From Medicago truncatula (lineage: Eukaryota; Streptophyta; Magnoliopsida; Fabales; Fabaceae), in NCBI RefSeq assembly GCF_003473485.1, contig NC_053044.1:56894091-56958090 (forward strand): DNA of 64,000 nucleotides, given 5' to 3'. Position 1 is the first letter of the stretch. Each line of letters begins with the position of its first letter. The position numbers and the translations under genes were made by a program. Under the pieces are notes generated by a model. It was given only the letters and a program-made list of their open reading frames with translations, made no database searches and was not told the DNA's origin. This document shows positions 1-64,000 of this stretch, piece after piece.

Positions 1-1321
1 TAATGGACGATCAAGATTCAAGACAAATGGATTTGTGATGCGGAAAAACTACACATCGAATACTAAACGTAGGAAACAAAATCAATTAAATGTAGCAACA
101 TGTATTTAATTTTTTTTCACATCAGAAATCCACTTGGTTTGTCCTGGTGGTATTGACTTGAGATCTAGGATTTTACTCCTCCTTGAGGTATCATGTTCAA
201 TTCTCTCTAATGTCAATTTAAATTGGCTGATTTACCTTCTTTAATTTTTGTTTTTTCACATCAGAAAATTCAAGAAACATTTCATTCCATGACTAAAGGT
301 CTAGGTGACTTGTGTGTAATGGTATGAGCCCAAAAGGACCAACCTAATGCAAATATGCCCCATAATCAAAAGAGAAATGATATTTGTACAATCAATTTGT
401 GATAACTTTTGTACAACTTTTTCTCTCATTCTCACATGATGGTCTTATCTCTCTCTTCCTTTTTCTCCCTCCACTATTTTTGACCAATAAAAAGAATGAA
501 AAACAAGATTGTCATGGAATATATGTACAAATTATATCATTGCTCTAACGAAAATATCAAGTTGTTTTGAGGTGCGCACCTCGACCTTTGTACCTACGGT
601 ATCATCTCAAAAAACCACATCTGTTTTCATGTAAAAAATCTACCGAACACCGAATGCCTTAAGCATCAGAGGTACACCTCTCTATATTTAATTAGAAGAA
701 ATGTTACCGACGTGAAGAAAACACTTATTCTCATGAAGCAACCTTAGGTTGCTGAAACATGAACATGTATGTGTGTCACATAATCGCTTAATACAACATA
801 GTACGGCATAGGCATCGCAATCAAAGGTTTGCAGGAAAGGAGGGAAGATTTGGAAAGGAAGGACATAAAAGTAAGCAACAGAAAATAAAGGAGTAACCAC
901 GTGTCGATTAATAGAGCTTTACCGTATCAATGCAATTAATCAATAAATAAATTCAAAGGTCTTTTATGAAAGCACGGACCTTCCTTCAAGAATCACAACT
1001 ACACACGTGGCATCTTCTTGTAGCTGACTTGACCTCGAAGACACAAGTCAAACGTAGAAGGACATGATCGTGGCTTCATGTGGGTGCGTTGTACGTTAGT
1101 ATTACCTTGAAGTGCTACGTGTGAATGTGTTGTTTGTGGACGACTAATATGTAATAATGATGTGGAAAGAATATGATTCCTAATGAATGCTTATATGTGT
1201 CGTTGTGTGAGTGAGTATTGTATATGAGATGAGAGACTCTTCTTCTTTCATTTCTTGACTCGTATACATAATAATAATAAATACCATAAAGAATAAAGAA
1301 AAAAAGAGAGAGATCAGCGTC
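1..1321. other. Intergenic DNA upstream of the nucleoredoxin gene
   Basis: I see no gene in this stretch. It is AT-rich, and the short open frames are in random contexts with no family resemblance. The last 450 bases probably hold the promoter of the downstream nucleoredoxin gene. Confidence 0.5.
895..1036 (+). promoter_or_regulatory. Promoter-proximal G-box and W-box motifs
   Basis: Two CACGTG cores (898-903 and 1004-1009) in ACGTGTC/ACGTGGC contexts, and a TTGACC element (1029-1034), lie 290-425 bases upstream of the nucleoredoxin ATG. G-box/ABRE and W-box motifs of this kind bind bZIP/bHLH and WRKY factors in plants. The sequence shows only the motifs; stress or abscisic-acid control of the gene is inference. 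Confidence 0.35.
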
Positions 1322-4300
1322 ATGAGGATGGAGATGAAGGGTGGAACTACTACTACTACTCAAGCTGTGGTGAATAGTAATGGTAACTTTGTGGAAGAAG
1401 AAGAAGAAGAAGCTGTCTCAAGCTTTAAATTTTCATACCTTCTTGCTTCCAAGGATCGTGATTTTCTCCTATCATCAACTGGAACTCAGGTTCTTTATCT
1501 TTCTATACCTCTCACCACTTCAGTTTTCTGAATATTCATTCATGGGTTAGTATATAGTACAGTATGCCACTACACAGTTTTTATTATACTTTTTTTTTTT
1601 TTTTTTAGGAATTATTATACTTTTATCATTTCCTATTATATATTATAAAAAAATTAAAATACCATGATATTAATTGAGTGAAGCGTATACGATTTATCAT
1701 TTCCTTGACCCTCCACAAAAATCAAACGATAATTTCCGAGAAAATATTTTCTATTTCAATTTTATTTGATACTCCTCTCTTTCCTTCAGTTGCAGATTCT
1801 TGCTAATGCTTCTGATTTTGTTTTGGTTAGGATCTCTTACAATTTTTTTAAAATTGTTTTTATTTATTTAAAACTTCTTTGGTCTTGTACGTTCAATCGT
1901 GTTTAATACATGATTCTTATGTCCTCAAATTTCTTCCACATTCATATATTATTTGAACCTGGAGCTTTGTCTTCAGATTTTTTGACATCAATATTGTGAG
2001 TGCAAAGTAAATTAAGTTCTAGGGTTTACGAAAATTAAGTATCAGTTAAATCTTATTTGAAGGTTTAAAATTCAATATTTTTTAGCAACGGATTAAAACT
2101 TAATTTGAAAAAGCTAGATCTTGTTTTGATCTACTATTATTTATTTGTCAGCTTCAAATTAACTTATATACATATCATATATACTTGCATCATATGCATT
2201 TTTTCCTCTCTTAAGAATATTACTCATGAACACAGTTGAACATTGGTCCCTTTTTACTTGTAACTCAATGTCGATTTTTTAATACTTAGATGACTAATTT
2301 GATAATTTTTATTATTTAAGAGAATACTTAATTTGATTAAACAAAGTTCAATGGTGTTGATGTTTTTATTTTTTATTCAAGTAGGATAGTGACTAGAATT
2401 TCACTCTAAAAGTAATAAGTGCGGTGCATGAGATTCAAATCTTAGCTTTGATGTATATTATAATGTTTATTCCTACCAACTTAATTAGATTGCTTATGGA
2501 TACAACTATACAGCACTGTTTCACGTTTTAATACTTAACTGAAAAAAGCAATTAAAGAAAGAAAAGAAAACATCAACCCCAAAACTTTAAATTTAGATTA
2601 AGACCTTACGACTAATTCTGCAACATTATTTCAGTGAGATAGGTATAAATTCACTTCCTCTTTTAGGAATGTATGAATGAACTATGAGAGAAGGGATTTT
2701 GGTTATGCTATGCTGTCTTATGGTACTTGTTCCCTCTTTGGTGTTGACTATCCATTGGCTTCTATTTACACTTTAATATATACGAAACCATACTTAGCAA
2801 ACTAATTTAATCTCTTCTTATTCCTCACATCCTAAAAATTTCATTCATTATTAGAGTTTTTCATTATGTGAATATGTTCAAAGTTCAAACCAAAATTGCA
2901 TATTTCAAAAGCGAATAATGAATTGATGATGAAACGAATGAGGATACTATATATTCTCATCTGCTTAATTAGATAGATTAGATAATAATATCTATAGATG
3001 GCAAGCATTCACGAGCTACACACACATGCCTAATGTTGAAGTCACTTTCAGTGTTTAGTTGTCGTGGAGAATCAAACTTCTCAAACGAAGGACAAGTGTC
3101 ACCTAAATACCATTTTCTCTCTAAAAGCCTAACTAGTACTATAGTCCTATCAATCAATCCTATCAACTACGTTTTGCGCTATACACGTGGCCCATCATAC
3201 CTCAACAAAGTGGGCCATTTCGGTGGCATGTCCCTCTCAAGATTTTGGATAGGCTGGATTCTTTTCTATTCTTAGTACCCCCCATTTTATATCACTCTGT
3301 ACTCCTTTGTCGGTGTAGTTTAAGGCTCTTCAATAAGCTCTTCTAGTATCTATATATACGTTTTATTCAAGGATTAGCAAACAACTTTATTTCCACAAAT
3401 CTGCATGCTACGTTTGTATTAGTGGTCCTAACTTTATATTCCCCTTACCCCTATAAAGTCACAATTATTATTAATGTTCCATTTTATGAATTGACACCGA
3501 TGGCTAGCTGTACAAACGTATGATTTACTTAGCTAACTTTTTTTCTTTTCAAGTACAATTGTCTAGCAATGTCATTTCATGAGAGGCGTATATATGTGAT
3601 TTCATGAGAGGCAAGCTCTTAAGAGTCACAAATTAGATAAGGGAAGGTCTGACAATGTGTTTATAAGTGAGGGTAATTATAATCCCATAAGTCGATTTTG
3701 TGGGTTTGTGTTAGACCAAACATTGATTTCTAAGATGTTATCAGAGACTCCTTTAAGATCCATTATTAGAGCTTCCTCCAAGATCCATTGGATCACTTGA
3801 TACCAGGTTTTCACTATCGGACCACCAACCATTTATATTCACGCTTCAGATGTTCAGTCCTGAGCGTCCACGTCGGATTGCACTAATCAACTCCGATGTT
3901 GCGTTTTTTGGATTGTAGTACCATCTAATTAGTATTATTTTATACTTTGCATTGCCAATTGTTAATAAATTAATTCAATATTTTTGTATTTATTTATAAT
4001 TTCTCCAATCAATATTTGCGTGAAATGACATATTATGTGGCAATGTTTGTGTGAAGAGGGAGTGGTCATTACATGACATTACATTATTCCTTACAAGATG
4101 TTACATTAATGTAGATGGTGGTCTTGCATGTAGGTTAAAATATCAGAACTTGAAGGAAAAGTAGTAGGTCTATTATTCGCTGCCAACTGGTACCCACCAT
4201 GTCGTGGATTCACTCAATTGCTCATTGGAATCTACGAGCAACTCAAAAGCAATATCCCACAATTTGAGATAGTGTATGTATCCTCCGACGAAGACTTAGA

Positions 4301-5677
4301 TGCCTTTAATGGTTTCTATGGAAACATGCCTTGGCTAGCAATTCCTTTTTCTGATTTGGAAACAAAGAAAGCATTGAACAGAAAGTATGACGTGGAAGGT
4401 ATTCCATGTTTGGTTATGTTGCAACCTGATCATAGTAAAGGAGAAGCGACATTACGTGATGGTGTTGAACTTATTTATCGATATGGTGTTCAAGCTTATC
4501 CTTTTAGTAAAGAGAGGTTGGAGCAATTGCATGTGGCTGAAAGAGAAAAGCTTGAAAATCAAACACTTGCTAATTTATTGGCTAATAATCATAGGGATTA
4601 TGTTTTGAGTCACACGGGTACTGGATTACTCACACAGGTAAAATGTTCCAATTAATATTAATAATATTTTCATGATCTCACTCATTTGCATGCTACTGTT
4701 TTCCATGATTTGTTTATTACTAGTACTAATATAACGTTCAGGTTGCAATATTTTACACTTTTAAGAAAGATGCAATTAATCATTACTGCTAATATAGTAG
4801 TCAAATCCATGATACAAATTAAAATATAACACTCAAATCCTAGATATTTTTTCAAATCAACTCAAACACTCGAACTATTCGTCTTTTAAACTATAGTAAA
4901 TAAATACAAAAATAAATATCACTTTTACTTATATCAAAACAAAACTTCATCATGTAAGTGAAAGAACTTTACTTGAGAAACACTTTAACTAAAAATATAA
5001 TTCAAACTGGACCATAATTAGTTAGAAATAAATGTTAGTATTAATCTTTTGTTTTACAGGTACCAGTTGCTTCTTTAGTTGGTAAAACTATTGGACTATA
5101 CTTCTCAGCTGGATGGTGTGTCCCATGCACCAAATTCACTCCCAAATTGATTAACGTTTATCAGATAATCAAGCAAGAGCTAGCTGAAAAACAAGACCCC
5201 CATGAAGATTTTGAAATTGTGCTTGTTTCCAACGACCGCGACCAAGAATCTTTCGACTCATACTATAATATCATGCCTTGGTTAGCACTACCTTTTGGTG
5301 ACCCAGAGATAAAGAACCTTGCAAGACACTTTGATGTACAAGGGATACCTTGTTTGGTAATTATAGGTCCTGATGGTAAAACAATAACAATACATGGAAG
5401 AAACTTAATAAATTTGTACCAAGAAAATGCTTACCCTTTCACTGCTTCAAAAGTGGAGCAGCTAGAGAAACAACTTGAAGAAGAGGCTAAGGATCTTCCA
5501 AATTTGGTGCATCATGAAGGGCACCATCATGGACTTAATTTAGTGTCTGATGGAAATGGGGGAGGGCCCTTCATTTGTTGTGTCTGTGATGAACAAGGGT
5601 CTAATTGGGCCTATCAATGTCTTCAATGTGGCTATGAAGTGCATCCAAAGTGTGTCACAACTGTGCATGGATCGTGA
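1322..5677 (+). CDS. NRX2: Nucleoredoxin (NRX2-like), three exons
   Basis: This is a thioredoxin-fold oxidoreductase of the plant nucleoredoxin family. The exons are 1322-1489, 4134-4637 and 5060-5677, all phase 0 with GT-AG borders, and encode 429 residues. Residues 1-56 include a run of glutamates. The first thioredoxin-like domain (about 57-200) has WYPPC where the family normally has WCxxC, so its first active cysteine is missing. The second domain (about 225-370) keeps WCVPC. Both have the 'MPWLA.PF' and 'GIPCLV' signatures of nucleoredoxins. The C-terminus (about 395-425) is a C1-like zinc-binding segment with paired CxxC and HPKC. The length fits plant NRX2-type proteins (around 390-430 residues). 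The start is the first in-frame ATG. Substrates are not visible from sequence; a disulfide-reductase role is family knowledge. Confidence 0.9.
2405..2500 (-). repeat. Degenerate tRNA-derived SINE-like fragment
   Basis: On the minus strand an A-box-like TTAAGTTGGTAGGA is followed about 40 bases later by a B-box-like GATTTGAATCTC. This is the arrangement of tRNA-derived plant SINEs. No tail or target duplication was found, so this is a weak call. Confidence 0.3.
3600..3910 (+). repeat. Possible LTR/TRIM-derived fragment
   Basis: The stretch contains 'cccataagtcgattttgtgg', then 'ttagacc' and 'taagatgttatcagag', and later 'cacgcttcagatgttcag'. This resembles conserved stretches of plant LTRs and TRIM-like repeats that end near a primer-binding-like 'tatcagag'. 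It sits in the first intron of the nucleoredoxin gene and has no coding part. The class assignment rests on my recognition of the sequence style only. Confidence 0.3.
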
Positions 5678-6340
5678 CAAATTAAAAGTCCCTGGCTGCA
5701 TGCTTCTATGTATATGAAGCTGATTTAAAGAATCAAGTTCCTTCTATACACACCAATTATAATCGTGTGTGTCTTGAATGTGCTACAGTGTTAGATTAGG
5801 TGGTTACATACATATCCTAATCTAGATAAGCGATTGAAATTCCCTTCACATTCAATTAGGTGGCTTTCTATATTTGTTGCTGTTGTATGTATGACTAAAA
5901 GAAAAAGTGTGTGAGAAATTAAAGGTAAAGGAGACTGAGAAATGACATGCGAGCTCTCCATTATTCTACTCTAATTCTAATGAATGAAAACTTGATGAAC
6001 CTATTCTAAATTTAATTGCAATTCATTTTTCTCCCAAAAAATTCGTTCTGTGTTTTCGTTATGTTTTTTTTATGGAAGATTCTTTAGGTTAATTGAATAA
6101 AAAAAGATGTAATTAATCTTATTTAAAATTCTAAGGCGAAAATAATAAGAATGTTTTTTCCCCTCAAAAACAATGTTTTTGTTTGTAGTCAATTAAAAAG
6201 TTGTGATTGGTGGTGTTACCCAAAAAAAGTTGTGACTAATGTAATTTTCACGATGTTTACAGTTTTTGAGGGGATTGGACTCAATCGTGCAAATGTGAAA
6301 ATAAAGAGGTCTGATAATACTGTTGTAGTTGCATTAATTT
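5678..6340. other. 3' flank of the nucleoredoxin gene
   Basis: No gene is visible. The first 300 bases probably include the 3' UTR of the nucleoredoxin transcript. Short inverted T/A-rich runs around 6153-6275 look like simple-sequence decay. Confidence 0.4.
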
Positions 6341-8145
6341 TTTTTTTAATGCTTGAGAGTTAAGGCAAGGAGATCATTTGTCTTCTATATATCTTGTTTT
6401 TATTAGCCATTGAAAGATTTAATTCTTTGATTCGTGCATCCTCAAATTTTAGGTGTATAAGGATTTTCAAATTAGTAATGTTTAGAATTTTCCTTTTAGA
6501 GTTTGCTGATGGCACGTTGCTGCTATGAGAAAAGAGTTGGAACAATCTAAGAAGGGTGAAATAAATTTTGTCATTTCCCAAAGAGTTTATTAGTGGGGGT
6601 TAATGTGAATCACTTATGGGTGGAGGAGAATCCTTACATGTAAATTGAGGCATCTCCCATTTAAGTATTTGTGTTTGTCAATTGGAGATAATCCAAGTAG
6701 GCTGTCAATTTTTAACCGTGTGATTGATAGAATTTTAGGGAAATTTTATATGCGGAAGTTTCACAATTTATCCACAGGAGCTCGTCTCATTTTTCTCGAA
6801 GCTTCTATTTTGTGTTACTAATGTACTCTCTTTAGAGCTCTTTCAGTTACCATTTTAAAATTGAGTAACTATTTAAACCACTTTTATGGGGAGGGAGGGT
6901 TCTCATAAAATTCGTTGAGTTAAGTTGGATAAAGTGTGTGTTAGATGGAAGAGTTTGGTGGTTTCGGTGTTTGTAGTTTTTGTCTTTTTATTTGCTTTGT
7001 TAGAAATGTGGTGTCGGAGGCGAAACAATGCCAAGGGCAGTTGGTTTAATAATGGTATTATAGTGTAAATTAGTGTGTGTTGTTGTAGAATTTTGGATGG
7101 ATCTCATAAGGATTTTATTTGGTGGAAGGATATTCAATTAATTAGTATCATGAAAGCCATTGTTCATGTTAATTGGTTTAATAATAATCTTTCAAAGATT
7201 ATGGGCGATGGTAGTGACACTATGTTTTGGAAAGATCCTTGAGTGAGTGGGATGGCATTGCGTGAGAGATTTAATAGGTCATGTTAAGTTATCTTTGGAT
7301 AAAAATGTGATTGTGAATACTGCAAATAACGATGGTATTGGTGTAGGGGGGTTGAGCGGAGATGGAGGAGATGCCAATTTCAATAGGAAGATATCTCTTA
7401 GAATGTATTTTTTTGGTAAGAAAAATATTTTTGCAAGATAATATATTTGAGAAATGGTCGTGGCGAAATGCTTTTGATGATGATTAACCTATTAAAGGTG
7501 TTTATCAAATGTTTTCTAATGGTGAGCGTAACATCACATCCTAGATGTCAGGACGTAGTTAATTATGGCAAAGAGAAAACAACAATCCGTTTTTTTACTA
7601 TCCGATTTTTGGTGTTTGGAGGTTCTCTGACTTGAGATGGTTGAATGTGAGCAATGTCTTTTCCAACAAGGTTCTACAACATGTCTATTATGAATGGGAG
7701 CAATGTCTTTTCCAAATTTGGTTCGGTTCGCTTGTGTTTGGTCTATTTGGATAATGCACAATAACTTAACTCTTAAATCAAATAAGAAGATAAATTTTCA
7801 GCTACATACTTGATCGAGTTAAACTTTTGCAATGATGGTGGTTGAAAACAAAGTTTATGAGATGTCAGTATTGTTTAAATGATTGGTGGATACAACCATT
7901 GTTTTATTTACGTATTGGAATTTAACGTTCTGGTGTGGTTACTTTTTTGTTGATTCAGATAAGAGTGGTGTTCATCATGTATTTCTTCAAATTTGGGTGT
8001 ATTCATACTGGGTACTTTGTCATTATACCCTAAACTTGTATCAGACGACTTAGTTATATTTTTTTCCTTCTTTTCTTAGAATTTCCTGGGCTTTGAAAAG
8101 TAGTTTTAATATATATATTGACTGTTTTCATAAAAAAAAAAAAAT
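6340..8145 (+). mobile_element. Decayed L1-type plant LINE (RT to C-terminal region)
   Basis: No frame is open across this stretch, but pieces of a plant LINE reverse-transcriptase protein appear in order on the plus strand in shifting frames: RQGDHLS (6360s), FADGTLLL for the catalytic FADD block (6500s), FKYLCLSIGDNP (6665), LSTGARLIFLEASI (6775) and GDGSDTMFWKDP (7205). The same block order is readable in the much better preserved LINE at 30.1-32.7 kb. A run of 13 A at 8132-8144 probably marks the 3' tail. This is an old, 5'-truncated insertion with many indels. Confidence 0.65.
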
Positions 8146-8963
8146 CAAAACTCAAACTGTAAGAAAGAGATCTCAAATTTCATCAATAAGAAGAGTTCAT
8201 GTTTTTTTTTACAAGAAATAGACATTCAGGTGGGAGGCTGGATCATTCAATAGATTAATTCTCTCGGAAGGATCATGAGAAAGTATTGTGTGGTAATAAC
8301 CTCATATAAAAATGATTTAAACACACACAAATAAAAATAAAAATATATTCTTAAAAAAAATGTAAATGAAAAGAATTGAATGATATCTATTTTGAAATAA
8401 TTAAATAATATGTATTTTGGTATGTATATTTATTTGAAGGTTTGACCATACAAATATTCACAACCTCAAACAAAAATCATTTAGACAAAGTAGAAAGAAT
8501 GATGTCTACTTTTGAAATTGTTGTGTTAATAAATTATTATTTAATAAATTTAAAAAATTATTTTTTACTTTATAATGTTACCAATAAAGTCACCAACCAA
8601 TGAAAAGAAACAAAACATGGTAACTTCACGCAAAATAAAAAAGAGAGCAAACATGGACGAACAAGTCTTATTTAAACACAAATACAAATAAAAAATGTTT
8701 AAACACACTTACATAAATATAAAAAATTAAATAAAAAAGAATTTAGTGACATCACCATTCTATTACTTTTTCTTTAAATATTTTCAATTTATCTAACTAT
8801 ATTTTTTTATTTATTCTCTCAAAATAAAAAGGAAGAAGAATTGAATGACACGAGTTTTCATGCGGAAGCTCTAGTGTGTAGTGACAATGAAGAGGTAGTA
8901 GTATTATCTTCCATCCCATCGTTGTTTAATGGAAAAAAGGAACAATCAATCAATTTGAGTGAA
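8146..8963. other. Promoter/5' region of the pseudouridine synthase gene
   Basis: This is AT-rich DNA with no gene. An out-of-frame ATG at 8845 opens a very short frame and could be an upstream ORF. The reading frame of the gene is open from 8841 but has no ATG before 8964. Confidence 0.45.
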
Positions 8964-11900
8964 ATGTTATCGCTTAATACCTCATGTGGATTTTGCGGCG
9001 TTTCCACATCAACAAAAGCATTCCAATTTCACTTTCGAACTTCATCTTCACCATTTTTCTTCTCTCCCCTTAACAACTTTAAACTCCGCTCCTCCATTGC
9101 GAAATCCTTTTCTACTTTCTCCAATGATTCGAACTCCTCCACCGAAGAACCAAAGTCGAATTACGCCGGCGTGCTGTTGGAAGAAATCGTCCACGACGGT
9201 GGAATCAAATCTGGAAAATTGAGACTCGATAGTTGGATTTCTTCTCGCATTAATGGCATCAGTAGAGCTCGCGTCCAGTCAAGTATTAAAGCTGGACTCG
9301 TTCATGTCAATGGCCGTGTTGTTGATAAGGTATCAATTTCCATTTCAACTGTTCAGAATTTGTGTCTGCAAGTTCTAATTACTACGAATTTCTATTTGGC
9401 AAAGTGTAATCTTAATCCTCATGAGATTGTGATTTAAGGGATGATTAAACTGAGTTAGAACATACCATGCGCTGTTCGATGTGTGGCACCACGCATGTGG
9501 CCTTCTATTAGTCAGTCAACTCATCACTTAACAGAGATCCATTAACAACAATGGCAAAAAATGAGCATTAACCCAATTTGGTCCTTTGCAATTTTCTAGT
9601 GACCCAATTTAGTCGCTGGCCAAAATAAAACCCAAATTAGTCCCTGACTCATTATAAACAGATGGACTGATTTGTCCACGGCATGAAAATTTCAGGGACT
9701 ACTTTGGGTTTTATTTTTGTCGAGGACTAAATTTGGCCTCGTGAGAATTGTGAAGGACCAAATTGGGTCTTCACTCATATTTTTATAAGGACTTAAAGTG
9801 AAAAAATTTAAGAAAATTTAGATGAGAAAGGGCAACAGGCAACCTGGTGCTGTATAGCTCTCTTCATGGCTGAGTCTAGGGCAAACCATCGTGGGTCTAT
9901 TGTACAGTCATATCTTGCATTTGCAAGAGGTTAATTCCACGACTCGAATCTATGACTTCTTATTTACCCAATGACGATTCCTATCACATTGCCAACTGCA
10001 AGACTCCCATTCTCGAATATTTAGATGATGCTCCCAAATTGGAAGTCTTTCCTTGCAGAAATAATCTCCTAGTTGAGACTACATCTGTAATGCTGGCCAT
10101 CTTGTCGCAGTTAGTGACTTTGAGAACTACCGTTACTTAGGACATTTAAGTCATTAAGACATTGATCATTATCAAATATTCTGAGTATAATGGCGGCTCT
10201 TAGTGTTTGTAGATCAAGTGTTGCGTTGAACGATTCATGTTTTTCTAATTCCACAATACTTGTTCGAAAAGTAGAAAACAATATATGATTCCAAGATGAT
10301 TCTAAAGCATGCCCTAGACCTAAAATATATTTATACATCCTAATTTTTTGTTTGGTTATTTCATCAATTGGAGCATCAACCAGAACATTATGATTCATTG
10401 AAATGTGAAACTTTTTTGCAAATCATAAATATTTTCGTTTTAAATTACTTAGGTTCTTTTATGGTGTCAATAGTTGTCCCTTTCTTAATTTGTAGTTGAG
10501 CATTGTGGTGATACTTGAGCAGGTTTCTTTCAATGTCAGAGCTGGGGATGAGATCAAGTGCACAATTGCGGAGTTGCAGCAGTTGAGAGCTGTGCCGGAA
10601 AACATACCTCTGGATATAGTTTATGAAGATGACCATTTGCTAGTCATAAATAAACCTGCTCACATGGTAATTCCGAACCTCTTGCTCTAAGATGTTATTT
10701 CTAAATCTTGCATGATCCACGTGCATAATTGTACAGTAGATAGTGTGAGCCTTTTTTTGGTTTATAAATTGATTTCTCTTGATTTTTAAACTATCATAAG
10801 TTCAATACTTGATGATTAAATTCAGGCTGTTTAAACTAACCAACCGTTTTATTCTGCAGTGCTAGAGCTATTTTTTTTTTAAAAATTGAGTTCTAATCTT
10901 GTCAGAAATTTTCTGAAGGCAAACGGAAACTAACTAAAAATATTGATATTGACAAATGTCATTATTTGCTCTTCAACCTAGGTTGTGCATCCAGCACCTG
11001 GCAATACGTCTGGGACACTTGTAAATGGCATTCTGCACCATTGCAACCTGCCAAATGTTGAATTTTCTAAAGAGGAAGCTCTTTCAGATACAGAAGATTC
11101 TGATGATGAACTCAATGGTTTCTCATCCCAGTCAAGTTCTTCTGTAGGGTTAGATTCTAGATTGTCTATGGCATCAATTCGCCCAGGGATTGTACACAGA
11201 TTAGACAAAGGCACGAGTGGGTTGCTAGTTGTTGCTAAGGTACTTTTACATTTTCTCATTACTTGTCAGAAGTTCCAAATTTCAATGAAGAATGAAATTC
11301 TTCTGACACTTCAGAATATTAACATTCATCTTACACCCACTATTTGTATGCCTTGATATCAGAATGAACATTCTCATATGAAATTGTCTGAACAATTCAA
11401 GCTACGCACTATCAAGAGGGTATATGTTAGTCTCACAGCTGGGGTACCTACTCCAGTTTCTGGGCGTGTTGAGGTTCCTGTTGGCCGTGATCCTAATAAC
11501 CGGCTTCGTATGATCGCTGTTGCTGGACTAGTTAATTCTGTGAAGGCCCGTCATGCAGCTAGTAGGTGATTTATGGTACTTTTACACTTCATTTATACTT
11601 AGTTATTTACTAGTATTGAATTATATTAGGTGCTTTTGGTCATATTTGACTATTGAAAAATTTACAATGCATCAACTACAAATATAAACATACATGTGTA
11701 TTTTCCAACATTTTGTAGTATGTACACATATTTATATGAACTTTGAGTCTGTTCTTATTCAATCCGGGTGACATTGCCAATAAATTTTCCATTGGAATTA
11801 GTTTAACTTTTCTTAATAGCAATTATCATGATTCGTGACAAATGGCCACAAGATATTTCGTCCTTTGTGTTTTTTCATCATATAACCAAATTAATTAGAA

Positions 11901-13742
11901 ACTAAATAAAACAGTTGAAAATCTCTTCTTTGTGGTCCATTTAACTGTTAACTCCATTGTTTGCACTTAAAATTTCTTATCAGCTTGCAGATGATCATAT
12001 AAAATTACATAAGAGCTTCTGAAAAATTCGAAATGCAAAAACTAATTTTAATTTAGAGGAGAAGATGTTTTAAAATTTCATAGGCATTGCAAAATTATTG
12101 TAATATTACATATTACATTTTCTAGGGATGTTTTTTGAGAAGTTTATTCAAAAAGGTTTTATATCAACTGCTTTATGGCTTTCTATTCATCTAAAAGTTT
12201 ATTACTATCTGTCAGGTACAAAGTAATTGAGATACTTGCTGGGGGTAGCTGTGCATTGGTTGAGTGGAAGTTGGAAACTGGACGCACTCATCAGGTACAT
12301 ATCTTTAGAAACTCTAGAGAAATCCTAATTGGCAAAATCTTGTTGCAAGTGAGAGAACCAAAAGGTGTTGTTTAACATTGGAGTAAAATACGGTCAAATT
12401 TCTATGGGCGGACAGGGCATAGATGTACTAACGGAGCATATTTAAGAGCCAACACTTTGCAGCATGCTTTTTACAGATAATGTATTCTTAGGTGGAGAAT
12501 TGAGAGGAAATAAACGGAAGGTTAGAAACTTGGAGACAAGTTTTATAAGACAACTTTTGTTTGAATGGAACTAAGATATAATATATGGAAACTTTAGCCA
12601 AGAAGAAAAAACCCTAGCTTAAAGGTAAAAGTCGGAAACCGTACAATACCGCAAGTTACGTAGTTTACACATCTTAGGTCAATTGTTCAAAAAGATGGAG
12701 AAACAGAGGGAGATGTAAACATTTGATTGAAGGAAGGTGGTTGAAATGAAGGAGGGCCTCAACTCAAGCTAGGGAAAATTTTATTGATGAACTATAAGAT
12801 ATTGTATGAGAATGAGTGTTTGATGGTGAAAGCAAACATGAGAATAAACTCACTATAGTAGAGATGAAAATGATGCGCTGAGTGGGTGAAAACACTACAA
12901 GGGATATGATTAGGAATGTTAGTATTCAAATAATAGTTGGGTCTATTGTGTAAAAAATGGCTGAATACCTAAAAGTTCCTTAGTAAGAAAGGTAGATTAG
13001 ATGAAGGACAACTCAATCGCTAAAGGCAAAAGAAGGAAAAAATAAAATAAAAATGATTGTCAAAACTTTTAAAATAGATTTAGAGGACAATGCTTTGGTT
13101 ATAGTCATTATTTTTTATATAATATTATAGTGTCGTCTGATCCTGTTGTCAATCCCACCTAGTGGAATAAGACTTGGTTGTAGTAGTTTTAAGAATTTAG
13201 ATACAAATATTTAAAATCAACAAATATATTTTTTTAAAAGAATATTCCACTGTAATATAAGTAAAGCCTAAACTTGTAATATTTTCTAATAAATGCAATG
13301 TTGTTTTTGTAGATCCGTGCACATGCCAAGTATTTGGGTGTACCTCTGCTAGGTGATGAGGTATATGGAGGGACGAAAAGCATGGTCTTGTCATTGCTAC
13401 GGCCACGAACAACTCCAAGTTTGCATAGCGAAATGTTTAAAACAGTTTCTGGGCTAGATAGGCCTTGCCTTCATGCCTCGACTCTCGGGTAACATGATAA
13501 AAGCTTTTATAACTTCGCAGCTAAACTTTGGTTCTTAGTTCATATGCATAATTCATGACAATTGATAGCACTATTGGTTTGATTCATTTTTGTGTAGGTT
13601 TCAGCATCCTCATACAGGGGAGCAGGTGCACTTTTCATGTGAGCCCCCTGTAGATTTTAATGACATTTTGAGCCAGCTTCGCAGAATTGGTAGTGAAAGT
13701 ATTTCTCACTCAAAGGCCAAATTTTTAAAAGGGGTATTGTAA
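8964..13742 (+). CDS. RNA pseudouridine synthase, RluD type, probably chloroplast-targeted
   Basis: The gene has seven exons: 8964-9329, 10523-10666, 10982-11239, 11363-11565, 12216-12294, 13313-13488 and 13598-13742. All joins keep frame with GT-AG borders and give 456 residues. The N-terminus is Ser-rich, hydroxylated and poor in acidic residues, like a chloroplast transit peptide. An S4 RNA-binding domain follows (about 80-125, 'RLDSWISSRINGISRARVQ'). The pseudouridine synthase core has the catalytic block HRLDKGTSG with Asp245, then the ETGRTHQIR block split across exons 5 and 6, and a C-terminal LHA..LGF.HP motif. An acidic/Ser-rich insert lies at about 200-230. Family members isomerise uridines in ribosomal RNA. 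The closest match I recall is plant 'RNA pseudouridine synthase 2, chloroplastic'; the target RNA is not deducible. The start is the first in-frame ATG. Confidence 0.9.
9555..9787. repeat. MITE in intron 1 of the pseudouridine synthase gene
   Basis: The left end 'atgagcattaacccaatttg' matches the complement of the right end ('atgagtgaagacccaatttg'), and both continue into 'gtcctt'. Inner arms also pair. This makes a foldback element of about 230 bp with no coding capacity. Confidence 0.7.
9845..10015 (-). repeat. Au/TS-like tRNA-derived SINE remnant
   Basis: On the minus strand an A-box-like region (TTGGCAATGTGATAGG) is followed by a B-box-like AGATTCGAGTCGTGGAA, then 'cctcttgcaaatgcaag' and 'acaatagacccac'. 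These blocks recall a widespread plant SINE family. It lies in intron 1 and is degenerate; the family name is from memory. Confidence 0.45.
12660..13187 (+). mobile_element. Degenerate RTE-type LINE 3' fragment in intron 5
   Basis: Broken frames on the plus strand align in order with the better preserved RTE fragment at 46.1-46.6 kb (compare 'gagatgaaaatgatgcgctg' with 'cggaaatgaggatgttgcgt'). The fragment ends in 'cccacctagtggaataagac' and 'ttggttgtagtag', the decayed form of the typical RTE 3' end. It lies wholly in the 1-kb intron between exons 5 and 6 and should not affect the protein. Confidence 0.6.
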
Positions 13743-13884
13743 TTTGCAAGCCGGTTTGGCCTTCTTATCATACTTCTTTGTTTAACCTTTCTTTCATTCC
13801 CATTATTGATTAAAATATTATATTTTTAAAAAATTGGGAAGTCAATTTTTTTTAATCAATTAAAGTGACATTAGTGACTATTTT

Positions 13885-13975
13885 ACGTCTCCCTTTGAGG
13901 AGATTTGAATTTTTGTCGCTTGAGATTGTAAAGGCTTTACCACATTGAGCTAACACCTCATGAACAAAATATTTG
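13885..13975 (-). repeat. tRNA-derived SINE-like fragment
   Basis: On the minus strand 'gttagctcaatgtggtaaag' (A-box-like) is followed by 'aattcaaatctcctc' (B-box-like) about 35 bases later. It is 150 bases past the stop of the pseudouridine synthase gene. Confidence 0.4.
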
Positions 13976-14357
13976 TCCAGTAATATAATACAATGTCAAA
14001 CATAAAACATGATATATAATGTAGACAGAATAATGGTTTCTTATTATAATGGACAGGCGCCTTGTTCTTTTAGTCCCACTTACTTTTGAATACTATCAAA
14101 ATTATGTTAAAATATTCACTAAATATAATTTAGATATATTAAAACTTAATCAAAAAGTGTTTACACAATATAGTTTTTGTAAAAAAAATGTTTTTGCACG
14201 ATATAGTTAAATTAGCATGAGTTTAGCTATAATGGTTACTTAAATTAAATGACACTTTTTAAAATGAAGAAAGGACGCATGACCAAATCAGTCGAGGATT
14301 ATTTGTGCACATTATTATTTTTACTTCAACAAACGTGTTTGGAAAAATAGGCACATT

Positions 14358-15276
14358 TTCAAAGACTCGTCTTATTTCATTAGCAATAATGTCAGCAATA
14401 TAATGGAGAATGTAATCGGAATGATGGGGGCATTCATGACTATGACCACCTTTGCAAGGCTATGGAACTAACCAGCTAAAATTGATTTACACTAAAAATA
14501 ATGGCTCCAAACTCATAAATGTCAACTTTATTAGATTTGATACTACAAGCCACAGTTTAGGCATCAACTTCAAACATAACCGACGTGAGATTCAAACTTT
14601 GGTTCCCGTTGAAAATATGTGAATAACCCTATGACATCACCAACCCAAACCTCAAATCTCTAAGGCTTTCATTACGTCGTTGTAGGCATAAACTGTTATT
14701 AACAAAACCCACAACTTGTTCGACCATCATTGATTGGAAAGGAGATATCTATGTTATTGTAACAATGTCCGATGGTGGCTTCTTCCAAGAAGAAGATTCA
14801 GCAGTAACTTGCGCCAGGTGAGGATTGCGACTATTTGAAGTTTGTGCTAATTTCCAATCATCCCAAACTAAATGTGACCTGGCTGCTACTTCTTGAGGTG
14901 TTTCGGTAATGTTGTCCCAAAGCTTGTTGTTTCTTTGTTTTTAAATACTCAACATAATAAGCATAACAAAACTGGTGAGAAGATTTTTTTTGGCAGATCT
15001 CTGCCAAGTGTAAAAAACAATTGTTGCATGTTTGATGTAGATTGCATAATTGGTTCAATCTACTCCCATAGCTCAACCTGTTTCCAACACTCAATACTTG
15101 AGGGAAAAGGCAAAAAACGTGTCTCAAGGTTTCATCATGATTCTCACAAAGCAAACAATGAGGAACACACTCTACCCCTTTGTCCACAAGACACATTCTA
15201 GTTAGGACCACATCAGAGCACACTAGCCAAGCATGGTTTTTCACTTTTGGCGTGCCTAGACAATTCAATTAAAAGA
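14358..15276 (-). mobile_element. L1-type LINE fragment: zinc-knuckle and RNase H region
   Basis: On the minus strand, 15268-14858 encodes a zf-RVT-like segment (GTPKVKNHAWLVCSD, then GVECVPHCLLCENHDETLRHVF, shown here in parts). Farther along in shifted frames come an RNase H-like FEVDAQTVACSIKSN / EFGAII segment and a C-terminal ADIIANEIRR tail (through about 14380). Frameshifts and stops make it non-functional. It lies where the last exon of ProRS copy 1 would be expected, so it is probably part of the event that removed that exon. Confidence 0.6.
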
Positions 15277-16583
15277 TTTTCATTCTTGAAGTTGAAGATG
15301 TATAGAACAGAGAAAAAAGTGGAAAGAAATGGCCTTACCTAATTGAGCAACATCAATATCAATTGTGAGATACATAGAAGTGTTCATACAAGGGTAGCAT
15401 TAACAATAGCAGATAGCAAGTGCATAGAACATCAAACAAATTTTAACTGGCTGTTGTTTACATTCAATAACACAAACATCTGAATAAGGATTTATACCTT
15501 CTAGGAGGAGTTCTGGCTGATCAAAGGGACTAGAGAGTCTTCGCTGCTCCCATCTCATTCTCTGTCCACATCTAATTCTACCTCCTGAAGCATATATAGA
15601 TAAAAAAACAGTTAACAAGAAAGCTCTTTTCAAATAATTGTTCAAATTGTATAATTATGTCTCAGTATTTTTTTTGGTGAGACTCGTTATAAAAATGTAA
15701 TGCTAACAAGTTCTTTTGATATGATGAAGAATATATAAATCTTGATTCTTAGTTTAGATGTTTATAAATAGCGCTCATTTAATTTTATCTAATTAAGTAA
15801 TTATATATCAGTGCATGTGTCAGCAGGGGCTGTCCCTGAATAATTGGAGGTTCGGCTCTTATATAAAAATAGGCCCTTAATAAAAAAAAACTGATTTTTT
15901 TTTAAAAGAGCAATTATCAATTTAAATTGAAAATAAGATCCGTAAAGATAAAAAAAAGTCATTATTGTAACTAACACAAAAAAGTTGATATTCTAATCAA
16001 TAATATAAAAATACAACTTCAAACGAATATCATTATCAATTTTCTAAGGTGTTATTTTCCTTAATTTGTACAAAGGAAAAAATAAAAGATTTATAATGTT
16101 TTTTTTAGAGAATAATTATAATGCTTTTCTTTCAAATGAAAAATTATAATATTTGTTGTTAGTGCTTTATAATTTTATATGATAAGTATGAGGCAAAAAT
16201 TATAAGAAGTGCTCTAACAAAAATAAGAAGAAAACAATGATATTGTGCTTTTATTTTAAATATATAACCCAATATGTTAAGGAGAATTTGGTTGAATTGG
16301 AGAGAAGATTGAGGAGCCTCAAATCCACAATAAATTATGTCCAAACCAAAAAGGCCTCTCATACTAAAAATAATTAATTAAAAAAGAAAAATGGAAAAGA
16401 AAAATTAATTAAATAAAAATGGATCCTAGGTTAATTAAAGAGTAAAAAAAGTACTAATTTAAAAAAAAACCTAAGTTCAGGGTGTTGAACATCTGACTTC
16501 GATACTTCCAGCTCACACAGCTACCACTAGGGCATTTCAGCTTGCCTAATTTATTTATTACGCCATTCACATATATTAAGTAA

Positions 16584-16772
16584 GGGTCCGGTTAACTGGT
16601 GCCACCGGGGCATTGGTTAAGCATACCATAAAATAGAATTATTATCATAAAAGGAAACTGTTTTTGACATTATTATAAATTAATTACACAATTTTAATGC
16701 ATTAACTACTATATAATTTCCTTTTTCATACCCTTAACCAGTGCCCCGGGGGGGCACCGATTAGCATTTCCC
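16584..16772. mobile_element. MULE-type MITE
   Basis: The terminal inverted repeats pair 'ggttaactggtgcc...ccggggcattggttaag' with the complement of 'cttaaccagtgccccggggg..ggcaccgattag'. It is flanked by attaagtaa (16575-16583) and attaaataa (16773-16781), a 9-bp duplication with one mismatch, as expected for Mutator-like elements. Confidence 0.65.
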
Positions 16773-16804
16773 ATTAAATAATTACATGTATTATATTATA
16801 AAAA

Positions 16805-17570
16805 AGAGTAAATTACACTCCCCTCCCTTCAAAGATGCTTGAATTACACTTCATTCCCCTCTTATGTTAAAATATACACCCCCTTCCCTCTTATTCACAA
16901 CAGATTAGAAAATATTTCACTCCCCTCCCTTGAGAGAAGCTTCAATTACATTCTCTTCCTCTCTTAAGTTAAAATCTACACTTTAGTCCCTAAATAATTT
17001 TTTTTCTTCTAATAATCTAGCACACTTTAAAGAAAAATAGCATTGCGGATTCATTTTAATATAATCAAATTTTGAATACATATCTTTCTCTATTTTTTAT
17101 TCACAATTTCATTAACATATAGTTTTAAACCCTATTATAAAATATGAAACAACCCAAAATAAAATTAAAATATGTGAAAAATTACTAAAGTCGATTGAGT
17201 ATGATTATTTAAAAGCGAATTTTGTACTCTAAATTATAAAATTAATTACAAAATATTTAAATTTAATTGTCATTGACATTTAGATTATAAAGAAACAAAT
17301 TTATATTTTTTAAATGGTGATTCAAAATTAATATATATTAAAAAAATATTTATTTATGATAAAATAGATTAAAGTGTTGTTCATATTTAATTATTAAGGG
17401 ATGAGTTGTAATTCAAGCATCTTATAAGGGAGGGAGAGTATAAATCTTACTTTTCAAGGGAGGGGGAGTATAAATCTTACTTTTCAAGGGAGGGGAGTGT
17501 ATATTTTAACATAAGAGAGAAGATGAGTGTAATTCAAGGATCTTTGAAGGAAGAAGAGTGTAATTACTCT
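16805..17570. mobile_element. Long inverted-repeat element, 766 bp
   Basis: The first 60 or so bases (agagtaaattacactcccct, 'tcaaagatgcttgaattaca', 'cctcttatgttaaaatatac') recur inverted at the right end. Near the right arm the 30-base unit 'gagtataaatcttactttt' + 'caagggaggg' is tandemly duplicated (17427-17485). No coding region is seen. Confidence 0.65.
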
Positions 17571-20500
17571 ATAAAAAATTATATTTGGGCCCCCAAATTT
17601 TGGAGGCTTGGCTCGGTAGAGCTGTTTGCGCCCCCTAGGAGCCGGCCCTTAGTCAGTTCAGTCCATGTGTCACTTTTTTGTTAATTTAGACTTCAAAATA
17701 GGGAAACACATATAATTATTATAAGGATTTATTTTATAATTGTATAAGAAAACACACAATTTCTACCTTCTCATCACACCAAGGAGCTAAGATCATCTTT
17801 CTTTGATTCAAAGCTTCTTTGAACTCCTCCCACGTATGTATGACTTGAATACATTCATCTCGTTTTTGTTTTGCAACATCGAACATATTTTGTTGAATGA
17901 TATTGAGCAACTTTTTAATTTCTTCAACCAAATCAGCATTAGCAATGTCCATCTTTGCTCCATTATCACGTAGAACAACACAAACCTGTGAAAAATTGAA
18001 GTGATTTATTTGGTATCTCATTGAACATAAACAGTAGAAGCAAAATGACATATGTAAGAATATAAGAGCAACAACAAGACAACATAGATAACCTGCTTAT
18101 TTACTAAATCCTTTGGCCCAATTTCAATCCTTAGAGGGACACCTTTCAATTCCCAATCAGAATACTTCCTTTCAGGAGAACAGTTATCTCTAGAATCTAA
18201 CTCAGCACGTATTTTTTGCTTCACACAACATATTCACAGTTGCTTTACAAGTGTCATAGATTCCTTGAGTATCAACATCTTTGTAAGGCACTGGAATCAC
18301 AATGACTTGAGTTGATGCTACTTTAGGAGGTAGCACCAATCCCTTGTCATCACCATGAACCATCACCATCGCTCCAATCTGTTAAAAAAGCGGACAAAAA
18401 TATAAATGCAATCGTACATAAGAGGAATCCTTCCATTCATGTATACTCTAGACATTAAAAGCTTACAGTTCGAGTAGAATAGCCCCATGAATTCTGCCAA
18501 ACCATTGCTTTCTCTCCCTTCATATCTTCAAATTTTACCTCGAACTTTTCAGCAAACTTTTGTCTCAAACAATGGGTAGTTGCACCTTGTATCCCACAAC
18601 CAGTGTTTGGAATAAATGCCTAGGAAAATTGAACAGGAGGAAAGGCCTCAAATACTCATTACAGATGCCAAAGATGCATATATTAAGGCAGATTCCTAAA
18701 ATAACTACTTGACGGAATACCTCTGCATGTGCTTCATCCTCTGTTGCAAAAGCACTGTGACCTTCTTGCCAAAGGAACTCACGACTCCTGCAATCAAAAT
18801 TTGAATAAGCACCCTAAAATGGGACTATAAACAAGTTCCAATATAAAGTAGATGTGCATGATAAAAACAATATCCAAGACTAATTCACCAAACCCAAACA
18901 AGGTGAACACCCATTCAAAAAGAAAACTCACCGTAAGATGAAAATCCATTCAAAAAGAAAATGGGCAGAATTTTAAGGCATTATGTAAGACATATAACTA
19001 CAATGCATAATATCAATTTTTGGAATTGTTTAAGCCTCTTATATAAAGCTTGAAAGTTTTCATTACGTTACAGCAGCCAACACATTGTTATAACATGGAA
19101 AAAGGAAAAGATGGTAAAAAAGAAAGTACCTGATGAATGGTGTGGGATCTCCGACCACCCATCTAACAACATTGCACCATTGATTGAGTTTCAAAGGCAA
19201 GTCACGATGTCCCCTTATCCACTTAGAGTAATAGGGATACATGATAGTTTCACTACTTGGACGAAGAGCAAGATGAGCTTCCAAATCAGAATGTCCAGAC
19301 TTTGTTACCCAAGCAACCTAGAAAACAAGCAAGATAATCAGAAAAATACTAATAATGTCCTCAAGGGAAGCAACGAAGTTGCATAGATTACTATAAAGAA
19401 AATTGTTAACAGAAGTCATTTTACCACAAAACCAACATCAGTAAAATGAGAAACATTGATAAAATAATTAGGAAGCAACAAATGATTTAATAATGCAATG
19501 ATTTTCAAATATTTAGGAGCAAACCAAACAAACTTAAAAACTCTCACCACTTGTTTAAAACCTTCATTATGGGCCTTCTCCTTTTTCAAATGGCAGTCTA
19601 GCACAAACATAGGGAAGTAGCAGTTCTCAACATTCATTTTCTTTATTTCTGAATCAAAAAAAGCCTGCACATTTGTTTGAGATATGAAAGCAACTCTCAG
19701 CTAAGTAAATCTTAACAGTGAAGAAAAGAACTATGTAATTTTATATCCATGTATGAAGAAGCGTAGTTTCACCAAAAACAAAAACATCACCAATTGGAAA
19801 TAACTAGAAATTTTATTTATTTTGCATCAACTCTATAGCTAGCTAATCAAGAGTATAAAATAAGTACAATATACATAAATGCATTCAAATCATTGAGAAA
19901 CATACTTGCAAAGTCTCCCATATTTCCACTGCCGATGGTCTCAGAATATATAAACCAGAAATATCATAGTGCTCAATCAATTCCGCACTACAACAACCTG
20001 TCAGAGCAATCGAAAGCCAAAGTCAAACAAGTCGGATTTATCTTTTTTTTTTTTTAAATATTAGTATAAGAGCAGAGAGAGTATATCGTCAAAGATATAG
20101 AGAACAAAATATAAAATATTTTCTAGGGGAGAACAATAAATATTGTATTGCTTAGTTTCCTGAAGCTATAGTACGCGAGACACTAAATAAAATCATATAA
20201 ATGATCACTCTTTTCTCAATTTTATCAAGAATAATAATAAAAGTGTATTAAGTCTGACTATCTATACTTGGATTTCTAATTCTCTTAATATTGCAGAGTT
20301 TGAATTAGAAGACCAAAGAACATAATTCTTGCTGTTGGAATGACAAATTACGTTCAACTGTCCATTCACAAATTAAGTGTAGTGATTGTTCTATCTTTTC
20401 ATCTCACCCACTTAAACTACCTGGATATGTGATTATGATTGATGGATATAATTTATGTACATCAAACGACAATATGCTATGACATGGTAGTGCACATCTT

Positions 20501-21399
20501 GTTCTCTAAAAGTAATTAATCTTGCATGGTGAGAAATTTGCAAGACTGTTTGGATTGATTGTAACAAAAGCAAAAGGGACATGTACATTGCACACTTAGA
20601 GCCTGTTTGGATTGATTTGTTTGAGCTTATCTAATTACATAAGTTTTGCAAGATTGTTTGGGAGAACTTGTAAAACCCCACTAATGACATTTTTCATAAG
20701 CTTTTTACAGCTTATCTTATGAGTTATATGAATGAAAACAACTTTAGCATATATAAAAACAATGTAATTTAATTTTACCTTTTACTATAAAAATAGGTTA
20801 TGTAAGATTATACGCGTTAATAATAAGATATTTATCCGAATAAACAATGTAGTATCGTTCAAAGGCAAATGAATAAACATGAGTTATGAAATTGGGAATA
20901 TTTTAGAAAGGTTTGAATTGAAGTTGGTTCCACCTCAGAATACCAATCTTTGAAATTTTGATCCTTCCGATTGATGAGTCTTACGCCGGTCTCCGTTTCC
21001 ACCTCGTTCTTCATCTTGTCACCTGTAAGATGAAGCAAGTTACGAAATTAGTGCAAGTTAATATATATAATATACTCTCCGCGTGAGTGTGTCTGACTGT
21101 GTTGTATGTATGTAAACTTGGGGCTCAAGTATTTTACAATTTATAAATTTTGTATTATATTATCCAAAATTTAGTTTTTAATCTTTATAGCATTATCCTT
21201 TAGCATTTTAAGGACAAAAATTCTGATGAAAAATTTAGAGAGACTAAAAATGTTGACACAATTTTTTTACTTGGACTAAAATATTTAATTTTTTTTAGGT
21301 ACCAAAACCTAAATTTTGGATGTTCATAGGGACCATATACTTAATTTCAAAAATAATTATAAGTTTAAGAAAAAATTCATTCCGAAAATTTTAGGGGCC

Positions 21400-21960
21400 G
21401 TTTGGTTTGCATTTTCATTTCTTATTTTCATTTTTTGAAAAGTGTTTTCATTTTCAACTTGTTAAGATTTAGTATAAAATATGTTTGTTTTGATGTCATT
21501 GTTTTCATTTTCTATTTCCATATTGAAAATGTGTTTAGATTAAGCATTTTTTTTAATAAAACAATTCATTAATACCTTGTATATAAAACTAACAAAAATA
21601 TTAAAATATATTATTTGGTATGTGATATAAGTTTATTTTTCATATTGTCTCATTTAATTTAGTAAAATTAATGTAAAACAAATGGTGTTTTTATTCAATT
21701 ATTTTGAATACATTTTAGTGATATATTACTTTGGATTAGTATGTTTGTGTTCCCCTTAAATATATCACCTTTCATTTTTAATACCTATGCATATATATTT
21801 TTTCAATAAATATTAATTGAAAAAAATACAAACTTAACTAATTAAATTTGTATTTAGATATTTTATAAGATTTTTTTTGAATGGTTGATAAGAAAAATAT
21901 TATTTATTACTATTTGTGAGGTTGATAAGAATTTTTTTTAAGAGTATTGTATAAGACTTT
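21400..21960. other. AT-rich DNA with a 'ggggccgtttggttt' end
   Basis: No gene is visible. 'GGGGCCGTTTGGTTTGC' at about 21394 resembles the terminus of some plant DNA-transposon MITEs, but I found no matching second end. Confidence 0.25.
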
Positions 21961-22680
21961 GGATGACGGGGACAATAATGACTATGGCCACCTTTGCAAG
22001 GCCATCAGCATTCTGTCGAAGGACAAGAAGAAGTCACAAAACTGGATCCCAACCTCCCTAAGCAACTTCTTCAGGAATTGAGGGATATCACCTTTAAAGA
22101 CTTGGTTGAAAAAAATTAAAGAAGGTCTCACTCCAAAAGTTAACTTCAATGCAATCAAGGTAAAAATTGACGCTAATGCTGATGCGTTCTCCTCTCAGCA
22201 ATTAGAACAAATTGGTGTTGTTGTTAACCTTCTCAACAACATTGTGAGGATGTTTGAAAAAATTTAAAATTTGAAAAAAGAGCAAGTCTGCAAGTATCAA
22301 CTAAGAGCAACACTGGCCAAGATAATGAAGCATTGTAGGTGACAAGACAAAAAATATTGACCAACAAAGACAGCTTAACTTTCTTGATGATCAGCTTGAA
22401 AAACTACAAGGTGAAAGGGCCAAACTGGCTGTGATTCAAGATCAAGAAAAAGATAAGATCACATCTTTGAACAAAGAAGTTTTCCATCGTCTTGTTGATG
22501 ATCAAATCAAGTTGAAAGTGTTGAATACAAAATCTCTGAGGCCGAAACTAAATTGGAAAGTCACGAGAAGGTCTACAGAATCTTCAGGGCAATCCCCCTC
22601 CATTTCGAGTTATTATCATACAAGATTAAATCATTATTATCATACAAGATTTCATAACAATATACACAAATAAGAGTAAA
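21960..22680 (+). pseudogene. Degraded coding remnant, coiled-coil type, function unknown
   Basis: Protein-like stretches appear on the plus strand across shifting frames: WIPTSLSNFFRN, KIKEGLTPKVNFNAIKVKID, QQLEQIGVVVNLLNNIVRMF, then DQLEKLQGERAKLAVIQDQE and KDKITSLNKEVFHRLVDDQI. The last part has heptad-like, charged coiled-coil composition. Stops and frameshifts interrupt it. I do not recognise the family; a transposon-carried gene or a decayed host gene are both possible. It sits between the ProRS copies. Confidence 0.4.
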
Positions 22681-23125
22681 ATTTAAATTTTAGCAAGTTC
22701 TCTACCCCCCCACAATAAACAAGACTGAAACAAAAACCTAAAAGGAAATAAATATGGATGAAATATGCGTTTTAATCCTCATTGCTGGTTTTTTTTTAAC
22801 AAAACGGATAAAACTTGGAGAAATAATTGGGAAGGAGAATGGTGTGAAAATATTGATTTTCATTCTTGAAGTTGAAGATGTACAGAACAGAGGAAAAAGG
22901 GGGGAAGAAATGGCCTTACCTAATTGAGGTAATACATAAAATCATTTTGGTGTGCCTCGACAATTCAGTTAAAAGATTAAAAAGCATTAACGAATATTTT
23001 CAATTAGACCTTCATGGTTTACTTCACAAATTAGTATTCACTTACATAATATATTCAGTTTTTAACAAATTGGTTAACCAAGTCCTTTGATCAATGATTT
23101 TGAATAATCGTGCACAATGTTTTTC

Positions 23126-24181
23126 AATATCAGGTTCAAAACTGGCTATGATGGAGTTGCTACATACTGATCGATTCCATGTTGAAGGAGAGTGGCATAA
23201 AATCTGGAAGGTGAATGCCCCTCATAAAGCGCGTAATTTATTATGGAGGATTTGCAGAGAGTGTGTTCCGACGCGTCTCCGATTACAATCACGACATGTA
23301 CAATGTGAGCTGATCTGTCCGTGGTGTGATACGAATGTTGAGGATGATTGGCATGCTTTTGTGGGTTGTACGGTAGCGCATGAGAGTTGGTATTGGGCAG
23401 GGCTTTCGACTGTGCTGCAACTGTGAGAAGTTTGGCTGATTTTGTTTTTGATATATGTCGTTCAGAAAGTCGAGACATTGCTGGTCGGGTAGCTTTACTT
23501 CTTTGGCAAATTTGGGCTGCACGTAATGATGTCATTTGGAATGATGCTCATCACACTTCAACGAGCATTGGGAGGACAACACTAGATGCATGGCAGCAAT
23601 GACAAGAGGTTCATAAAAATCGTTCACCATCGGTTGTGCAACACGGGCAGAACAGAGTGCAAGTTTGGGAGAAACCGACCGAGTCATGGTTAAAGTGCAA
23701 TGTGGACGCCGCGTTCCATGACCGTAACCATATTACATCTTTTGCGTGTTGTGTTAGAGACTCTTGTGGGCAATTTATTCGGGCTCAAACAAAATGACAG
23801 CGGACAAATGTGACAGTTTTTGAGGGGGAGGCAGTAGCCTTACTAGAGGCCCTTCACTTTGCTGATGCTAACAGATGGGACCGGGTTGTCTTCGAGTCCG
23901 ACTCATCTACTCTTGTGCAAGCTCTATCGTCTCCGGGCCATGGTGATTCGGAATTCTATGCTATTGTTTCTAGTATTAATTATCAGTTATCTTTACATTC
24001 CAACTTCAAGGTGAAGTTTATTAGGAGACAAGCGAACATGGCTGCTCATACTTTAGCTAGGGCAGCCTGTTCTTGGGCTAGTCACCGTATTTTTTATTAT
24101 TATCCTTCTTGTATTGAACATTGCTTGATTAATGAGATAATAGTTAAATTTGCTTCTGCCAAAAAAAATATCAGGTTCAAA
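23126..24181 (+). mobile_element. 5'-truncated L1-type LINE with 15-bp target site duplication
   Basis: The insert (23141-24166) is bounded by the same 15 bases, aatatcaggttcaaa, at 23126-23140 and 24167-24181, with an A-run before the right copy. It encodes the 3' part of a LINE ORF2: a zf-RVT-like segment (KVNAPHKARNLLWRICRE, then CPWCDTNVEDDWHAFVGC) and an RNase H (RVT_3) domain with NVDAAF, FEGEAVALLEAL, FESDSSTLVQAL and RRQANMAAHTLAR. One frameshift near 23,400 and stops near 23,600 and 23,793 break it. The perfect duplication suggests a fairly recent event. Confidence 0.85.
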
Positions 24182-24654
24182 GTTCAAAGATTGGATTGTT
24201 CAGTCAACTTTCCATTCAACTTAATTTCGATCCACCTATATGAAGAAAGTTATCTGCATTCCACAAATTCAAACAAGGCACCATTAAATGCTGAACTAGC
24301 TTCCAAAAATACCACAAGATGCTTGGTTCGACCAGTTTCCTGTTCTAGTTCAAAACCACTTCAAAATGGAGTCAAAAATAAGTTGTTTGGTCAACTTTTT
24401 TAAGGAATGAATGGAGGATGCTTCTAATATGGAACATTTTACAAAAGGACTCAAAAGCAAGATGCATATTGGAGATAGAATTGCAAAAATTCTTAATTTT
24501 TGTTCAACGGGTTCCATCATTGGGTCAAGACTATATTTGAAACCTCCTCCAAAAGCTAATTTAAAAGTAAAATTAAAACAGCTTTATAAATAAATTAACT
24601 AAAAGATCTTTTTAAACTCAAACAGTTTCTAATTCTTTTTTATCAACGCAACGC

Positions 24655-27600
24655 CTAGTAACTTCGGCCCCAGTATGTCCACTTCTTTGCAGGCTTACCC
24701 GATTTAAAGCACTTGGTGCCTGTAAAACCAACACCACACGGTTTAATTAAGCAGCATCGATATCAATTGTGAGATACAGAGCAGTGTTCATATAAGGGTA
24801 ACATTAATAGTAGCAGATAGCAAGTGAATAGAACATCAAACAGATTTTAACTGGCTGTTTTTTAAATTCAATAGCAAAAAATTTGAATAAGGATTATACC
24901 TTCTGGGAGTTCTGGCTGATCAAAGGGACTACAGAGAGTCTTTGCTGGTCCCATCTCATTCTCTGTCTTTCTTTTGACATCTAATTCCACATCCTGAAGC
25001 ATATATAGATAAAAAACAGTCAACAAGAAAGCTCTTTTCAAATAATTGTTCAAATTGTATAATTATGTCTCTTGGTATTTTTTTTGGTGAGACTCGTTAT
25101 AAAAATGTAATGCTAACAAGTTCTTTTGATATGATGAAGAATATATAAATCTTGATTCTTAATTTAGTTGTTTATAAATAGTGCTCATTTAATTTCATCT
25201 AATTATATATATTGGTGTCGCCCTCCTATATCTTGAACTAAAGACGTCTATGTATCAGTCCATGTGTCAGTTTTTTGTTAATTTAGACTTCAAAATAGGG
25301 AAACACCTAGAATTATTATAAGGATTTAATTATAACTGCATAAGAAAATACACAATTTCTACCTTCTCATCACACCAAGGAGCTAAGATCATCTTTCTTT
25401 GATTCAAAGCTTCTTTGAACTCCTCCCACGTATGTATGACTTGAATACATTCATCTCGTTTTTGTTTTGCAACATCGAACATATTTTGTTGAATATTATT
25501 GAGGAACTTTCTAATTTCTTCAACCAAATCAGCATTAGCAATGTGAATCTTTGCTCCATTATCACGTCGAACAACACAAACCTGTGCAAAATTGAAGTGA
25601 TTTATTTGGTGTCTCATTGAACATACAGGGTAGAAGCAAAATGACATGTGAGAATATAAGAGCAACAACAGGACAACATAGATAACCTGTTTATTTTCTA
25701 AATCCATTGGCCTAATTTCAATCCTTAGAGGGACGCCTTTCATTTCCCATTCAGAATACTTCTTTTCAGGAGAGTAGCTATCTCTAGAATCTAACTCAGC
25801 ACGTATTTTTGCTTCACACAGCATATTCACAGTTGCTTTACAAGTGTCATAGATTCCTTGAGTATCAACATCTTTGTAAGGCACTGGAATCACAATGACT
25901 TGAGTTGATGCTACTTTAGGAGGTAGCACCAATCCCTTGTCATCGCCATGAACCATCACCATTGCTCCAATCTGTTAAATAAGCGGACTAAAATATAAAT
26001 GCAATCGTACATAAAAGGAGTTCTTCCATTCATGTATACTCTAGACATTAAAAGCTTACAGTTCGAGTAGAATAGCCCCATGAGTTCTGCCAAACCATTG
26101 CTTTCTCTCCCTTCTTATCTTCAAATTTTACCTCGAACTTTTCAGCAAACTTTTGTCCCAAGCAATGGGTAGTTGCACCTTGTATCCCACAACCAGTGTT
26201 TGGAATAAATGCCTAGGAAAACTGAACATGATTATTTTTTCTTTATAAACCTTCTAAATTTGTACCATTCGAACAGCATATCAGTGTCCACACATGAATG
26301 TTGACATGTACCTCAACAGTGTTGGTGTAAATTGCACCGCCAAATGTCTCCATTTCACTTTTTGTACCCTTTATGACAGGAACGGCCAAATACTCTTCGT
26401 ATATACGCCTATATAATTCCAATATCTCAAGAGCCTGAAACAATAACAGTTTAGAGTATTTTGAAAAACAATATAAGAGTTGACCAATCTCCGTGCTTGG
26501 GTGGAAAATATGAACATGTTAGTATTAGTAAATTGTATGCACCAGAAGCAAAAAAGGAAGTCCATAACTAATTTAAGTTAAATAAAACCACAAGGTGGTG
26601 ACTAAAAATGATTTTTTAAAATATCAAATTACAAAGGAAATTGTTCACAAAGACTCATTACAGATGCCAAAAATGCATATAGTAAGGCAGATTCCTAAAA
26701 TAACTACTTGATGGAATACCTCTGCATGTGCTTCATCCTCTGTTGCAAAAGCACCGTGACCTTCTTGCCAAAGAAACTCACGACTCCTGCAATCAAAATT
26801 TGTATAAGCACCCAAAATGGGACTATGAACAAGTTTCAATATAAAAACAACATCCAAGACTAGTTCACAAGACGAGTATCCATTCAAAAAGAAAATGTGC
26901 AGAACTTTAAGGCATTATGTAAGACATAAAACTACAACGCATAATATCAATTTTTAGAATTTTTTAAAGCTTGAAAGTTTTGTTACGTTACATCAACCAA
27001 CACATCATTATAACATGGAAAAAGGAAAAGATGGTAAAAAAAAAAGTACCTGATGAACGGTGTGGGATCTCCGACCACCCATCTAACAGCATTGCACCAT
27101 TGATTAAGTTTCAAAGGCAAGTCACGATGTCCCCTTATCCACTTAGAGTAATAGGGATACATGATAGTTTCACTACTTGGACGAAGAGCAAGATGAGCTT
27201 CCAAATCAGACTGTCCAGACTTTGTTACCCAAGCAACCTAGAAAACAAGCAAGATAATCAGAAAAATACTAATAATGTCCTTTTGGGAAGCAATGAAGTT
27301 GTATAGATTATTATAAAGAAAATCCTTAAAAGCGGTCATTTTAACACGAAACCATCATTAGTAAAATGAGAAACATTGATAAAATAATTAGGATCCAACA
27401 AATGATTTAATAATGCAATGATTTTCAAATATTTAGGAGCAAACCAATGCGCATGAAAATGTTAAATAGCCCAACCTAACATACTTAAAAACTCTCACCT
27501 CTTGTTTAAAACCACTGTTATGAGCCTCTTCCTTTTTCAAATGAGAGTCTAGCACAAACATGGGGAAGTAGCAGTTCTCAACATTCATTTTCTTTATTTC

Positions 27601-27937
27601 TGAATCAAAAAAAGCCTGCACATTTGTTTGAAATATGAAAGCAACTCTCAGCTAAGCAAAGCTTAACAGAAAAGAAAAGAAGCATTCAAATCGTTGAGAA
27701 ACATACTTGCAAAGTCTCCCATATTTCCACTGCCGATGGTCTCAGAATATATAAACCAGAAATATCATAGTGCTCAATCAATTTCGCACTAAAAACAACC
27801 TGTCAGAGCAATAGGTTAACTTAGGTTTAAAGTAGCTAGTTCGACCACGAAAAGTAGAAAAGAAATGTAGGTACCTCTGAATACCAGTGTTGGAAATTTT
27901 GATCCTTCCGATTGATGAGTTTTAAGAAGGTATTCAT
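24655..27937 (-). CDS. Prolyl-tRNA synthetase, class II, eukaryotic type (copy 2)
   Basis: The eleven coding exons are 27875-27937, 27707-27799, 27499-27615, 27050-27237, 26720-26786, 26312-26434, 26060-26212, 25687-25971, 25363-25581, 24900-24993 and 24655-24719. All splice in frame to 488 residues with no lesion seen. The enzyme would charge tRNA-Pro. Visible blocks are [18 protein letters not shown], the proline/ATP-site loop [12 protein letters not shown], motif 2 [13 protein letters not shown], motif 3 region WGYSTRTIGAMV with HGDDKG, the anticodon-binding part PLRIEI / WEEFKEAL, and the C-terminus with conserved cysteines (APWCDE, KTLCSPF) ending [10 protein letters not shown]. Compared with typical plant cytosolic enzymes, the N-terminus is short ([15 protein letters not shown]) and WEF in motif 2 is WVV. 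This may be a divergent paralogue rather than the main housekeeping gene. A non-coding first exon ends at 28043. Confidence 0.85.
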
Positions 27938-28042
27938 CTTGTTGCCTGTAAAACATTAGAATAGAGAAAGAGGAACGTGAAATGGTAACAAACGAGAGAA
28001 CGATGAAATCGAGTACTGTTCTTCTCTTTTAAACTCGGTTAC

Positions 28043-28115
28043 CTGAAGAGCAGCGAGGCGGAAGAAGGGTTACCCGTAGCAGCAAATTGCAAAACCCGCG
28101 TCTGTTTTTTCCTCT
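28043..28115 (-). other. Probable 5' UTR exon of ProRS copy 2
   Basis: A GC-richer segment on the minus strand ends in ..CTGCTCTTCAG followed by a GTAACC donor. The coding exon begins 98 bases farther along after TTTTACAG. This fits an untranslated first exon; its 5' limit is a guess. Confidence 0.45.
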
Positions 28116-30105
28116 ATGGTCAGTCAAGCTTTTTGGATTTCTTAACCCTTATTTGTTTTTACCATAACCCGTTTGCTTTTTATATTTTTGAAAAAAATAA
28201 ATCTATAACAATTTTTTATAGTGTTTATTTATGATTTAAAAAAATAATGTGATTACAAAGATTTGAAAAAAATATAATCTAAAAAAAAAAGTGAATAGAC
28301 AAATTCGTCCCTGAATTTGCAATGACCAATCAATTTCGTCCCCCAATTTGTCAAAATAGTCTATGGGTCCTTGGATTAAAAAAAAAATAATAATCATTTT
28401 TAGCATCAAAATAAAAGTTATTCTTAGTAGCTTTTCTAGAAACGAAAATTATCTTTAGCTTTTTCAAAACAAACGAATCTAATGTCTCACTAGGATAGGA
28501 TCAAAGACAAGTTTAAATTATCCGTTCTTTTTTAAGTTACTATGATATTAGTACGAAGTTTCAACCGCCGTTTAATATTGACTAATCTCATTGGGAAACA
28601 TGCGGAGAACACAAGGTGAATTCTCCCACCCCAATCGAATTTTTCCATATGTGTGAACAAGAAATCGAACTCCTTGACCATATAAATATAGGACCAAAGT
28701 CCCTTACCACTTAAACAAAATTATGATAGAATATTTTTATTACATACATATCTCCTTATTTTGTGCATCAAACATGCCCAAATTTGAGAGTGTGTGGTAT
28801 GTAAACTTGGGTCCAAGAAAGATTTTTTATCATTTTGACAATTTATAATTTTTTTATAAACTAATTTATAAAGTTGATTTTTTACTTTCCTATGATGAAG
28901 ATGTAGATTTGTTAAATTAAACAATTAATTTATTCATTATTAGAAAGTGTTTTCTTAGTCATCAAGTTTTTTTGATAGTGGCCGGGGTTTGAACTCCGGA
29001 CCTTGCATATTTTATTCATTATCCCAACTAACTGAGCTAAGTTCACGAAGTTTTGAAATGCAATCTAATATATTTTGGAACGCAAACTAAAATACTTTGG
29101 AACACAATATAACATATTTCAGAACACAATCTGAAATATTTTGGTATATAATCTAATATATTTTGGTACTTGATCTGAAATATATTTTGGTACTAAATAT
29201 AATATACTTTTGTACTCGATAGGATATATTTTGGCACTCAATTTGAGATATTTTTGTACTATATCTAATATGTGAATTTTTCCAAAGTTTCTCATATATT
29301 AGTTGTGAATTTTCTCACATAGCGTAGGAAAAGTGAATTTTGTTACAAGCATGTCTCTTAGGTGCATGAATGTTGTGTTTACGAAAATTGATTTTGTCAG
29401 TCAAAAATATTTAACGGCGCAGACTTACCTTATATTCCTGTGTAATTAATCTTTGCTATATAAAATTACATTAAATTATATTATATTACTTCTAAAAATT
29501 AAATTGAATAAGGAGTTTTAACCATTATTAAGTTAAGACAAAATTTTGTTTCAGTTATATTTTGAATTCGATACCTCTTTCTCCAACTCTTGTGAGTGTT
29601 TCAGCCACTTAGGGGATACATGGTAGTGCTTCTATATGTTATTGGCAAATAGGATTTATATTACATCTTTTTATTAATTAGGTCAAATAATTTCCGCGAT
29701 CTTTTAGATTATTTTTAGAGGCTTTTAGGTTTCATTTCCTAAAAAAAAATATATATGTTTATAATAGATTTGTTCTTTTTTTAACAAACTAGTCATTTAT
29801 TTTATTTTTTAATAAATTGATCTTTTAAAATATAAAATATATACATTGTTACATGATTTTTCATCCAATGTCATTAAAAAGTGTATCCATTACACGATTT
29901 AACATTGAGTTGGTGGATCCAAAAATTATTTATGGCACCAAACATGATTTTTTCCACTCTTTGATACTAAATTCAGCATACAGATAAATGTTTGATGAAC
30001 GACATTATAAATCAAGTAATCAATCTATTTTGTTTAAAGCAAGACCTAAATAATACACTTATGAATCTTAGTTTTGAGAGTAGTGAATTTAGAAACATGC
30101 AAGTT
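28116..30105. other. Gene-free AT-rich DNA
   Basis: No gene is visible. The stretch 29,050-29,270 repeats 'atattttgg(a/t)ac..aatctaatat' in a loose tandem fashion. A SINE-like fragment lies near 29.0 kb. Confidence 0.45.
28975..29050 (-). repeat. tRNA-derived SINE-like fragment
   Basis: On the minus strand, 'ttagctcagttagttggg' (A-box) is followed by 'ggagttcaaaccccggcc' (B-box) and soon by an A-run. This is the typical head of a legume tRNA-derived SINE; the body is missing. Confidence 0.45.
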
Positions 30106-32548
30106 AGCATTAAACATTTTGTTTCGCAAATTATCAAATTTGGAAGCAGGTAATCTCACTCGCCCTTTCTCCTTAGAAGAAGTGAATCAAGCAGTGTGGG
30201 ATTGTGACAATTTTAAAAGTCCGGGACCCGATGATATTAGTTTTGATTTCATTAAACATTTTTGGGAGTTATTAAAGGATGATTTTATGCGGTTTTTGGT
30301 GGAATTTCATCGGAATGGGAAACTGACAAAAGGGTTAAATTCAACTTTTATAGCTTTGATTCCGAAAGTTTCTAGTCCACAACAGTTAACTGATTATCGG
30401 CCTATTTCTCTTGTTGGGTGCTTGTATAAGGTGTTGGCTAAGGTTCTGGCTAATAGATTGCGTATTGTTATTGGTAGTGTGGTTTCAGCGAATCAATCAG
30501 CTTTTGTAAAGGGTAAACTGATCTTAGATGGGATTTTGATTGCTAATGAAGTGGTTGATGAAGCGCGGCGTGCGAAAAGGGAGCTCCTTTTGTTCAAGGT
30601 TGATTTCGAGAAGGCGTACGATTCTGTGGATTTAAAATATCTTGATATGGTAATGGATCACATGAACTTTCCGACACTTTTGCGTAAGTGGATTAAGGAA
30701 TGTGTAGGGACGGCGAATGCTTCAGTTCTTGTTAATGGTAGCCCAACGGATGAATTCATTATTGAGCGGGGTCTTCGTCAAGGGGATCCTTTGTCTCCGT
30801 TTTTATTTTTGTTAGCTGCTGAAGGCTTCAATGTTCTTATGCAAGCATTGGAGGGGGCGCATCTTTTCAATGGTTATGGGGTTGGTCAAGCAAATCAGGT
30901 TCGGTTAACACATTTGCAATTCGCGGATGATACTCTTTTAATTGGAGAGAAAAGCTGGTTAAATGTGCGCTTCATGAGGGCGGTGTTGTTACTGTTTGAG
31001 GAGGTGTTCGGGTTGAAGGTAAACTTTCATAAAAGTATGCTCACTGGTGTCAATGTAACAGACTCATGGTTGTCAGAGGCCGCAATGGTTATGAATTGTA
31101 GAAAGGACTCCATTCCTTTTATTTATTTGGGCCTCCCTATTGGCGGTGATTCGCGGAAATTGAGTTTTTGGAAACCTGTTCTTGATCGCATAACGGCTCG
31201 CCTATCGTCCTGGAATAATAAATTCCTTTCTTTTGGTGGTCTTCTGGTATTGCTCAAATCTGTCCTGTCTTCTCTTCCGGTTTACTTTCTTTCCTTTTTC
31301 AAAGCTCCTACAGGTATAATTTCTTCTATTGAATCTCTTTTTAAAAGATTTTTTTGGGGGGGTGGTGAGGACATTAGAAAAATAGCTTGGATTAAATGGG
31401 AATCTTTGTGTGTCCCTAAGAAGTTTGGTGGTTTGGGGGTCAGGCGGGTGGGTGCTTTTAATATTTCTTTGTTAGGGAAATGGTGTTGGAGGTTGTTAAT
31501 AGATAAGAATGGGTTGTGGTATAGAGTTCTGAAGGCGCGTTATGGTGAGGATGGGGGGCGGTTGAAAGAGGGAGGAAGTCAGATCTCACTTTGGTGGCGG
31601 ATGATTAATAAGGTTCAAGAGGGGATTGGTGAGGGAGTTGGTCGGTGGTTTGATGACAATGTCCGTAGGGTGATTGGTGATGGTCGAAGCACTCTTTTTT
31701 GGCACGATACTTGGCTAGGGGACATACCTTTAAAATTAAAATTTCCTAGGTTATTTGATCTAGCTGAGACAAAGGAGAGGATGGTGGAGGAGATGTGGAG
31801 GTTGGGTTGGGAGGAAGAGGGAGGAGCGTGGGTGTGGAGACGACGATTGTTAGCATGGGAGGAAGAGAGTGTGAGGGAGTGTTGTGCTTTGTTACTTAAC
31901 ATTGTTTTGCAGGATAACGTCTGTGATACTTGGCGGTGGCTTTTGGATCCTGTAAATGGGTACTCGGTGCGGGAGTCCTATCGATATTTAACCCTTTCAG
32001 GTGTAAATACGGATAGGAACCTGGTGGATGATGTCTAGCACAAACATATTCCTTCAAAGGTGTCGTTGATGGTGTGGAGATTGTTCCGTAATAGACTTCC
32101 GACTAGAGACAATTTGATCCGACGGGGAACTCTTCATCTTGACGCTTCTACGTGCGTAACAGGGTGTGGGGCGTCCGAAATGGCATTACATCTTTTTCTC
32201 CTTTGCGACTTATCCAGCACTCTTTGGTTGGAGGTGCGGCGTTGGCTTGGCATTTCTGCAGTATCTACAGCTGATCTCCGACAACATTTCCAACAATTCT
32301 CAAAAATGGCAGGTTTGCCAAGGTCTTCTCATTTATATCTCACGATCATTTGGTTTGCTGTTGTTTGGGTTATTTGGAAGGAGAGGAATAACCATGTCTT
32401 TCAACAGACGGTTGCGACTCCCTTTATGCTTCTTGAAAGGATTAAGCTAAATTCGTTTTTATGGTTAAAATCAAAGCAGGTTTCTTTCAGTTACTGTTAT
32501 CACGACTGGTGGAAACATCTGCTCCCTTGCATGGGTATTACTGTGTAA
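30074..32548 (+). pseudogene. LINE ORF2 reverse transcriptase with one nonsense codon
   Basis: The frame is open from 30074 to a TAG at 32036-32038 and continues in the same frame to 32548. RT blocks in order are SPGPDDISFDFIKHFW, NSTFIALIPKV, DYRPISLVGCLYKVLAK, FKVDFEKAYDSVD, GLRQGDPLSPFLF, the catalytic LQFADDTLLI, and IPFIYLGLPIGG. A zf-RVT-like region follows the stop (KVSLMVWRLFRNRLPTRDNL). LINEs of this type have Trp where the TAG lies, so one G-to-A change explains the stop. No ATG-initiated start is claimed because the element is truncated. Confidence 0.85.
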
Positions 32549-32702
32549 TTTAGCTTGAATAGATTGTTGGTGCATCATCTTAGCACCTTGACTGTGTAAT
32601 TATTGTAATTGTTGCAAGTGTCTTTCTCTCTCACACCTTGTGCGGGGGGAAGTCACCGATGTTTATAATATATCTCATTTTGATTTGTTCAAAAAAAAAA
32701 AT
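30105..32702 (+). mobile_element. 5'-truncated L1-type LINE
   Basis: This element holds the reverse transcriptase, zinc-knuckle region and 3' UTR of a plant L1-type LINE, and ends in an A-run at about 32690-32700. The endonuclease and ORF1 are missing, so it was truncated on insertion or later. No convincing target duplication was found. The sequence is GC-richer than its surroundings and the reading frame is nearly intact, so it is young compared with the other LINEs here. Confidence 0.85.
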
Positions 32703-33552
32703 TCATATATACATTTCTTAAATTACTTTGATTAAAGAAAGGTAATGGTAAAAATATTTTATGACTTGAACGACCAACTTATTAAAAGAAAACATAATGA
32801 AGTAACTTATTATAGATATCTAATTTAAAGGATGGTTGAGGTATTTGATTTTTAATTATTAGTATTTAATAATGATTTCTATCACATAAAACAAGTACAC
32901 TACTCCGATTGTATATATAAAGAAGTCAGAGTACTACAAACTACAATACACACATATAAAATTGTATAAAATCTTGAAAATGAAAAAAAACTAACATAAC
33001 AATTAACATACTAACATTTATCATTCCTTGTCAAAAAATTTATCATTAAAAAAAACTACTTGTGGTTGACAAATATTAATTAAACCTTTTTCTCATATTT
33101 ATTATAATTTGGGTTTAAGGCCAAAATTTTTCAATTGATAAATTATAAATCAATGATGAACTTATAGTTCTATGTAACATTATATGGTCTTTAAAAAAAA
33201 ATGTAACCTTGCATGGATTGTGTCTCTCCTAGTCAAATTTTTCATCAAATTTTTTTTTCTTAATCATTTATTTGAGTCAATTTAAACTTTTATTTGAGTA
33301 GTTTACCTCTTCACTATAACTTATACATGTGGTGGTGAGAACTGAGATGGCAGCAATGACGATGGTGGGTGGGGTGTGACTTGAGGTTGGTGGTTTGTGT
33401 ATGTGTTTAGAGAGAGAAGAGAATAGAGGACAACGAAAGAGAGTGGTGAGGTGAAATTTCTAAAATGTGCTTAGTGTCACATGGGATGTATAACGGGGGT
33501 ATGAAAAAAAATGGTATCAGTGAAACATTTTTCTTATTGAATATACACAAGT
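32703..33552. other. Gene-free AT-rich DNA
   Basis: I see no gene or clear repeat here. The small open frame on the minus strand at 33407-33625 runs into the hAT-like element and is not a gene. Confidence 0.5.
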
Positions 33553-33560
33553 CTTCTATC

Positions 33561-33942
33561 CAGGGCCGTCCTAAGAATTCGAAGGCTCGGCTCTGGGAAT
33601 GAAGAGAGGCCAGTGATAAAATCAAAACATATTTTTTTTTTAAAAAAACAATGTTCTATTTATATTTTTTAAAAGATAAATATAAGGTACCGTATATATG
33701 CGGTACACCCAAAGGTGAAAATGACTACCGTATACATGAGAAACCCCCACCTAACACCAAAAGCAAGAGGACCTAATTCTAATAGGCCTAAAAGGCTAAA
33801 ACAAGGGGACATAAAATGGTTGGGGGTATTAAAAAAAATTGGAGGGCAGTAGTACTAGTGGGTATTAAAAAAAAATTGAGGCCCATGACTGAGGGAGGCC
33901 CAGCTCTGTTGAGCTGTTTGCACCCCCTCAGGGCCGGGCCTG
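33561..33942. mobile_element. hAT-like MITE with perfect 8-bp target duplication
   Basis: The element starts CAGGGCCGTCC and ends ..GGGCCGGGCCTG. It is flanked by CTTCTATC at 33553-33560 and again at 33943-33950. 8-bp duplications and CAGGG-type ends are hAT hallmarks. The subterminal 'aaggctcggctctggg' and 'gagctgtttgcaccccct' match the larger element at 15824-17650. It has no coding capacity. Confidence 0.8.
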
Positions 33943-34410
33943 CTTCTATCTTCCCTTTTTCTAAATCAAAAGCATAATGACATCAAAGAGGATACAAGAC
34001 ACCCCACTATGTTGGCACCTCATATACCCTCTAATCCTATGTCAAGTGCTCATATATATATATATTAAAGCAGTGGAAAAATATATACAAATAGAGGGAC
34101 TATACCCTTACCACAAAAATAAAAATATCAAGAAAAGAAATATCAATGAAAACGAAAATTTAGGAGGTTACATCGATCCCAAGTCCCAACAAAATTTCAT
34201 GAAAGAGGCAGAGTCCCACCCCAGAAAGAAAGATCAAGGGCAGCCAGTGTAGACATGTGCTACCTTCCCTGAAGGTACGGAAGAACATGAGCTGCATATT
34301 TAAATAAAGAGAAACAATATAAACAATGAATTATTATTATATACAAAAACAATATATTCTATGTAAAATAATCCTAAAACTCACGTTCAACGGAGCAATT
34401 CTTATATATA

Positions 34411-34620
34411 TATTTTTTTTTTTTTGGGAAAAAGGAGCTAACAAAAAGAAAGAAAAATAAAAAGTTAAAAACTAGTCTCGATAATGCATCTCTCATCGGG
34501 CATCAGCATGCAACAACGGAAGCAAACCTTCCGGTGGCTCCAAAAACTCACGCCAAATATCAGAGCTTGCAGCTCCTAGTTTAGCAATGAAATCCGCGGA
34601 CGAATTCGTCTCCCTAACAG
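34411..34620 (-). mobile_element. Very short LINE insertion (RNase H C-terminus) with target duplication
   Basis: A T-run at 34,414-34,428 is the reverse of a poly(A) tail. The minus strand encodes DCSVRETNSSADFIAKLGAA and LLPLLHADAR, the C-terminus of a LINE RNase H domain. It is flanked by GAGCAAT(T/C)CTTATAT on both sides (16 bp with one mismatch). The homologous site in block 2 (near 38,970 and 39,115) is empty. Confidence 0.75.
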
Positions 34621-34718
34621 AGCAATCCTTATATGGCATGTCCTTTATGATTCTTTACAATTTTAAATAGAAATAATAAATAAATAAATATAAGCAGACA
34701 TTTAAACCCAATTAATTT

Positions 34719-35300
34719 TATAACTAGGAATATATTGGGCATAAGAGTAACAGTCGGTCTTAGTTTTTTAGTGAGAGAAACTCCGCCTTCTATTCAATTT
34801 TTCTCTCTTTCGCTCATCAAGGAATGGTGGTCTTAGGTCATTTTTGACCTAAAATCACCCATCTGCGTCTTTTTTCCTTTTTCTTTCAATATAAATAAGT
34901 GATTTTCACATATATCAAGTTTTTTCTTCTGTGTTTTTTCGTGATTTCGTCGTCTGAATGCGGCGTTGTGTTGTTCGTCGTCTTGTACGATGTTGTTTGA
35001 TTTCCCCGTTTTGTTGCAGTGTTCGTTTGGTTCCTATTGAAAGATCAAATCCAGTTAATCACAGATTCAATCAATGATTTGGACGTCAACTTTGCACATC
35101 CAAAAGCATGAGTATTACAATGATTTAGATTTTATCATATTATTTGTAGGCATTTTGTCGTTGCTATTAACTTGGATGTTGTGATTTTGTTCGCAGATTC
35201 ACCCTTTATGTTTTTAGCGATATTGATCATGTTATTGTATCTGATGTATTCTATCAAATTAAATGAATGAATATCATTTTGCTTTTGTAAAAAAAAAAAA
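34719..35300 (+). mobile_element. Polyadenylated retroposon-like insertion, class unclear
   Basis: Compared with block 2, where 'aaaccctattgattttcaaa' is continuous, block 1 carries about 580 extra bases ending in 12 A (35289-35300). The flanks 'aattaattt' and 'attgatttt' look like a degenerate target duplication. The body has no clear ORF; it could be a LINE 3' end, a SINE or a processed transcript. Confidence 0.45.
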
Positions 35301-36260
35301 TTGATTTTCAAAATGAAACCATGCAACCAAAATCTTATTAATTTCATAATCTACAATCAAATTACTCATTCATTGCCGTTCCAAAAATAAAAAATAAAAA
35401 AAATTCATTTAGTCATTTTCACTTTCTCTCTTAGAGGATCCCCAATACAGCTCACTATTTTGATTGTTAAAGTGGATCTAATATGAACAAACACTCGATG
35501 TGAAAACTGACACAATTTATATTTCAATAAAACTAGTGTGAAAAATAGTGAAATATAATTGAAAACTATTTTTCACTATTTCCCTATTTCATTATATTTC
35601 AATAAAACTTATTCATTTTCATACAATTATACAATTTATTAAGTGAAAACTGTGAAAAAGTGAAGAGAAATAGAGAATAAGTACTTCCATTGTCACCATT
35701 CCGCAACTCAAAAGTGACACAACCACTATTGTCGTCCCACCATCATCCACAACTGTTGTGGTTGTTCACTACTCTCCACTTTAAAAACATGTCCTCAAAG
35801 CAAATATATAAGTTTTTTTTTTCTTTTCTTCTTTCTGATCTCTAAAGCAGTTTAGAAATTAATACTATCACATAGATTTCTTTTTCTTTTTGTCTTTGTT
35901 TTGAAAAACAAATTTTCAAATTTATTTTATAAAAATATTTTAGGTCCAAACTTAATATTTTATAGGCTAAATTATACTAGAACTCCTTTAAGTTATTTAA
36001 TTATAACAAATTTGTCTTCAAATTATTTTCGTACCAATTAAATTCTTTAAGTTAATTAATTGTAAAAAGTTGATTTTTTAAGTTTTTTTCGTACCAATTA
36101 GGTCATTCAACTATAACACTTTGATGATTTTAAATCTTAAAAATGTAAGTTATTTGGAGCTAAAAGTTTCAATTAAATAACTTAAAAGTTAAAATACCTG
36201 AGTGTTAATATTTAAAATACAAGTTTGTTACAATTAAATCTAAAACTAGCTTGTTATAAC

Positions 36261-37799
36261 TTAAAAAGTACCTGGAAGTGCCGTGCCCAAAACTTTGAAC
36301 TCCGTAAGATGCAGCCACTTAGTTGAAGCCCATTTATTTCCTCTAATTACCGGACTACCGCCTGAAAGCAAAGAAAAATTAAATAACTTCATCATTCATA
36401 TCTTCAAATTTCCAATGTGGAATGTAATATAGGTTTGAATCACATGGCTATAATTTGTACATAAAGTCCATACTTATAAATTTTTGAGGGAAAGGTGGAG
36501 ATAGAGATCACATACAACAACAACACAACCAAGCTTTATTCCACTATTCGGGGTCGATTACATGAATCAAATTATGTCATAATTTTCTATCATAAATCAT
36601 GTTTAGATCCAATTGCGGAGACAAAATGAGTTGGAGGTTCATAATGCAAATTCAGACGAAAGAGTAAATATTTATCTAATAAACTAACTACTAAAATTCA
36701 ACATTGAAAAAATATTTAGATCCAACTCATTAATCTATAGATTGTGTTTAATAGAGAATGTATACATATTTTACAGTTGAACGAGTTGCGGTTTTTAATA
36801 GATTCTAACCGTGTAAACTAGAAGTATCAAGTGTGCCATCTGGCTTCATGCTCCGAAACAGCAGAGCATCACCCATTTTTGGTTTCACTGATAGACCCTT
36901 TTCAGGATATTTGGATACAGAATTTATGTTAGGCTTAGCATTAGGAAATACAGTCTCACCACCTTCTTCAACGTCGGACCTTCATAAGGACCAAAAACAA
37001 GGAACTGTCAAATTTGTATACAATTCCATCGTAAAGCACAACGCAAAACCAATATATCGAAAGAGAATAAGGCTTTACAGATACATAAGAACTGTAGCAA
37101 CTCGCGGGCCTCCATTCTTAGTGACGACCCCACCAGCGGTGAATAACATGAAGTCCCTCGCCATTCTCTGCATATTTAAAAGTTAAAACAACATTAAGCA
37201 ACGGTTTAAAGAGTTCAGATTTGGGATGATTAAGAAAAAGACACTCGTTTGTGACAAGCAAGTTGCATGCAAATCACCTTAAATTTACTGTTTCACGAGA
37301 GGACCATCTACCGACACATTGAGATAGACTGCCACTTAATTAGAAAGAATAATGTGTCCAATGTTTCTAACTAAGGTCTTAAGACTTAAGTATATGTGCA
37401 ACAAGTTTGGCGTATTATGCACAATACTTCTCTATATATGCAGCAACAAAAAAAGATCAAGAGATGAAGAGAAACAAACTGGTAGACATAGATATCACAC
37501 AAAAAACTCATACCTACTGGTATGGAGGTAATATCAGCAATTCTCTGTTCAATATTCTGGACAATTTTGTCCTTTCCTCTCTCCAGAAACCTTCCTGAAC
37601 TAGTTCGAGCGCTACATGCAGGGGATATATTAAAAGTAATGCATTACCACTAAGACACTATTCTCTCAAGAAAATGTACATGAAAAAAATAATATGCAAA
37701 CCTGCTTTCTCTACCCTTTCCAGTCAAGCCATCAACAACAAGCGATCTTGTCATGAAAGGCTTGGCAAGATTGATCAAATGCTCACATTCTTCTTTTGA
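36261..37799 (-). pseudogene. Prolyl 4-hydroxylase-like pseudogene (copy A)
   Basis: The exons are 37702-37799, 37514-37611, 37079-37167, 36810-36979 and 36261-36361, equivalent to exons 4-8 of copy B. The exon that should hold the Fe(II)-binding HxD motif is 89 nt instead of 130. A 41-bp deletion removes HYD and shifts the frame to a quick stop. The next exon keeps [12 protein letters not shown] but reads FRSM where B and C have FWSM/FWSV. The C-terminal exon keeps [12 protein letters not shown] with the distal His and 2-oxoglutarate Lys. The first three exons are absent; homology to block 3 stops at about 38,268 at a GC-rich palindrome. It is dead as an enzyme. Confidence 0.85.
36513..36620 (-). 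repeat. RTE LINE 3'-end fragment
   Basis: On the plus strand 'caacaacaacacaaccaagc' leads into 'tttattccactattcggggtc' and 'acatgaatcaaatt'. This is the complement of the RTE 3' terminus seen intact near 46.56-46.62 kb. A related piece is at 40050-40150, so it predates the block duplication. Confidence 0.6.
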
Positions 37800-38255
37800 C
37801 TGTTCAAAATGATAGGAAAAGTGGACATTTTAATACAATATAAATTCCAACAGTTTAAGATCTCTCTCATTTAAAACTAAGATCTCCACTCAAACTCTGG
37901 AGTCTTTCAGAAAGTTCAAGTTTCCTGCAATCTGAATATTCCATGTATGAATATGAATACTAGATTTTCTTTTATCATTAACTACCATGAAAAACCTCTA
38001 TCTTTGTATAGTTTAATTTTCCATGACCCTAGCCTATGCTTACAGACATTACAAGTGCAATTGTATGCAGAACTCTATTCAATACTTGAAGAACTTAATC
38101 ATCCATACAAACATTTATTATTTAACTGATTTAAAAAATAATGTAAGATAAACAACAATTTTGGTCAAACGAGTGATGCGATGTCATTATAGTCACTTAA
38201 TGTATCGAAAGTGCAAACACAAAGTTTCTTTTTAGTTGGTTAGTTTGATCCTCAA

Positions 38256-38360
38256 ATGTGTTTTACATTACCCGTGCTATAGCACGGGTAGCGCGGCTGC
38301 GCCGCGCGACGAGACGTATGTCGTTGTGTGGCGAGGCATGCGCTAGGGCGGCATATATAT
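38256..38360. repeat. GC-rich palindromic transposon-like terminus
   Basis: ACCCGTGC-TATA-GCACGGGT (38270-38289) is a perfect 8-bp-stem hairpin, followed by 'agcgcggctgcgccgcgcga'. It lies exactly where copy A of the P4H-like gene loses homology to copy C. A hairpin of similar sequence marks the Helitron-like end at 47.5 kb, but no CTRR terminus is seen here. Confidence 0.4.
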
Positions 38361-38587
38361 TAGTGAATAGTCTTATAATAAAGTTATTATATTATAATCA
38401 TTTTTCATTTTTATCATTTGTCACTAATTTTAATTAATTATGTCACATTTATTTTATTAATATATACCATACTCTCTTTGTTTTTTAAGGAATATACCAT
38501 ACTCTCATAATTAATGTCTTTAAAAAAGTAGATTTTATTAATATATAGTTCACGTTATATTTTATAAATATACACAATCTTATTTCA

Positions 38588-38659
<72 letters not shown>
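38588..38659. repeat. (TA)n microsatellite
   Basis: About 35 uninterrupted TA units lie at the junction between block 1 and block 2. The open frame read through it on the minus strand (poly Ile-Tyr) is an artefact. Confidence 0.95.
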
Positions 38660-38660
<1 letters not shown>

Positions 38661-39740
38661 TGGAAAAAATATACAAGTAGGGGGGACTATACCCTTACCC
38701 CAAAAATAAAAATAGCAAGAATTAAAAAAGTGGAAAAATATATACAAATAGTGGGGACTATACCCTTACCCCAAAAATAAAAATAGCAAGAAAAGAAATA
38801 TCAATGGAAACAAAAATTAGGTAGGCTACATCGATCCCTACAAAAATCCATGAAAGAGGCAGAGTCCCACAACAGAAAGAAAGACTCAGGGCAGCATGTT
38901 TGTTGGCACAAGTGTTACCTTCTCTGAAAATACGAAAAAACAATATAATCAATTTAAAATATCCTAAAACTCACATGGGCATGTCCTTTGTAATTCTTTA
39001 CAATTTTAAATAAAAATAAATAAATAAATTAATAAAAGCTGACATTTAAACCCTATTGATTTTCAAAATGAAATTATACAACCAAAGTCTTATCAATGTA
39101 AAATATCCTAAAACTCACATGGCATGTCCTTTGTGATTCTTTACAATTTTAAATAGAAATAAATAAATAAATAAATAAAAGCTGACATTTAAACCCTATT
39201 GATTTTCAAAATGAAATTATACAACCAAAGTCTTATTAATTTCATAATCTGCAATCAAATTACTCATTTATTGCCCATCCAAAAAAAATTATTTAGTCAT
39301 TTTCCCTTTCTCTCTTAGAGGATCCACAATGCAGCTCACTTTTTCGGCTGTTTAAGTGGATCTCATATGTACTTAATAAACACTCAACATATCCAAACCA
39401 GCACCTCAACAAACAATTATCAAATCCTCAATAGTTCTATTTCATTATATATCAATAAAACTTTTTTCATTTTTTACAATTTATTAACCGTAAAAAAGTG
39501 AAGAGAAATGGAGAATAAGTGCTTCCATTGTCACCATCCCCGTCACTCAAACATGACACCATCACTATTGTCGTCCCACCACCGTTGTGGTTGTCCTTTG
39601 CTCTCCACTTTAAAAATATGTCCTCTAAACAAATTTATCAAGTTTTTTTTTTCCGTTTTGATCTCTAAAGCAGTTTTGAAATTAATACTCACATAGATTT
39701 CTTTTTTTCTTTGTTGAAATTTATTTTATAAAAATATTTT
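38660..39740. repeat. Upstream part of duplicated block 2, with an internal 144-bp tandem duplication
   Basis: Homologous to block 1 (33.96-36.2 kb). Two short direct repeats of 'ggactatacccttacc(cc)' lie at 38,684 and 38,755. A unit beginning 'aaaatatcctaaaactcaca' occurs at 38956 and again at 39100, a tandem duplication with a 144-bp period. No gene is seen. Confidence 0.65.
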
Positions 39741-42700
39741 TCAAAATGAAAAATCAAGAATAACAATAAATACCAATATATGCTCTGCTCTAGAAGTACC
39801 TGCATGTGTAGTGCCCGAAAGTTTGCACTCCCGAAGATGCAGCCACTTAGTTGAAGCCCATTTATTTCCTCTAATTACTGGACTACCGCCTGAAAGCAAA
39901 GATTAATTAAATAACTTCATCATTCATAGCTTGAAATTTCCAATGTGAAATGTAATATAAGTTTGAATCACATGGCTATAAGATTTTCTACATAAAGTAT
40001 ATACTCTATAAAATTTTTTTAGGGAGAGCTGGAAATAGAGCATAAATGCAGCAGCAGCAACAACAACAATCAAGTTTTATCTCGCTATACAAGGTTTTGG
40101 TTACATGAATCAAATTATACCATAATTTTCTATAATAAACCATATTTGATCAGACTGGAGGAGTTGGGTAGTTCAATTGGTTTGAGCAAAAACAAAATGA
40201 GTTGAGGGTCCTGGGTGCAAGCCCGGACAACAGATTATTAATGCAACAAACTAACGACTAACATTCAACATTTTTTTTTTTTGAAGGAGACTAACATTCA
40301 ACATTAAGAAAATATATATTTGGATCCAACTGATTAATCTATTGATTGTTTTTAATAGAGTATATATGCATATTTTAGGGTTGAACCATTTACAGTTTTT
40401 AATAATTTCTAACCGTGTAAACTAGAAGTATCTAGTGTGCCATCTGGCTTCATGCTCCAAAACAGCAGAGCGTCGCCCATTTTTGGTTTCACTGATAGAC
40501 CATCTCCAGAACATTTGGATACAGAAGTAAAGTTGGGCTGAGCATCAGGAAATACAGTCTCACCACCTTCTTCAACGTCAGACCTACATAAGGACCAAAA
40601 ACAAGGAACTGTCAAATTTGTATACAATTCCATCATAAAGCACAATGCAAAACCAATATATGGAAAGAGAATAAGGCTTTACAGATACATAAGAACTGTA
40701 GCAACTCGTGGGCCTCCATTCTTAGTGACGACCCCATCAGAGGTGTAATCGTAATGAGGCTCACATTTTTGCCCGACTCCATAGTGAATAACATGAAGTC
40801 CTTCTCCATTCTCTGCATATTTAAAAGTTAAAACAATATTAAGCAACGGTTTCAAGAGTTCAGATTTGGGATGATTAAGAAAAGGACACTCGTTTGTGAC
40901 AATCAAGATGCATGCAAATCACCTTAAACTTACTGTTCCACGAGAGGACCATCTACCGACACATTGAGATAGACTGCCACTTAATTAGAAAAAATAATGT
41001 GTCCCATGTTTCCCACTAAGGTCCTAAGACATAAGTATATGTGCAACAAGTTTGGTGTATTATGCACAATACTTCAATATATGTGCAGCAACAAGAGAAA
41101 AAAAATGAAGAGAAAGAGGCAAACAGGTAGACATAGATATCACACAAATACTCATACCTATTGGTACGGAGGTAATATCAGCAATTCTCCGTTCAATATT
41201 CTGGACAATTTTGTCCTTTCCTCTATCCAGAAACATTCCTGAACTAGTTCGAGAGCTACACAGGCAGGGGATATATCAAAAGTATGCATTACCACTGGAC
41301 ACATTTCTCAAGAAAATGTACATGAAAAAGAAAATGATCTACAATTATTGGAACCAATACAAAAAAAACACAAGCATAGGCAAACCTGCTTTCTTTAACC
41401 TCTCCAGTTACGCCATCGACAACAAGTGATCTTGCCATGAAAGGCTTGGCAAGATTGATCAAATGCTCACATTCTTCTTTTGACTGTTCAAAATGATAGG
41501 CAAAATGGAGGTTTTAATACAATATAGATTCCAACAGTTTAAGATCTCTCTCATTTAAAAAAAATATAAAAAGAAAGATCTCCACTCAAACTCTGGAGTC
41601 TTTCGGAAAGTTTAAGTTTCCTGCAATCTGAATATTTCGTGTATGAATGTGAATACTAGATTTTCTTTTATCACTAACCACCATGAAAAACCTCTATTGT
41701 CATATAATTTAATTTTCCATGAGCCTAGCCTATGCTTACAGACATTACAGGTACAATTATATGCAGCTCTCTATTCAATACTTGAAGAACTATATTGTGA
41801 TACATGTTAGATTAATTTTCTCTTCAACTGTCTTATGTATTCTCATATAAAGTTAGGTTTAAAATCGGTGTCCTCTCATACTCTCATATTAATTTTCACT
41901 TCTACTATCTTATGTATATTCTAAAACAGACCAGAAAATTGTGATACATGGAAGCTCTTGGAACAGATGACAGAATTTCAGTCCATTGATCCTTCCTTTC
42001 CGTCAAACTGAAATGCATTCCGGAGGCAACAATTACAAGACTTAAAAGATTATACACATTTCAAATCAAAATCAAACAGAATACCACTCACTTTATGATG
42101 TTTTCATCCTTCCTTTCCGTCAGTAATACTAATAAGCCGGTCTTTCTCTCAACCTTGTTATTCTTCTCACCTGTAAAACTTTGCCGTTAGAATAAGGTTT
42201 TAAATAACAATCTCAGTTCAAGTAGCGGTAAGGATTTCGAGATTCGGCTTCTACGCATGTTTATTTGCGGATTAAGGTGGAATAAATCACAACACACGAC
42301 CGCAGTGGAATTTTGTGAATAAGGGTGTTCTGTCGCGTTTGTTTCCGTGGTTTTTGTTCACTATACTAAAACGCACGGTGTTTTTGCGACAACATAACAC
42401 GCAGTCACGTTTAGAAACAGCAAACAAATTTTTTTTGTTTATTTTAATAGAATGAAAACTAAAAATAAAAAAGTTCACGTTATGTTTCAGTGATGTTGCC
42501 TATTATTTGACAACAAATTAAGATAAGTGCTTATTTGATTAAAGACGGAGATCAAAGAAATTAAGAAACCCTTATGAATGGATTACATATGCACGCACAA
42601 GCATCACGGAAGATTGAATAGAAAACACTGTAGGAGACATAAAGTTTTTGAATAGAAAACAGTAAAACTCTGATATCAAGTAGCAAGTTCATGAAAAATG

Positions 42701-42860
42701 AAAAGTAAAGAAATGAAAAATAAAATATAGGTCAGAGTCAAACTTGATTTTGATTTTAAAACTAGTCAATAAGTTAATCATTTGAAACAATCACGCACAG
42801 AAGCATACCTGAGTTGATAAATGTCGGATATTGTTGACTTCGCATGACCTTAGAGGTCAT
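39741..42860 (-). CDS. Prolyl 4-hydroxylase-like 2-oxoglutarate dioxygenase (copy B)
   Basis: The eight exons are 42809-42860, 42092-42170, 41932-42007, 41386-41483, 41158-41255, 40683-40812, 40414-40583 and 39741-39889. They splice in frame to 283 residues. The catalytic domain is clear: [54 protein letters not shown] with the HxD iron ligands, [18 protein letters not shown], and [16 protein letters not shown] with the distal His and the Lys that binds 2-oxoglutarate. Such enzymes hydroxylate peptidyl proline. Two features are odd. The N-terminus lacks the membrane anchor usual in plant P4Hs, and exon 2 ([23 protein letters not shown]) resembles the first coding exon of ProRS. The C-terminus runs past the usual end into a hydrophobic tail (..HILVFIVILDFSF). 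Confidence 0.75.
40050..40150 (-). repeat. RTE LINE 3'-end fragment
   Basis: 'gcagcaacaacaacaatcaag' leads into 'ttttatctcgctatacaagg', the complement of a decayed RTE 3' end. It is the counterpart of the fragment at 36.5 kb in block 1. Confidence 0.55.
40165..40245 (+). repeat. SINE-like tRNA-derived fragment
   Basis: 'gggtagttcaattggtttga' (A-box-like) is followed by 'gtcctgggtgcaagcccgga' (B-box-like) at tRNA-like spacing. It lies between the RTE fragment and the last exons of copy B. Confidence 0.4.
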
Positions 42861-43004
42861 CTTCTGTCTCCTTGGTGTGGGATGGTAACAAAAACGGTGG
42901 CAGCTATTGTTGTATGTGACTTGAGGACCACTGACTCTTTGTTTATAGAGCTTAAGGGTCCGTTTGTCGCATATTAAGATAGAGGTGATTTTGACGTAAA
43001 ACAT

Positions 43005-43235
43005 TTATTTTATAGAGATTAGCGAAAAGATTCGTTTTCCGCTCTTATCATTAATAATTTTGGTTTGTTGTTTAGGGGTTTCTATAATGGGTGTTGTATT
43101 TTTATTTTTATTTTAATACATGAGAAATAGAAACCAAAATATAAAGCTTATGTGATCTGTTAGTGAAAGAAAAAAGGTGAAAGCATCTCTATTTGAGAGA
43201 AAATATAGTGTTGAATAATCCCAACAAATATCAAT
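43005..43235. other. Gene-free DNA upstream of the copy B P4H-like gene
   Basis: No gene is visible. It probably includes the promoter of the minus-strand copy B gene (first exon ends at 42860). Confidence 0.4.
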
Positions 43236-43325
43236 CCTTAGAGGGACACCTTTCATTTCCCATTCAGAAAACTGCCAAATACTCTTCGTACATATGCCTG
43301 TATAATTCCAATATCTCAAGAGCCT
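43228..43325 (-). pseudogene. ProRS exon chimera fragment
   Basis: On the minus strand, the start of ProRS exon 6 ([17 protein letters not shown]) is joined directly to part of exon 8 ([13 protein letters not shown]). In the real gene these are separated by 100 codons and two introns. It is about 98 bp long and cannot act as a gene. A MITE lies immediately beside it. Confidence 0.75.
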
Positions 43326-43333
43326 ATATAATT

Positions 43334-43740
43334 GAGGAATTTCTATGGTACACCTGCAAATTAAGGTGTACCGGTACTCTTACTTTAAAAAATTTTAAAT
43401 TAACTATTATTTTTATGGAATAAAGAGCTATTTGTTGATATTTATATTTTAGAAAATGTCATTTCATAAGAAAAAAACGTCATTTCATTGTTTATAAAAA
43501 TCTACTAATTTTTTTTACATTTTATTGTAAAAAATAATCAAAATTCTCTATTATAAGTACTAAAAATTCAGAAAAATTAAATTTTATTTCGTCGACGTTT
43601 TTGGTTAATAAGATTTAATTATTATAATTATAGGTGATGGAAAACAATTTTTCTCTTCAAAAAATAATACATTTAACTATTAATTTGTTGATTGGGTGTA
43701 CCAATACACTCAAATTTTTAAGTGTACCATAGAATTTGCC
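43334..43740. mobile_element. MITE with 8-bp target duplication
   Basis: The terminal inverted repeats 'aatttctatggtacacctg' and the complement of 'agtgtaccatagaattt' pair well. ATATAATT flanks both sides (43326-43333 and 43741-43748). The length of the duplication fits a hAT-type element. It is 407 bp with no ORF. Confidence 0.75.
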
Positions 43741-43748
43741 ATATAATT

Positions 43749-44402
43749 GTATCGCAAGTCACCTAGTTCTATGTAATCTTATATTGAGACATTTCACGTC
43801 AAAACAAAGCAAGAATTACAAACCAAAAACATCTAACATTGTAAATTTGCAGATGCTAGCTCCATTGCCTTGAAATAATTATCTGCCACAACTATTGTTT
43901 TAGCCGAACACTCTCTTCTTACAACCAGTCCATAGTTCATACACTATCCCACCTACTCTTCATACATACATTTCCTACACGTATAATAACATTGCCAAGA
44001 CAAAACATAGCCAACTCTTCTAATCTTACCGACATCACATCATAGCCAAAACTTTGACAGAATCAAAACCAACCAGTTCCATCCTCAAACATTGCAAAGG
44101 GTTTAATCCCAGGGGCGGAGCCACCTCTTAGTGAGGGTGTGCACCTGCATCCCCTGAAATTTTAAATTTTCAACCAAATATCTTGTTTTATTTGTATCTG
44201 CACACCCTCAAATATTTATTTTGCACCTTCTCACCCACGTTTTACCCAACTCTGCACTGCACTAGTCCAAGCCCAATGATTTTTCTCTCACCTTCTGACG
44301 CATAACAGATGGCAGGCGTTGCACATCACACACCATGCAAATTTTTCCATTTCTTCTGTCAACGCTCTAGCTGTTTCTTAGTGTTTTAATTACTTTTTTC
44401 CA
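43749..44402. other. Gene-free DNA
   Basis: No gene is seen. 'ggggcggagccacctctta' at about 44113 is a common start of plant transposon-derived repeats, but no matching end was found. Confidence 0.35.
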
Positions 44403-44411
44403 TTCTTAATA

Positions 44412-44950
44412 GGGTTAATTATGTTTTTGGTCCCTATAAAATTGAGAACTTTTAAGTTTAATCCTTATTTAATTTTAATAGGTTTTTTAGTCCCTACAAA
44501 AAAAAAATACTTCTAATTTTAGTCCTTGTTACGACAAAGTTTGTTTAATTATCCTTAAACTTTTAAATTTTTGAACGATTTTTTTATGATAAGTTTATAA
44601 CACTATGAAAGGTTCATTTACTAAAATTTAGAAATTTTTAACATGAAACGAATTAAATATGAATTTTTTAAAAAGACAAAAGTTAAAGATAAATTTAACA
44701 AATTCTGGACGTAGAAATCAAATTTTGCGACAATTTTTTGTAGATGAACTTTTAGTAATGTTCTTAACACGTCTGCGAAAAATTGTTCAAAAACTCAAAA
44801 GTTTAAGCATAAATTAAACAAATTTGAATTGAGGAGGGACTAATACTGATTGGAAAAATTTATTTTAAGGATTAAAAGAACTATTAAAATTAAGTAAGGA
44901 CTAAACTTAAAAGGTCCCAATTTTATAGGGACTAAAAACATATTTAACCC
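44412..44950. mobile_element. MULE-type MITE with 9-bp target duplication
   Basis: GGGTTAATTATGTTTTTGG with 'tccctataaaattg' opens the element, and its complement closes it. The arms pair for roughly 90 bases. TTCTTAATA lies at 44403-44411 and again at 44951-44959, the 9-bp duplication of Mutator-like elements. No coding region is seen. Confidence 0.8.
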
Positions 44951-45552
44951 TTCTTAATATTATATTATTACTACTTCAATTTCTCCTCAACATTAAGATA
45001 AAATTCATGTAGAATGTGTATTGCAAGTCAGGGATAAGGAGTTTACCACAAACTTAATGTGTATCATTTGTAAAACATTAACTACATAATATTGATGATA
45101 TTTCTCTTGCCATTTTTATTTTTTTTGAGAGAATTTCTCTTGGTTTCAAGTGGTAAAATAATATAATTTTTTATTTGTCTAAAAGTCATGAAAGATACAA
45201 AAAAATTATGCGCTTCATTTTTTTATTTTTTAAAAATAGTTATTTGGTAGAGTAGGACAATTAAAAAAATTCTAAATTTTGCAGTTTAAATTTATGGTAT
45301 AAAAAGAAGTCTTATTTTATCATTTTCTTTATAGATGAAAAGTTAGTAAACTGAAACCTAGTTAATCCTTTAAGGTTTTTAACATTTTTTTAAGTTTTAA
45401 ATAGGCCCTTTATGTTGTTAATTTAATACTCATATTTAAAGTTTTTAAGTTTTAAATTGGTCTTAAAAAGGATAATAAGGATTTATTTGAAACTTACTTA
45501 CATATCTAATCTGATACTTTTGTCAAACTTAAAGTACTAAAAGATATATATA

Positions 45553-45765
45553 GGGTTTTGCTAGAAAATACACTTTAGATGTGTCCTTTAGCAAGTCACA
45601 CCTTAAGGTGTGATATCCACCCAACTAATTTTTATGAAGGTGTCTCTTAGCAAAGTTATAACTTTTTAGTTATAACTTTGTTAAAAGACACTTTCATAAA
45701 AATTAATTGGTGTCTTTTAACAAATGCCAATAGGATAATTTTCTAAAAGATAGCTTCTAGCAAAA

Positions 45766-45768
<3 letters not shown>
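45553..45768. mobile_element. Small MITE next to a TA microsatellite
   Basis: 'gggttttgctagaa' at the left pairs with 'ttctagcaaaact' at the right, and the inner arms ('gttataactt/aagttataac') form a near-perfect palindrome. A TA run (45,770-45,797) follows immediately, so the target duplication cannot be resolved. Confidence 0.6.
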
Positions 45769-45799
<31 letters not shown>

Positions 45800-46052
45800 T
45801 TCCTCTAAAGAATCCTTAAAAAAAAAAAAATTCCCTAAAGAAATTATTAATGAAGTTTAAGAGTCTGCACCTCCTGATCTAGGGTCCTGGATAGACCACG
45901 GTTTAATCCCCACAATCTTTTTCCCTCTGAATCATTTTCCTTCTGTTATAACTCTTTTTCCCATCTCTACAAGCTCTTTGAATAATTTCCCAACTGTGGT
46001 AAATCGTAGTTTAACTTACTAACTTCTACTATTAATTATATGTTTATCATTA

Positions 46053-47107
46053 GGGTTAAATAATTTTTTTGTCCATATAAATATAGTCATTTTTATTTTT
46101 AGGGTGAAATGGAGAAGAGCCTCAGGTGTTTTGTGCGATAAGAAAGTATCACTTAAGCTTAAAGGAAAAATCTATCGGACAGCAGTCAGATCGGCAATGT
46201 TGTGTTGTACGGAGTGTTAAGCGGTTAAGAGCCAACACGAGAGTAAAGTTAGTGTAGCGGAAATGAGGATGTTGCGTTGGATGAGTGGTAATACTAGACA
46301 GGATAGGATTAAGAATGACACCATTAGACAGAGAGTGGGGGTAGCACCTATATATATAGTAGAAAAGTTGGTAGAAAATAGGCTTAGATGTTTTGGACAT
46401 GAATAGAGAAGAACCGTAGATGCCGTTGTAAGAAGAGTAGATCAAATGGAGGAGAGTCATGTTAAAAGAGGTAGAGGAAGACCTAAGAAAACCATTAAAA
46501 AAGATTTAGAGGTCAATGAGTTGGATCCAAATAAGGTTTTTGATAGAACACTATGACGTCATTTGATCCATGTAGCCGACCCCACTTAGTGAGATAAGGC
46601 TTGGTTGTTGTTGTTGTTTTTAGTTCTCATAAAAAAAATTACATGTTTTGGTCCCTATAAAATTTTCTAGCACGTACTTTTAGTCCGTGTAAAATTAAAA
46701 GTTGTTTAATTATGCTTAAACTTTTAAATTATTGAATGATTTTTTACATATTAATTTAGAACATTATGCAAAGTTTCTTTGCAAAAAATTATGTCAAAAA
46801 TTGATTTTTAGGTCCAAAGTTTTATTATTTTAATCTTTAATTTTTTGTGTTTAGAAAAATTCATATTTAATTTATTACATGTTAAAAATATATAATTTTA
46901 ATAAAAGAGTTTATTATAATGTTCATAACATGTCTGTAAAAAATCATTCAAAAATTTATAAGTTTACACATAATTAAACACATTTTAATTTAATAAAGAC
47001 TAAAACTGCGTGCTAAAAAAATTTACAAGGACCAAAATATGTTTTTTTTTTTTTTATTAAGGCCAAAAACAAAATTTAGTATATTGAGACCAAAAACTTA
47101 TTTAACT
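46053..47107. mobile_element. Inverted-repeat element interrupted by an RTE LINE
   Basis: 'gggttaaataatttttttg' at the left and 'ccaaaaacttatttaac' at the right are inverted relatives of the MULE-type ends at 44.4 kb. 'tatcatta' occurs just outside both ends. The 46099-46619 stretch is an RTE insertion; inner arms near 46,650 and 47,020 also pair. Confidence 0.5.
46099..46619 (+). mobile_element. RTE-type non-LTR retrotransposon 3' end
   Basis: The plus strand encodes RTE C-terminal segments with stops: [55 protein letters not shown] and VKRGRGRPKKTIKKDLE. It ends with ADPT-coding 'gaccccacttagtgagataa' and a (TTG)n tail, the usual RTE terminus. The 5' part is missing. Confidence 0.85.
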
Positions 47108-47859
47108 AATATCATTAATTATTATTAATGAAACATTTAACCAATTATTTTTTAAAACTTCTTCTTCTTCGTTTTTAGGGAAAACTTCTATTAATTAAAT
47201 ATACAAGCCTTCTATCTCTATATCGCAAACAGTTGATAGTTTTTCTAAAAAAAATATAATTAAAACAAAGCAATTGGACTCAAGTAGTTAATGAGTTGTA
47301 ACAAAAAAAAAAGTAGTTAATGAGTTCCACCAAAGACGAATTGTTCAAAACAAAAAAAACAGAGTTTGATTTCTTAGATGGAATAATTTTTTGCCATACT
47401 TTACTTACCTTTCGACGAACTTGAGATTAACATAACCTCTTTCCCCTAAAACCGGAGGGTTAACATAAAAAGAACAATTGTGCCTATGAGAGCATAGCTC
47501 AATTAGTAACAACATTATATAATACTAGACCATTGACCCGTGCTCGCACGGGTCATACAAAAGAACAAATATAGCGCAAATATGAAAGTAAATACATTAC
47601 TTGAATCGAAATAATAGTATAATTCAATTCATAAGATAAATTGCCACAAACATTTTTACTGTACCATATTAAACAATTTCCATGGCATCGACCCTATTAC
47701 GGTAACATAACATATAAATTTAATGACATAGTTTATTGAAGAGAAGAAAATCCAACGTCTGTCGACATAAAAATAGTACTGATATGCAATAACAACAATA
47801 CTACAAAACAAAGTGCTACACATTACCAAAAACTTCTCTGTAGACCACATTTGATGTCA

Positions 47860-48470
47860 CGAAAAATTAGGAACATAAGCGTTAGAATGTGTAGGGGAAT
47901 TAGTTTAATATTATTCTCCAAAAAAACATCAGAAGGAAACACAGGTCTTATTTAAGTTCTGTTTAGTCCTTTCCAAAAAAAAAATGACATTTTCATAAGT
48001 AGAAAAAATATGAGAGATTAGGACTAATCTTATAATTCTGTTTTTAAGTTCTAAAATAGGTGCTTGAATATTCAAAATGAAAAAGAATAAGGGCCATATG
48101 TTTCATCAAAACCAAAAATTAAAAACTAACTATCAGTTTAGTGCTTTTCAATAAAAATAGTACATTTTGTTAGGTAGGAAAATATTGCATCAGAAGGAAA
48201 CGTAAGAAAGGATTGCATCATAAGGAAATAATCGGTTTTTTGCTTTCCATAAAAAGAGGACATCTTGATAAGTATTGCTTCACAAAAAATTAGGAACATA
48301 AGCATTAAAATGTGTAGGGGAATTAGTTTAATATTATTATTCTCCAAAAAAAACATAAGAAGGAAATGCAGGTCTTATTTAAGTTCTGTTTAGTCCTTTC
48401 CAAAAAAAAAAGTCATTTTCATAAGTAGAAAAAATATGAGAGATGAGGACTAATCCTATAAGAATAGGAG
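47860..48470. repeat. Direct repeat of about 165 bp inside the Helitron-like element
   Basis: 'attaggaacataagcgttag' through 'gagattaggactaatcttat' (47,865-48,033) recurs with about 90% identity by eye at 48,285-48,462. The spacing is about 420 bases. Confidence 0.75.
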
Positions 48471-48559
48471 GATTTGTTTATTTATTTAGTAAAATTAAGG
48501 AAAAAAATTAGGAGCGATTTGTTTATTTCGATTTCCATAACAATTAACATTTTGATTAA

Positions 48560-49545
48560 ATTAAATAGGGTTAATATAGTAAAATTAAGCAAAGAAGTTA
48601 GGTTAAATTTATAAAAAAAAATGTGTTCAGGTTAACTTTAAGGAATAAGAGATAAAGTGTTGAAATAAAGATTATCTGAAAGCGATTTGTTTTGTTCAAA
48701 AGAATAAGAGCGATTTAGGAGTGATTTTTTGCTTTTATTTTGATTAAATTAAATAGGATTAATTAAATATAGGGGTAATACAGTAAAATTAAGCAATAGG
48801 GTTCGGTTAAATTTAGGGCAACAATTAGCGTTCGGGTTAACTTTAAGGATAGGGTTAATTAAGCATAGGGGTAATATAGTAAAATTAAGCATTAGGGTTA
48901 GGTTAAATCTAGGGCAACAATTCGCGTTCGGGTTAACTTTAAGGAATAAGAGATAAAGTGTTGAAATAACGATTTTCTGAAAAGCGATTTGTTTTTTTCA
49001 AAAGAATAGGAGCGATTTAGGAGTGATGTTGCTTTTATTTTGATTAAATTAAATAGGGTTAATTAAATATAGGGGTAATACAGTAAAATTAAGCATTAGG
49101 GTTAGGTTAAATCTAGGGTAACAATTAGCGTTCGGGTTAACTTTAAGGATAGGGGTAATACAATAAAATTAAGCATTATGGTTAGTTTAAATCTAAAGCA
49201 ACAATTAGTGTTTGGGTTAACTTTAAGGAATAAGAGATTGTTCAAAAAAATAGAAGCGATTTGTTTTGTTCAAAAGAATAGGGTTATTTAAACATAGGGG
49301 TATTGTAGGAAACGATTAGGAACAATCTGTATCTGTATGATTTTTGTCTTGCAAACAAAATAGGAAGAATTTGTTAATAGGAGTGATTTGTTTTTTTTTA
49401 TGTTTATATGTTTAGTAGGAAATGATTTTTTTTTTTAAATAGGAGATTTCTGCAATTTGATATTTTAAACAGGGGTAATAAAGTAAAAGCAAACACTAAA
49501 TTTAGGTTAAAATTAGGGCAACAATTAGCATTCGAGTTAACTTTA
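48560..49545. repeat. Degenerate tandem array, about six units
   Basis: Units built from 'aggggtaatacagtaaaatt', 'aagcattagggttaggttaaat', 'ctagggcaacaattagcgtt' and 'cgggttaactttaagga' occur near 48.58, 48.77, 48.87, 49.07, 49.16 and 49.46 kb. Lengths vary between about 80 and 190 bases. It lies within the Helitron-like element. Confidence 0.7.
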
Positions 49546-49664
49546 ATAAATAAAATATATGTAACGGTCAGGATTCAAACCTCGTATTCTCTGTTTATTT
49601 ACCTTAAAAGGAGAATTTCTAATTGCGTGATTTAAAAATAAAAAAAATTAAAAAAAAAAAAAAA

Positions 49665-50474
49665 CTCATAATGTGCAATCAAATTATTTAGTCATTGCCA
49701 TTAAAAAAAACAATATTTGGTCATTTTCATGCTTCTTCTCTTAGAGCATCTATAATGTAGCTCAATATTTTGTTTGTTAAAGTAGGTCTCATATGCATAC
49801 ATTACTCATTTTATAATATAGTAATGAACAAACACCAAATATATCCAAACCAACACCTCAACAAACGATTATTAAATGGATGTCATCAACCGTTTATATT
49901 TCATTACATTTCAATAAAACTTATTCATTTTTATACAATTTATTAAATGAAAAAGTGAAGAGAAAGAGGGAATAAGTGCTTCAAGTGTCACCATCCCCAC
50001 CACTGCAACGTGACACCATACAATCACCGCCTCACCATCGTCCACCACTGTTGTGGTTGCCACTGCCCTACTTTAAAAACATGTCCTCAAAACAAATTTA
50101 CAAAGTTTTTTTTTTCTGATCTCTAAACCAGTTATAAAATAAAGGGTTAATGGTGCTTTACCTCTTGTAATATAGGTCATTTTTTGTTTTCCCCCCTGTA
50201 AAATATTTTTTTTGATTTACCCCCTTGTAAAATATATTTTTTTTGGAATACCCCCTTAATAGGTCATATAAACGACTTATTTTAGAAAATTGTTTTTCAA
50301 AATGAAAAAGCAAGAAAAGAATACAATAAATACCAATACATCCTCCTACACAATCCTACATATCAAGTCAAACATAACTGAGAACTTAGATTTTGGGCAC
50401 AAACTTCACTTAATATTTGATAAATCGCAAGTAAAATTCGGACCCCTATTTGAGGAGAACAATTGCCTCATCCT
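49665..50474. repeat. Upstream part of duplicated block 3
   Basis: Shares 'ctcataatgtgcaatcaaat', 'tcaataaaacttattcattt' and the 'caccatccccaccactgcaa' region with blocks 1 and 2. A stretch at 50,145-50,280 ('acctcttgtaatataggtca', 'acccccttgtaaaatata') is extra and looks transposon-derived. The short open frame 50290-50478 is not convincing. Confidence 0.55.
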
Positions 50475-53400
50475 TTAAACTTTGAACTCCGTAAGATGCA
50501 GCAACTTATTTGAAGCCCATTTACTTCCTCTAATTACTGGGCTACCACCTGAAAGCAAAGATAAATTAATTAACTTCATCATTCATAGCTTCTAATTTCT
50601 AAAGTAGAATGTAATATAAGTTTGAATCACATGGCTATGATATTTTCAACATAAGTTCTATACTCTATTTATAAATATTTTACGAGAGAGGATTGTAAGA
50701 GTTTCTAACCATGTAAGCTAGCTGTATCTAGTGAGCCATCTGGCTTAACGCTCCAAAACAGCAGAGCATCGCCCATTTTCGGTTTCACTACTAAACCCTT
50801 TCCAGGATGATATTTGGATACAGAATTAAAGTTGGGCTTAGCATTAGGAAATACAGTCTCACCACCTTCTTCAACGTCAGACCTTCATAAGTACCAAAAA
50901 CAAAGAACTGTCAAATTTGTATACAATTCCATCATAAAGCATAATATAAAACCAATATATGGAAAGAGAATAAGGGTTTACAGATACATAAGGACTGTAG
51001 CAACTCGTGGACCTCCATTGTTGGTGATTCTCCAATTAAAGTTGTAATCGTAATGAGGCTCAAATTTCTGCCCGACTTCATAGTGAATAATCTGAAGTCC
51101 CTCTCCATTCTCTGCATATTTAAAAGTTAAACAACGGTAAATGAGAACAAATATCAAGCAATCAATCATGTCGCTCGATAGAGGATACATGGTGATATGG
51201 CAAAACATTTTTTTTTTCTTGACAAACTCATGTTTTAGAGATACTTGGCATAAGAAACGGTTTCAAGAATTCAGATATGGGATGATTAAGAAAAAAGACA
51301 CTCATTTGTGACAATCAAATTGCATTGCACATCACCTTAAATTTACTTTTTCACGAGAGAACCATCTACCGACGCATTGAGGTAGACTGCCACTTAATTA
51401 GAAAGACTAATGCAGGTAGACTGCCACTTAATTAGAAAGACTAATGCAACCAATGTTTCTCACTATAAGTTCTTCAGAGGGTCTTCAAGAAGTGATATGT
51501 GCAATAAATTTGGTGCATTATGCACAATACTTCAATATATGTGCAACAACAACTAAAAAAGGCTAAGAGATGAAGGGAAAGAGGCAAACATGTGTACACA
51601 GGTATTACACAAAAACTCATACCTATTGGTATGGAGGTAATATCAGCAATTCTCCGTTCAACATTCTGCACAATTTTGTCTTTTCCTCTCTCCAGAAATG
51701 TTCCTGAACTAGTTCGAACGCTACATGCATGGGATATAACAAAAGTAATGCATTACCGCTCGACACTAAGAACTCAAGACAATGTATATGGAAAAAAACA
51801 CAAGCATAGGCAAACCTGTTTAGTATACCCTGTCCGGTTACGCCATCGACAACAAGTGACCTTTGCATGAAAGGCTTGGCAAGATTGATCAAATGCTCAC
51901 ATTCTTCTTTTGACTGTTCAAAATGATAGGCAGAATGGACATGTTAATGCAATATACATTCCAACAGTTTACTACCACAAGAATTCAAAGAAGTAAACTA
52001 AGATCTCTCCCATTTCAAAAAAAAAAAACTAAGATATCCACTCAAACTCCGGAGTCTTTTAGAAAATTCAAGTTAGTTCAAGTTTACTGCAATCTGAATA
52101 TTCCATGTATGAATACCTAGATTTTCTTTTATATTAACCACCCAGAAAACCCTCTATCTTCGTACAATTTAATTTCCCATGAGCCTAGCCTATGCTTACA
52201 ACATTACAAGTGGAATTATATATTTCTCCTTGACAAACTGCAATATCATATATGCAGCCCCTCTATTCAATACTTGAAGAACTTAATCTTCCATACAATC
52301 ATTTATTATTTAATTGATTTAAGAAAGAAAGTAAGATAAACAGCCATTTTGGTCGAACGAGTGATGTGCTGCCATTATAGTCACTTAATGTATCGAAATT
52401 GCAAACACAACCTCAGGTTTCTTTTTAGTTGGTCGGTTTGGTCCTCAAATGTGTTTTTCGTTATTCAATTTAGTCCATAAAATTACAAGCGTCATTTTTT
52501 TTCAATTTTGATACATTTAGGGACTCTAACGACAGCGCCTCACGCTCACCAACCAAAATTGATGTTTACCCCAGGAAAATATTTCCAATCTCAAATGTTC
52601 AAAAACTAAATTCACAATTTAATAAAATGTATTGTGATAAATGTTAGATTAATTTTCTCTTCAACTATCTTATGTATTCTCATCTAAATTTAGGTTCAAA
52701 AATTGTTTTCCTTACATCCTCTCATATTAATTTTCTCTTCAACTATCTTATGTAATCTAAAACTGACCAGAAAATTGTGATACATGGAAGCTCTTGGCTC
52801 CGATGAAAGAACTTCAGTCCACTGATCCTTCCTTTCCGACAAACTGAAACAAATTCCGGGGGCAACAATCACAAAACATGAAAGAATAAACATATTTCAA
52901 ATCAAAATCAAATAGAATATCACTCACTCTACGAAGTTTTCATCCTTCCTTCCTGACAAACTGAAACGAAATCCAAAGAATCAAGAAACATGAAAGATTA
53001 AACACATTTCAAATCAAAATCAAACAGAATAACCACTCACTCTATGAAGTTTTTAGCATTCCTTTCCGTCAAACTGAAACAGATTCCAGAGGCAACAATC
53101 AAAAAACATGAAAGATTAAACACATTTCAAATCAAAATCAAACAAAATACCACTCACTCTATGTAGTTTTCATCCTTCCTTTCCGTTAAACTGAAATGAA
53201 TTCCAGAGGCAGCAGTCACAAAACACGAAAGATTAAACACATTTCAAATCAAAATCAAATAGAATAACCACTCACTCTATGAAGTTTTTATCATTCCTTT
53301 CCGTCAAACTGAAACAAATTCCAGAGGCAACAATCACAAAACATGAAAGAATAAACACATTTCAAATCAAAATCAATCAGAATACCACTCACTCTATGAA

Positions 53401-54520
53401 GTTTTCATCCTTCCGTTCCGTCAAACTGAAACGAATTTCGGGGGCAGCAATCACACATCATGAAAGATTAAACACATTTGAAATCAAAATCAAACAGAAT
53501 ACCACTCACTCTATGAAGTTTTTATCCTTCCGTTTAGTTCGTTTTAAGCTGGTCGCTGTCTCCACCTCGCTATTCTTCTGACCTGCAAAACTTTTCCGTT
53601 AGACAAAGTTTTAAAAAAGGATTTGTAGCCGAGAAAAAGGCCATGACGAAAAGGTAAAAGGTAGCTGTCGTTACAGTCTTCCCCGTTTTACATATTAAAA
53701 AACACTAAATAAAATAAAAATCACAATGAAACGCACTTAAGGCCGCACGACAAAACACCATTACTGCCGTAACAAAACGCAATTCATGAAAATAGACGGA
53801 GAATCACGTTATTTTTCAATTGAGGTGGATGAAAATGACATTTTTAGTAGAGAATTGAACATAGAATACATAATGTTATCCCCTTTGGACACTTTTTCCT
53901 AGTTTAGAATTTTAATTTTATCCTAATTTAAGTTAGTATATATATTATTTAAAAGTTGTGCAATGTTGTGATTAATTCACACCACACAACCCTTCTTTGT
54001 GACGTAGAATCCATTACTGCTGAGTTTGAGAAATCTTATAGGTGACCGCAGCCATTATTTAAAATCTTGTTAGTGTGCGTATAATGCCCAAGGACTTAGA
54101 AAGCCCATAATAAAATATAACCCTAAATCAACTAACTATCTATGATACCAAGAAGAGAAAAGCTGCCGTTTAATTTCATTCCATGTTCTTCCACCGTACC
54201 AAAAACAGCTTCGTGTCATGTTTCTTCTTTTTTATCATGATTTATGAGCGTGTGAGAGACATGCAGATAACCGGTGCAAAACTACTTTTCTAGGGTATAC
54301 AAAATGGAAAAAGATAAGATGACATATGTATGCAATTCGAAACGGTGATAAATAAGCGCAAGTGATGGTGGGGGTAAAACTCAACGGAAAATGAAATATA
54401 GGTCAAAACCAAACTTGATTTTGATTTTAAAAGTAGAGTGATTAACTATAATCATCAGAAATAATCATGTACAGAACTAACACAGAGTGTACCTGAATTT
54501 GGAGTGACCTTGCAGACCAT
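50475..54520 (-). CDS. Prolyl 4-hydroxylase-like gene with a tandem mini-exon array (copy C)
   Basis: I derive 13 exons: 54493-54520, 53510-53582, five mini-exons (53393-53425, 53276-53308, 53158-53190, 53041-53073, 52928-52960), then 52768-52843, 51816-51913, 51623-51720, 50982-51111, 50710-50882 and 50475-50548. All joins keep frame and give 304 residues with no stop. The catalytic domain is complete: [54 protein letters not shown] with Hx[19 protein letters not shown], and [13 protein letters not shown] with the distal His and the 2-oxoglutarate Lys. No signal peptide or membrane anchor is predicted from exon 1. Exon 2 ([18 protein letters not shown]) resembles the ProRS leader exon; the mini-exons add repeats of the type [11 protein letters not shown]. 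Catalysis of peptidyl-proline hydroxylation is family knowledge. Transcription and inclusion of the mini-exons are unproven. Confidence 0.75.
52921..53535 (-). repeat. Tandem repeat of about 117 bp, each unit containing a 33-nt mini-exon
   Basis: Units begin 'cactcactctatgaagtttt' on the plus strand at 52,921, 53,034, 53,151, 53,269, 53,386 and 53,503, a period of 113-118 bases. Read on the minus strand, each carries a pyrimidine-rich tract ending TTTCAG, a 33-base open segment and GTGAGTG. The remaining part, 'catttcaaatcaaaatcaaa', is intron. Unit 52,825-52,920 is the partial unit that leads into the catalytic exon. Confidence 0.9.
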
Positions 54521-54631
54521 CTTGGTTGTCAACAAGAACCGCGAAAGCTATTGACGTTTCTATTTTATTTATAATAGGAAGGGATGTCAAAGAACCGTTT
54601 CTGACAGTGACATGAGAGACTTGCGAGCGAC

Positions 54632-54667
<36 letters not shown>
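54632..54667. repeat. (TA)n microsatellite
   Basis: About 17 TA units lie just upstream of the copy C promoter region, beside the MULE-type element. Confidence 0.9.
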
Positions 54668-54670
<3 letters not shown>

Positions 54671-54720
54671 ACCAAATCTATTTATATAACCTTGGTTTGC
54701 ACAGTTTAGCTTTTATTTAA

Positions 54721-56343
54721 GGCTTAAATGTGTAAATCGTCCCTTTAATTTGGCGTGTTTTTGGTTTTCGTCCCTGTATCTTTTTTTGTTCTAAAACAAC
54801 TCCTGTAAGTTAATAACTTTTTGATTTTCGTCCCTCCCGTCAACTTCCGTTACAAAAACGCACATGTGGCAAACAGAGGATGACGTGGCAGACGATGCTG
54901 ACGTGGCAAACTTATTGATGAGTCACACGGTGAGAGGGACCAAAACCAAAAAACGAAATTTGTAGAGGGATCAAAGCCAAAAAAACAAAATTCGTAAAGG
55001 GACCAAAACCAAAAAGCGAGAAAAAAATAGCTTTCTTCATCTTCTTCCTTCCACCTCTTTTACATCTTCATCGTCTTCATAAATTCATCAAAAAACCCAG
55101 GAAAAAATACTAAGAAAAGAGATAAAAAAAAAAAAAAAAACTCAAAATCATCATCTCACTCTCAATAGACAACTTCTCACAAACCCAAACAAAATTCCAA
55201 TTGACAATGGTCAGATTGACATCTCAACACTAAAATCCACAATGTTCATAGTCCCAGCTAAACTTTTATTGATAATATCAAAATCAAATTATAACAACAA
55301 AATCCTCATTGTGAATGCTCGAATTCCCAATATTGAAAAAATTCACAAAATTCTCAAATTGAAAAACCTAAAGAATGATTTTTTTTTTCATTACCAACTC
55401 TCGTCTCATCATTGATCTCGCATCTCTGTTGTTTCTTGGTCACTCCAAATGCTTTCTTTGTCAATTCTTTGAACTCTAATCTCATCATTTTTGTTTCGAA
55501 CATTTGGGTCGTGTTCTTTTTTTCGGTTGATTTGGAAGATTGTTGTGTGAAATTGGATTATAAGAGAAAGGTTCAAGTTTGATATGAATATTCTTTTCAT
55601 TTGAATATTTAGAGGGATAATAAATAGAATTGAAAAGTATGTTGGAATGTTGAATTGAGATAAGTTTTATTTTAAACGATTTTAAAGTGTGTGAAATTGG
55701 ATTGCACGTTGAACGGTGAGTATATTGGTTTAATTTGATTTTGTTGTTTGTGAGAAGAAATAAAAGAGAAGTTATCACATGAAGGTATAATTGAAGGTGT
55801 TGGATTGAGTTTGTTGTTGTTTTGAGTTGATGGATTTTTGGATTTTGAAGTGATGAATTTATGTGTTTGTTTGATGATAATGATAAAGTTTATGAAGACA
55901 ATGATAGTAATGAAGAAGAAAATGTGGGAAGAAGATGAAGAAATGTAATTAAATTTGAATTTTTCGTCTTGTTTTTTGGTTTTTGTCCCTCTACAAATTT
56001 TGTTTTTTGGTTTTGGTCCTGGAAATAGTCAAGTCCATCTACAAATTTCGTTTTTTGGTTTTGGTCCCTTTACGAATTTTGTTTTTTTGGCTTTGGTCCT
56101 TCTACAAATTTCGTTTTTTGATTTTGGTCCCTCTCACTGTGTGACTCATCAATAAGTTTGCCACGTTAGGCACTACCACATCATCCTCCGTTTGCCACAT
56201 GTGCATTTTTGTAACGGAAGTTGACGGGAGGGACGAAAATCAAAAAGTTATTAACTTATAGGGGCTATTTTAGAACAAAAAAAGATACAGGGACGAAAAC
56301 TAAAAATACGCCAAATTACAGGGACGATTTACATATTTAAGCC
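54721..56343. mobile_element. Long-TIR MULE-type element, 1.6 kb, non-autonomous
   Basis: The ends GGCTTAAATGTGTAAATCG and its complement are the tips of arms that pair over about 270 bases, including 'gacgtggcaaacttattgatg' on the left and its complement on the right. The 9-bp TTTATTTAA is present at 54712-54720 and 56344-56352. The interior (about 55.0-56.0 kb) has repeated 'aaattt(c/t)gtttttttgg' motifs and no transposase. The small open frames in it look like chance. Confidence 0.85.
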
Positions 56344-56368
56344 TTTATTTAAAACATTCTCCGTCGTA

Positions 56369-57048
56369 GGGGTGGCAATGAACCGAACCAACTCGATTAA
56401 AATTTGTAATTTGATTCGATAATTTATTCATTGAACTTGAGCTGAAAATTAAGTTCGTCAACTAATTGAGCTGAACTTGAACTATATGTTGTTCGACTCG
56501 TTTGGTTCACAAGATGACTCGATTATATATGTATATAACACTTAAAAAAATATTTTTAAATATGTATATAATACTTTCAAAACTAGGAGAAACACTTAGC
56601 AATAATAGGATAAAAATGAGCTACATTAAAATTGATAAACAATGTCATACACAATGTTGTTGTTGTTTTTAAGGATTTCAAAACTAAAAAAGTCTCGCAT
56701 CGAAAAATGCATGAAAAATGGAGGATACGATTATCTATAATAAGAGAAACATATGTCACAAGAAGACAAAATTGGATTTGGTGGTTGCATATCATTGTTA
56801 AATTTGACTTTTGAGATACGTGGTTCAAGTGGCTTTACTCATTTTCATACTTAAAGTTGTGTCCTTTGAACAAACAAATTGAATTTAATGAGCTGAACCA
56901 AACTGTTCGTGAACTTTAAACGAGCCGAACTTGAGCTGAAAAAAAGTTTGTGTTAAACTCGAACCGAGGTTCAAACTGAGCCAATTCTTAACGAGTCGAG
57001 TCGAGCTCAGACATGTTCGATTCGATTCGACTCATTTCCAGCCCTAGG
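56369..57048. mobile_element. Foldback/MITE-like element
   Basis: 'taggggtggcaatgaaccga' at the left pairs with the complement of 'cgactcatttccagccctag'. Interiors near both ends share 'gaacttgagctgaa' in inverted sense. No coding region is recognised; the open frames at 56583-56828 are low-complexity chance frames. Confidence 0.6.
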
Positions 57049-58546
57049 TGTGGGACTTATGCTCTTTTTTAACAAAACTAAGCTTTCATCCATAATCACC
57101 TATGAAGCTCGGATACGTGCTACGTGTGCAGATACAAACGATACGATACAGGTATGCGGATACATAAATCTTTTAAAAGCTAAAAGTCATTAACATTATT
57201 TTTTTACTCTTCATTATTTTTTTAAAGAAATTTCTCTTTATTATTATATTATTATAAAAGTCACAATTTTTGAAAATAATACATGTGATCAAAATAAATA
57301 AATAAATAACGTAAAGTTTTCGTATAAATCATATTCGATTTTCATTCATATCTTATGATATTAGCAGAAGTATTATTAAAAGAACTCAACACAAATTTTG
57401 TTTAATATTGATTAATTGAATCTACTCTCTCGTTATCTTCATCCACAAGAAATTTGATTTTTAAGAGGTTCATCGAGACAATTTGACTGATTCGTGTCTG
57501 AAGTTGAATTATTTAAATCGAATTTTCATAACATTGTCTCACTTGGAAAAAAGGGTGAAAATTCCATATTGAACACGTGTGTGGATGGAAACAATCAAGG
57601 TAGCTCGAGCAATAGGGGGGCTTAACCTTGCACCAGAAAAAGGCCAGGATAACACAGTCAAATTTTGTTCTCTACCATGCAAAAATCAGTATAGTCTAAA
57701 GTGCTTTACGAAAAGTTGTACCAATGTTACTATATAATTTCAAAAACTTGTTTGCGTGCCATGCACAAAATGCACAAAAACTTGTTTACTATAATTGTTC
57801 CATCCAAACATATGTATGCATTCATCTTACTGTACACAAAAATGAGTATGGGAAACAGAGTTATTTACAAAATCATTTATACATGAGAAAATGGAGACAT
57901 CAGAGGAAGGTTGAGGAGCACCTATCCCTCAATCAAACACACCAGCACACAAGGAAAAATGGGATGGCTGAACCATAACCAGAGTAATAATGGCACCCTC
58001 TTCTCCATCATTTGTTTGAAGCAATTTCCGAATCCTATTATCATTTTTTTCCTTTCCTATTTCTTCATTTTCTGTTGTAACATGTTTTTTCTATCTTGCA
58101 ATTTGGTTATTTTTTTAGTTAAACCCTATTCTTATTCTGTTTCTACATTATTTTTGTTCCCCCTTTATTTTGAAGACAATGAGAGTGTAGCGTTAATTCA
58201 GACGATGAAAATCTTATATTTTGATTACAAAGAATGTAATTTAGAAAGTGAAATGCTCACCAATGCATTTACTGAATACCATTGTTGTAACTTTTAACAA
58301 AGGAAGTACATAAATTATGCACTTTTTTAACTAATGAAATGCATGAATTTTGTATTTTTAACTAATTTGGTGCATCAATTATTTGCTTCATTATGTGAGC
58401 TTACAAGATTATTATATTCATTCTTCTTTGGTTGATTTGCTCAGATGTATTGAACAATTTTGATTTATTTATTGTTATAAGTTTCTTGATTCATAGAGGA
58501 AGTAGGAAGAGTACAACCAAATATGAGAAAGGAGGCACAATATAGT
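57049..58546. other. Gene-free DNA
   Basis: I see no supported gene. Open frames on the plus strand at 57701-58297 are hydrophobic and AT-driven, without motifs or splice support. Confidence 0.4.
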
Positions 58547-58554
58547 TAGAATTA

Positions 58555-58869
58555 AGGCTTAATTGCACTTTTGGACCCCTATCTTTTCAAAAGTTGCGGT
58601 TAAGGACCCCTAACTAATTTAAATACAAAACAGCCCCCTATGTTTTGATTCTTTGACAGTTTTGGACCCCCAAGGCAAAAAAAATAAAAAAATTTGACAC
58701 GTGGCACCTCACTTAGGGTGCCACGTCAGCGTTGACCGAGTCAACAATGGACTGGGGGTCCAAAACTGCCAAAGAATCAAAACATAGGGGGCGGTTTTGT
58801 ATTTAAATTAGTTAGGGGTCCATAACCGCAACTTTTGGAAAGATAGGGGTCCAAAAGTGCAATTAAGCC
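58555..58869. mobile_element. MITE with long inverted arms
   Basis: 'aggcttaattgcacttttgg' through 'gcggttaaggacccctaact' at the left recurs inverted at the right. TAGAATTA occurs at 58547-58554 and 58870-58877. It is 315 bp, and the small ORF on the minus strand across its right half is incidental. Confidence 0.75.
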
Positions 58870-58879
58870 TAGAATTAAT

Positions 58880-59975
58880 AAAGGGCAATCCAGTTGGAAC
58901 ACGATACCGTTTCTGTAAGATGATAAAAATTTTGCGAAAACAGCTGAAGAAGCAGCCACTGATTTGACCACATTGTTAATTGAGTTGTTTAATAAGGATG
59001 AAAAACTTCAGAAAAGTTCTCTGTTCATTGTAGCAGAGTCTTATGGTTGCAAATTTTGGATTATCTGCTCTTAAACTATCAGATCTCAGATTAGTCGCAT
59101 TCAATTAATGGTTATTGAAAACAATTCTGACTTATGACTGGGAATAGTTAAATTGTTGTTTTCTTGTTAGGAAATGATGGATCCTTTTGTATTAAAATAT
59201 TTTTAGAACATAATAACTTCAAGAAAATTTATGATTTTGGGAAACTTTTTCTTATGTATGTGTGGTATTAGGAGACGGTTGAATGTCACCAGAAGATTTT
59301 CTGGTGTGTGATAGAATTGTTCTGCCAATAAGTTTATTTTGTTTAGTGGTGGTTTCGAATTGCAGTTGTTGTTCGCTGCAAACCTTTATATTGCGGTAAT
59401 GGACAAATTGGTGGTTGTGACTTGTGGTTGTGGAACCTCAATTTAAAACTATTTGAACTCTCACAAATTTCATACTTGATCCGAATTTTCAGTTCTCGTG
59501 AGGTCCTCCCTTCAAAGCCTTCTCAAGACTTGATGATAATGGACTGAAAAAATCAAGCAGGTAAATATGTTTTCCATCTTCTCAATTAGAAAATGTTGTG
59601 CAAAAGCCAAAAAGGTTAATACATAGACAGGTCAATTTCTCTAGAACCTAACAAATCCATTTTGTAGATCATTATAGCTCAGAGGATCAAGAAGCAACTT
59701 GAAGATGGTAAAGTTTTTTGTGCACCCAACTCATGGAGTAAATCAACATTTGAGTTTGTTAATATCTAATCAATGAATATGTAATATGAATTGTTTGATC
59801 TCAGATCAATAGTTGAGATTGATAATTACGTGTAACTGTGTAACGATATTATTACTGCAGGGAATCCAATCTCAATTTCAATATAGTAAACTTCTTGCTC
59901 TGCTTGATTTATAAGCAGATTACACGAATATGGAAAATATGATCAATGTGAAAAGCGTGTTTGTGGTTATATTAG
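58880..59975. other. Gene-free DNA left of the mariner region
   Basis: No gene is visible. Part of it may be the decayed body of a first mariner copy whose right end lies at 60.4 kb, but I cannot align it with the second copy. Confidence 0.3.
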
Positions 59976-59979
59976 TCAA

Positions 59980-60436
59980 GGATACATTAATCAATATGGG
60001 AACCGTGAATAACAATAGTAAATGCATGGGAACCGTGAATAGTGAATATATTGATTATGAGAACCTTGAATAAAAAGTTTTGGAAAAAGAGAATGGACAA
60101 GGGTAAATTAGGAAGAACATGAACAATTTTACATTGATATTGCAAAACGACTTATAATAATAAATTTATTTTGGTATAAAACCAATCAATTTCTTCTGGG
60201 CTTCTTTCACTCTTTTAGGTTCATTAGGGGTGTTATATCTTTCAGTTTCCAGTTATTATGGTAGACATTTTTTCTCTTTGATTTCATCTGAATTTGTAGT
60301 TCCTTTTTTGCCACAAGGGGTCACCCTGACTTTCTATGGAATCGCAGGTCTCTTTCTAAGTTTACATTGGTGGCTTCTAATTTTTTGGGACAAATGTTTT
60401 TTCCAAAGCGACTTACATTGTGGGACGGAGGGAGTA
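59980..60436 (+). mobile_element. Right end of a first mariner copy (R1)
   Basis: Sequence from 'atgggaaccgtgaataacaa' to the terminal repeat 'aaagcgacttacattgtggg' + 'acggagggag' (60405-60434) is a near copy of 63,519-63,731. The two differ by an insertion of about 230 bases near 60,150-60,385. The terminus is followed by TA (60435-60436), the mariner target. Confidence 0.75.
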
Positions 60437-61399
60437 TTTCTTTTGACCGAATACATCTTGACAAAGTGCCCCTACTCACGTCCAATGCTTCAGAAAGATC
60501 TCTAATAGTTGTTCTTTTTTTCAAAGGAATGTCACGAACTCGATCAAGGTCTACTTGAACTCTCTTGCGCCCACAATTTCCTGCCCTTTTACTAGACACA
60601 TCAGCATGCACTCCTTTGTTCTCGGCAAGTTTCCAAATACGTTGAACATACCGTATATGAAGTGAAAATTGCGACGCCACTAAGCTGGTCATTCCTCTTT
60701 TCAATTTTCCATCAACACTTTTCTCTAATAAAGCCTCATATATTAATCTTCTTTCAATATTAGACAACACCTTTCTCCTTCGTACCTCTGGTACTTCCAA
60801 ATCTGACATGTCATTGTCATTGTCTTCTTCTATATGTAGGATGAAATAAACATTATATAAGACGTTTTCATAGATTAATTATTAGAAAGAAAAGAAAACA
60901 AATTAAATAAATAGGATAAATTATACCCGTACATTCTAATCCAATATCTTCATGTAGTACATTGCTATTTTCTGCATAATTTTCTTCATACTGTTCACTT
61001 TCTAATAACACGCAAAAGAACATATAAGAACATGGAATGTAAAATAATGTTAAAAAAGAAAACTATAAATTAATTGATCAAGTTTGTAGTGTGAGAAAAT
61101 AAGACAAAGTTTATTCTTAACTACAATCATAAGATAGAGGCGTGAAGAAGCAATAAACGGATGTTTAGTTACTTACCAATATGCTCCTGGACATCTTCAT
61201 TCAAACATGTATCAAATGGTTGCACATTCAAGTCAAACGAAAATTGCAGTGGAGAATTTGGAATGATATTAAGATCAATATTTTGTGCTACATTGATGTT
61301 TAAATCGGGGAGATGATGCATTTCATTTGAATTTTGTTGCTGGACATCTCCATTATCAATTTCTTGATTAAAAATTTCAGATTCATGATTTGAAGTCAT
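60435..61399 (-). pseudogene. Mariner transposase, 5' half, inverted
   Basis: Exons on the minus strand are 61177-61399, 60927-61001 and 60435-60829, all with GT-AG borders and in frame. They encode an acidic, Asn/Asp-rich N-terminus with LDLN/DLNIIP-type stretches, then a helix-turn-helix DNA-binding region (VRRRKVLSNIERRLIYEALL, SQFSLHIRYVQRIWKLA, LSEALDVSRGTLSRCIRSK). The frame ends abruptly at a TA, where terminal-repeat sequence of the R1 end takes over. The rest of the protein is encoded on the other strand at 61791 onward. The apparent extra C-terminus of this frame is translated terminal repeat and is not real. Confidence 0.8.
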
Positions 61400-61760
61400 A
61401 TTAGTATGTTTTTGTTTAGTTCAATAATCTTAATTTATAGAAAAAATGAACAGCCACATACTAATTTGTTGGAGGAAAACTTGAAAAAATTTCATGAACA
61501 AATTGGAGGTTTTTTTATAAATCAAATGAAATTTTTCTTTACATGGGAGAAAGAGAGAAAAGGTATCGTTGCCTTGGTACATGCAATTGAAGAGAGAGAG
61601 AAGGAACCATATGAATTCATTGCCTTGGAGTTGGAGGAATGTGGGATGGTGGCAATTAAGTTGGAGTAATTGTGTTGCCAAGGGTAAAAGAGGAAAACAC
61701 ATATTTAATTTTAACAAAGTTCACAAAAGTTAAATATTTCTTAATATGCGTAAAAGTGTC

Positions 61761-61790
61761 AAAGCGACTTACATTGTGGGACGGAGGGAG
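61761..61790 (+). repeat. Mariner terminal inverted repeat (inverted left end, L2)
   Basis: The 30 bases are identical to those at 60405-60434 and nearly identical to 63702-63731, in the same orientation, and are followed by TA. As the 5' end of the minus-strand transposase half, this is the left end of the second mariner copy, now reversed. Confidence 0.85.
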
Positions 61791-62722
61791 TACGAAAAAA
61801 CTCAAATGCTATAAAACCTGCATTAACTGAAGGAAATAAGAAAGCTTGATTACAATTTTGCATATCAATGCTTGATAGTGCTAGCATAGATCGTGATCCA
61901 ATTTTCAAGGGGATGTATAACACCGTTCACATTGACGAGAAGTGGTTTTATTTGAAAGAAAAGTCGAAGAAGTTTTACTTGGTCCATGATGAAGAAGATC
62001 CAATTTTCAGTTGTCAAAGCAAAAATTACATACCAAAAATCATGTTTTTAGTGGCCATTGCTAGACCAAGATTTGATGCACAAGGAAAAGAAATATTCTC
62101 CGGGAAAATTGGTGCATTTCCCTTAATAACAAGAGAGCCAGCTAGAAGGTCTAGTGTAAATAGACCTGTTGGTACACTTGAGACAAAACCAATACAATCG
62201 ATTACTAGAAATGTCATCAAGAAATGTGTGCTTGAGCAAGTTGTACCTTCCATGATGGAACTATGGCCAATTGAAGAAAGGGGTCAACCAATATTTATTC
62301 AACAAGACAATGCAAAAACACACATTGATTCTGAAGATCAAGATTTTCGTTGTGTAGCCTCACAAAATGGATTTGATATTCGTTTGGTGCGTCAACCACC
62401 AAACTCTCCTGATTTAAATGTTTAAGATCTTGGTTTCTTTAGGTCAATTCAAGCCTTACAACACAAGAAGTCTCCTAACTCTGTTGATGATCTTGTGGAT
62501 GCAGTTCAAAAGTCATTTGAAGAGTATGACACTATCCTGTCAAATCGTATATTTTTATCACTTCAATCATGTATGATTGAAATCATGAAAGTAAAAGGTA
62601 CCCACAACTACAAGATTCCACATATGAAGAAAGAACAATTAGAAAGAAGAAAGGAATTGCCAACACAAAGGAAATGTGATATTCAATTGGTGCAAGAGGT
62701 TCTTAGTTATTTAGATCAATAG
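61791..62722 (+). pseudogene. Mariner transposase, 3' half (DD39D catalytic part)
   Basis: Starting at the TA, the frame encodes RKNSNAIKPALTEGNKKA and then the catalytic domain: HIDEKWFY (first Asp), FIQQDNAKTH (second Asp), NSPDLNV and DLGFF (third Asp, 39 residues after the second, the plant mariner spacing). TGA at 61847-61849 and TAA at 62422-62424 interrupt it; each is one base from the expected Arg and Leu codons. The frame ends at TAG 62720-62722. It matches plant mariner-like elements, relatives of Stowaway MITEs. It is inactive because of the stops and the inverted first half. Confidence 0.85.
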
Positions 62723-63040
62723 GTGGAAAAGAATAGTGAGATGTTGAAGTTACTTTCATTTTTGTGTTTTGAGTATTGCTTGGATTTATTCACTGTTAGA
62801 ATATGCTACTGAATGGTTATGAAGAATTATCGTAAAATAAAATCACAAAATTAGTGATGAGTAAATAAACAATTAACAAGAATATAAGTAAGATTGAGAA
62901 AGGATAAAAAGATCTTAAATTCATAAAAAAAAAAAAAAAAAAAAAAAAACAAGTTTTTGTCTGATGCACGGCTCATATTATTGAGAAAGGATTTCCCCTT
63001 AAAAACAACTCTTATTATAAGATGATAAAAAAGACAACTT

Positions 63041-63403
63041 TTAATAAAACTTTGGAAGATAAATCTTGCGTAATTTCTTGTACTCCTTTTTAATTTCGTC
63101 TGAACTGTCATCTTCCTCGTCAGGAAATTTGTTCAAATCCAAACCATTGTCTTCAGGGATATTTAAATCAATGTTTAAGTTGTCTTCAACATCTTCCAAG
63201 TTGTCTTCAACATCTTCTTCATCCATGGTATCTGGAACCATCTCTGAATCAATGGGATCTTCATCATCTTCTTCATCCATGGAATCTGGAACTATTTCTG
63301 GGAATTTAGAAACTTCATCCCCTTCAGTATCAGTAAAAACCTCAGAATCTATAGAGTCTTCTACTACTTCTGAAAATGTTTTTGTGTCTTTGGAAATTTT
63401 CAT
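63041..63403 (-). CDS. Acidic repeat ORF inside the mariner region, function unknown
   Basis: A 120-residue open frame, very rich in Asp, Glu and Ser, contains repeated SMDEED / TMDEED and VEDNLEDVEDNL segments, and DLNIPEDNGLDLN. The similar Asp-Leu-Asn stretches in the transposase N-terminus suggest a common origin. It lies between the transposase 3' half and the right end, on the opposite strand. Whether it is expressed is unknown, and a low-complexity chance frame is possible. Confidence 0.35.
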   Translation of the reverse strand: MKISKDTKTFSEVVEDSIDSEVFTDTEGDEVSKFPEIVPDSMDEEDDEDPIDSEMVPDTMDEEDVEDNLEDVEDNLNIDLNIPEDNGLDLNKFPDEEDDSSDEIKKEYKKLRKIYLPKFY

Positions 63404-63518
63404 GGTTAAAAAAGTAACATTATCATAGTTAGATACAAGTTTATAAAGAGTCTGAGTAACAATTTGTGGAGAGAGTCAATAGTTAAGTTCAATGTCAAAT
63501 TTAATTAATGTAGATTAT

Positions 63519-63733
63519 ATGGGAACCGTGAATAACAATAGTAAATGCATGGGAACCGTGAATAGTGAATATATTGATTATGAGAACCTTGAATAAAAAG
63601 TTTTGGAAAAAGAGAATGGAAAAGGGTAAATTAGGAAGAACATGAATAATTTTACATTGATATTGCAAAACGACTTATAATTTGAGACAAATGTTTTTTC
63701 CAAAGCGACTTACCTTGTGGGACGGAGGGAGTA
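63519..63733 (+). mobile_element. Right end of the second mariner copy (R2)
   Basis: 'gggaaccgtgaataacaata' to the terminal repeat at 63702-63731, followed by TA. This is the expected 3' end for the transposase half encoded at 61.8-62.7 kb. Confidence 0.8.
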
Positions 63734-64000
63734 TTATCTATAGGGTTTTTCTATCATTTGCACGTGTTAAGAAGTTTAAAATAGTAAAATTGTATCGGAA
63801 CTTATGCATTTTATTTATATTAACTATAAAACTTTTTAATAAATAATTGTTGTTTTTCAATGTAAAGTTACTATTTTTTCAATGTAATGTTAGACAAACC
63901 CTTATCTATAAACATCCAATTTTTTACTCTCCAATGGGTGTCTATAGTTTAGCGTCAAATAGGTGAAGCATGCTTTTATGCCCTCTCTCTCTCTTTGTCT
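63734..64000. other. Gene-free DNA at the window end
   Basis: No gene is seen. The window closes on a CT-rich run. Confidence 0.5.

Follow-up and report, generated by a model that had tools for sequence, protein, structure and literature searches.

The potato RdRp gene is reported to have gained an intron when a tandem duplication spanned an intron-exon boundary (available part of PMC4974935), and internal tandem repeats in human segmental duplications are reported to have altered gene structure (available part of PMC2812944). Small introns and exons are iterated in the MaSp2 silk genes of Argiope, with a two-unit alternation in some of the genes (available part of PMC9779670), and schistosome micro-exon genes contain exons of 36 bp or less that are symmetric and can be removed with the frame kept (available part of PMC8293314). 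The locus considered here, which may be compared with all four, lies in a window of 64,000 nucleotides of Medicago truncatula. I will refer to the gene in question as copy C, to its sister as copy B, and to the canonical P4H gene as copy D; P4H stands for prolyl 4-hydroxylase and ProRS for prolyl-tRNA synthetase, an enzyme that charges tRNA. All exons, introns and repeats whose coordinates follow lie on the minus strand.

A 117-bp tandem array, delimited by unit alignment and by TRF (117 bp × 6.1 copies, or 235 bp × 3.0), occupies positions 52825 to 53531 of copy C and consists of six copies of a chimeric intron with pieces of a hybrid exon. The introns, numbered 1 to 6, lie at 53426–53509 (84 nt), 53309–53392 (84 nt), 53191–53275 (85 nt), 53074–53157 (84 nt), 52961–53040 (80 nt) and 52844–52927 (84 nt), and each runs from GTGAGTG to TTTCAG. 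Between them stand mini-exons 1 to 5, at 53393–53425, 53276–53308, 53158–53190, 53041–53073 and 52928–52960, each of 33 nt (11 residues) and composed of a head, LTERKD, from P4H and a tail, ENFID, from ProRS. The literal pattern TTTCAG-N33-GTGAGTG occurs exactly five times in the window, each time at one of these mini-exons, while 100 shuffles of the sequence gave none; the array is far from a chance occurrence. Its units are head-to-tail repeats of exon plus intron with splice sites kept, as in tandem exon duplication, and the mini-exons are symmetric micro-exons. Retention of an array intron leads to an immediate stop in all six cases. The preliminary description of this DNA had placed the five mini-exons at these positions, all open, of one phase and with intact splice sites, preceded by an exon that leaves 2 nt and followed by a catalytic exon that supplies 1 nt, so that an 11-residue repeat would be kept in frame at any number of mini-exons. 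All of this anatomy is correct; the common phase is 2/2, and every following exon supplies 1 nt of the codon. The broader idea that a minisatellite encodes protein through alternative exon number is possible.

What that description missed, as comparison of the two sides indicates, is that ProRS and P4H, genes with no relation to each other, meet in the array, and that copy B resembles an array that has collapsed. Exon 2 of copy C (53510–53582) appears to be a captured early exon of ProRS, read in the ProRS frame. It matches the ProRS exon at 21016–20944 by blastn (75% over 73 nt, E 4e-8), with a local score of 55 that none of 1000 letter shuffles equalled. The homologous exon is found in ProRS copy 1 at 20931–21023 (tblastn with the exon of L027, another ProRS copy, E 7e-14; other ProRS exons at 18093–19989) and, six residues shorter, in ProRS copy 2 at 27872–27946 (tblastn E 2e-8; other ProRS exons at 25687–27799). 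A collapsed ProRS remnant, consisting of adjoining pieces of two later exons, lies 5' of copy B at 43227–43325 (blastn and tblastn; by blastn 93% to 26436–26381 and 94% to 25760–25714). Exon 2 of copy B scores 56 against the L027 copy, equalled by 0 of 1000 shuffles, and only 25 and 21 against the ProRS copies of the window, equalled by 3 and 12 of 1000. The identity of the L027 gene as a ProRS comes from NCBIfam TIGR00408 (joined exons at E 5e-50 and 3e-45, fragments that lie below the family cut-off) and from PDB 5xif (E 7e-58). One open reading frame of the window matches HGTP_anticodon at E 3e-14, and its matches to tRNA-synt_2b and ProRS-C_1 fall short of the cut-off; the short ProRS peptide by itself matched no Pfam family, and its PDB matches were limited to ProRS, at E 1.2. 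Copy C is nonetheless not a ProRS, since only the first of eight ProRS exon peptides matched the gene by tblastn; by that search the gene lacks the catalytic and anticodon domains. The ATG of the three ProRS exons is also missing from copies B and C. Where ProRS has codons GAGTGGTATTC, the hybrid has GAGTGAGTGGTATTC, with 4 extra nt that make the donor GTGAGTG; these 4 nt are common to B and C and absent from all three aligned ProRS copies. Sequence comparison thus establishes the ProRS and P4H ancestry of the two sides as well as the 4-nt difference. Exon 1 of copy D was considered as the source of exon 2 and rejected (its score was equalled by 680 of 1000 shuffles for C and 314 of 1000 for B), and derivation of the tail of exon 2 from it was abandoned after the match to the ProRS exon. 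Elsewhere in a 104-kb stretch, D exon 1 found only one match, at chance level (E 5.7).

On the P4H side, the first P4H-derived exon of copy C (52768–52843, 25 residues) is homologous to exon 2 of D (LAEKKEQWTEILSWEPRAFVYHNFL), and the array intron is homologous to intron 1 of D, with which it can be aligned from TATTCTG on. One of three ProRS copies also has TATTCTG (the other two have TATTCCG and TATTCAG); words of 7 nt also arise by chance. The rest of the catalytic domain spans 50475–51913, with exons at 51816–51913, 51623–51720, 50982–51111, 50710–50882 and 50475–50548. The predicted frame of 304 codons is open to the C-terminus, retains the HYD motif (HxD iron motif), and matches the 2OG-Fe(II) oxygenase domain (Pfam PF13640, E 5.8e-14) and the algal P4H 2jij (E 1e-63). 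A search for P4H paralogues at the DNA level gave at least 12 matches, and no RNA family matched at gathering score between 50000 and 55000. Plant P4H usually carries an N-terminal membrane anchor. The best 19-residue hydropathy is 3.22 in copy D, 0.2 in copy B and −0.61 in copy C, which would thus lack the anchor, a statement that depends on the modelled exon 1. That putative start-codon exon (54493–54520), open and in frame with exon 2, is the weakest part of the model and is drawn from its likeness to copy B: the first 20 nt or so and the frame resemble 42809–42860, with a 24-nt difference in length. A search for its source found none.

On these comparisons copy C is probably a hybrid gene, ProRS::P4H, for which I propose five steps. 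I infer the joining and duplication events from the sequences compared above. An early exon of a ProRS copy would have been joined into P4H intron 1 at TATTC(TG), and a 4-nt insertion in ProRS codons (GAGTGGTATTC to GAGTGAGTGGTATTC) would then have created the donor GTGAGTG. The P4H acceptor is of phase 2 and the new donor cuts in that same phase, which lets ProRS and P4H each keep their own frame. The word GGAAGGAT is common to both exons flanking the chimeric intron and stands in the same frame in each; the word shared by the ProRS exon at 21 kb is GGAAGGATCAA with exon 3 of copy B and GGAAGGATCA with the last array exon of copy C. Tandem duplication between the GGAAGGAT words would have copied the intron and left a 33-nt hybrid exon between the copies. 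The five mini-exons of copy C may then have come from slippage or further unequal exchange, some of it two units at a time, and the remnant in copy B from shrinkage of the array, a step that is supported but not settled. Finally, all or several of the mini-exons are most likely spliced into the mRNA, yielding a charged 11-residue repeat ahead of a P4H domain without D's membrane anchor, and the exon number may differ among transcripts and accessions.

The fourth step turns on copy B (39783–42860, the low end being a chosen cut of the last exon, not a stop codon), whose exons lie at 42809–42860, 42092–42170, 41932–42007 and onward, with a single array intron at 42008–42091. The preliminary description held that copy B has none of the extra exons. 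It has no separate mini-exons, but its exon 2 seems to combine the ProRS part with the remnant of one. The P4H-type head TGACGGAAAGG is present in B exon 2 and absent from ProRS exons and from C exon 2, so that copy B seems to have lost units, which suggests a contracted array. It is possible, though I doubt it, that the array was instead born in C alone after the duplication that separated B from C, with B keeping the original one-intron state: the C introns differ from each other by 11.0% on average and from that of B by 14.6%, a single C clade is compatible with the AU test (p 0.111) even though the maximum likelihood tree nests B inside C's units, and the head in B that speaks against this order of events could also be explained by conversion from B's own next exon. 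The manner of growth may have left some trace in C. Lysine and glutamate (K/E) alternate strictly along the six tails, and identity within the array is 89.2% at lag 2 as compared to 86.4% at lag 1, an excess that is small, since lags 3, 4 and 5 reach 86.1, 87.7 and 88.0%. The alternation of variants suggests growth partly in two-unit steps.

Whether the mini-exons are used is a separate matter. Their lack of stops is uninformative: in a neutral simulation at about the observed number of changes (mini-exon 2 was assigned 3 changes versus 2 observed), 67% of five-mini-exon sets remained open, and openness was rejected as evidence of use. Equal length, phase and openness are what copying alone produces. 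The mini-exons themselves gave no signal of selection, as 9 of 12 changes from consensus are non-synonymous and 3 synonymous, and pairwise divergence is 13.3% versus 12.5% in intron cores. Divergence as fast as that of the introns would suit a passive intronic minisatellite, exon 2 being spliced directly to the first P4H exon over cryptic mini-exons, as would the shortness of 33 nt for an exon and the identical donors and acceptors, which permit skipping en bloc with the frame kept. I consider this unlikely, in that each intron is an AT-rich (63–70%) unit of 80–85 nt with its own splice sites and none of the 11 splice-signal columns (donor +1 to +6, acceptor −5 to −1) varies among the six introns, as against 27 of 85 columns overall (p 0.011) or 22 of 85 counting substitutions only (p 0.029), p values that are optimistic because the columns were fixed after the recurrence of GTGAGTG and TTTCAG was noticed. 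That copy C is dying or silent and the array drifts as part of a pseudogene is likewise the less probable state of affairs. The ProRS-exon ATG is lost, exon 1 is poorly conserved, truncation is seen in the P4H copies A, L011 and L012, and dN/dS between B and C is 0.61, from which only weak constraint follows. Against this stand the 304 open codons with the HYD motif and an excess of synonymous changes (p 0.037 and 0.019; the former is one-sided Fisher on rounded counts for the B–C pair, not for C by itself, and the corresponding D–B test is not significant at p 0.080). Between B and C, moreover, the exons of P4H origin show one 3-nt indel and one end difference in 646 bp, as compared to 23 indels across 1133 aligned bases of intron, and the length differences in exons 1 and 2, of 24 and 6 nt, are divisible by three. 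Lastly, the plus strand is open for 114 codons at 53237–53578 and might be read as coding a 39-residue repeat (117 bp is 39 codons), but such openness follows from a unit divisible by three and the frame is broken by the 85-nt and 80-nt introns, so that this reading is scarcely credible. Splicing of the mini-exons, as the preferred hybrid-gene reading predicts, is modestly supported by the invariant splice signals, the 304-codon frame and the few, in-frame indels of the P4H exons.

The types of event are known; their combination is unusual and well resolved. The steps by which exons are born are usually blurred by age. Here the ProRS copies, copy D as the canonical P4H, copy B as the sister hybrid and copy C as the amplified gene all lie within about 60 kb of one another, and therefore fusion, new donor, duplication word and array growth can each be read, making the ProRS-P4H join, on the comparisons given, what looks like a clear example of the stepwise birth of exons. 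If the mini-exons occur in mRNA, the locus is a test bed for splicing amid many identical donors and acceptors, and a place where minisatellite variation that adds whole blocks of codons without frameshift can be tested. A bolder and rather improbable extension is that the fusion's chimeric intron acts as a self-propagating maker of exons, each gain or loss of a unit being exactly 11 residues because the joined exons share an in-phase word, and that selection or development makes use of a linker whose length varies through splicing as well as through germline copy number. The locus is not named in the titles and abstract openings of the literature searched, a partial coverage that makes this a weak negative.

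Downstream of intron 1, copy C has the exon structure of canonical copy D, and with plant P4H (solved relative algal 2jij/2jig) it shares the 2OG-Fe(II) domain and HYD motif, but its N-terminal anchor exon is replaced by the ProRS exon and the array. The micro-exons of schistosomes are not known to be one amplified unit. The likeness to the genes that contain them, for which DeMarco 2010 (by its title, a reference in the available part of PMC8293314) reports differential splicing, is one of form. The MaSp2 introns within a gene average 97.6% alike (94.3–99.7%; available part of PMC9779670), whereas the units of copy C are 82–94% alike, and the MaSp2 protein is structural, whereas the repeat of copy C would stand beside an enzyme domain. 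As in copies B and C, the human repeats are of minisatellite type, occur in recent paralogues, vary in number between copies, and are in many cases in frame and in some at exon-intron boundaries; according to the available part of PMC2812944 they lie in exons or boundaries and can form introns, whereas the unit in copy C is a whole intron plus a whole mini-exon. In the potato RdRp gene, as probably here, a plant gene duplicated an intron with part of an exon, giving a new intron and exon piece with inherited acceptor signals. That case is a single duplication attested by 106 RNA-Seq reads (available part of PMC4974935), whereas copy C, known from DNA alone, has six copies of its intron, signs of two-unit steps, and a parent intron that is itself a chimera of two genes.

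The P4H-like (prolyl-4-hydroxylase-like) genes form a cluster on the minus strand, with copies A (36290-38264), B and C in the window and a fourth copy, D, ~10-13 kb past its end on the same strand. The five 33-nt mini-exons that the preliminary description reported in the 117-bp tandem array of copy C (52825-53531) were recovered exactly, both by coordinates and by a literal motif search. The spliced frame of C comprises 304 codons, encoding in order 10 residues, 24 residues, the five 11-residue repeats, 12 residues and a P4H domain that carries the HYD motif. Copy D has the canonical layout: in its exon 1, which encodes a hydrophobic anchor, hydropathy over 19 residues peaks at 3.22, and a 107-nt intron and then LAEKKEQWTEIL follow. 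Copy A, with no match to the 5' exons of C and no HxD-motif stretch, reads as a truncated copy. Cys 224 and Cys 259 of D also occur in the algal P4H 2jij; C is without both and B retains only one, near the first, a loss that would fit an exit from the secretory pathway.

Several repetitive elements lie nearby. Intron 1 of C contains a dispersed repeat (53599-54075) that ends ~17 nt ahead of the exon 2 acceptor and, with 40 of 67 candidates scored, has at least 46 matches; C itself is one of them, and the others have 67-82% identity. A LINE-type element with a long reverse-transcriptase-like frame (30065-32545, plus strand) and plant mariner-type transposase-like frames with their surroundings (60324-62719, both strands) were recognized by eye, and nested tandem repeats of 16, 80, 96 and 300 bp (48565-49229) by TRF.

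Relatives were sought throughout the genome (430 Mb in 42 contigs, the window being G000:C3:56894091-56958090), and all counts of matches are lower bounds. A 601-bp stretch of the array matched at least five places in the whole genome, all in C, in B (one unit) or in intron 1 of D, to which the B and C array introns can be aligned from TATTCTG through the acceptor. The 3' exons of C, used as a DNA query, gave at least 12 matches, which besides A-D fell in four other places: C5:16.52 Mb, where the likeness starts within the first P4H exon, C3:23.42 Mb, where it starts in the intron after that exon, and short pieces at C5:23.21 Mb and C2:43.71 Mb. The array sequence found no match in any of four 10-kb stretches at these positions.

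Exon 2, which precedes the array introns in C (53510-53582) and B (42092-42170), has a different set of relatives. Exon 1 of D was rejected as one of them, shuffles scoring equally high in 680/1000 (C) and 314/1000 (B) trials. A query of B exon 2, the intron and the start of the next exon matched at least nine places in the genome. Eight of them belong to B, C or D, and the one outside match, at C3:20514348-20514441, is an exon of a prolyl-tRNA synthetase (ProRS) gene elsewhere on C3 (L027) and reads GEKMNNKVDIETGLRLINRKDENFEEWYSEV. The exons after it match NCBIfam TIGR00408, proline--tRNA ligase (E 5e-50 and 3e-45, fragments under the curated cut-off), and the solved ProRS 5xif (E 7e-58). The 31-residue peptide of the L027 exon alone matched no Pfam family and, in the PDB, only ProRS (E 1.2); it is too short to prove ProRS identity by itself. 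Two tandem ProRS copies lie in the window on the strand of the P4H cluster (18093-21023 and 25687-27946, minus), and tblastn placed the homologous exon at 21023-20931 in the first (the 21-kb copy) and 27946-27872 in the second (the 28-kb copy). Exon 2 of C is 75% identical to the 21-kb exon (blastn, E 4e-8), and its local scores of 55 (21-kb), 53 (L027) and 33 (28-kb) were each reached by 0/1000 shuffles. Exon 2 of B scores 56 against L027 (0/1000) and 25 and 21 against the window copies (3/1000 and 12/1000). With eight ProRS exon peptides as queries, the sixth goes unmatched in the 21-kb copy and the last is split in two, so that this copy may be decaying. Just 5' of copy B is a collapsed ProRS remnant (43227-43325, minus), in which parts of two later exons adjoin.

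The join was read by aligning B and C to the exons of the three ProRS copies. The ProRS reading frame continues into exon 2 of C. At the join the ProRS copies read GAGTGGTATTC (L027), GATTGGTATTC and CACTGGTATTC, and C reads GAGTGAGTGGTATTC, B being identical except for AAGTG. Four extra bases, common to B and C and absent from all three ProRS copies, form the donor GTGAGTG. Downstream of TATTCTG, B and C have P4H intron sequence; the word itself is present in the 21-kb ProRS copy (TATTCCG and TATTCAG in the other two), and these 7 nt could be a sign of the join point, not a proof of it. Since the new donor has phase 2, that of the P4H acceptor, the frame is preserved in both genes. B and C are without the ATG found in all three ProRS exons, which means that their start must be in exon 1, an exon supported solely by how alike the two copies are there.

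The ProRS and P4H exons have GGAAGGAT in common, in the same frame. For the 21-kb ProRS copy, the longest word in common with B exon 3 is GGAAGGATCAA, and the longest in common with the last array exon of C is GGAAGGATCA; L027 shares AGGAAGGAT with B exon 3 and only GAAGGA with the D exon. A tandem duplication between such words would copy the intron and leave a 33-nt hybrid exon, made of P4H bases as far as the word and ProRS bases beyond it, and mini-exons copied from one such exon would all have its length and phase. Successive exons of the array have alternating tails (KDKN, KDEN, NDKN, KDEN, NAKN, KDEN), and one extra base is common to array introns 3 and 5. Unit identity at lags 1 to 5 is 86.4, 89.2, 86.1, 87.7 and 88.0%, a small two-unit excess that would be in line with partial growth by pairs. 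The 114 open codons on the opposite strand (53237-53578, plus) are attributed to the 117-bp unit as a by-product.

Exon 2 of B is six bases longer than that of C and has a P4H-type head, TGACGGAAAGG, which the ProRS exons and C exon 2 are without. It resembles a fusion of a ProRS exon with a mini-exon, in which case B would once have had at least one mini-exon and then lost units; another way to the same head would be conversion from the next exon of B. The unit tree sets B among the C units, though not significantly (AU p 0.111 for a single clade of C units), and the mean intron distances (C-C 11.0%, C-B 14.6%) lean the opposite way.

Whether the mini-exons are used can be argued from both sides. 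Across the six array introns none of 11 splice-signal columns varies, as against 27 of 85 overall (p 0.011; substitutions alone, p 0.029), the 11 being the usual ones but set after the recurrence of the motif was seen. From the first P4H exon onward, 646 bp of exon compared between B and C contain a single 3-nt indel plus one end difference, as compared to 23 indels in 1133 bp of introns. Synonymous change exceeds non-synonymous, dN/dS on rounded counts being 0.61 for B-C (p 0.037), 0.63 for D-C (p 0.019) and 0.67 for D-B (p 0.080); these tests pool lineages, and the constraint they suggest on the P4H exons is weak. Invariant splice signals, rare exon indels and synonymous excess count, modestly, for use. 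Against it count the divergence of the mini-exons, equal to that of the intron cores with no extra conservation, and their openness, which neutral-drift simulations retain for the set in ~2/3 of trials. Any retained array intron brings translation to an immediate stop (6/6 cases), and splicing is therefore required for any full protein.

I consider the locus of copy C to be probably a ProRS::P4H hybrid gene with an amplified join, a confidence tempered by splice columns set after viewing and by the weaker join word. The preliminary description had proposed a minisatellite that encodes protein by alternative exon number; its observation holds and its interpretation survives in part, what the locus appears to show being a join of two genes, amplified. 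Free exon skipping is made less plausible by a study of plant microexons of 15 nt or less, which have strong signals in flanking introns and undergo intron retention more commonly than skipping (PMC8831610). The words "tandem" and "duplicat" are absent from the main text of a rice micro-exon paper (PMC6600660). Other reports describe an intron gained in a potato gene via tandem duplication spanning an intron-exon boundary (PMC4974935), minisatellite repeats that vary in exons and at exon-intron boundaries of human paralogues in segmental duplications (PMC2812944), iterated introns in alternating order in Argiope silk genes (PMC9779670) and symmetric exons no longer than 36 bp in schistosome micro-exon genes (PMC8293314). 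The kinds of event are already known; their combination and its legibility are unmatched in the literature compared.
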